The translations under genes and the position numbers were made by a program. This document shows, one piece after another, positions 1 through 36,218 of a DNA stretch of 36,218 nucleotides (position 1 is its first letter; each line of letters begins with the position of its first letter). The notes below the pieces were generated by a model. That model saw only the letters and a program-made list of their open reading frames with translations, was not told where the DNA came from and ran no database searches. The stretch spans positions 321-36,538 of the forward strand of contig DCGD01000067.1 of assembly GCA_002315195.1 (NCBI GenBank), in the 5' to 3' direction. This DNA is from Prevotellaceae bacterium UBA1787 (GTDB lineage Bacteria; Bacteroidota; Bacteroidia; Bacteroidales; Bacteroidaceae).

Positions 1-337
1 AGAAATCCCCACATCTACTCTATTTTTTCATCCCCCCTTGCATTTCATACTTACGAACCATTATCCATAAGCGTCATGTTTTCGCATTTGTGATTCCATT
101 GTACGAATGGCGTGTCGGAGTGTTTCAACTACATGGTAAAGTTTATCGTCTTTATATATTGTTTTCTTCATTTCCGACTTCACCAGCCATTATATGTAAG
201 TTGCATCTTGTGACGGTGTTTCTTGCCTATTTGCCCAACAATGTGATTAATTGTGCAATTTTCCTATTTTGTCACAATATAGACTATCCTTATAACATGC
301 AGATAATTAGAATATTAATATTTTTTATATTTTCTTT
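1..337. other. Non-coding left edge of window
   Basis: No convincing gene is seen here. The stretch is AT-rich, and the only long open frame (90-437, plus) has a hydrophobic, low-complexity translation, runs through the promoter of the next operon and overlaps the TolC-like gene. I treat it as chance. What lies upstream of the window is unknown, so a missing operon partner, such as an ATPase for the efflux system, cannot be excluded. Confidence 0.5.
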
Positions 338-369
338 TTTGCACATATTGTTCATGATGTGTAATTTTG
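338..369 (+). promoter_or_regulatory. Bacteroidetes-type promoter of the efflux operon
   Basis: TTTG at 338-341 is followed after 20 bp by TAATTTTG at 362-369. This matches the known Bacteroidetes primary sigma pattern (-33 TTTG, -7 TAnnTTTG). Transcription would begin near 376, leaving a leader of about 20 nt before the ATG at 395. The pattern match is read directly from the sequence; activity is inferred. Confidence 0.6.
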
Positions 370-394
370 CAGTCGTTATAAAATTGTTTTTTAG

Positions 395-1852
395 ATGCAG
401 AAATTTTTTTTTGTTACATTCATGTTCTTATGTGTAGAGTTTGCATGTGCCGATAACCCATATACCTTGGACAGTTTGCGAAGTCTTGCATTAAGAAATA
501 ATAAATCGTTGTTGGCAAGCAAGTATAAGATTGATGCCGCCATCAACGAGCATAAATCTGCGAAGACGCATTATTTACCTTCGTTGAGTTTGGAAGGAAG
601 TTATATACATAATCAGAAGTCTGTACACTTGCTCTCAGATGAAACCTTAAACACTTTGAATACCGCCCAGGAAAGTTCAGCTGCGCAAATTAAAAACTTC
701 GCGCAGCAATTGTCAGCGAAATCACCTGAAATGGGTGCGCTTGTAGGCTCATTGGTGACGCCGCTTAGTACGGCAATTGGTGGTATGGGAAAAGATATTG
801 CCAACGCATTCAAGACGAGTACCTATAATATCTATGCCGGGGCTGTTGTCCTCACTCAGCCTATATATACGGGTGGTCGTATACGCGCGTATGATAAAAT
901 AACCCAATATGTCAGCGATTTGTTGGGTTCAGAGTATGACAAGCTGTCCCAGGAAATCATATATAGTACCGACCAAGCTTATTGGCAAGTGGTGTCTCTT
1001 TCAAACAAGAAGAAATTGGCGGAAAGTTACATGGGAATGTTGCAGCGCATGGATAGCGATATACAAAAAATGTATAAGGAAGGTCTTTTGACCAAAGCCG
1101 CCACGCTGACTGTCAGCGTCAAACTTAATGAGGCAGAGATGGCTCTTACGAAAGTGACGGATGGACTTTGTCTGAGTAGGATGTTATTGTGCCAACTTTG
1201 CGGATTGGACATTGACCTGCCGATTACCCTTTTTGACGAGGGCAATGACCAAATCGTCTCACAAATAAACATTGCAAAAAGTGATACAAACGAAGCATTC
1301 CAACATCGTAAGGAATTACATTCTTTGCGCAGTAGCATAGCCATTGCCGAGGAGAACGTGAAACTCGTGCGCAGTGCGGGTATGCCTACTATTGCCGCTT
1401 TTGGGGGGTATAATATTACGAACCCCAATGTCTATAATGGTTTTGCGAACAAGTTTGCTGGCAATTTCAACATTGGCGTTGCGTTGCATGTTCCGATTTG
1501 GAATTGGGGACAAAACAAATACCGTACTCGCGCTGCAAAAGCCTTGGTCCAAAGTCAGAAGCAAATGTTTGAGGAGGCTAAGGAAAAAATTGCGTTGCAA
1601 GTCAATCAAGCTCGTTTCAAGACCGAGGAAGCACAAAAGAAATACTTGACGGCGAAGAAGCACGTGGAAAAAGCCGATGAAAATTTGCGTTATGCCAACG
1701 TAGGATTTCGCGAAAATGTCATTGTGACTTCGGATTTGTTGGAAGCCCAAACCGCATGGCTTCAGGCGCAAACCGAATTGTTGGATGCTGAAATAGACGT
1801 GCGGCTGACAGAGATATATCTTCAGAAAGTTCAGGGAAAAATTAATTATTAA
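395..1852 (+). CDS. TolC-family outer-membrane efflux protein
   Basis: The 485-residue product has a cleavable signal peptide (hydrophobic residues about 4-19, ending in ACA before DNPYTL). It then shows the two-fold repeated long helical regions typical of TolC/OprM-like trimeric outer-membrane channels, with characteristic segments such as LTQPIYTGGR near residue 155 and a matching VPIWNWGQNKYR near residue 365. Length is normal for the family. It is the first gene of an operon with an HlyD-type adaptor and two ABC-2 permeases, so it probably forms the outer-membrane exit duct of that exporter. A promoter lies 26-57 bp upstream of the ATG. The substrate cannot be told from sequence. Confidence 0.9.
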   Translation: MQKFFFVTFMFLCVEFACADNPYTLDSLRSLALRNNKSLLASKYKIDAAINEHKSAKTHYLPSLSLEGSYIHNQKSVHLLSDETLNTLNTAQESSAAQIKNFAQQLSAKSPEMGALVGSLVTPLSTAIGGMGKDIANAFKTSTYNIYAGAVVLTQPIYTGGRIRAYDKITQYVSDLLGSEYDKLSQEIIYSTDQAYWQVVSLSNKKKLAESYMGMLQRMDSDIQKMYKEGLLTKAATLTVSVKLNEAEMALTKVTDGLCLSRMLLCQLCGLDIDLPITLFDEGNDQIVSQINIAKSDTNEAFQHRKELHSLRSSIAIAEENVKLVRSAGMPTIAAFGGYNITNPNVYNGFANKFAGNFNIGVALHVPIWNWGQNKYRTRAAKALVQSQKQMFEEAKEKIALQVNQARFKTEEAQKKYLTAKKHVEKADENLRYANVGFRENVIVTSDLLEAQTAWLQAQTELLDAEIDVRLTEIYLQKVQGKINY

Positions 1853-1869
1853 GGAAATACATAACATAT

Positions 1870-2862
1870 ATGGCTAAGAATAAATCAGAACTCAGTGTAG
1901 TTTTACGTCCAATCATTGTTATCACTGTTGTTGTCCTCATTGTGGGCCTGATTGGTAGCCTGACATTGGGAAAAGATGAAGAGGTTATTCAAGGACAAGT
2001 CGAAGTGAGTCAATATCGCGTTTCTGGAAAAGTTCCGGGTCGTATTGCGAAATTCTATGTGAAGGAAGGCGATATGACCAAGGCGGGTGATACATTGGTA
2101 AAACTGGACGTACCGGACATTGAGGCAAAATTGGCTCAAGCCAATGCCGCCCAGCAAGCCGCCCAGGCGGTGAGCGACAAGGCAAATCGCGGCACGCGCC
2201 GGGAGCAGATTCAAGGCGCCTTGGAAATGTGGAAAAAAGCGCAGGCAGGACGTGAAATCATGGAGAAAACCTACACCCGTATCAAAAATTTATATGACGA
2301 GGGCGTTGTCGCCGCGCAAAAGCTTGATGAAATAACTGCTCAGCGCGATGCCGCCATTGCGACGGAAAAAGCGGCCGAATCACAATACCAAATGGCCTTG
2401 AACGGTGCGCAAAGGGAGGACAAGGCAGCGGCCGCGGCAACTGTCGAACGTGCGATAGGTGCAGTAAGTGAAGTCAACAGTTATTTGAAAGAGGCTGTTC
2501 TTTTGGCAAGTCATGACGGGGAAGTCAGCGAGATACTTCCTCGATTGGGCGAATTGGTCGGTACGGGTTCACCTATCATGAACATTTCGATGTTGGATGA
2601 TATGTGGGTGACATTCAACGTACGTGAAGACTTGTTGAAAGACCTGCAGATGAATGCCACCGCAACTGCTTTCATACCGGCTTTGGGAAACAAGGAAATA
2701 ACGCTGAAAGTATATTATATCAAGGACCAAGGCAGTTATGCCGCATGGAAAGCCACCAAATCGACCGGACAATTTGATTTGAAAACATTTGAAGTAAAGG
2801 CGCGTCCCATCGAGTCGGTTGAAAACTTGCGTCCCGGCATGACGGTGGTCCTCAAGAGGTAA
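1870..2862 (+). CDS. HlyD/EmrA-family membrane fusion (periplasmic adaptor) protein
   Basis: The product is 330 residues with one N-terminal membrane anchor (about residues 13-34). The first biotinyl-lipoyl half follows (near residues 40-80, with RVSGKVPGRIAKFYVKEGD), then an alanine-rich coiled-coil hairpin (about 85-210), then the second lipoyl half and a beta-barrel domain ending with LRPGMTVVLKR. This is the standard architecture of adaptors that bridge an inner-membrane pump to a TolC-type duct. It starts 17 bp after the TolC-like gene and precedes two ABC-2 permeases, so it is very likely the adaptor of that exporter. Length and domain order are usual for YbhG/EmrA-like members. Confidence 0.9.
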   Translation: MAKNKSELSVVLRPIIVITVVVLIVGLIGSLTLGKDEEVIQGQVEVSQYRVSGKVPGRIAKFYVKEGDMTKAGDTLVKLDVPDIEAKLAQANAAQQAAQAVSDKANRGTRREQIQGALEMWKKAQAGREIMEKTYTRIKNLYDEGVVAAQKLDEITAQRDAAIATEKAAESQYQMALNGAQREDKAAAAATVERAIGAVSEVNSYLKEAVLLASHDGEVSEILPRLGELVGTGSPIMNISMLDDMWVTFNVREDLLKDLQMNATATAFIPALGNKEITLKVYYIKDQGSYAAWKATKSTGQFDLKTFEVKARPIESVENLRPGMTVVLKR

Positions 2863-2892
2863 TCGCGTTGTCACAAGTAGAGTAGATTTTTT

Positions 2893-4074
2893 ATGCGAAA
2901 AGAGTACAACTCAAATAGTTGCTTCCGCGACATATTCATCCGGGAATTACGTCGTATGGCATCGCGACCTATTTGCCTATACTGTATTGTAATAGCGCCC
3001 TTATTTTGTCTCTTTTTCTTCACATCGCTGATGGACGATGGCATACCGCATGATTTGCCCGTCGGCGTTGTGGATTTAGATAATTCTTCTACTTCCAGGA
3101 AAATCATCCGAACCTTGGATGCTATGGATCAATGCAAGGTGGTTCAAGTATATCACAACTACTCCGATGCAAGAATAGCCATGCAAGAAGGAAAAATCTA
3201 TGCTTTTCTGTATATTCCAAGTCGTTTCTCAGAAGACTTGCAGTCCATGAGACGACCTGAATTGACATATTATATCAATTATTCCATAATGGTTTCCGGC
3301 GCCTTGATATATAAAGACATGCGTCGGTTGGTAGAGTTGGCGTCCGCATCAGCCATGCAGAAAAAGTTGTTTGCACGTGGCGCGACTGAAAAGCAGACAC
3401 TGAGTTTCCTACAGCCCATTGTCATTGAATCTCATGCCACTTACAATCCTACGCTCAATTATGCCATTTATTTGAACAATACCATTCTTCCCGGAATATT
3501 AATGTTGCTTATTTCCCTGTTGACGGTTTATTCAATAGGGAGCGAGGTTAAGGAAAAAACCGCACTCTTTTGGTTGCGTAGAAGCAATCATTCAATACTG
3601 CTTGGCGTTGCCGCGAAATTATTACCTTATACCATTGCGTTCTTAGGGATTAAATTATGTTGCGATGCATATATGTATGGTGTGTTGGAATATCCATGTA
3701 ACACCGATTTAGCTTCGTTGATGCTACTTGATTTTGTCATGATCGTGTCAGCGCAGGCTTTGGGTGTCATATTCTATTCACTCATACCCGTAATGCGACT
3801 GTCGTTGAGCGTTTGCAGCCTTTGGGGGGTTGTTGGTTTCTCCATCAGTGGTTTTTCTTTTCCAACGCTCGCGATGACTTCTCCAATACAGGCGTTGAGC
3901 AATTTGTTCCCGCTTCGTCATTACTATCTCATCTATGTAAGTCAGATATTGGATGGAAACGGCTTGGCGTATTCTTGGATAAGTTATGCGTCTTTGTTGG
4001 TTTTTGTATTGTTGGCGCTTGCACTTCTCATGCGTCTCAAAAGTGAAATTATTCATTTACTCTACATTCCTTGA
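2893..4074 (+). CDS. ABC-2 type transporter permease (first of pair)
   Basis: The 393-residue membrane protein has one transmembrane segment near residues 29-46, a long extracytoplasmic region (about 47-190, with GVVDLDNSSTSRKI typical of the ABC2_membrane_3 group) and five or six further membrane segments to the C terminus. This resembles the YbhR/YbhS/YhhJ half-permeases. It overlaps the next permease region by its stop codon, and the two probably form a heterodimer. No nucleotide-binding protein is encoded beside it, which is unusual if this is a classical ABC exporter. Confidence 0.85.
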   Translation: MRKEYNSNSCFRDIFIRELRRMASRPICLYCIVIAPLFCLFFFTSLMDDGIPHDLPVGVVDLDNSSTSRKIIRTLDAMDQCKVVQVYHNYSDARIAMQEGKIYAFLYIPSRFSEDLQSMRRPELTYYINYSIMVSGALIYKDMRRLVELASASAMQKKLFARGATEKQTLSFLQPIVIESHATYNPTLNYAIYLNNTILPGILMLLISLLTVYSIGSEVKEKTALFWLRRSNHSILLGVAAKLLPYTIAFLGIKLCCDAYMYGVLEYPCNTDLASLMLLDFVMIVSAQALGVIFYSLIPVMRLSLSVCSLWGVVGFSISGFSFPTLAMTSPIQALSNLFPLRHYYLIYVSQILDGNGLAYSWISYASLLVFVLLALALLMRLKSEIIHLLYIP

Positions 4075-4082
4075 TACTTATT

Positions 4083-5279
4083 ATGAAAGCTGCAAACAGT
4101 AAATTAATACAAGGGATAAAGAACATTGTTCGCATCTGCCAAAAGGAAATAGACATAATTTTGCACGATGAGGGTGTCTTGATATTTTGTGTCCTGGTGC
4201 CCTTGTTTTATCCGTTGTTGTATTCCATGATTTATCAAACGGAAACCATTCATGAGGTTCCCGTAACCGTGATAGATGATTCAAAAACGGCCTTGAGCAG
4301 AACATTCGTCCGTAAGTTTGACGCATCATCGTGGGTGAAGGTAATCGGATATTCTGACAATGTCGAAGATGCTAAGGAGCAAATCAAAAGACAGAATACA
4401 TACGGCTTTATCAAAATACCTGAAGATTTTTCAGACAGGATAGTCAGGGGAGAACAGGCATTTGTGGGAATGTACGGAGACATGAGTGGGATGTTGTATT
4501 ACAAAGGCATACTTATAGCCGCCACAGACGTATCGTTGGACATGAACGAGAAAATCAAGATAGAGCGGATACCCGGCATGACAAAGAGCGATGATGAAAT
4601 TATTACATATCCAGTCACCAACAAAGATGTCGCATTGTTTAATACCCAGCAGGGGTTTGCCGTTTTCTTAATACCCGCGGTGTTGATGCTCATAATTCAA
4701 CAGACATTGCTCCTCGGCATAGGTATGGCGGATGGCACAGCGGCAGAAAGAGGAGAATACACGCGCATCTTGACATACGGACGTCGTTTTCGCGGCTTGC
4801 TGGATGTTATCTTGGGTCGGACGCTTGCTTACTGTTTGCTTTATGCCATAACAACTGCATACATGTTGTGCATAGTTCCCCGATTTTTTGGCATAACTCA
4901 AATTGGACAAGGAACAACGATTTTGGCATTTGTCATTCCCTACATACTTGATTGCATATTTTTTGCTCAGACAATGGCCGTCTTGATACGCAACAGAGAG
5001 ATAAGCATCTTGGTCTTTGTGGTCACATCCCTGCCCATTTTGTTCATTTCCGGAATATCATGGCCGGGCGTGTCCGTACCTGCATTTTGGAAAGGCATTT
5101 CATGTCTCTTGCCTACTACTTTCGGAATCAATGGTTTTGTTCGCATCAACACCATGGGAGCCACACTTCAACAGGTGTTGTATGAATGGGGTATGTTGTG
5201 GGTTCAGGCCATTGCTTATTTCCTCATTCTGTATTTCAGGTTGCACAGAGATGTCAAACGCCTGATTTCAGAAGAATAG
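4083..5279 (+). CDS. ABC-2 type transporter permease (second of pair)
   Basis: The frame is open from a TTG at 4071, but the ATG at 4083 gives a more usual start (MKAANSK) 8 bp after the preceding stop, so I use it (398 residues). The topology matches its neighbour: one N-terminal membrane segment (about 30-50 of the mature frame), a large periplasmic region containing VPVTVIDDSKTALSRTF, and five or six C-terminal segments with the FISGISWPG motif seen in this permease group. It is the last gene of the TolC-HlyD-permease-permease operon. The stop codon lies inside a convergent terminator stem. Confidence 0.85.
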   Translation: MKAANSKLIQGIKNIVRICQKEIDIILHDEGVLIFCVLVPLFYPLLYSMIYQTETIHEVPVTVIDDSKTALSRTFVRKFDASSWVKVIGYSDNVEDAKEQIKRQNTYGFIKIPEDFSDRIVRGEQAFVGMYGDMSGMLYYKGILIAATDVSLDMNEKIKIERIPGMTKSDDEIITYPVTNKDVALFNTQQGFAVFLIPAVLMLIIQQTLLLGIGMADGTAAERGEYTRILTYGRRFRGLLDVILGRTLAYCLLYAITTAYMLCIVPRFFGITQIGQGTTILAFVIPYILDCIFFAQTMAVLIRNREISILVFVVTSLPILFISGISWPGVSVPAFWKGISCLLPTTFGINGFVRINTMGATLQQVLYEWGMLWVQAIAYFLILYFRLHRDVKRLISEE

Positions 5280-5311
5280 AATCCAATCCATGGCGCGTGA
5301 AAATTCTATTC
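5274..5311. terminator. Bidirectional terminator between convergent genes
   Basis: GAATAGAAT (5274-5282) and ATTCTATTC (5303-5311) form a perfect 9-bp stem with a 20-nt loop. T-rich sequence follows on the plus strand. The stem carries the stop codon of the plus-strand permease (5277-5279) and the end of the minus-strand CBS-domain gene (5306), so one short hairpin could serve both operons. Confidence 0.6.
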
Positions 5312-6595
5312 GTCCTTGTTTTCATTTTTGTTCTTGAATGTCACAAGAACTTTGTCAATGCGGTTCCCGTCCATTTGTGCTATGTGAAGATGGAAACCAT
5401 TCCAATCACAGTTTTCCCCCACTATGGGTATATGGTCCAAAAGTACCAATATCAAACCCGCCAAGGTGTTGTAGTTGCCTTGATATAGACTTTCCTTGTC
5501 GAAATATTCGAGAAAATCATAAAATGGACATTGACCATACACTTCCCAACTGATGCCCTGTTGGCGTTCCACAATGTCCGGACTTTCAGAATCCACTTCA
5601 ATGGTCCCAACCAGTCCCTCAAAAATGTTGCGCAGGGTGATGATGCCTTGCAATGCGCCGAACTCATCGCACACAAAGGCGAAACTGAAACGATATTTCT
5701 TCAAATATTCGAGTGCCTTGTAAACCGTGATGTTTTCGGGGAAGTATAGCGGTTTCTGCAAGTTTGTGTGAAGGTTGAAATCAGGTTTTCCTAACTGCAT
5801 GACAAGATCTTTTAGTTTGATATAGCCGCGGATGTTTTCAATGTCGCCATCGATTACGGGATAATTGCCAAATGGTGTTTCTTGAATGATGGCTTTCACC
5901 TGCTCGCTTGTCATGTTTATGTCAAGTGCGACGATTTCGGTCCGGTACGTCATGATTTGGTCCACTTTTTGGTCACCCATAATCAAGGCACGTTCCATAA
6001 TGTCCTGCTCTACTTCTTCGACTTCTCCGTTTTCCGTACCCTCTCGGATGACGGACTTTATTTCTTCTTCTGTTATGCGCGTGTCTTCTTTGTGAAGATG
6101 GAAAAGTCGCACAAGTGCGTTCGTATTGATGGTCATCAGCCACACAAAAGGTTTTGAGACGGCGGCAAAGAACAACATCGGCGGAGCGCAGAGTTTTGCC
6201 ATAAAGTCGGCCATGTCAATGCCAATGCGTTTAGGAAACAGTTCTCCCAATTCACACTGCAGATAGGTGGCGACAATAAGAATGACGGTTTTTGAAACAA
6301 TGGGTGCCAGGTCTTCTGAAAGGCCAATCTGTTGCAACCAAATCGTGAAATTATCCGAAAGGGCTGCCCCGGAGTAGATACCGGTCAATATGGATACGAT
6401 GGTAATTCCTATCTGACAAGTAGAAAGAAATTTATTGGTGTCATCAATCAAGCCGACCGCCATTCTCGCACTGCGACTGCCTTTGTCGGCTTGGGAGACC
6501 AAGCGCCCCCGACGGGCGGAGATGTAAGCCACTTCTGCCATTGAGAAAAAGGCGTTAAAGGCTATAAGGGTTATTATGATAATTATATTTGCCAT
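5306..6595 (-). CDS. CNNM/CorC-type (DUF21-CBS) membrane protein
   Basis: The product has 429 residues and three domains in the usual order. First is an N-terminal DUF21/CNNM transmembrane domain (about 1-175, starting with a membrane segment and the conserved AFFSMAEVAYISARRGRL). Next is a tandem CBS pair (about 205-330). Last is a C-terminal CorC_HlyC/TerC-associated domain (about 345-425). Known members (CorC, MpfA, CNNM) act in magnesium or divalent-cation efflux; older annotations call them haemolysin TlyC. It stands alone on its strand, convergent with the efflux operon and divergent from the redox operon. The ion handled here is inferred from family only. Confidence 0.88.
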   Translation of the reverse strand: MANIIIIITLIAFNAFFSMAEVAYISARRGRLVSQADKGSRSARMAVGLIDDTNKFLSTCQIGITIVSILTGIYSGAALSDNFTIWLQQIGLSEDLAPIVSKTVILIVATYLQCELGELFPKRIGIDMADFMAKLCAPPMLFFAAVSKPFVWLMTINTNALVRLFHLHKEDTRITEEEIKSVIREGTENGEVEEVEQDIMERALIMGDQKVDQIMTYRTEIVALDINMTSEQVKAIIQETPFGNYPVIDGDIENIRGYIKLKDLVMQLGKPDFNLHTNLQKPLYFPENITVYKALEYLKKYRFSFAFVCDEFGALQGIITLRNIFEGLVGTIEVDSESPDIVERQQGISWEVYGQCPFYDFLEYFDKESLYQGNYNTLAGLILVLLDHIPIVGENCDWNGFHLHIAQMDGNRIDKVLVTFKNKNENKDE

Positions 6596-6611
6596 GATGT
6601 TTTTCTTGATG

Positions 6612-6642
6612 CAAATGTACGAATAAAAGAATTAAGGAAAAA
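6612..6642 (-). promoter_or_regulatory. Likely promoter of the DUF21-CBS gene
   Basis: Read on the minus strand, TACATTTG (6619-6612) matches TAnnTTTG, with a T-rich TTTT 19 bp upstream (6642-6639). It lies 17-47 bp upstream of the ATG at 6595. The -7 element is good and the -33 element is weak. Confidence 0.4.
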
Positions 6643-6860
6643 CCTTTTGTACCGAAATATCGCATTCGTGGTTGTCAAATGCTTTTTTAGCACCGAAGTA
6701 TGCGTAATTATGTGTTTTGTTTGTCAGTCTATTGTCTTTGCATGCATTGTGTTCTTTAATATGATGAAACTTGAAATAAGGGTATGCTCTTTTTATTTCA
6801 ATGCATAAAGTAATGCGAGAAGTAAAATTTTACATTTTTTTCAATAAAAATTAGCACAAA
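6643..6860. other. Intergenic region between divergent genes
   Basis: The divergent gap 6596-6958 (363 bp) holds the two promoter candidates listed separately. The sequence between them is AT-rich, with no open frame of note and no strong hairpin. Two loosely similar stretches (ACCGAAATATCGC near 6651 and ACCGAAGTATGCG near 6692) were noted, but they are too imperfect to call an operator. Confidence 0.4.
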
Positions 6861-6892
6861 GTTGAATAAGATTTTTTTTTTGCGTATTTTTG
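6861..6892 (+). promoter_or_regulatory. Likely promoter of the redox operon
   Basis: GTTG (6861-6864), 20 bp, then TATTTTTG (6885-6892) fits the Bacteroidetes TTTG/TAnnTTTG pattern with one mismatch in the upstream element. It would start transcription near 6899, about 60 nt before the ATG at 6959. Confidence 0.5.
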
Positions 6893-6958
6893 CCACATAA
6901 TAGCGAATGTTTCAAATTATTTTGGTAAGACTTTTTTTTAAATAGAAACGAAAATTTA

Positions 6959-8485
6959 ATGCAAACAAAGAAAAAAGGCTGGTTTTGGGCAGGCGTGGTA
7001 GGTTTGCTTGTGGGTAGCAGCGTGATGATAGTTTTGGATTATTATTACAATAAATCATCAGAAAATGAATCGTGTATGGTATGCCATGTGCATCCGCAGG
7101 CGGAAGACTCTTGGAAGAAATCTTCTCATTACAATAATGAAAGTGGTGTGATGACCAATTGCGTAGCTTGTCATTTGCCTCCTGAAGGCACGTTTGAACA
7201 TTTCACAGCCAAAGCGAAAACCGGCATGAAGGATGTGTGGAGTTACATGACCAAGAAAAAAGAAGACTTGGATTTTGAAAGCAAGAAAGAGTTGGAATAT
7301 GCCGTCAAGATTGTGTACAACGAATCTTGCAAGAAATGTCATGTCAACCTTTTCCCAAAGAATTTATCCGATGATGGCATAGCCGCGCATTTGTATTACG
7401 AGGAGAATGAAAAGGCTTTGGATCTTCAATGCATCAGTTGCCATTTGGACGTGGGACACTATAATCCGAATTACAAGCATGCAGCCATGACGTCAGCGCC
7501 CATTGATACTACAGGCGTGGGGTTTGACAGTGCGACGATAGTCAAGGAATTCAAGAACTTTACCGAAAAGATACCGGGGACGCAGGTGACCATTAACATG
7601 GTGGCAGTCCCGGGTGGAGAATTCATGATGGGAAGCGAGAATGGCGATGCATACAGCAAGGAAGACGAGTATCCACGTCATAAAGTGAGTGTTGATCCGA
7701 TTTTCATGGGAGAAACTGAGATAACATGGAATCAGTATTGGGCGTTCTATGTGGAATGTATGTCTGAAGGACGTACTCCGCCCGAGGCGGTATATGCCAA
7801 CAATACTCGTCCTGATGTGGATGCGGTTTCGGGACCGACCCCTCCATTCGGCGCACCCGACCAAGGTTGGGGAATGGGTGAACGGCCGGCCATTACCATG
7901 ACACATTATGGCGCGGAGACGTTCTGTCAGTGGCTGTCCTTGAAAACGGGCAAGAAATATCGTCTGCCGACTGAAGCCGAATGGGAACATGCCGCCCGCG
8001 GTGGAAAGGAAACGCCTTATTTCTTTGAAGGCAAACCTTCTTCTTTCAGCAATGAAAGTTTCTGGTCCTCACTTTTCGGAGCGGATACGACAGTGATCAA
8101 TCGCTATATCGTTTATGTCAACAACAGCAAGAACCGCAGCCAGGAACCGTCAAAGGTAAGCCCTAATCCTTACGGATTGAAGAACATGTTGGGAAATGTC
8201 ATGGAGTATTGCTCCGACTGGTATAGCGACAAGGCATATTCCGAAATTTCGGACGGGACAGCCAATCCAAAAGGTCCGTCATCAGGTACTGAGCATGTTG
8301 TACGCGGTGGGTGCTACTCGGATGACGCATCCAATTTGCGTTGTGCTTCCCGAGGACATACAAATCATGACGCATGGCTTAAAACCGACCCTCAGAATCC
8401 AAAGAGCATTTGGTGGTATTCAGACATTAAGGGCGTAGGTTTCCGCATTGTGTGCGAAGTGCCGGAAGGTGTCAATACAAAATAA
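6959..8485 (+). CDS. Tetrahaem NapC/NrfH-like cytochrome fused to an FGE-like domain
   Basis: The product is 508 residues. Residues 8-27 form a single N-terminal membrane anchor. Four c-type haem motifs follow: CMVCH (39-43), CVACH (68-72), CKKCH (124-128) and CISCH (158-162), in the size range and arrangement of NapC/NrfH menaquinol dehydrogenases. Residues about 210-500 form a formylglycine-generating-enzyme-like (FGE-sulfatase) fold, with VPGGEFMMGS (217-226), YRLPTEAEWEHAARGG (334-349), YGLKNMLGNVMEYCSDWY (405-422) and VVRGGCYSDD (447-456). The Cys pair that binds copper in true FGEs is not recognisable in the last region, so this half is probably not a classical FGE. Both domains would face the periplasm. 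It heads an operon with two Tat lipoproteins and cytochrome c maturation genes. The role is inferred: electron transfer between the quinone pool and a periplasmic partner. Confidence 0.85.
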   Translation: MQTKKKGWFWAGVVGLLVGSSVMIVLDYYYNKSSENESCMVCHVHPQAEDSWKKSSHYNNESGVMTNCVACHLPPEGTFEHFTAKAKTGMKDVWSYMTKKKEDLDFESKKELEYAVKIVYNESCKKCHVNLFPKNLSDDGIAAHLYYEENEKALDLQCISCHLDVGHYNPNYKHAAMTSAPIDTTGVGFDSATIVKEFKNFTEKIPGTQVTINMVAVPGGEFMMGSENGDAYSKEDEYPRHKVSVDPIFMGETEITWNQYWAFYVECMSEGRTPPEAVYANNTRPDVDAVSGPTPPFGAPDQGWGMGERPAITMTHYGAETFCQWLSLKTGKKYRLPTEAEWEHAARGGKETPYFFEGKPSSFSNESFWSSLFGADTTVINRYIVYVNNSKNRSQEPSKVSPNPYGLKNMLGNVMEYCSDWYSDKAYSEISDGTANPKGPSSGTEHVVRGGCYSDDASNLRCASRGHTNHDAWLKTDPQNPKSIWWYSDIKGVGFRIVCEVPEGVNTK

Positions 8486-8514
8486 ATAGATTCATACATC
8501 ATAGTATTAACAAT

Positions 8515-9870
8515 ATGGAAAACAAAGAGATTAACAGAAGACAGTTCCTTTCATATACAGCGTTGGCAGGAGCTGCAGTTGCAGTACCGGCATTGTTGTC
8601 TGGTTGCAAAAAAGGGAATGAGATGACCCCGTTGCGTGCGGAGGGCGAGTACTATGTACCTGAATTGCCTGACAAGGCTGACGAAGGCAAGGAATTGAAA
8701 GTTGGTGTTATCGGTTGTGGTGGTCGTGGTTCCGGCGCAGTCATCAACCTTCTTGATGCTGCTGATGGCATTACCGTCACTGCATTGGGTGATGTTTTTG
8801 AAGACAGATTGAATAATTTGCGTGATCGTTTGAAGAATGACCGTCAGCAGGAAGTCGCTGCTGAAAATTGTTTCATCGGTTTCGACGCTTATCAAAAAGT
8901 CATCGATTCAGGTGTGGATATGGTAATCATCGCCACGCCTCCTTTCTTCCGCCCCGAGCATTTCAAATATGCAACCGAGAAGGGTGTACACTCATTCTTG
9001 GAGAAACCAATTGCCGTAGATCCAAAGGGCTATCGTACCATTATGGCGGCGGCAAAGCAGGCAGAGGCCAAGGGTCTGAGCGTTGTTACCGGTACGCAGC
9101 GTCATCATCAGCGTCCATACGTTGAGGCATTCCAGAAAATACAGCAGGGTATGATTGGTGAAATCACCGGTGGAAACGTATATTGGAATCAAAACATGTT
9201 GTGGTACAGAACCCGCGAGGCTGGTTGGAGCGACATGGAATGGATGATTCGCGATTGGGTAAACTGGAAATGGCTTTCCGGTGACCATATCGTAGAGCAG
9301 CATGTTCATAACCTTGATGTATTCTTGTGGATGGCAGGTTATCCAAAGTTGTCAACCGCCACTGCTTTCGGTGCGCGTCACCGCCGTATCACGGGCGACC
9401 AGTTTGATATGTTCAGCGTGGACTTTACATTTGAAAATGGCATTCACTTGCACAGCATGTGCCGTCAGATAGAAGGTTGCGCCAACCGCGTAAGCGAATT
9501 TATCCAAGGTTCAAAGGGTTCATGGAACAGCGAGACACATGAAATCAAGGATTTGCAAGGCAACGTGATTTGGAAATTCGACGATGCAGCGGCACAGCAG
9601 CAGTTCAAGCAGCACGATCCATACGTACTTGAGCATGTAGATTGGGTTAACCATATCCGTAGGGGAACTGCTCATGTTGAAGCAGGCGATACCGCAATCT
9701 CTTGTATGGCAGCCGTCATGGGACGCGAATCCGCATATACAGGCGCAATGACAAATTGGGACGAGATGACACAGTCTCCGTTGGATTACACTCCGGCTAA
9801 GTTGGAGATCGGTCCTATGGATATGTCCGCTTATACAGTTGCAGTTCCAGGTACCGGCGAAAATAAATAA
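8515..9870 (+). CDS. Tat-exported lipoprotein oxidoreductase, Gfo/Idh/MocA family
   Basis: The frame is open from 8452, but the ATG at 8515 gives a proper export signal, so 451 residues is preferred. The N terminus carries NRRQFLS (residues 7-13), a twin-arginine motif, then a hydrophobic stretch and lipobox LLSGC with Cys31. This predicts export through Tat and lipid anchoring. A Rossmann nucleotide-binding motif GCGGRG (67-72), an EKP motif (163-165) and conserved EQHVHNLD (261-268) place it in the Gfo/Idh/MocA family of NAD(P)-dependent sugar and polyol oxidoreductases. Folded export with bound cofactor is established for the family member glucose-fructose oxidoreductase. It lies 29 bp after the cytochrome gene and 2 bp before the isomerase-like gene. 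The substrate is unknown. Confidence 0.88.
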   Translation: MENKEINRRQFLSYTALAGAAVAVPALLSGCKKGNEMTPLRAEGEYYVPELPDKADEGKELKVGVIGCGGRGSGAVINLLDAADGITVTALGDVFEDRLNNLRDRLKNDRQQEVAAENCFIGFDAYQKVIDSGVDMVIIATPPFFRPEHFKYATEKGVHSFLEKPIAVDPKGYRTIMAAAKQAEAKGLSVVTGTQRHHQRPYVEAFQKIQQGMIGEITGGNVYWNQNMLWYRTREAGWSDMEWMIRDWVNWKWLSGDHIVEQHVHNLDVFLWMAGYPKLSTATAFGARHRRITGDQFDMFSVDFTFENGIHLHSMCRQIEGCANRVSEFIQGSKGSWNSETHEIKDLQGNVIWKFDDAAAQQQFKQHDPYVLEHVDWVNHIRRGTAHVEAGDTAISCMAAVMGRESAYTGAMTNWDEMTQSPLDYTPAKLEIGPMDMSAYTVAVPGTGENK

Positions 9871-9872
9871 TT

Positions 9873-10781
9873 ATGAAAAGACGTCAATTCTTACAGGTGG
9901 CTGCTGCCAGTGCGGCTGCCTTGACGCTTTCTTCTTGCGGTGCTAAGGAAGGCGCATGTGGCAAAAAGTGCAATAAGAGTAATGCGGATACCAAGTTGAA
10001 CATTTCTTTTCAGGAAGGAACCGCTCCCGGTGAAAATTTGAAGGAAAAGTTTGACTATATGGAAAAACTCGGCATTGTTGGTTTTGAACCGCACGGACGC
10101 GGATTGAAAGATCGTGTTGCCGAAATCAAGGAAGCACTGAACGGACGCAACATCAAGGTTTCTGCCATTTGCGCAGGATTTGATGGTTTCATACTCGCCG
10201 AAAATGAAGAAGAAAAGGCGAAGTTCGATACAACCATGCGTGAAATCATCACCGCGGCAGGTGAATTGGGTTCAGTAGGCGTTATCATGGTCCCCGCGTT
10301 CAACGGACAGCAGCCTTGCAAGCCTCATACAACGGAAACCCGCCAATTCCTTTGCGAACAGTTGCATGAACTTGGAGAATTTGCGCTCCAGAACAACACT
10401 ACCGTTATTCTTGAACCTCTGAATCGTGCCGAAGCGCATTATCTCCGCCTCGTGGAAGATGCAGCTGCCATTTGCCGTGACGCCAACAGCGAAGGTGTGA
10501 AGTGCATGGGTGATTTCTGGCACATGAAAGAAGAAACTTCCGATTACGCGGCGTTCATCTCAGCAGGAAAATATCTTCAGCATGTTCACATAGCAAGTCG
10601 CGGAAACCGCATCATGCCGGGCGAAGATGGAGAACTTGACAATTACATCGATGGTATGCGTGCGCTCAAGGAAATGAACTATCAAGGCTATGTCAGCTTT
10701 GAGTGTGGAACCAATGGTGACCGTGCCGTAACTGTTCCAGCCGCTGTTGAACTCTTGCGCAAACAGTGGGAGGAGGCATAA
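9873..10781 (+). CDS. Tat-exported lipoprotein, AP2Ec TIM-barrel (sugar isomerase/epimerase-like)
   Basis: The product is 302 residues. KRRQFLQ at residues 2-8 is a twin-arginine motif, followed by an Ala-rich hydrophobic stretch and a lipobox ending at Cys22 (LSSC). The rest is a xylose-isomerase-like TIM barrel of the hydroxypyruvate isomerase, IolE and epimerase group. Metal-ligand candidates stand at the expected strand ends: Glu181 (ILEPLN), Asp214 and His217 (GDFWHM), His237/239 (HVHIA) and Glu277 (SFECG), so it is probably active. The gene is separated by 2 bp from the Gfo/Idh/MocA gene, suggesting linked steps. Such pairs are known in inositol catabolism (IolG/IolE) and in C-glycoside cleavage (DgpA/DgpB), where a 3-keto sugar is made and then rearranged or eliminated. 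The substrate here is not known. Confidence 0.85.
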   Translation: MKRRQFLQVAAASAAALTLSSCGAKEGACGKKCNKSNADTKLNISFQEGTAPGENLKEKFDYMEKLGIVGFEPHGRGLKDRVAEIKEALNGRNIKVSAICAGFDGFILAENEEEKAKFDTTMREIITAAGELGSVGVIMVPAFNGQQPCKPHTTETRQFLCEQLHELGEFALQNNTTVILEPLNRAEAHYLRLVEDAAAICRDANSEGVKCMGDFWHMKEETSDYAAFISAGKYLQHVHIASRGNRIMPGEDGELDNYIDGMRALKEMNYQGYVSFECGTNGDRAVTVPAAVELLRKQWEEA

Positions 10782-10802
10782 GGATGGCATAATAACATCC
10801 TG

Positions 10803-11951
10803 ATGAACATGTTCAAACTTTTACAATACTGCATTTGTCTTTTGTTGACAGGTGCAGTATTGCAGTTTTTTTGCGGTGAGGTGGACAATTCTTGTTTGGC
10901 CTATCCCTGGAGTGCAGTCATTTTCCTCAATTTTTCGGGAATACTTGTTTTTTTGTTTTTTAGATGCGAAAATCACAAGTTTTTTCGTTCGCTGTTCAGT
11001 GAAAATGCCGGCATTGCTGTTTTGGTGACATTGCTTATACTTGTTTTGGCAATGGGGGTGACGGGTAAAAACATCAGCCATTCTTGGCCGTTTGTCTTGT
11101 TGATGCTTTGGCTGGTGGCAATGACAGGTGTTGTTGCCATTCGTGACTGGCATAATTTCCGTCAAGTGTCAAAATCCGCACTGCTTTTTCATGTCTCGTT
11201 GTTCCTGGTTTTGTCTGCAGCCATTTTTGGCAATGCTGACAAGCAACAAATTACCGTCAGGGCAAGTTTGGGTAATGAGATTGCCGAAGGTTTTGACAAG
11301 AAAGAGAACATTGTTCATTTGCCTTTTTCCATACAGTTGGAAGCCTTTCATTTTGAAGAGTACGCCCCGAAACTCTGTTTCTTGACCGATAGTGACGGAG
11401 TGAATGAAGAACTTGCCTTTGTAGCAGACAATAAGGGCAAGGTATTTGACTGTTCAGGATGGACATTCAGCGTAAGTCGGTATTATGATGAAGCCATTCC
11501 TTTAGACAATTTGCAAAACTTTCAAGAGATGCATCATGTGGGTGCGGCCCACGTCGCCTTTGTAGAGGCTTCAAAGGGAGACGTCCATGTGGATGGTTGG
11601 GTTTGTGCGGAAAGTTTTTTGCTCAAACCGATTAATTTACAATTGGATGAAAAACATTTTATAGCTTTCAAACCAGCGTCACCCAAAGGATATGAATCTG
11701 AATTGCTTTTGAGAGATATGAAAGGCGACAAGGAATCATGTAGCACAAGTGTCAACCATCCGGCAGTTTTTGGAAATTGGCTCATCTACCAAAAAGGATA
11801 TGATGTTCAAAAGGGAAAATGGAGCGATTACAGCATACTTGAATGTGTTCATGACGGTTGGTCGTGGATGACGCGTGTAGCGTTATGGCTGATGGTGTTG
11901 GCTACCGCTGTGGCTATTGTTGAGGCACGGAAGAAATCAAGAAAGAAATGA
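10803..11951 (+). CDS. ResB-like cytochrome c biogenesis membrane protein
   Basis: The 382-residue product has about five N-terminal membrane segments (roughly 8-25, 36-53, 70-88, 97-113, 128-145), a large periplasmic domain (about 146-355) and a final membrane segment (359-377). This is the layout of short ResB/Ccs1-like proteins found with CcsA in Bacteroidetes. A His in membrane segment five (SALLFHVSLF) is a possible haem contact. It overlaps the ccsA start by 4 bp (ATGA), indicating translational coupling. ResB and CcsA together form the system II synthase that attaches haem to CxxCH motifs in the periplasm, matching the tetrahaem protein that starts this operon. Sequence divergence of ResB proteins keeps confidence moderate. 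Confidence 0.78.
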   Translation: MNMFKLLQYCICLLLTGAVLQFFCGEVDNSCLAYPWSAVIFLNFSGILVFLFFRCENHKFFRSLFSENAGIAVLVTLLILVLAMGVTGKNISHSWPFVLLMLWLVAMTGVVAIRDWHNFRQVSKSALLFHVSLFLVLSAAIFGNADKQQITVRASLGNEIAEGFDKKENIVHLPFSIQLEAFHFEEYAPKLCFLTDSDGVNEELAFVADNKGKVFDCSGWTFSVSRYYDEAIPLDNLQNFQEMHHVGAAHVAFVEASKGDVHVDGWVCAESFLLKPINLQLDEKHFIAFKPASPKGYESELLLRDMKGDKESCSTSVNHPAVFGNWLIYQKGYDVQKGKWSDYSILECVHDGWSWMTRVALWLMVLATAVAIVEARKKSRKK

Positions 11952-12730
11952 TGTTGACAGAACTATTTCCATTTGTGGCTTTGACGGCCGTTGCTTTTTG
12001 GTTGGCGGCTTCCGTTGTTGCCTTGAAAAACAAAGGTGTTGCCGCGACAATTGTTTGTTCGACAGTGGGTACACTCGTTTTTTCAGGACTGATTGCCTGG
12101 ACTTGGGTGGAAACTGAGCGGCCGCCCCTGAGAACGATGGGCGAGGTGCGTTTGTGGTATTCCTTGTTTCTCGCAGTAATCGGGCTGTTGGTTTTTTTGA
12201 GGACGAAATGGCGTTGGTTGCCCATAGTAAGTTCCTTGCTCGCCACTGTTTTTGTGACGATTTCCTTGTGCCGCCCGGAATTGTTTGAAACGGATTTGAT
12301 GCCGGCGTTGCAAAGTCCTTGGTTTGTTCCCCACGTCGCCGTGTATATCTTCTCATACTCCTTGTTGAGCATAGCGACAATCTATGCCTTGTGGTTGCGG
12401 GTTAGAAAGCCTGTTCGGGTACCTTCTGCTTCAGAACTTTCGGATGAGCGGGCCATGGTAATGATGGGATGGGCGTTGCTTACCTTTGGAATGGTGACCG
12501 GAGCGTTTTGGGCCAAGCAGGCATGGGGGGATTGGTGGTCGTGGGATCCGAAGGAAACATGGGCGGCGGCAACTTGGATGGGGTATTTACTTTACATACA
12601 TCGCAGTCTCCGATGTCGCTACGGTGCCGTGCAACTGACGTTACTTATCGTTTCCTTTCTAATGTTGCAGATGTGTTGGTATGGCCTCAAGTTTCTTTCT
12701 TCTTCATCCACGAGCATTCATGTATATTGA
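11948..12730 (+). CDS. ccsA: CcsA, cytochrome c system II haem-attachment protein
   Basis: The product has 260 residues and about eight membrane segments. The hallmark tryptophan-rich WWD loop is present as WWSWDPKETWA (196-206), which presents haem on the periplasmic side. Conserved flanking histidines are candidates at His129 (WFVPHVA) and His218 (YLLYIHRS), with His258 near the C terminus. It begins with two successive ATG codons inside the end of the ResB-like gene. It is the last gene of the redox operon. Co-transcription with a tetrahaem cytochrome suggests dedicated maturation, although it may serve all c-type cytochromes of the cell. Confidence 0.9.
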   Translation: MMLTELFPFVALTAVAFWLAASVVALKNKGVAATIVCSTVGTLVFSGLIAWTWVETERPPLRTMGEVRLWYSLFLAVIGLLVFLRTKWRWLPIVSSLLATVFVTISLCRPELFETDLMPALQSPWFVPHVAVYIFSYSLLSIATIYALWLRVRKPVRVPSASELSDERAMVMMGWALLTFGMVTGAFWAKQAWGDWWSWDPKETWAAATWMGYLLYIHRSLRCRYGAVQLTLLIVSFLMLQMCWYGLKFLSSSSTSIHVY

Positions 12731-12806
12731 CAACTAAGCCCATTTCAATTTTTTTGGCATTGCCGTTTTTGGTATTTACATTTACCATGGTTTTCTATAA
12801 GTGATA

Positions 12807-12974
12807 ATGCAACATGACGAAGAGGGTATGCAAAGCCAATGGTTACGAAATCGCTATGTGTTTGGGGGTTCAATGAACGTCATATCGTTGTTGAAGCATT
12901 TTGAGGAACATTTTCGATGTGGGAGTTTTTTTGACCCAACAGATTTATATGAAATCTATCATGAAACCATATAA
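12807..12974 (+). CDS. Small ORF of unknown function (55 aa)
   Basis: The short frame begins at the ATG at 12807 and ends at TAA 12972-12974. The translation is mixed and protein-like rather than low complexity, charged at the N terminus, and ends DLYEIYHETI. I do not recognise it. It has no clear promoter or ribosome binding site and lies between the convergent redox and polysaccharide operons. It could be a real small protein, the tail of a decayed gene or chance. The rest of the 275-bp gap (12731-13005) shows no convincing terminator hairpin for either operon. Confidence 0.2.
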   Translation: MQHDEEGMQSQWLRNRYVFGGSMNVISLLKHFEEHFRCGSFFDPTDLYEIYHETI

Positions 12975-13005
12975 CTCCGAAGATCCGAATCTATCATTGC
13001 CATTG

Positions 13006-13761
13006 CTAAATTAGGTATTTCCTCAATCCGCAGAAAAGATATATCGCCATGCAGTATATGGATTTCAATAATCCTACGGATTCGTATTTTCTAATTATAT
13101 TCCACTGGCTTCTTACCATTTTTAGTTTGTTGCCAGATCTGGAATTGGGTGTGATGCGATATAAGGCGTGCATCTTTCCTGTATTGTATGCAATAAACCC
13201 TTTTCGTAACAGTGCCAACAGAAAGATATAGTCTTCTTTTTTTTCCTTTATGAATGATAGACTACCTATGGCATCCTTCCTTATCATCAGCGTCAGCCAA
13301 GGTATTCCGTCTGTCTTGAGAAGATCACGATAATCGTATTGGTTTGCCGTCATTACAAGCCTGCCATTTCTTTGTCCATCGTACATGATTTTCTCATAAT
13401 GGGAGAACACCACGGCGTATTGGTTTGTTTCAGCAAATTCCACCTGCTCTGACAATTTGAATGGTTCCCAAAGATCATCACTGTCCAAGAATGCGATATA
13501 CTTTCCTTTGGCCTCTTTGATACTCCTGTTTCTTGGTGCCGCCGGTGAACCAGAACGAAGGTTTGACCTATATAGTTTGATACGCGGGTCATGTTTAGTG
13601 TATGTCTCTATGATGGCAATCGTATTGTCTGTAGAACCATCATCGGTAATAAGCATTTCCCAGTTTTGGTAAGTCTGTGCTTTGACAGACTGAATGGTCT
13701 CAGCAATAAAATCGGCAGAGTTATAACTGGGCGTTATTATTGAAACTAATGGTGTATTCAT
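13006..13761 (-). CDS. Family 2 glycosyltransferase
   Basis: The product is 251 residues with a GT-A fold. The N terminus VSIITPSYNS and the DDGSTD motif (40-45) bind the nucleotide, and DSD at 93-95 is the metal-binding DXD equivalent. No membrane segment is evident apart from a hydrophobic C-terminal stretch. It is the last gene of the polysaccharide operon, sharing one base with the stop of the preceding acyltransferase gene. It should add one sugar to the lipid-linked repeat unit on the cytoplasmic side. Donor and linkage cannot be told. Confidence 0.9.
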   Translation of the reverse strand: MNTPLVSIITPSYNSADFIAETIQSVKAQTYQNWEMLITDDGSTDNTIAIIETYTKHDPRIKLYRSNLRSGSPAAPRNRSIKEAKGKYIAFLDSDDLWEPFKLSEQVEFAETNQYAVVFSHYEKIMYDGQRNGRLVMTANQYDYRDLLKTDGIPWLTLMIRKDAIGSLSFIKEKKEDYIFLLALLRKGFIAYNTGKMHALYRITPNSRSGNKLKMVRSQWNIIRKYESVGLLKSIYCMAIYLFCGLRKYLI

Positions 13762-14768
13762 TATAATACTTTTTTATTCAGGAATGGAATGAGATGAAGA
13801 ATGTATGATGCGAGTAGAGAGAGTAAGAATGATGTTGTCACAATGACCGCCATGTTGGCAGGAGGATTGAGTGTTAACATATTTTCTACATGTAATCCCT
13901 TGAACATGACATTCAGAAATACTGGGTGTATGATGTAAATACAGAAGCAGTGTCTTGACAATTTATGTATCGACCTGCTTTCTATGGATTTGAATCTCAT
14001 GATGCAGAACAATGCTGCCGATGCAGCGATAGAGAGCATAAACTCCGGTCCCACGATAGGGTTGCAGACTCTTGCTGCCAAGAAGCAATATACTATGTAA
14101 ACAATGAGGCAGGCAAAGGAAAGCATTGATGTCTTTGCATCGTTGGGTATATACCTGTTGATATAGAAACCGAGATAGTATGTAGCAATGAAACTTGGCA
14201 GCATCATGTAACTGTTCATGTTCATACCAGTTATCATGCAGATGTTAGGAATCAGTATTCCCATGATGGCAAGAACCCAGGCAAATTGTGTGTGTTCCTT
14301 TTTTGTTGTATGAAGAATGTAGGTGTGGAGGGGTGGAGTAACGAGATATAGTCCAAGTAGCATATACAGATACCACATGTGTGTCCAGCAGTTGCCTGTA
14401 AGGAAGTTTATGAGGCTTTGGGAGAGTATCGATGTAGTGGAGGTGCAGCGATTGGTCATGACCTGCTCGATGATGCACATGGGAAGACCGAAGACGATTA
14501 GTGCCAACAGTATGCGTGGCATGTATTTCCTGACAACCTGAGTGTAGGTGATGGCCTGTGGTTTGTCAAGAAGCAGGGCTCCGCTGATGATGACGAATAA
14601 GGCTACGGCACAGGAAGAGAGGTTGTATGCTACCTTATATGCGAACAAGATGGTATCTCCGTCATCCGGATCATGCGATGATATAAACAGTGATGACACG
14701 TGTATGAAGATAACCATTATGGTGGCTATCCCACGAAGGGTGTCGATGAATGGGATATGTTGCTTCAT
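13761..14768 (-). CDS. Acyltransferase family 3 membrane protein (O-acetyltransferase-like)
   Basis: The 335-residue protein has about ten membrane segments. The N-terminal IDTLRGIATIMVIFIHVSS (8-26) has the conserved Arg12 and catalytic-type His23 of the OafA/NodX acyltransferase-3 family. These proteins move acyl groups, usually acetyl, onto surface polysaccharides. The start overlaps the end of the SGNH-like gene by 4 bp. It is one of three such proteins in this operon. No fused SGNH domain is present. Confidence 0.88.
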   Translation of the reverse strand: MKQHIPFIDTLRGIATIMVIFIHVSSLFISSHDPDDGDTILFAYKVAYNLSSCAVALFVIISGALLLDKPQAITYTQVVRKYMPRILLALIVFGLPMCIIEQVMTNRCTSTTSILSQSLINFLTGNCWTHMWYLYMLLGLYLVTPPLHTYILHTTKKEHTQFAWVLAIMGILIPNICMITGMNMNSYMMLPSFIATYYLGFYINRYIPNDAKTSMLSFACLIVYIVYCFLAARVCNPIVGPEFMLSIAASAALFCIMRFKSIESRSIHKLSRHCFCIYIIHPVFLNVMFKGLHVENMLTLNPPANMAVIVTTSFLLSLLASYILHLIPFLNKKVL

Positions 14769-15667
14769 TTGATATACTTCTTTATGCTGTCGGCCAGCTG
14801 TGCGGTATAGATGAGTGCACCTTGGTGGTTGAGGTGGTCTTTATCTCCAAACAAGCTTGGCTTTTTCTTGTAAAAGGAGGCATTGTAGTTGTCAATGACC
14901 GGGATGTTCAATTCCCGGCAAAGCGCAAGGGCACGCTCGTGGGACTGTGCATGGTAGGTGTTGTAGTAGTGTGGTGGAAGGAAGCATACAATCCGTATGT
15001 GGCGCGATGTGGCATCGCGCATCAGCCGATTCAGATATTTGAACTTTCGCTCGTCAACTTTTACGTTCTCTGTTCCGGCACTGTCTGGTATCTCGTATGG
15101 CGTGAATACATTATAGAATGGATCATAACCTTGCGTACCTTTGTTCTTTTGAGTCATTGCATAGAAAGCTGTGGTTATCCACTCAGAATTGAACTTCACA
15201 AAGTTGCATTTCAGTTTTATGGCGTCATTCGCATGTCCCAAATCGTCGTACACCTCATTTATGGTGTGTTCCATACCATAGTAACCTTTGAAAGATTTGA
15301 GGTACTCTGTATAGTCGTTGCCGATGTCGATGTAGTCATATCCCGGGGTCAGGGCATAGGCAATCACCTTTGGAGTGTGGTTGCGTAGGAACATGTTGTA
15401 GCGGACCCATGCGCATAGGGCACCGTTTCCAGCTTCCCCTGCGTTGTAGCAGGTCATCCCAAGGTGTTCGGTCAAGACTTGTGGCACTATTTCCCTTACG
15501 GCGTATGAGGAACCGAGTATCAGTATATCTTCCCTTGCCTCATACATGCAGTGGTAGTTTTGTGTATGGGCATATTGCTCTAACATCCTGTTTGTCCATC
15601 CGAAGACAGTGTCGAGGACAGTTACGACAACCAAAAACGATAACATGTATATCAGGAATTTCTTCAT
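14765..15667 (-). CDS. SGNH-hydrolase-like membrane-anchored protein, likely MBOAT partner
   Basis: The product is 300 residues with an N-terminal hydrophobic anchor (about 4-22). SGNH-type blocks are visible: ILGSSYAVRE with the nucleophile-type Ser at 53-54, a glycine block around 76-81 (AGEAGNG), and the C-terminal catalytic Asp275-x-x-His278 in GDKDHLNHQGA. The layout recalls AlgJ, AlgX and DltD-like proteins that act with a membrane-bound O-acyltransferase to acylate polymers outside the cytoplasm. The MBOAT gene lies immediately upstream (15-bp gap), supporting that pairing. It could instead remove acyl groups as an esterase; the sequence does not decide. Confidence 0.7.
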   Translation of the reverse strand: MKKFLIYMLSFLVVVTVLDTVFGWTNRMLEQYAHTQNYHCMYEAREDILILGSSYAVREIVPQVLTEHLGMTCYNAGEAGNGALCAWVRYNMFLRNHTPKVIAYALTPGYDYIDIGNDYTEYLKSFKGYYGMEHTINEVYDDLGHANDAIKLKCNFVKFNSEWITTAFYAMTQKNKGTQGYDPFYNVFTPYEIPDSAGTENVKVDERKFKYLNRLMRDATSRHIRIVCFLPPHYYNTYHAQSHERALALCRELNIPVIDNYNASFYKKKPSLFGDKDHLNHQGALIYTAQLADSIKKYIK

Positions 15668-15682
15668 TGGTGTTTGCCATTG

Positions 15683-17116
15683 TTAGAACGTGACGTAGAT
15701 GAACTGACTGGAATCGAGTACTCCGATGGAGAGGATCAGGCAGGAAATGACGATGTAGAACACGAACTGCATAGGGGTGTTGCGCATGATGCGGTTCTCA
15801 GAGAAATATTCGTGCATGATGTCGTATGCAAAGAGTATTGGTAAACCGATGGAAAGGCATGTCAGAGTGAGGGTGTCCATAGGTGCAATCGTGAAGGGTT
15901 TGAAATCGGTAACGAAGAGTCCAACCATGGCTGTTGCATCCGAAAGCGTTGGCATGCGGAAGAATATCCATGCCAGACTGACAAGATTGAAGGTAATCAT
16001 CATGCGTAACAATCTCTTTGCCGTAATTTTCGCACTGGTCTGCTTGATCTCATGCTTGAGACGTTGTCCCATTATTGCCTTCTCTATTATCTGAAGCAGC
16101 CCATGCATGGTTCCCCAAACAATGAAAGTCCAATACGCTCCATGCCATAGTCCGCTGACAAGAAATGTAGCCAAGATGTTCCAGTATTGACGCCATTTGG
16201 AACACCTGTTGCCTCCAAGGTTGATATATACATGTGTGGTCAGCCAATTCGTTAGCGAAATGTGCCAACGCTTCCAGAATTCGGTAACAGAGGCAGCAAG
16301 GTACGGCCGTTCAAAGTTATTGATAAGGTCGAATCCCATGGTCTTGGCTATGCCTATTGCCATCAGTGAGTAGCCGGCAAAGTCACAGTAAATTTGCAGT
16401 GTGTACATAATGCTGGCAAGAAAACATACCGAACCAGAGCAATGGGTGTAGTTGGCATAGACGGTATCTACGTAGATGCCGATGCGGTCGGCCAGTACCA
16501 TCTTGAGAAACATGCCCCAGAGGAGCATCTTCATGCCTGTGATGCCCTGATTGAAACGGAAGACATGAGGTGTCTTAATCTGCGGCATAAGGTTCTTTGT
16601 GGTGCTGATGGGGCCCGAAATTACTTGTGGGAAAAAACTGACAAATAGCAGATAGTCGAGAAGATTATTTTCGGCTTCTATACGCTTGTGGTAAGCGTCC
16701 AGTAGGTAGCCGACGGCTTGGAAGGTAAAGAATGATATACCTACGGGTATTGCCCAGTTAAGTCCCGGGAGGGCAAAATGCAAACCTGCCATTTCAAGGA
16801 CGGTTGTAAGGATTTGGTTCAGGAAGTTATAGTACTTGAATACCAATAATGGAAGGATTCCGAGAATGGCAAATACCCATGTAATGGTTGTATTGCGTTT
16901 CTTTTTCCCTTCCTTTAACATATTTGCACCAAAGTAGGTTACAAGGCTTACTCCTATCAGGACAATGGCAAAAGCCGGTTTCCAGTTCATATACAGCAAG
17001 TGACTGACAATAAGCAGGAATATGTTTCTAATTCTATTGTATTTTGCCGGTATCAGCCAGTATATGGTAAATACCAGGGGAAATATAAACCAGAAGTTCA
17101 GACTGTTGAATAGCAT
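15683..17116 (-). CDS. MBOAT family O-acyltransferase (AlgI-like)
   Basis: The 477-residue protein has about eleven membrane segments. AlgI/DltB signatures are present: DFAGYS (245-250), EFWKRWHISLTNWL (279-292) with His285, and SGLWHGAYWTF (321-331) with the catalytic-type His325. Members transfer acetyl or other acyl groups across the membrane to polysaccharide or teichoic acid. The next gene encodes an SGNH-like anchored protein, as in alginate and other polymer acetylation systems. It starts 4 bp after the preceding acyltransferase-3 gene stops. Confidence 0.92.
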   Translation of the reverse strand: MLFNSLNFWFIFPLVFTIYWLIPAKYNRIRNIFLLIVSHLLYMNWKPAFAIVLIGVSLVTYFGANMLKEGKKKRNTTITWVFAILGILPLLVFKYYNFLNQILTTVLEMAGLHFALPGLNWAIPVGISFFTFQAVGYLLDAYHKRIEAENNLLDYLLFVSFFPQVISGPISTTKNLMPQIKTPHVFRFNQGITGMKMLLWGMFLKMVLADRIGIYVDTVYANYTHCSGSVCFLASIMYTLQIYCDFAGYSLMAIGIAKTMGFDLINNFERPYLAASVTEFWKRWHISLTNWLTTHVYINLGGNRCSKWRQYWNILATFLVSGLWHGAYWTFIVWGTMHGLLQIIEKAIMGQRLKHEIKQTSAKITAKRLLRMMITFNLVSLAWIFFRMPTLSDATAMVGLFVTDFKPFTIAPMDTLTLTCLSIGLPILFAYDIMHEYFSENRIMRNTPMQFVFYIVISCLILSIGVLDSSQFIYVTF

Positions 17117-17120
17117 TATG

Positions 17121-18146
17121 TTACCGTTGTCCAGTTATGAGAGAGATAGTCTTAGGTGTAATTTTTTTTATTAGGTGATATATCCCAACGCATATTGCAG
17201 TAGCTGATATACCTATCAGGAAAAGGCGTATGAATAGTAATGTTGGCATGGCATTGTCATGTATTACTATGCTGAATATCATTGTGCATGCTGAAACAAT
17301 CATTATGGTATGCGCGGAATATACGAAGAATACGCTCTCCGTGAGTTTTTGAGGCATTTTTACCTTATATCTTTCAGTTATGAAAGCTGATAGAACCATA
17401 TAGCTTGTCGCAAATGCTATGTCTCCTAATCGCCTTATTGGTATATGGCTGTCTTGTACTGAACACAATATTGCCAATGGCATGACGATTAAAGTCAGCC
17501 ATTTCATTCTGTTGCCAATATTGCTGATATTCACTCTGCTTATGGCAATGTATGCGCCCAGGGTGAAGTAGAATGTGCTTATTGGTAGTGATATGCTTCC
17601 GTCGATGTGATGTAATAGGTATAGGCTTATCATCACCAATATTCCCAGATGTTTCATCTTGCTCATAAGCAGCCAGATCAATGGTGAACATATACACATC
17701 ACTATCAGGTCTCTTATGTACCAAAGTGGTACATGCAGTGGGAATCCGTCACTGTACGTCCAAAAAATGTTCCATGTATAGAGCCCGCTTACGGCTTCAA
17801 GGTTTTTTGCTTGCAATATCGCACTTGCTTGCTTAAGCGTTAGGTACAACAGGCAAATCAATATCCACAGTATGTATGGAATAACCAATGTGTGCAGTCT
17901 CGAACGTAGTTTTTGAATGTATTTTTCCAGTCCGAACGACTCTGTGTCTTTGAAGAAGAGAAATCCTGATATGACAAAAAATACCGGAACACTTATCTTG
18001 ACAATCACTTGAAGGATTGCAAATGCCATCGATGCAGCATCGTCTCCTCTTACGCATTGTGGCATGCTTACCGAGGCATGGTCCAAAACGACTCCTACAA
18101 TAAGAGGGAACCGCATGTTGTCAATAAAGTCAAGCCGTTCTTTCAT
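17121..18146 (-). CDS. Acyltransferase family 3 membrane protein
   Basis: The product is 341 residues with about ten membrane segments. The N-terminal LDFIDNMRFPLIVGVVLDH (5-23) gives Arg12 and His23 in the positions conserved in acyltransferase-3 proteins, and VFFVISGFLFF follows near residue 55. It probably O-acetylates the repeat unit. It overlaps the neighbouring acyltransferase-3 gene by 4 bp. The two are clearly different in sequence, so this is not a recent duplication. Confidence 0.87.
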   Translation of the reverse strand: MKERLDFIDNMRFPLIVGVVLDHASVSMPQCVRGDDAASMAFAILQVIVKISVPVFFVISGFLFFKDTESFGLEKYIQKLRSRLHTLVIPYILWILICLLYLTLKQASAILQAKNLEAVSGLYTWNIFWTYSDGFPLHVPLWYIRDLIVMCICSPLIWLLMSKMKHLGILVMISLYLLHHIDGSISLPISTFYFTLGAYIAISRVNISNIGNRMKWLTLIVMPLAILCSVQDSHIPIRRLGDIAFATSYMVLSAFITERYKVKMPQKLTESVFFVYSAHTIMIVSACTMIFSIVIHDNAMPTLLFIRLFLIGISATAICVGIYHLIKKITPKTISLITGQR

Positions 18147-19162
18147 TTATTGGGTGTGAGTGACTTTATTCCTTTCTGCACTGGAACGCAGAGCAAAAAT
18201 GCAATGACTATTGCTATGGTGATGCATGCTTTATTCGATAATTCCAATCCAAGAACCTTGGAGATGAGAAAGCAATAGACAAGCAGGTGCAGAATGTAGA
18301 GTTCAAAGGTGTATGTTCCCAGCCAGTTGAATGCAGCCATCACTGAATTTCCAATATGGACTTTGTCCACCATGGCAAACGCCACGGATATCAGTGGTAT
18401 GGTGATTACCAATCTTCTTGCGGCTGCAGTCAGATATCCATATTCGGGATTTGTCCAAGCAAGCATGTATGCAGTCGGAAGCATACATGCAACAATCACG
18501 ATGCCAGTAATTCTTTGCTTCTTCTCCTGGCGCGATAGATATCCACAATATATGCCTATGAAGAACATGAAGTAACGTTCGAGCCCGTTAAAGAACAATA
18601 AGTAGTATTCTTGAGCGTGGGCGAAGAGCAGGTGGTTGGTTGTTACTGCTAAAGTCAATGTGGTCATCAAGCACAATGTCGTGTGCCAAAATGATTTGTT
18701 GCCGAAATATACCTTGTATATCATTGGAGAGAGCAGATACAACACCACCGATACTGCCACATACCACATGCCGCAATAGTTTCCTTCCATCCAATATGAT
18801 ATGGTTGTAAGGTAGCCCACAAACTGCCAGATGCCGATTCCTTCAAAAATCAGGCGGAACATGAAGTAGGGCAGTGCCATCAGCATATATGGCACAAGCA
18901 TGCGATAGAATCGTCTTTTGTAGAATGGTATCACATCGCTGTTCTTGCTGAAACTGTAATAGATGCCGTATCCTGATATGAACAGAAACCCTTGGGTTGA
19001 TACCAAGGCGGGAATTATGCTGATGATGTTTGTCAGTAAAGTGTCTGCTTGTGTTCCCGACAGCCCCATCCAGTGTCCAAGCATCACGCCAACAATGGCC
19101 AGACCCATTACGGCATTCCTGTATTTGCTTATGAGCGTGAGTGGAGAATATTCTGTTATCAT
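18143..19162 (-). CDS. Acyltransferase family 3 membrane protein
   Basis: The product is 339 residues and polytopic. The family motif is at KYRNAVMGLAIVGVMLGHWM (13-32), with Arg15 and His30, followed by GFLFISGYGIYYSF near residue 77. The spacing between Arg and His is longer than in its two relatives in this operon, so it may belong to a different subgroup. It starts with ATGA overlapping the stop of the upstream glycosyltransferase. Likely role: acyl modification of the exported polysaccharide. Confidence 0.85.
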   Translation of the reverse strand: MITEYSPLTLISKYRNAVMGLAIVGVMLGHWMGLSGTQADTLLTNIISIIPALVSTQGFLFISGYGIYYSFSKNSDVIPFYKRRFYRMLVPYMLMALPYFMFRLIFEGIGIWQFVGYLTTISYWMEGNYCGMWYVAVSVVLYLLSPMIYKVYFGNKSFWHTTLCLMTTLTLAVTTNHLLFAHAQEYYLLFFNGLERYFMFFIGIYCGYLSRQEKKQRITGIVIVACMLPTAYMLAWTNPEYGYLTAAARRLVITIPLISVAFAMVDKVHIGNSVMAAFNWLGTYTFELYILHLLVYCFLISKVLGLELSNKACITIAIVIAFLLCVPVQKGIKSLTPNK

Positions 19163-20256
19163 CTGTTAAATATCTTTTTGAAGGTGCATAAAGCGTTGTT
19201 TTCCGAGTATTTCTCCATGAATATTCGCCTACAGTACTCGTTGTAGCGCTTTACTGGTTTTTGGCTCAGTTCGTTTATTGCATCAATGTATTCTTGTGCC
19301 GTATTGCATAGTCGTCCGCACTTGTTTGGGTCTGCATCATAACCTTCAAATGTCTCTGTTGTGCCAAGAATGTTCTTGCCATACATCAAAGCTTCGCAGG
19401 TCTTTACTTTCATGCCGCTTCCGTCAAAGATAGGGAATACCATGAAGTCCGCTTCCTCAAAGTATGGGGTCAAATCGGGTACGCTGCTGTACACTTTGAT
19501 GTCCTTAAGGCATTCGTTGGCCGCTTTCAGCTTGTCCATGTTCTGTCCTACAACGGTAAAGTCAATGTCAACATGCGGCAATACGTTCTTTACAAACCAT
19601 AGTATTCCGTTGGCATTTGCCGGGAAATTGCTGCCAATGAACGTACACTTGGGCTTGTTGTTGGTCATCACGTCTTTGTCAGTTACCATGTCCTTGCATC
19701 TGTCTGTGAATGATATGGGAGCAAGGAGGTCAAAGCCTTTCCCGTAAAGTTGCTTTAAGGTCGTGTTGTCTCTCTCACAAAGTCCGATGGCTATGTCGGC
19801 ATACTCAAGGGCGTAACGGTCGTTCTTTGCGGCACAGCCTACAATAATGTTGCGCAGGGGCAACGCTTTTGGCACGCGGGCTTCATAGTATATGCTTTCC
19901 ACGTTGTGGAAGAACGATATTATCTTGCCTTTGTATCCTGTTTCTTTCAGATATTTTCCTACAATCCCGAATATGCTGTTTGTGATGAACACATAGTCAT
20001 ATTGTGCCGAGAGTATTTGTGTTTCTTTCAGTTTCTTTGGTGTAAGTCCATTGAAGTACCCAAGTGGAAACAGAATCACGGCATGTAGTAGCGACAGGAT
20101 AGTTCGCTTCCGGGTAATGTCATTTATGTAATAGCAGTCTACATTCCTTTCCCCGAGCACTTCCTTGCCAAGGTTTATGCTTCGCATGTTGGCTCTGCTG
20201 CCACCGTCGTTTGTCTTGCTGTAGTCCTTGAACAGTATGAATAGAACCTTTGCCAT
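19159..20256 (-). CDS. Family 4-like glycosyltransferase
   Basis: The product is 365 residues with a GT-B fold. The C-terminal half contains FPIFDGSGMKVKTCEALMYGKNILGT (around residue 280), typical of GT4-type enzymes that use a nucleotide sugar. The N-terminal domain begins MAKVLFILFKDYS and has SFFHNVESIYYEAR near residue 114, seen in many capsule glycosyltransferases. It is predicted to be soluble or membrane-associated. It lies 9 bp after the WbsX-like gene and overlaps the following acyltransferase gene. The sugar transferred is unknown. Confidence 0.85.
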   Translation of the reverse strand: MAKVLFILFKDYSKTNDGGSRANMRSINLGKEVLGERNVDCYYINDITRKRTILSLLHAVILFPLGYFNGLTPKKLKETQILSAQYDYVFITNSIFGIVGKYLKETGYKGKIISFFHNVESIYYEARVPKALPLRNIIVGCAAKNDRYALEYADIAIGLCERDNTTLKQLYGKGFDLLAPISFTDRCKDMVTDKDVMTNNKPKCTFIGSNFPANANGILWFVKNVLPHVDIDFTVVGQNMDKLKAANECLKDIKVYSSVPDLTPYFEEADFMVFPIFDGSGMKVKTCEALMYGKNILGTTETFEGYDADPNKCGRLCNTAQEYIDAINELSQKPVKRYNEYCRRIFMEKYSENNALCTFKKIFNR

Positions 20257-20265
20257 TTATGTACG

Positions 20266-21414
20266 TTACTTTATTGTGTTTTTTAGGGCGTCAAGCCATC
20301 CGTGACCGAACTCCATATCGGGCTCGACGTAATTTCCTTCGCCCCATTCATTCCATGATTTCAGGATAATGATTTTGTGTTCTGCATCTTTGTCTTTTAC
20401 CACTTTGAGGGCATCGAGAATATGCTTTTCGAATGCCTTGGGGGTGGCATTGACATAGATGCCATCGAGTGTCGCCGCACGAGGGCTGCGGTCCCAGTTG
20501 GGCATTATTGTAGGGTAAACATTGTCCCAACGGTCTTCCGGTGCGAAGAATCCTTTTACTGTCTTGCTGTAGTCAAAGAATTTACCTATGGGTATTCCTG
20601 CCTTGCGCATCACGGTCTTTGCCAGGTTCATCCATTTCCCTTCGTTCAGCATTTCCCCTCTGCGCATACCCACTGAGTTAACGGCGTCAAAGCCCATGTC
20701 GAGAATTGTGTCAAACAGTTCCTTGCTGCTGTCCACATTTGGCATTGCTCTGTATGTAGAACCGTCCGGATTGTAGCGTAGTGTGAGGGTAGAATCGCAC
20801 ATGCATACCAAATGAATTCCCTTAAGTCCGTTCTCCAATGCCAGTTTGCGCCATGTCTCTATCCATTCCTTCACGCGTGTGTGCGTCCAGGCATTATATA
20901 ATATGAATAGTGGCTTGCCATCGACCTTTATGTAGCGTTCGTCCTTGAAGGCGGATAGTAGCGACATGAAGTGGGCGTAATCGTCGTCATGTCCAGGGTA
21001 GGTTTGCTCCAACAGCATCGAGTTCGCCTGTATGCTGCTCTTCCTGTTCCACGTTTTGTTGCTCCACGAATGGTTTGCCCAGCAGAGGCAGAATGGGAAA
21101 TCCGGTTTGCCGCTTGCCACTACTTCATTGAAAGGGCGTTCAAGCAGTTGTTTGCCACCAAACCAGTAGTGGTAGTAGCAGAATCCTTCAATGCCCGCTT
21201 CACGTGCCAACTCAGCCTGTTGTTCACGTACTTCGGGTACACGAAGGTCATAGAATCCAAGATCCGCGGGTATTTTTGGCTGCACATGCCCCTTGTATAA
21301 GGGTTTAGCCTTGGCTACATTGGTCCACTCGGTAAAGCCGGGTCCCCACCATTGGTCGTTCTCGGGGATAGGATGGAATTGTGGCAGGTATAGTGCTATA
21401 ACTCTTGCTTTCAT
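20266..21414 (-). CDS. WbsX-like (GH99-like domain) polysaccharide biosynthesis protein
   Basis: The product is 382 residues. It matches the WbsX group by its N terminus (IALYLPQFHPIPENDQWWG, about 6-24), then GFTEWTNV, the GIEGFCYYHYWFGG segment near residue 75, FCLCWANHSWSN near residue 108 and a C-terminal SWNEWGEG. This fold is related to GH99 endo-mannanases, yet members occur within O-antigen and capsule clusters and are annotated as glycosyltransferases. Whether it transfers, cuts or remodels glycan is not settled by sequence. It has no signal peptide, so it acts in the cytoplasm. Confidence 0.88.
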   Translation of the reverse strand: MKARVIALYLPQFHPIPENDQWWGPGFTEWTNVAKAKPLYKGHVQPKIPADLGFYDLRVPEVREQQAELAREAGIEGFCYYHYWFGGKQLLERPFNEVVASGKPDFPFCLCWANHSWSNKTWNRKSSIQANSMLLEQTYPGHDDDYAHFMSLLSAFKDERYIKVDGKPLFILYNAWTHTRVKEWIETWRKLALENGLKGIHLVCMCDSTLTLRYNPDGSTYRAMPNVDSSKELFDTILDMGFDAVNSVGMRRGEMLNEGKWMNLAKTVMRKAGIPIGKFFDYSKTVKGFFAPEDRWDNVYPTIMPNWDRSPRAATLDGIYVNATPKAFEKHILDALKVVKDKDAEHKIIILKSWNEWGEGNYVEPDMEFGHGWLDALKNTIK

Positions 21415-21449
21415 ATTTGCTTATTCTTGGCTTTCGTTTTCGACATCAT

Positions 21450-22169
21450 CTAATAGAACCAGCAGGCTTTGCCCTTGAACTCGTATGTTTGATTGCGTGG
21501 GCGTTCACCGACTTTTTTCGCCGGTATGCCTGCTACAACGGTATAAGGCTCCACATCCTTTGTCACCACACATCCCGCACAGCAAACGGCCCCTTCGCCG
21601 ATGGTTACTCTCGGCAGAACTATGACATTTGCTCCCAACCATACTCTGTCCTCAATCCTAACCGACAAATCCTCGCCGTCAAAGCAACCGAATTTTGGAT
21701 CTCTGTGGTCATGTTGTTCTGTATATATTGATGTGTTGGAGTTTATATTAACGTGCTTTCCCAGTGTAAGTCCGCGGCGTGCATCAAGTATGGTGTTGTC
21801 TCCGATGATACAACCTTCACCTACGGTCAGGAACTGGGGCTCGCGTATCTCTGTCTTGTAGTGGAATACGACATTCTTTCCTATCTTTGCTCCAAGTCCC
21901 CGGTACAGTTCACGGCGGAGCAGAACGCTTGGCAAAGTGCCAATTTTGATTACCAACGCTCGCTTGCCGCCGCCTCTGAATATCCACGAGTTTAGTATGG
22001 TGTAGCACACTCCTATGGTACGTGTCAGCAAATTGCGATGACGGTGTTTAATTGCGTCAAGGGCGGAGAAGATGTAGAATGCCGTCAGTATCACATATTT
22101 GAGGTACAATAATGCTACCAAGGCGCATAGTATGTAAATCATCGTTGTGTTGTCAAGGCTGTTCATCAT
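21450..22169 (-). CDS. Left-handed beta-helix acetyltransferase with membrane anchor
   Basis: The product is 239 residues. An N-terminal membrane segment (about 9-36) is followed by hexapeptide repeats (about 95-215) ending with the family tail VVAGIPAKKV (211-220). His153 or His155 in EQHDHRD is the probable catalytic base, as in WcaF, NodL and maltose acetyltransferase-like enzymes. These use acetyl-CoA to O-acetylate a sugar in the cytoplasm. The anchor is unusual for the family and may hold the enzyme near the lipid-linked intermediate. The gene overlaps the preceding glycosyltransferase gene by 17 bp. Confidence 0.87.
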   Translation of the reverse strand: MMNSLDNTTMIYILCALVALLYLKYVILTAFYIFSALDAIKHRHRNLLTRTIGVCYTILNSWIFRGGGKRALVIKIGTLPSVLLRRELYRGLGAKIGKNVVFHYKTEIREPQFLTVGEGCIIGDNTILDARRGLTLGKHVNINSNTSIYTEQHDHRDPKFGCFDGEDLSVRIEDRVWLGANVIVLPRVTIGEGAVCCAGCVVTKDVEPYTVVAGIPAKKVGERPRNQTYEFKGKACWFY

Positions 22170-23292
22170 GTTTCAGTATTCTATTGTATAGTTTCATTAC
22201 GGCATCTGAGCATGCTTTTGGGGTATATAGCATATTTACGGTTCGGCGCGCTCTCTCTCTGTAGTCGTCCCAATCCTCTTGCTTTGAACCCGACACAATG
22301 TTAAGTAAGGTTGTCAGCTCTTCTTTTGTGTTGAATCTCAAACCTATCTCATCTCCGGTAATCTGTAAACCGTTGTCAAATTGTTCTTTTGTTCCCGATG
22401 TGTTTCTGCCAATGGTAATGCATTTCATAAACATTGCTTCCGGGAGGATTCGACCGAAACCTTCGTTGTAGGACGGTACAATTGTCGCACGTGCACCTGC
22501 CATGAGTTCCGGTACATCATTGCGAACACCAAGGAAACGCACTTTGTCGGCAATACCGTAAGCTTCCGCTTTATGTTTTAGTTTGTTTAGGTAGGATCCT
22601 TCCAGTGGTGCGCCTGCGACCAACAGGGGAAGTGACCTCGTTGAGGCTGCATAGGCTTCTATCAGTTCCTCTATTCCCTTGTTGTATTCAAGACGTCCCG
22701 CAAACAATAGATATGTTTTCTGCGTCTTGTTTTCTGTTGTTTTGTCATCGCCCATGATACAGTCGTAAATCACTTCCGAACGTCCTGTCAGACTATGGTG
22801 TTTCTGCACATCTTTTGTGATGCAGATGGCATGGGTTACCATATTGTAGAAACTCTTCTTGCAGGGATAGTATCTCATTCCGATCAAATCCGGATTTTCA
22901 CGAAAATGGAAAACGTGTGGAATGGACGACAGTTTTCCTGCTCGTGCCCCGATGTCTATCACGCTGGAATTGGAATGAATGATGTCGTATCCTTTTATAT
23001 GGTCAGCCAACCGTCTTGCTGCCATTGCGTTGACGCATCTGCGTGCAATCAGGCGTGGCAACCATAGCAGGTAATCCATCACACTTTCTTCGTAAGGATA
23101 TGTATTGAGGCGGTAGTTCAGTACGAGTGTAGGTATTCCTTTTGTGTCAAGATCGCTTTTCAAACCTTTGTTGTTGGGTACAACAACCAGAGGTTCCACA
23201 CCTTTCTTCATCAGTGCGTACAACATTGGCAGGAAGGACTTGTACGCTCCTCCTTGTGCGTCCGTATCGTGCAGAATGTATGCTACTTTCAT
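22153..23292 (-). CDS. Family 4 glycosyltransferase
   Basis: The frame is open further upstream to 23538, but that extension is Arg-rich and lies entirely inside the preceding gene. The ATG at 23292 starts a normal Rossmann strand (MKVAYILHDTDAQGG) and overlaps the previous stop as TAATG, so 379 residues is preferred. GT4 motifs are LFAGRLEYNKGIEELIEAY and the acidic motif PSYNEGFGRILPEAM near the C-terminal third. It is a retaining GT-B enzyme adding one sugar to the repeat unit. Confidence 0.9.
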   Translation of the reverse strand: MKVAYILHDTDAQGGAYKSFLPMLYALMKKGVEPLVVVPNNKGLKSDLDTKGIPTLVLNYRLNTYPYEESVMDYLLWLPRLIARRCVNAMAARRLADHIKGYDIIHSNSSVIDIGARAGKLSSIPHVFHFRENPDLIGMRYYPCKKSFYNMVTHAICITKDVQKHHSLTGRSEVIYDCIMGDDKTTENKTQKTYLLFAGRLEYNKGIEELIEAYAASTRSLPLLVAGAPLEGSYLNKLKHKAEAYGIADKVRFLGVRNDVPELMAGARATIVPSYNEGFGRILPEAMFMKCITIGRNTSGTKEQFDNGLQITGDEIGLRFNTKEELTTLLNIVSGSKQEDWDDYRERARRTVNMLYTPKACSDAVMKLYNRILKHDEQP

Positions 23293-24158
23293 TATAACCA
23301 GGTTGCGTTTTTCTGTTGCTCCAGTTTTCTTGAGTTGGATATTTTTTTGTATGAAATGAATGCTTTCAATGATTCTTTCATAGTAGTTGCTGCCGACTCT
23401 TCTGTCAGCACTCCGATGAGTTTGCGAATGCGACGCATGAACGGCAATCCGGGATTGCATAGTGCGATATATACTCTGTTGCGAACGAGAAGCTTGTCGT
23501 GTACGGCCTCGTTGCCGAACTTGCCACGATCGTGCCATACTTGCGCAGTTGGAACTACTATGGTTTTGCGCTTGTGAAATTCAAGTCTGGTGTAATAGTT
23601 TGTGTCTTCCCCGTAATGGAAGAACAGGGGGTTGAAGCCTCCTACGGTTCTTATCATGTCTATGGGCATGAACCAGCAAGCTGCACACACTTCACCTATT
23701 TCGTAGTTGGACTTCGTCTTTCCTACAATCAGCAGGTCGTCAAGCAACTCGTTGTCAGCAAGGCGTAATGATAGTCTGAAAAACCAGTCGAGGTTCTTGC
23801 CGTTGCCGGAGAGATGGAGTGGGGAATACAGGTCCCTGCCGTTGGACACCTTTAGCATTTCTTCTATTGCTGTAGGTTGCAAGTATGCGTCTTGGTTGAG
23901 CAGAAGAACGTAGTCATAGCCGTTGTCCAAAGCATAGCGCAGCCCCACGTTGTTGCCCCGACCAAAGCCCAGATTTTCCTTTTTGGCCGCAAGCACCACC
24001 TCGGGATATTTGTCGGCAATGAATTGGGGTGTACCGTCCGTCGAGTTGTTGTCGATGACAATGGTCGTGACGGGGTGTGTGCTTTGGCGAAGTGACCAGA
24101 GACATTTGTCTAACCATTTCATGCCGTTGTATGTGACTATGATTACAAGAACTTTCAT
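23292..24158 (-). CDS. Family 2 glycosyltransferase (rhamnosyltransferase-like)
   Basis: The product is 288 residues. VLVIIVTYNGMKWLDKCLWS starts the GT-A domain, with IDNNSTDGT near residue 35 and an LLNQDAYLQP motif near residue 90 as the metal-binding DXD equivalent. This sub-group (NQD motif, HYGEDTNYYTRLEF later) often includes dTDP-rhamnosyl or galactofuranosyl transferases, but the donor is inference. It lies 4 bp downstream of the flippase gene and is translationally coupled to the next glycosyltransferase. Confidence 0.88.
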   Translation of the reverse strand: MKVLVIIVTYNGMKWLDKCLWSLRQSTHPVTTIVIDNNSTDGTPQFIADKYPEVVLAAKKENLGFGRGNNVGLRYALDNGYDYVLLLNQDAYLQPTAIEEMLKVSNGRDLYSPLHLSGNGKNLDWFFRLSLRLADNELLDDLLIVGKTKSNYEIGEVCAACWFMPIDMIRTVGGFNPLFFHYGEDTNYYTRLEFHKRKTIVVPTAQVWHDRGKFGNEAVHDKLLVRNRVYIALCNPGLPFMRRIRKLIGVLTEESAATTMKESLKAFISYKKISNSRKLEQQKNATWL

Positions 24159-24162
24159 TGCG

Positions 24163-25461
24163 TTAGCGTTTCATTGTTATGTATTCCTTTATGTTAAGCA
24201 AGTCCTTCGCTCCAAACACGAGTGCTTTAGTCTGCATTTTAAACAGATGTCTATATGATGGTACAATAGCATCAGACAGATAGCCTGCCGCAACATTGCT
24301 TATAATTGAAATTGCGGCTGCTGCCATCACACCATGGCGCGGCAGGAAATACCAGTTTAGAATCACGCATACCATGCAGCCGAAGACGTCTCTTACAAAG
24401 GCGTATTTCTGTCTGCCTTCAATTACTATCATCGAACCCGCCGTGTTTGATAGTGCTACACTTGCCGCCTTGAATGCCATAATCTGAAGTATCACCACTG
24501 ATGGCAGATATGCTTCTCCAAACAGGTACAGAACAAGCCAGTATGATGCGGCCGATGTGGCAATGGCAGCCGTCATCGAGCCCCAAAGGGATATGTTCAT
24601 GAACTGTTGGCTCTTGCGGTAATATTCTTCCACATTCGTTGTTCTTATTTTTGTCAGAACCGGACTTATGGTTTGTGCCAGTACGCTTGGTATGAAGATG
24701 AGTATCTCGACAAATCGTGTTGCAACAGAGAAGTAACCTACGTTCTTTTCGTCTATCATCTCGCCTATCATTACTTGGTCTATGCGCTGGTATATCATTA
24801 CGGCCGCATGGCACAGCACAAGGGGAGCAGACTCCTTAAGCAGGAATATGGCTTGCTTGCTTGACCATTGCCAGTCGCTAACCTTGCCGACTTCCTTTTT
24901 GTACGACACAAGGTAACCACTCGCCAACAGTATGGTGTCAAACATTGTGGCTGCTACAAACCATACGAGGGGGGCGTGTGTGTATAACAATGCCACCTTA
25001 ACCAGCATGCCTATCAGTGTTCGGCTTATCTCCGACTGTACCACACGCTTGTTTTGTACTATGGCAAAGAAATAGTTGCGAATTACGCTGAAGGTGTTCG
25101 CTATTACTGAGATGCTGTATATGGCCACCAGCATGGTTGTTTCTGCATCCTTGCCCATTGCCAGGCATGTGCCTATGCAGAGGGCTATGCTTACCACCGA
25201 CATTAACAACCTTATGAAAAATGACGTACCAATGATGGCGTTGTAGTCTTTTGGGTGGGATGCTTCTTCGCGAACCTCTATCAAATCCAGTCCGAATATT
25301 GATATTGTTTGAAACAGGAATACATAGCTGATAATCCAATTCATCAGGCCAAACTGCTCCGGACCAAGATATCGGGCCACAAGGATGCCTATCACCAGTC
25401 CACTTAGCATCGAGGTGACTTTTCCGACAGTTGCCCATATTAGATTGCTGGTTATGCTCAT
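24163..25461 (-). CDS. wzx: Wzx-type polysaccharide flippase
   Basis: The 432-residue protein has about twelve membrane segments and belongs to the MVF/PST flippase superfamily. The N terminus NLIWATVGKVTSMLSGLVIGILVARYLGPEQFGLMN (given here only as a region, residues 6-41) carries the LGPEQFG motif of Wzx proteins. It flips the undecaprenyl-linked repeat unit to the periplasm. The adjacent polymerase-like and chain-length genes make a Wzx/Wzy-dependent pathway. It starts 9 bp after the polymerase-like gene. Confidence 0.9.
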   Translation of the reverse strand: MSITSNLIWATVGKVTSMLSGLVIGILVARYLGPEQFGLMNWIISYVFLFQTISIFGLDLIEVREEASHPKDYNAIIGTSFFIRLLMSVVSIALCIGTCLAMGKDAETTMLVAIYSISVIANTFSVIRNYFFAIVQNKRVVQSEISRTLIGMLVKVALLYTHAPLVWFVAATMFDTILLASGYLVSYKKEVGKVSDWQWSSKQAIFLLKESAPLVLCHAAVMIYQRIDQVMIGEMIDEKNVGYFSVATRFVEILIFIPSVLAQTISPVLTKIRTTNVEEYYRKSQQFMNISLWGSMTAAIATSAASYWLVLYLFGEAYLPSVVILQIMAFKAASVALSNTAGSMIVIEGRQKYAFVRDVFGCMVCVILNWYFLPRHGVMAAAAISIISNVAAGYLSDAIVPSYRHLFKMQTKALVFGAKDLLNIKEYITMKR

Positions 25462-25470
25462 CAGTGTGTT

Positions 25471-26694
25471 TTATTCTTCTACTTCTCGTGTGTTTTCTTC
25501 TGCTTTTTTATTCGTAAGCACGCTGAAGTGTATCTGCTGCCTTCTATTTCTGTTATAACTGTCTTCATCAAAGATGCTGGTGTATGGGAACCATAAATCA
25601 TAATATCTCGCGTCAGATCTGGGATTGTATGTGATATATTGGAACGTATAATAACCAACGGCGATGAAACAGCATACAGCCTTTGTGATGATGTGCTTCT
25701 TGTCTTGAAACAGGGTGTATAAAGTGTCTGTTAGCATGCAATAGTATGCTATAAGTGCATAGTTAAGGAATCTTGCCAAAGGCAGGAATGATGGTACTAT
25801 GGCTCCGATGCACAGATAGAATGCCATGAGATGCTCCTTTCTGGCTATCACCTCCTTGTCTTTCAGACCCTTGGGTATTCCATAGTGCATAATGCAGAAA
25901 GGGGCCAAGATATAAATAGTCAGATATAGTATGTATGCAATAGGTCCCACCTTGAACGTGCTGTACATTAACACTCTTGTAAAAAGTGCATTTTTCTCTC
26001 CAAGAAAGCTTGACACTATTTGTGAGAAAAGTAAATTGCTTAACGCCCAAAATGTTGCTGAAGCCAGTATCGTGAACATAAGCCTTTTTGGTGTAACCTT
26101 GAATCTCGTGAACAGAAACAGTACCATAACGATGGATGACACATGCCAAAAGATGGCGATAGTGAATAGCAGAACTGTGTGCGCATATTTCTTGCGGAAA
26201 TAGGTTTCCATGCCATATAGGCAGAATCCAATGGCGAAGGCCTCGCGCATCACCTCTGTATTGAAGGTAAAGTAAGTAAACGTGAAGCAATACAACAGTA
26301 CAAAGAAGAACACTCTTTGGGTATATCTCTTGACAGTATGGAACACGGCGATATTGATCCAAAAAGCCTCTATCAACTGGACGGGGTAGAAGGAATTGAA
26401 TACGTTTTTTGCAAAGCAATTGAGCAGTACCCACAGTGGCATCTCTCCTTTCGTCATGAGCCTCTCCTCAATTTCTTCAAGCCATCCATAGAATTCGTTC
26501 GGATATTCCTCAAACTCGGTCAAGTATTTCTGCTTGTCACCGCCCAAGGCATAACTGAAACCGGTAATTAGAGACAGGATGATGCACAAGAGCCAAAACC
26601 TGTGGCTCTTGCGAGAATCAAATTCTTTCTGGTCATCGTAGAGAAAGCACCAGATGGCAGCAAGAATAATTGGTATGAGATAGATTGCCGTCAT
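25471..26694 (-). CDS. EpsG-family (Wzy-like) polysaccharide polymerase
   Basis: The 407-residue protein has about ten to twelve membrane segments. It has the EpsG-type N terminus (short membrane segment, SRKSHRFWLL, then FSYALGGDKQKYLTEFE near residue 48) and a conserved run including FNTEVMREAFAIGFCLYGM near residue 147. EpsG members act as Wzy-type polymerases that join repeat units in the periplasm. Position between the Wzz-like and Wzx genes supports this. Polymerases are poorly conserved, so the exact role is inferred. Confidence 0.82.
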   Translation of the reverse strand: MTAIYLIPIILAAIWCFLYDDQKEFDSRKSHRFWLLCIILSLITGFSYALGGDKQKYLTEFEEYPNEFYGWLEEIEERLMTKGEMPLWVLLNCFAKNVFNSFYPVQLIEAFWINIAVFHTVKRYTQRVFFFVLLYCFTFTYFTFNTEVMREAFAIGFCLYGMETYFRKKYAHTVLLFTIAIFWHVSSIVMVLFLFTRFKVTPKRLMFTILASATFWALSNLLFSQIVSSFLGEKNALFTRVLMYSTFKVGPIAYILYLTIYILAPFCIMHYGIPKGLKDKEVIARKEHLMAFYLCIGAIVPSFLPLARFLNYALIAYYCMLTDTLYTLFQDKKHIITKAVCCFIAVGYYTFQYITYNPRSDARYYDLWFPYTSIFDEDSYNRNRRQQIHFSVLTNKKAEENTREVEE

Positions 26695-26736
26695 GTATGT
26701 CGAAAAACCGTCAGGTCATGAAACCGTACAACCATC

Positions 26737-27798
26737 CTAAAACCAATCCACGAAATCCTTTCTCATTGTCCAGGATGCTGTGATGATAGTAGAAAGCGCC
26801 AACATCGTCAATACGAAGAACAAGCGTTTCGGTCCTGCGGGCTTTGATGGTACAGTGGCACTCTTCAAGGTACTGAAGACGGGTGTCTGCTCCTGCACCT
26901 TGGCTTTCATCGCTTGGTATTGAGTGTTGAAGGAATTATACATCTGTAGTTTTGTACTAAGGTCGTTGCCAAGTTTCTTGCCTTTTTCCACAGCAATGTT
27001 TAATGACGCTTTTTTATTGTGGTCGAGATAGTTGCCGTAAGTCCCTATGGCTTTCTCATATTCAATAAGCGCGCTGTCTGTAAGATGTTTGTAGTATTGC
27101 TCATCCTGACGTGCTTTTTTTGTCCTGTATTCCGTAATATAGGATTGCAGACGTAAGCGAATGGAGTCTGCAAGTAGTGCGCATGTCAACTTGTCTTGGT
27201 CTGTAACTTGTATGGTGATTACTTCTGTCAGTTTGCTGACACTGCATCGGATTTTCTTTCTAATTACATGTTCAATGAGAAAATTATCCTCCTTTGAAAG
27301 GTAGAAGGAATTCAAGTCACGTGCTGTGAGGGTCGGCTTTTCTTCTTTGTCAGAGAAAAAGGAAACTATTGGCTTGGACAAATCCTTTATCAGTTGAATG
27401 ATTTTGTTCTTTTTCTGGTGTTTGGTCAAATAGGTGTAATAGTCAGTATTTACTCTGCCGTCATCCGTTGCAACCTGGATGCCTAAGATGTCGACAAGAA
27501 ATTCCGGAGATTCAAAAAGGTTTGGGTAGAGAGAAGGGTAGATGGCGTCGTCAGAGGAACCTCCAATATTAATACCAAAGGATGATGCCAAAGAGGCGGC
27601 ACTGCCTAACGGGTTGTTTTTGGATGTCTCCGGTGCCAGTTTCACTTCACACTTATAATAGCGAGGTTGGGAGAAAATCCAAGTGGCAGACAGTATGAAC
27701 GTGATGCACCAAATGATGATAAAGGTCTTCCTTTTCGCCCACAAAGCGCGGGCAACCACCTTTATGTATGCAATCTTTTTATCAGTTGTTTCGGACAT
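26737..27798 (-). CDS. Wzz-like chain-length determinant (no kinase domain)
   Basis: The product is 353 residues with membrane segments near 25-43 and 328-346 enclosing a large periplasmic coiled-coil-rich region. A proline motif before the second segment (VPSKPAGPKR) is characteristic of Wzz/PCP proteins. It lacks a C-terminal Walker-type tyrosine kinase domain, so it is a PCP-1-like form. It would set polymer length with the Wzy-like protein and possibly couple to the Wza-like exporter encoded 8 bp upstream. Confidence 0.87.
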   Translation of the reverse strand: MSETTDKKIAYIKVVARALWAKRKTFIIIWCITFILSATWIFSQPRYYKCEVKLAPETSKNNPLGSAASLASSFGINIGGSSDDAIYPSLYPNLFESPEFLVDILGIQVATDDGRVNTDYYTYLTKHQKKNKIIQLIKDLSKPIVSFFSDKEEKPTLTARDLNSFYLSKEDNFLIEHVIRKKIRCSVSKLTEVITIQVTDQDKLTCALLADSIRLRLQSYITEYRTKKARQDEQYYKHLTDSALIEYEKAIGTYGNYLDHNKKASLNIAVEKGKKLGNDLSTKLQMYNSFNTQYQAMKAKVQEQTPVFSTLKSATVPSKPAGPKRLFFVLTMLALSTIITASWTMRKDFVDWF

Positions 27799-27806
27799 AA
27801 ATGGCT

Positions 27807-30137
27807 TTATTTAAGAATTGTAGCGATGATGGCCCCTATGGTTGCCGTGGTGCTTGCCAGGCTTGCCCACATGCCCACTTTTGATGTATCTATTTTCTTT
27901 TCCTTCTTGCTTGGAACCACAATCTCACATCCAGGTTCTATCTTTCCCTTGCTGAGTTTGCTTATCTGACCGTTGGCATATTGTATATAAGCCTTTCTCT
28001 TTCTACCGGTTTCGGTGATGCCACCGGCCTGATTGATGTAGTACTTGGCAGTCTTTCCGTTCTTGAAGGTGACGGTGTTTGGTGACAGTACCTCGCCTGA
28101 AATTTTGACCACATTGCTCATCTGTGGTATGGTGATTACATCTCCTTCCTTCAAAATTATATCATCTTCTTCGTCTTGTCCGTTCAAGGCGGCGACCAGG
28201 TCGATACCGACTGTGTACTCCTTTTTGTCCTTGGTATTATAGGCGGTGATGGAATCTGTCTTGTTTTGGGCTATTTCTATCAGTTGTCTGCGGTTGTTCA
28301 TTTCCTCCTCGGTATATTTGCGTAAAAGTTTTGTTCCTCCCGCATAGGCTTTGGGAGTCAGTCCACCGGCACGCTTGATGAAACTGCTCAAACGCTCGTC
28401 TTTGCAGGTAATGGAGTAGTGACCTTCGTACATCACCTCGCCGCCAATGAAGACTGATTTTTGCGCCTTGTAGTTTGGACTGCGGTGTATCGTCACTTTG
28501 TCAAAGGGCTCCAGACGGAATGTTTGGTCACCTACGATACGCAGTTGGCTGTCCAAATCAAAGGTAAAAACCTTGGCCATTTGAATGCCGTCGGCGTTGT
28601 CCTCGGCGGTAGTGATGCGGCGGGCTATCTCCACCTTTTTCAATGTGGCAGCCTCGCTCAGACCGCCTGCCAAGGTGATTAGGTCGCCAATGGTGGTGTT
28701 CTCGGAATAGTCAAACGTGCCGGGATTCATCACCTCACCCGAGATGGACATCTTTCTCTCGCCTGCAAGTTTGCTGTTGGAGGCTATGACGAGTTCATCT
28801 TCATTCATGAGTGGAACGTCCGGCAAGTTGTCATTCAGGATGGAATCCAGTGAGATGGTAAGCGTTGTACTTGTCCTGTCTTCTTTCAGTCGCAGCAACA
28901 CGGCCCTTGTGGTCACTGCCTGCTCCAACAAACCTCCAGCCTGTTCGATGAGTGTCTTCACGGAATGGGTATCGCCGTCAAGTTTATACTTTCCCGGACG
29001 AAACACGGCACCGCTCACTCTCACCATGTTTTTGTAACGCTCTATGATTGGTGCTACCACAACAACATCCTCATCCTCATTTTGGAACGTTGAGTAATCC
29101 CACTCGTCAACATTATGTACCGTGAGGCCTTCGCTGCTCCTGCGTTCCACTCGTATCTTCTCCTTGTAGGCATCGCCCATGAAACCACCGGCAAATGTCA
29201 GAAGTGTCTTCAGGCTTTCGCCCTGTTTCATTTCGTAGTACATAGGCCGTTTGATATGGCCCTCTATCTTCACAAGTCGGTTGTATGTACCGACAATGAT
29301 GACGTCATCGTCTTGCAACATGATGTTTCCGGGAAGACGACCATTAAGAATGAAGTCATATACGTCAATCTCGGTAACGACTTTTCCTTTCCTGCTGACT
29401 TTGATGTTGCGCAAGGTTCCAATATCGTTGACACCGCCGGCGAGGTAAAGGGCGTTGAATACTGTCGAGAAGGCGGATAGGGAATAGGTCCCGGGGGTGA
29501 CTACCTCTCCCATCACGTTGACCAACACGGTGCGGGTCTGTCCCAACGACAGTTTGATGGTGGCATCCGCATAGTTCATGCCAATAGTGCGACTTACCTT
29601 TGCCTTAGCCTGTTCCAGCGTAAGACCTGAAACAAATATGGGCTGTTCGTCAGGAATGGCAATGCTGCCATCAGGTGCCACCACAATCTTTGCGTTTTCC
29701 TGCGAGGATCCGTAGATGTCAAGCAACACCTCATCGCCAGGTCCCAAAAGGTAGTTTGCCGGGGCTGGAATATTCATACTTGGCTGAAATGTCAATTTGT
29801 CGGAATTGAATATGTCGTGACCAAAAATCAGTTTCCTATCTTTGATGTTGGCTTCCATGCTTTGTTTCTGCCCATTGGGCTTGCGTAGCCGATCTTCATT
29901 GTCAATTGTGTTTACAGGATGTGTAGTGTCCGTTTTTGACTCATAGTTCGTCTTAATGCGTAGCAATTGTTCTTGCGATATCCCTTTTGCCAACAAATCC
30001 TGTGCAATCTGGGTTTTGTCCTTTCCTGATGCCGATTGTGTCTTGATATACGACACGACTTGGTCGTCAGACATCTGTGCCCAAACTCCACGCAATGGCA
30101 TCATGCAACAGAGAACGATAAATAGCATTCTTTTCAT
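27807..30137 (-). CDS. Wza-like polysaccharide export protein with multiple SLBB domains
   Basis: The frame extends to 30170, but the ATG at 30137 starts a good signal peptide (MKRMLFIVLCCMMPLRGVWA, cut before Q), giving 776 residues. A helical linker is followed by the poly_export domain (YLLGPGDEVLLDIYGSS near 130) and six SLBB-type repeats, recognisable by GEVVTPGTYSL, GHIKRPMYYEM, GAVFRPGKYKL, GEVMNPGTFDY, GEVMYEGHYSI and GEVLSPNTVTF. A hydrophobic segment closes the C terminus. It is far longer than enterobacterial Wza (about 380 residues), as is usual in Bacteroidales. It forms the periplasm-spanning exit channel. Confidence 0.92.
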   Translation of the reverse strand: MKRMLFIVLCCMMPLRGVWAQMSDDQVVSYIKTQSASGKDKTQIAQDLLAKGISQEQLLRIKTNYESKTDTTHPVNTIDNEDRLRKPNGQKQSMEANIKDRKLIFGHDIFNSDKLTFQPSMNIPAPANYLLGPGDEVLLDIYGSSQENAKIVVAPDGSIAIPDEQPIFVSGLTLEQAKAKVSRTIGMNYADATIKLSLGQTRTVLVNVMGEVVTPGTYSLSAFSTVFNALYLAGGVNDIGTLRNIKVSRKGKVVTEIDVYDFILNGRLPGNIMLQDDDVIIVGTYNRLVKIEGHIKRPMYYEMKQGESLKTLLTFAGGFMGDAYKEKIRVERRSSEGLTVHNVDEWDYSTFQNEDEDVVVVAPIIERYKNMVRVSGAVFRPGKYKLDGDTHSVKTLIEQAGGLLEQAVTTRAVLLRLKEDRTSTTLTISLDSILNDNLPDVPLMNEDELVIASNSKLAGERKMSISGEVMNPGTFDYSENTTIGDLITLAGGLSEAATLKKVEIARRITTAEDNADGIQMAKVFTFDLDSQLRIVGDQTFRLEPFDKVTIHRSPNYKAQKSVFIGGEVMYEGHYSITCKDERLSSFIKRAGGLTPKAYAGGTKLLRKYTEEEMNNRRQLIEIAQNKTDSITAYNTKDKKEYTVGIDLVAALNGQDEEDDIILKEGDVITIPQMSNVVKISGEVLSPNTVTFKNGKTAKYYINQAGGITETGRKRKAYIQYANGQISKLSKGKIEPGCEIVVPSKKEKKIDTSKVGMWASLASTTATIGAIIATILK

Positions 30138-30408
30138 TTCTCTATAAAAAAATGTTAAGTAAGTAATCAAATTTACCTTTATATTATAAAATTATTCTTG
30201 TATCAATTTTCTTAATGCCTACTTCTCTATTATTGGCAGTGCGGCAATAAGTGTTGCTTATGGTTGGCAATAATATGAAAATTTCATGTAAACAATTTAA
30301 TATTAGCATAATAAGATGTCATTATGGTTGAGCGCGTCCTCTTTTCATTGTACTTTGCTAAGAAGTACAGATATAATGATAAAGAGACAACTTTAAGATT
30401 AGACGGCT
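30138..30408 (-). other. Spacer between antiterminator and export genes
   Basis: This 271-bp gap is the longest inside the polysaccharide operon. It is AT-rich and has only short inverted repeats (for example CATAAT/ATTATG near 30308-30327). A lone -7-like TAAATTTG (30175-30168, minus) lies just ahead of the exporter gene without a matching upstream element. An internal promoter or processing site is possible but not supported. Confidence 0.3.
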
Positions 30409-30915
30409 TTATTCAATTATTTCCAATAATGTATGGTGAATTCCTGAAACAGCAATGGCCAGGTCATCGAGCTTTATGATGAGTTTTCTGTCATGGCGTA
30501 TGCGGAACACTCGTCCTTCAACTCCTTCAAACTCGCCTGCCTTTATGCGAACCTTCGGACATTTTTCAAATCGGTGGTAAGCATCGGGAAGGAATTCTGC
30601 ATGCAGGCTTCTTGCAGTCAGTACTTGCTTGAATCGTATTAGTTCTGAGTCGGTAACAACGGCAGGTTTCCCGGTTGAACGGTTTATATAAGGTGCCTTG
30701 AGACCGTCAATGGCTTTGATAACAGTGGTGATGTCTTCTGATGTTTGGATAAAGATGAGATTATGCAAGACGGACACTTCTCTTTCAACCATCCTGTTTC
30801 CATCCAAGTGCTTGATTTTCCGGGTGGGGAAGAAATAGGCAATCCCCGCTTTTTCAAGATTCTCTTTGAGTGAACCTCGGATTGCTTTCCCTTTGTATAC
30901 AATGTACCAAACCAT
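30409..30915 (-). CDS. upxY: UpxY-type NusG-like transcription antiterminator
   Basis: The product is 168 residues. An N-terminal NGN domain (about 1-95, starting MVWYIVYKGKAIRGSLKENL) is followed by a KOW-type segment (VRIKAGEFEGVEGRVFRI, about 118-135). It is much closer to specialised NusG paralogues (RfaH, UpxY) than to housekeeping NusG. In Bacteroides fragilis, UpxY proteins are known to prevent early termination in the untranslated leader of their own capsule operon. This gene is first in the polysaccharide operon and is preceded by a leader with a strong terminator-like hairpin, as that model requires. No upxZ-like gene follows. Confidence 0.9.
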   Translation of the reverse strand: MVWYIVYKGKAIRGSLKENLEKAGIAYFFPTRKIKHLDGNRMVEREVSVLHNLIFIQTSEDITTVIKAIDGLKAPYINRSTGKPAVVTDSELIRFKQVLTARSLHAEFLPDAYHRFEKCPKVRIKAGEFEGVEGRVFRIRHDRKLIIKLDDLAIAVSGIHHTLLEIIE

Positions 30916-31358
30916 ATATTTTCTTCTCGTATCTCAAATACGAATACGAGGTTCTTGGCTTTTTGCGCCAGTAGAATGAAGCGAAATCATGTAATCCAAC
31001 AACAATTGTCACTTCATCGAATATTTAGAGAACGAGAGATGTTTCATAAATACTCATTGTTAAAATTAAATTCAAGTCGTTCGGCAACACTTGTCTCTGC
31101 TACTTTCAGCCACAATTTCCCAAGGGGTACAATAAACACAAAAAGATTGCGCCAGGCACTCACTCAAAGTGCCTAACGCAATCTTTAATATTATATAACA
31201 TACTGATATACAATCGTTTATACTCCCCCCGCATGAATGTATACATATCATCAACTTTAGATACTAAAGAAATAGTCTCCAAAAAGACTGAATATGTAGA
31301 GCATGTATGGAGCATTTGAACAGTTTTTTCGCTTGTTTACCGCATTTGATAGACTTTT
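30916..31358 (-). promoter_or_regulatory. Long 5' leader of the polysaccharide operon
   Basis: The predicted transcript runs about 440 nt from the promoter near 31365 to the upxY start. It holds one strong hairpin (31142-31186) and no convincing gene. Its length and the internal terminator fit regulation by processive antitermination. Boundaries are inferred from the promoter match. Confidence 0.5.
31142..31186 (-). terminator. Leader terminator hairpin upstream of upxY
   Basis: AAAGATTGCG (31142-31151) pairs perfectly with CGCAATCTTT (31177-31186), and AGGCACT (31154-31160) with AGTGCCT (31168-31174), separated by a 2x2 internal mismatch and closed by a 7-nt loop. On the minus strand the stem is followed by TTTTTGTGTTTATT, a U-rich tract, so it reads as an intrinsic terminator towards upxY. 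It lies about 225 nt before the upxY start and 180 nt after the predicted transcription start. Confidence 0.75.
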
Positions 31359-31364
31359 CGAATG

Positions 31365-31397
31365 CAAAGTTATACATTTCATATTATATAACCTAAA
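31365..31397 (-). promoter_or_regulatory. Promoter of the polysaccharide operon
   Basis: On the minus strand TTTA (31397-31394), 21 bp, then TAACTTTG (31372-31365) matches the Bacteroidetes promoter pattern with one mismatch in the upstream element. Transcription would run through the leader hairpin into upxY. Three TAACCT/AGGTTA hexamers lie on and just upstream of the -33 element. Confidence 0.5.
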
Positions 31398-31428
31398 CTT
31401 TCCTTGCTTTTAACCTAATTTAAGGTTA
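31389..31428. repeat. Clustered TAACCT / AGGTTA hexamers near the promoter
   Basis: TAACCT occurs at 31389-31394 and 31411-31416, and its complement AGGTTA at 31423-31428. The last two form a 6-bp stem with a 6-nt loop, followed on the plus strand by a T-rich run. The first copy abuts the -33 element. This could be a regulator-binding site or a weak plus-strand terminator. Confidence 0.35.
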
Positions 31429-31545
31429 TGTTGTTTTTTTTTGATTGATTTTCTATGATTTGACAAGAACTGGAACGTAAGGTATGGTCTGCAGTGTAGT
31501 CTGGGTGAACCGGGAAATGCATTTTGATAACCATTCTTTTAGAAT

Positions 31546-31707
31546 TTAAAGTTCCTCATTGAAACTTACCTGCGCATTGTTCATGAAATTGTTCCATGTC
31601 AGGTAACCGTTATGGTGTTGTGTTGCAATGCCGCGGAACGATTGCATGAATTGCTTCAACTTATTATTTGAAATGGCGTTTTGTGCGTGAGTTGTTGCTA
31701 CCCTTAC
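31546..31707 (-). pseudogene. Remnant of an IS transposase C terminus (IS1595/ISXO2-like)
   Basis: A minus-strand frame without a start codon encodes about 53 residues containing KQFMQSFRGIATQHHNGYL and TWNNF, ending at TAA 31548-31546. The pattern of a short Leu-Lys run, Met, Phe, GIAT, then YLxW resembles the end of IS1595-type transposases. Stops in all upstream positions and the lack of an N-terminal part show it is a fragment. Family assignment is from memory of the motif and is uncertain. The rest of 31429-31996 shows no gene that I can support apart from the promoter below. Confidence 0.4.
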
Positions 31708-31831
31708 TCAAATCAATCATACAGCAATGAATAATTCAGCAATCATCAAACAGCCACCTACCTCGCAATGATTTGAGATGGACGTTGTGTCAGGATATCC
31801 AAACTTTTTCAGCCATTGGAATGCGCAAGAG

Positions 31832-31863
31832 CTTGTATGTTTCAGTATCATGTTGTATCTTTG
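31832..31863 (+). promoter_or_regulatory. Possible promoter of the orphan lipoprotein gene
   Basis: CTTG (31832-31835), 20 bp, then TATCTTTG (31856-31863) fits the Bacteroidetes pattern with one mismatch. A start near 31870 supports the later start codon chosen for the following gene, because it falls inside the longest possible reading frame. Confidence 0.4.
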
Positions 31864-31996
31864 TACCCATATGTACATGAAATCATTATACAGCAACAAT
31901 AAAGACCGCTGGCGTTATGCCTATTACCGTCTGAGCGAATTCCATAAACAAGAACAGCGCTTCATTGCCAACGTATTGGAACTAATGAATGGGACA

Positions 31997-32863
31997 ATGG
32001 GTCAAGCGAAAAACTTGATACTTTATATGTTGTCATTGTTTTGTATATGTTGCGAAGAAGGCAATGATATATGTGTGGGCAATGTGGACAAAGTAATCCA
32101 AAGCCAGCGAGATTATGTGGTTACCGAGATGGGAACTGGCATTTTCGCATACGACAGTCGGCATTTGATTTCGAGTTATACATGGAATGATGCAAACCAT
32201 GAATCAACCATTAGCATATCGAGTGTCTTGTTTAAGAAATTTGATGAAAAAGGGATGAAGTACGGCAGGTTCAACGAGGACGGAGAGTTAGAACAATTGA
32301 AAATCCAGTCCACAAGAAATACTGACGTTTATCATGAATATGTAAGTTCGTTGTTTGTCTTTTACTATGATTTAGAGAAACAGTGGTCCGGGTGTACATG
32401 CCATGAAAAGAAAACATGGTCACAGCTGGCTTCTGACAGTTGGAGTGGTTGTTCTGAATCTTCTGTAAAAATCAAGTGTGAGTGGAGCAGCAACAACTTG
32501 TACAGGATTGTCATTGTGGCTCATTGTTCAGACGATGATGAGGGAGAATGGGATGAAACAAAAACAATTGAACTGACATACAGCAGTCAGTGCAACCCCA
32601 AACGCTTGTGGCCCTATTCTTTGTTGAAAAAGATAGATATGGAATATCCGGCATTGGGTTACATGGGCGATGGACCGCAACTGCTCCCTTCTTCTTATAT
32701 TGTTACAGAAACGGATACAACCAAAGGGGAATGTACATACTATCATCAAGAAAGAATAAAGTTGGACTATGTGATGCAAAATGGTTTTATCTCACGAGAA
32801 ATTATTGACAAAGATACGATTCCTTATAGGTACGAACTTATCAAATCACAAAAACGAAATTAA
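31997..32863 (+). CDS. Putative lipoprotein of unknown function
   Basis: The frame is open from 31778, but the ATG at 31997 starts a signal-peptide-like stretch (MGQAKNLILYMLSLFCICC) followed by acidic residues, as in Bacteroidetes surface lipoproteins. This gives 288 residues. The lipobox is not canonical because three Cys are close together. The remaining sequence is polar and rich in Tyr, Ser and acidic residues, with short repeats of the kind F-x-YD or KFDEKGMKYGRFNEDGELE, loosely like the beta-strand repeats of DUF4595-type proteins. I do not recognise a specific family. A start at 31985 or the full 361-residue frame cannot be excluded. It stands alone between an IS remnant and a convergent phosphoesterase gene. 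Confidence 0.6.
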   Translation: MGQAKNLILYMLSLFCICCEEGNDICVGNVDKVIQSQRDYVVTEMGTGIFAYDSRHLISSYTWNDANHESTISISSVLFKKFDEKGMKYGRFNEDGELEQLKIQSTRNTDVYHEYVSSLFVFYYDLEKQWSGCTCHEKKTWSQLASDSWSGCSESSVKIKCEWSSNNLYRIVIVAHCSDDDEGEWDETKTIELTYSSQCNPKRLWPYSLLKKIDMEYPALGYMGDGPQLLPSSYIVTETDTTKGECTYYHQERIKLDYVMQNGFISREIIDKDTIPYRYELIKSQKRN

Positions 32864-32988
32864 AGTGATGGTAGTAATAGGTACGAATGCTCATGTATTT
32901 CAGGGTGATATGCATTTGAATTGGTAATCTTCAGTGAACTACCATTATTTTAGGGCAAGACGTCCAAAATGAATGTCCCATTTTCGGT

Positions 32989-33019
32989 GAAAGACCACCC
33001 AAACATTGAGCGGTCTTTC
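32989..33019. terminator. Hairpin between convergent lipoprotein and phosphoesterase genes
   Basis: GAAAGACC (32989-32996) and GGTCTTTC (33012-33019) form a perfect 8-bp stem with a 15-nt loop. It lies 8 bp after the minus-strand stop at 33028 and about 125 bp after the plus-strand stop. No strong T-run follows on either strand, so termination is likely but not certain. Confidence 0.5.
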
Positions 33020-33027
33020 CAAATGGA

Positions 33028-34185
33028 CTATTTCTTTCCGAAAGTCAAATTGCATGTATATGGATTTTTGATACCGGTATTGCCAAAATAGGCTATTGTG
33101 GTATCGCGGACGGTATATCGTTTGATGTTGACATTATCATAATTTCCATCATTATCCACATCGTTAAAAGTGATTTTGGAAGCATACCCGCAACAGAAAT
33201 AGCCCGCGTTCAAATAAGTGAAATTAATTTTGAGACTATCAAGCACACTTTTCTCGGATGTTTGGACTGGAAGAATACTGCCGGGAAGAACCAAGTAAAA
33301 GTCCTGTTCGTTATATGGTGAAGCATTTTCATTCTTTTTACTGTTTTCGTCACCCATATTCTTTGGTTGATCTTCCATAACAACATCACCTATGGGCGGA
33401 ACAGCTGTATCCCCCGGTATTTCAAATTTATTGAACAGATTGTTATGTGAACTGTCGTAAGGGTCATGTTCTATGGTGTGGTTATGACCATACAAGAAAA
33501 AGATGTCGTGGTTTTGTGCCACTTCGTTTATGGCGTCGCACCATATTTTTCCACCTAAGTTATCACCTCTGTTGGCATGGATAGGCATGTGCGACATAAT
33601 CACGATAGGTGCATGATCTTGCAGGGCTTTGGCCCATGTCAGGAACTTGGCGCTTGCAGACCGTGCATCCTTTCCGAAATCATCCAACGAATTCAACCCA
33701 TTGTTTTGATTCACCAATGTATCTTCCGCAACGGACATTTGGGAAAAGGATATGCCGTACAGATAGTAGTTATCCAAAGCGGCAGGACCGCTGAAAAACG
33801 ATGAGTATCCGTCTGTACACTCTGAGTCGTGTGAACCGTAAGTAAAGAAATATCTGTTTCGTTTGCTCCTACTTCCTTTTTCAACCACGTCAATCACCGA
33901 AGAAAGCGAGAAAATCTCATTATTGACAAGACTGTCTGTATTGTCCCCGGCACAATCTCCTCCTATCAAAAATACGGAAGGCGCAGTTTCCGAGAGATTT
34001 TGGGATGCCAACTGAACAAGAGCCTTGAGATTCTTTGGAGTTGCGACCCCATGCAAATCCGTCCCGGTAAAAATAGCTGATAGTTTTTTGTCTTTATGAG
34101 ACTCATTATTAGAAGAGTCCTTTTCGCATGCTACAAAAAAACTTGCCAAAATAATTGCCAAGACATTTGTGAAAAATTTAGTCAT
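33028..34185 (-). CDS. Calcineurin-like metallophosphoesterase lipoprotein
   Basis: The product is 385 residues. The signal peptide ends at lipobox FVAC with Cys20, followed by an acidic and Ser-rich linker, so it is exported and lipid-anchored. Metallophosphoesterase blocks are present in order: TDLHG with Asp43 and His45, GGDCAG with Asp77, GSHD at 117-120, SHMPIH with His199, and GHNHT at 233-237. These give the usual two-metal site. The GSHD block replaces the common GNHE/GNHD, with Ser in place of the Asn that normally bridges the metals. The substrate is unknown. It is a single gene with its own downstream hairpin. Confidence 0.85.
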   Translation of the reverse strand: MTKFFTNVLAIILASFFVACEKDSSNNESHKDKKLSAIFTGTDLHGVATPKNLKALVQLASQNLSETAPSVFLIGGDCAGDNTDSLVNNEIFSLSSVIDVVEKGSRSKRNRYFFTYGSHDSECTDGYSSFFSGPAALDNYYLYGISFSQMSVAEDTLVNQNNGLNSLDDFGKDARSASAKFLTWAKALQDHAPIVIMSHMPIHANRGDNLGGKIWCDAINEVAQNHDIFFLYGHNHTIEHDPYDSSHNNLFNKFEIPGDTAVPPIGDVVMEDQPKNMGDENSKKNENASPYNEQDFYLVLPGSILPVQTSEKSVLDSLKINFTYLNAGYFCCGYASKITFNDVDNDGNYDNVNIKRYTVRDTTIAYFGNTGIKNPYTCNLTFGKK

Positions 34186-34536
34186 TATAAGAAAATTTAA
34201 TTTGGTGAGTATGTAAAGATTTCAGTTGTTTGGTTTTGGAATAAATATTGGTCAATGTTTGTCTGTTGTGTGGTGTATGCTTGTTTTATGCTTGGTGGAC
34301 CGATGCTTATCTTGAAAACCACTCCTATCAATAGCGCCTTATTCATACCACCAAACAAATGCGATTGAATAAGTTGCAATATTCGGCAAGGCAATGTGAG
34401 AGTTTTTTTATGCCATGATGTATATATCCAAGAACACGGTTTTTGCATTTCTTGTGGTTTCCTATCTTGAACCGAAACAGCGTATTCAACCATAACCAAG
34501 ATTTTAGGATTTCTTTATCTCCTATCTTGTGTCAAT
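34186..34536. other. Intergenic region between phosphoesterase and secA
   Basis: No gene is supported here. A minus-strand frame of 100 codons (34197-34499) has no family resemblance and no promoter or signal sequence, so I regard it as chance. A TAnnTTTG-type element for the phosphoesterase gene was not found. The secA hairpin is listed separately. Confidence 0.4.
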
Positions 34537-34568
34537 CAATGCGCGAACCAATTTTGGTTCGCACATTG
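34537..34568 (-). terminator. Hairpin downstream of secA
   Basis: CAATGCGCGAACCAA (34537-34551) pairs with TTGGTTCGCACATTG (34554-34568): a 15-bp stem with one G-U type pair and a 2-nt gap, so the true loop is formed by opening the central A-T pairs. It begins 23 nt after the secA stop codon. No U-tract follows, so it may act as a transcript end-protecting stem as much as a terminator. Confidence 0.6.
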
Positions 34569-34590
34569 GTTTACAAAGGAAGAACACCTG

Positions 34591-36218
34591 TTATACAATC
34601 CCTCGTCCGTGGCAGTTTTTGAATTTCTTACCGCTGCCGCATGGGCAAGGATCGTTTCTACCCGGCATTTTGTTGGCAACATAAGGTTGTGTCTTTTGCT
34701 GCTGCTGATTACGGGTATCCTGTTGTGCTGCAGCGCGCTGTGCGGGATCCGTCAAGTCTGAGCGTGACTCTTGGTACTGTTGGCGTTGTGAGGGGCGTTC
34801 AGGCGTGGCTTCATGTACATCCTGTTGTGTTTGCATGGGGATTTGTGCGCGCATGAGAATAGCCGTTGTACGATCGTAAATGCGCCCGATCATTTGGTCG
34901 AACAACTTTACACTTTCAAGTTTATAGATGACAAGAGGATCTTTTTGCTCATAGCTGACGTTGCGGACAGAATGTTCCAAATCGTCCAACGCGCGCAAAT
35001 TCTCTTTCCACTCGTCGTCGATGATGTGAAGAAGAATGGATTTCTGGAATTGCTTGATGATGGGCTTGCAGTCGTTTTCGTAGCACTCTTTCAAATTGCA
35101 AGTGATGTTGTAAATGCGTTTGCCATCGCTGATGGGCACTGCAATGTTAACGTAACGGTCTCCTTCATTTTCAAACACCTGACGGATGACCGGAATGGCT
35201 ATTTCCGACATCTTTTCGGTGCGGCGCTTCAAGTTTGCCATAGCGGCTTGGAATGCCTTTTCATACAATTCCTCCTTAGTGGTTTCACCATTGAAATCCG
35301 TTTCGTTGAAAGGAACTTCCATAGCCATGATTTTCAGGAAGCCTTCCTTGCAGCCTATCCAGTCGTTTTTGTCAATGATGTCCACGCAGCGGTCCCAAAT
35401 CATGTTGCTGATGTCCATGCCAATTCGTTCACCCATGACTGCGTGGCGGCGTTTTTCGTAAATAACGGTTCGCTGCTTGTTCTTTACATCGTCATATTCC
35501 AAAAGGTGCTTGCGGATGCCGAAATTGTTTTCTTCAACTTTCTTTTGTGCGCGTTCAATGGAATTGTTGATGATGGGCGATTCGATGACCTCTCCTTCTT
35601 TAATGCCGAATTTGTCCATAACCTTGGCGATGCGTTCGCTGGCAAACAGGCGCATGAGATTGTCTTCAAGAGAAACAAAGAAAACGGAGGAACCGGGATC
35701 GCCCTGACGTCCTGAACGTCCGCGCAACTGACGGTCCACGCGCCGGCTCTCGTGACGTTCCGTACCGATGATGGCAAGACCGCCTGCCGCCTTGACATCA
35801 TCGGACAGTTTGATGTCGGTACCACGTCCCGCCATGTTGGTGGCTATGGTAACCGTGGAAGTCATACCGGCTTGTGCAACGATGTCCGCTTCTTTTTGGT
35901 GTAGTTTGGCATTAAGAACATTGTGCGGTATCTTGCGTATTTGCAGCATGCGGCTCAGAGTTTCTGAAATTTCAACGCTGGTGGTACCGACAAGCACGGG
36001 ACGTCCGACATTAACCATTTTTTCAATTTCATCAATGACGGCATTGTATTTTTCGCGTTTGGTCTTGTAAACGCGGTCGTTCATGTCTTTTCTGAGAACG
36101 GGTCGGTTGGTTGGGATTTCCACGACGTCCAATTTGTATATATCCCAAAATTCGCCGGCTTCCGTAATCGCAGTACCGGTCATGCCTGCAAGTTTGTGGT
36201 ACATGCGGAAATAGTTCT
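34591..36218 (-). CDS. secA: SecA preprotein translocase ATPase (C-terminal part, runs off window)
   Basis: About 541 C-terminal residues are visible; the frame continues past the right edge ([16 protein letters not shown] before the first in-window Met). The second helicase-type nucleotide-binding domain has [11 protein letters not shown] and the [19 protein letters not shown] region (arginine finger area). The helical scaffold and wing domains follow, then a Gln-rich linker and a zinc-binding tail [19 protein letters not shown] with ligands Cys, Cys, Cys and His. SecA drives secretion through SecYEG. The C-terminal tail binds SecB or ribosomes in other bacteria. No anomaly is seen apart from the cut by the window edge. 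Confidence 0.97.

What the first reader, a model, noticed from the sequence alone, without database searches (positions are those of the whole stretch)
6959..12730. Self-contained periplasmic redox operon built around a cytochrome, two Tat lipoprotein sugar-type enzymes and its own haem-attachment machinery
Seen: five tightly spaced plus-strand genes (gaps 29, 2, 21 bp and a 4-bp overlap) encode a tetrahaem NapC-like/FGE-like fusion, an RR-signal Gfo/Idh/MocA lipoprotein, an RR-signal AP2Ec TIM-barrel lipoprotein, a ResB-like protein and CcsA. Known: NapC/NrfH proteins exchange electrons with menaquinol; Gfo/Idh/MocA plus TIM-barrel pairs occur in inositol catabolism and in 3-keto-sugar based glycoside cleavage; Tat can export folded Gfo/Idh/MocA proteins with bound cofactor. 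Inference: an anaerobic respiratory or oxidative route in which a sugar-like or polyol substrate is oxidised or reduced in the periplasm and coupled to the quinone pool, replacing the usual NrfA-type partner. I do not know of a described system with this gene set.
Basis: partly seen in the sequence, partly recalled or inferred. Interest (0 to 1): 0.8.

Follow-up and report, generated by a model that had tools for sequence, protein, structure and literature searches.

The report
Periplasmic cytochrome–sugar dehydrogenase operon of Bacteroidales
Gut-type bacteria carry an operon that ties an exported sugar-oxidising enzyme to a membrane cytochrome, which suggests a so far undescribed way to move electrons out of sugars between the two cell membranes.

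Summary
The five genes are there as described, but the conserved unit is smaller. Its core is a pair: a tetrahaem NapC-type cytochrome fused to a formylglycine-enzyme-like (FGE) domain, then a Tat lipoprotein Gfo/Idh/MocA (GFO) dehydrogenase. The GFO gene lies directly downstream in 10 of 10 named and 34 of 38 sampled Bacteroidales loci, in 30 of 44 loci that match through the FGE domain alone (several phyla), and in 0 of 26 loci of more distant FGE proteins. Some Verrucomicrobia join a different cytochrome domain (PSCyt1) to this FGE lineage. Cytochrome-assembly genes sit in the operon only here and in one relative, L002. Among 247 genomes of the order, the cytochrome occurs in 0 of 170 without a 3-keto-disaccharide hydrolase match and in 23 of 24 with nine or more. 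Most likely it is the electron outlet of a periplasmic 3-keto-glycoside route, not a replacement for NrfA (19 of 33 carriers also have NrfA). The FGE catalytic cysteine pair is missing. How electrons pass from NADH to haem is not shown; no flavin protein is present. Ten paper searches listed no description.

The parts
6861..6892 (+). Bacteroides-type promoter-like sequence (GTTG, 20 bases, TATTTTTG), 66 bases before the first ATG
   Evidence: TAnnTTTG found at 6885; the consensus is recalled, not from a call; low confidence
6959..8485 (+). cytFGE: tetrahaem NapC/NrfH-like cytochrome fused to an FGE-like domain, 508 aa, N-terminal helix (membrane anchor inferred)
   Evidence: Pfam PF03264 and PF03781; AF2 helix 3-32, mean pLDDT 76; Foldseek hits FGE and PvdO
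6965..7471 (+). NapC-type domain, residues 3-171, CxxCH at residues 39, 68, 124, 158
   Evidence: invariant in 58 aligned sequences
7595..8368 (+). FGE-like domain, residues 213-470; the C....C.R cysteine-pair pattern is absent here and in the 57 relatives aligned
8515..9870 (+). Tat lipoprotein Gfo/Idh/MocA oxidoreductase, 451 aa; RR 8-9, lipobox Cys31, GCGGRG 67, EKP 163-165
   Evidence: AF2 mean pLDDT 87; Foldseek inositol dehydrogenases, RgNanOx, DgpA, GH109, GFOR
9873..10781 (+). Tat lipoprotein xylose-isomerase-like TIM barrel, 302 aa, four metal-ligand motifs shared with 6WN6
10803..11951 (+). ResB-like protein (CcsB of cytochrome c system II), 382 aa
   Evidence: Pfam PF05140, 32.0 bits against 24.6
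11948..12730 (+). CcsA (haem-attachment protein of system II), 260 aa, tryptophan-rich WGDWWSWDPKETW stretch
   Evidence: Pfam PF01578 1.5e-26; TIGR03144 111.4 bits, below its 187.6 cut-off; stretch read

Best explanation
The operon makes a membrane-anchored electron relay for a periplasmic sugar dehydrogenase. Shown: a tetrahaem NapC-type domain is fused to an FGE-like domain without the FGE cysteine pair; this FGE-like lineage stands next to a Tat-exported GFO dehydrogenase in several phyla; in the sampled order, carriers are the genomes rich in 3-keto-disaccharide hydrolases. Inferred: the FGE-like domain is the docking partner of the GFO enzyme. The GFO enzyme, exported folded with its NAD, oxidises a sugar or glycoside (most likely at C3). 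Electrons leave through the four haems to menaquinone and on to fumarate reductase. The TIM-barrel enzyme epimerises or eliminates the keto-sugar. ResB/CcsA attach the haems and sit in the operon only in this sub-branch. The step from NADH to haem is unexplained.
For: GFO gene directly downstream in 10/10 and 34/38 Bacteroidales loci, in 30/44 near FGE-only loci and 0/26 distant FGE loci. A different cytochrome domain (PSCyt1) on the same FGE lineage in Verrucomicrobia; L022 has a Tat GFO next door. NapC-FGE is one clade, 100/99. Genome link: PF06439 matches in 33/33 carriers against 44/214 others (p 6e-20), with a gradient from 0/170 (none) to 23/24 (nine or more matches); BT_2158_fam over cut-off in 32/33 against 32/214. 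ThuA-like gene in 7 of 48 loci (one checked by Pfam). TIM protein: 3KWS 1e-119, 6WN6 4.8e-29 with metal motifs shared. CcsA family somewhere in 33/33 carriers against 174/214 others, and in 14/14 carriers without NrfA against 87/125 others without NrfA.
Against: No flavoprotein in the operon to pass electrons from NADH to one-electron haems. The FGE+GFO pair also exists without haem, so electron export is not its only job. 3-keto hydrolase genes lie near it in only 4 of 48 loci, one of them an end fragment. Four of the five Verrucomicrobial CxxCH-FGE proteins have no GFO gene next to them. Co-occurrence is not corrected for shared ancestry; genome G003 was chosen because it is a carrier. The check in Flavobacteriales was mixed: of 4 genomes with the haem-free FGE protein among 158, two have 15 hydrolase matches but no GFO within 1.5 kb, one has the GFO but no hydrolase match, and the seed has both. 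The TIM gene is on the same strand within 6 kb in only 14 of 48 loci.
Confidence: 0.5

Rival explanations
1. The GFO enzyme works in a redox-neutral cycle, like GH109 or glucose-fructose oxidoreductase, on its bound NAD; the FGE-like domain only holds or shapes the enzyme, and the cytochrome is a safety outlet or serves a different partner.
For: Haem-free FGE+GFO pairs in Bacteroidota, Planctomycetota, Verrucomicrobiota and Acidobacteriota; structural likeness to GH109 6T2B and GFOR 1H6D; no flavin protein in the operon.
Against: Two different cytochrome types (NapC and PSCyt1) were joined to this FGE lineage; the four haem motifs are kept in the 58 aligned full-length sequences (rows were chosen among full-length hits, so this is weak).
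Confidence: 0.22
2. The FGE-like domain is itself a redox enzyme (PvdO-like) acting on a sugar-derived substrate, with the cytochrome as its electron acceptor; the GFO and TIM enzymes prepare that substrate.
For: PvdO, named dihydropyoverdine dehydrogenase by NCBIfam, is a sequence match (74.7 bits, cut-off 500) and a top structural match (5HHA, TM 0.73 by target length); the FGE domain keeps many invariant residues.
Against: No cofactor site could be named; PvdO cut-off not met; FGE cysteine pair absent; parts of the FGE-domain model have pLDDT under 50.
Confidence: 0.13
3. Anaerobic reductive route: menaquinol electrons go through the cytochrome to reduce a keto-sugar or another acceptor (respiratory reductase, replacing NrfA).
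For: NapC/NrfH proteins usually oxidise menaquinol (recalled); Cytochrom_NNT domain.
Against: NrfA coexists in 19 of 33 carriers; no further redox-cofactor domain among the five genes; the NrfH cut-off is not met (69.5 against 134.2 bits); the genome link is to glycoside breakdown genes.
Confidence: 0.1

Closest known systems
BT2156-BT2160 3-keto-glycoside system of Bacteroides thetaiotaomicron (BT2158 glycoside 3-dehydrogenase, BT2157 3-ketotrehalose hydrolase)
   Same: Periplasmic glycoside oxidation in Bacteroidales; 32 of 33 carriers hold BT_2158_fam over cut-off and 33 of 33 hold PF06439. Enzyme names from PMC11300592 and PMC9007349, passages seen
   Different: The GFO protein here scores 20.2 bits against a cut-off of 750 for BT_2158_fam; a cytochrome and an FGE-like domain are added; no hydrolase in the operon
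LacABC lactose/glucoside 3-dehydrogenase (Caulobacter)
   Same: Multi-component glycoside 3-dehydrogenase encoded near DUF1080 (PMC9007349, passages seen); its cytochrome subunit is recalled
   Different: LacABC uses a flavin GMC-type subunit (recalled); here a Gfo/Idh/MocA enzyme and no flavin protein
NrfH/NapC quinol dehydrogenases
   Same: Four haem motifs, N-terminal helix, Cytochrom_NNT
   Different: Fused to an FGE-like domain, no NrfA beside it; NrfH cut-off not met
Formylglycine-generating enzyme and PvdO/GldK-type FGE folds
   Same: Fold and sequence
   Different: Catalytic cysteine pair absent; fused to a haem domain; paired with a GFO enzyme
YcjS-YcjR of E. coli (glucoside 3-dehydrogenase plus 3-keto-glucoside 4-epimerase)
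   Same: GFO enzyme plus TIM-barrel epimerase; TIM protein matches 6WN6 at 4.8e-29; that 6WN6 is YcjR, and its pathway, are recalled
   Different: The E. coli pair has no export signal or cytochrome (recalled)

Membership tests
NrfH (cytochrome c nitrite reductase small subunit) | NCBIfam TIGR03153 cut-off and an adjacent NrfA | tested here: not met
   69.5 against 134.2 bits; no NrfA domain among the operon genes
NapC/NirT cytochrome family (Pfam) | Cytochrom_NNT domain with four CxxCH | tested here: met
   7.5e-25; four motifs, invariant in 58 aligned sequences
Formylglycine-generating enzyme | Copper-binding catalytic cysteine pair | tested here: not met
   Alignment with 6S07: Cys452 falls opposite the first cysteine but is variable in relatives, Ala457 region opposite the second; C....C.R in 0 of 58 sequences
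Gfo/Idh/MocA oxidoreductase | Rossmann NAD-binding fold with EKP motif | tested here: met
   PF01408 3.2e-13; motifs; fold. NAD binding itself not testable here
BT_2158 glycoside 3-dehydrogenase | NCBIfam NF058561 cut-off of 750 bits | tested here: not met
   20.2 bits
3-keto-glycoside epimerase (6WN6 type) | TIM barrel with Glu-Asp-His-Glu metal site | tested here: met
   LEPLNR, GDFxHM, HVHIA and the last Glu align with 6WN6
3-keto-glycoside epimerase (6WN6 type) | Epimerase activity on a 3-keto-glycoside | not testable with these tools
   needs purified protein
Cytochrome c system II (CcsBA) | ResB and CcsA domains | tested here: met
   PF05140 and PF01578 over cut-off; the narrower equivalog TIGR03144 cut-off is not met
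LacABC-type 3-dehydrogenase | GMC flavoprotein subunit | tested here: not met
   No such domain among the five genes
Quinone-linked electron transfer | Quinol oxidation or quinone reduction by the cytochrome | not testable with these tools
   needs purified protein

The most novel reading that the evidence does not exclude
A new kind of respiratory sugar dehydrogenase: a Tat-exported, NAD-holding Gfo/Idh/MocA enzyme passes electrons through an FGE-fold adaptor to covalently fused haems and so to the quinone pool, with the FGE adaptor having been joined to two unrelated cytochrome types, NapC in Bacteroidales and PSCyt1 in Verrucomicrobia.
Probability: 0.4. Interest if true: 0.82.

Novelty: new variant of a known kind. 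Interest (0 to 1): 0.6.

Why it matters
The periplasm has no free NAD pool (recalled), so how exported NAD-type sugar dehydrogenases lose their electrons is an open question of the 3-keto-glycoside route. A cytochrome found in 23 of 24 sampled genomes with nine or more 3-keto-disaccharide hydrolase matches and in none of 170 without one makes that question testable. It would also give a role to a large family that sources name only 'SUMF1/EgtB/PvdO family nonheme iron enzyme' (names).

Tried and rejected
Rejected: NrfA replacement (no exclusion). Rejected: active formylglycine enzyme. Rejected: the five-gene operon as the conserved unit. Rejected: BT_2158 membership of the GFO protein. Inconclusive: the hydrolase link of the haem-free FGE protein in Flavobacteriales. 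Left open: how often PSCyt1 was gained within Verrucomicrobia; the tree needs 4 label changes (3 forced by strong branches), but gain and loss are not told apart, 50 of 500 shuffles were as low, and L052, labelled haem-free, is cut off at its start. Led nowhere: phage comparison of window 1-25000 (no match); paper searches without a relevant listing; Maribacter L017 and L048, where the FGE gene stands among other genes, not followed. Complex prediction of cytFGE with GFO was not possible with these tools.

The tree used 61 rows out of 90 domains kept from 119 sources. Hydrolase numbers are matched stretches at E<=1e-15 with about 12 candidates scored per genome, so high numbers are floors and two-domain genes count twice; genome completeness was not told. 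A minimum of 90% completeness was asked for but could not be seen in the answers.
Full report
Observation. The second gene starts best at ATG 8515, where the RR signal and lipobox lie. Four CxxCH motifs are invariant in 58 aligned sequences. Of 7998 scored candidates 6717 are homologues of the first protein; of the 120 listed, those with a name are Bacteroidales. No whole genome is held for the window. The named near relatives are labelled Bacteroidaceae bacterium and similar, so the source is probably an uncultured Bacteroidales.

What is conserved. In named genome contigs 10 loci hold the full cytochrome-FGE protein (L001-L010), all with the GFO gene directly downstream. In a draw of 247 genomes of the order of G003 (the Parabacteroides genome of L003), 33 carry it, in 38 places. 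Of these 38 loci, refetched with flanks, 34 have the GFO gene within 1.5 kb downstream; the exceptions are L111, L121, L127 and L146, the last at a contig end. L003 and L115 are the same locus, so there are 47 distinct loci. The TIM gene lies within 6 kb on the same strand in 4 of 10 and 10 of 38 loci at tblastn E<=1e-3; by looser clustering, anywhere in the stretch and on either strand, it appears in 25 of 49 loci, the window included. ResB and CcsA genes follow only in the window and, as one fused 730-aa protein, in L002. On the FGE tree the window and L002 are sisters (99/96), so in-operon haem attachment looks like a trait of that branch.

A wider pair. The next 44 relatives (L011-L054) match through the FGE domain; 30 have a GFO gene just downstream and L049 has it upstream. 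The 26 weaker FGE loci (L055-L080) have none. The near group includes Planctomycetota, Verrucomicrobiota, Acidobacteriota and other Bacteroidota. Most lack haem motifs. In Verrucomicrobia five carry N-terminal CxxCH motifs (L013, L022, L024, L030, L034). Two of these were scanned with Pfam and hold PSCyt1 domains (L013, L022); only L022 of the five has the GFO gene next to it. NapC-FGE is one clade on the tree (100/99). NapC and PSCyt1 are different families, so at least two fusions happened; how many within Verrucomicrobia is open (4 label changes, 3 forced, 50 of 500 shuffles as low).

The domains. The FGE-like domain aligns with true FGEs (6S07, 1.1e-21). Cys452 falls opposite the first catalytic cysteine but varies among relatives, and the cysteine-pair pattern C....C.R occurs in 0 of 58 sequences. 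The model (mean pLDDT 76; stretches of the haem domain, the linker and the FGE domain below 50) matches human FGE and PvdO. The GFO model (pLDDT 87) matches inositol dehydrogenases, RgNanOx, DgpA, GH109 and GFOR. By sequence its best solved relative is the P2B11 glucuronide-3-dehydrogenase (8TDI, 1.3e-10); a profile of the family finds only the inositol dehydrogenase 3CEA at E<=1e-15. It is not a BT_2158 family member (20.2 against 750 bits). The TIM protein matches 3KWS (1e-119) and the 3-keto-D-glucoside 4-epimerase 6WN6 (4.8e-29), with the metal motifs in place.

Link to the 3-keto-glycoside route. In the same 247 genomes PF06439, named 3keto-disac_hyd in Pfam, matches in 33 of 33 carriers and 44 of 214 others (p 6e-20). 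The share of genomes with the cytochrome rises with the number of matches: 0 of 170 (none), 2 of 23 (1-2), 4 of 22 (3-5), 4 of 8 (6-8), 23 of 24 (nine or more). BT_2158_fam is over cut-off in 32 of 33 carriers and 32 of 214 others. PMC9007349 (passages seen) calls BT2157 a 3-ketotrehalose hydrolase of this domain family, and PMC11300592 (passages seen) calls BT2158 a periplasmic glycoside 3-dehydrogenase whose mutant does not grow on trehalose, leucrose or palatinose; PMC11501099 (one passage seen) found neither gene needed for raffinose-family sugars. A ThuA-like gene lies in 7 of 48 cytFGE loci (one checked with Pfam). A 3-keto hydrolase gene lies in only 4 of 48, one of them an end fragment, by a profile made here from 25 proteins. 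These associations are not corrected for kinship, and G003 was the seed.

Haem supply and NrfA. PF01578 occurs in 33 of 33 carriers and 174 of 214 others (p 0.004). Among genomes without NrfA, 14 of 14 carriers keep it against 87 of 125 others (p 0.009, one-sided). This fits a need for haem attachment supplied elsewhere in the genome. NrfA is in 19 of 33 carriers and 89 of 214 others (p 0.09): no sign of replacement.

Results against, or mixed. A haem-free FGE protein was found in 4 of 158 Flavobacteriales genomes. Two (G366, G390) have 15 hydrolase matches each but no GFO gene within 1.5 kb; one (G291) has the GFO gene but no hydrolase match; the seed G008 has both, with 13 matches. The counts 13, 15 and 15 are the highest of the 20 genomes with any match, the next being 7. 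So the FGE protein again goes with many hydrolases, but the GFO pairing does not map simply onto the route there. No flavin protein is in the operon, so NADH-to-haem transfer lacks a known carrier.

Reading. The most likely function is an electron relay for an exported sugar dehydrogenase in 3-keto-sugar metabolism (0.5). Rivals are a redox-neutral GFO enzyme with the cytochrome as a side outlet (0.22), a PvdO-like active FGE domain (0.13) and a reductive route (0.1). None listed a paper that, by title, abstract start or the passages I read, describes this gene set. The library lacks most subscription journals; a paper on the broad-specificity 3-keto pathway whose title I recall did not come up under its title words (one search gave three other papers that contain them). 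The system is therefore rated a new variant of a known kind.

Noticed in passing
window 13006-30915, minus strand: A surface-polysaccharide locus: among the genes scanned are glycosyltransferases, acyltransferases, an MBOAT protein, WbsX, a flippase-type protein, an SLBB export protein and, at its upstream end, a NusG-like gene.
   Followed up: partly
window 395-5279, plus strand: An efflux set: outer membrane efflux protein, HlyD-type protein and two ABC-2 permeases.
   Followed up: no
window 5306-6595, minus strand: A CNNM/CorC-type protein divergent from the operon; its 88% relative and the 88% relative of cytFGE both lie on a contig of 9237 bases, probably the same one.
   Followed up: partly
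L017 2-7889 and L048 9875-12487: In Maribacter the haem-free FGE gene is followed by other genes (in L017 a CxxCH-bearing protein, an RR-signal protein and a further CxxCH-bearing protein) and not by a GFO gene, another setting for the same domain.
   Followed up: no
cytFGE residue 45: An invariant His follows the first haem motif (CxxCHxH) where NrfH has a Met ligand (NrfH detail recalled), so haem 1 may be ligated differently.
   Followed up: no
L003 14564-17576 and L115 (same locus): In Parabacteroides the cytFGE-GFO-TIM genes are followed by LuxR-type regulators and a TonB-dependent receptor.
   Followed up: partly
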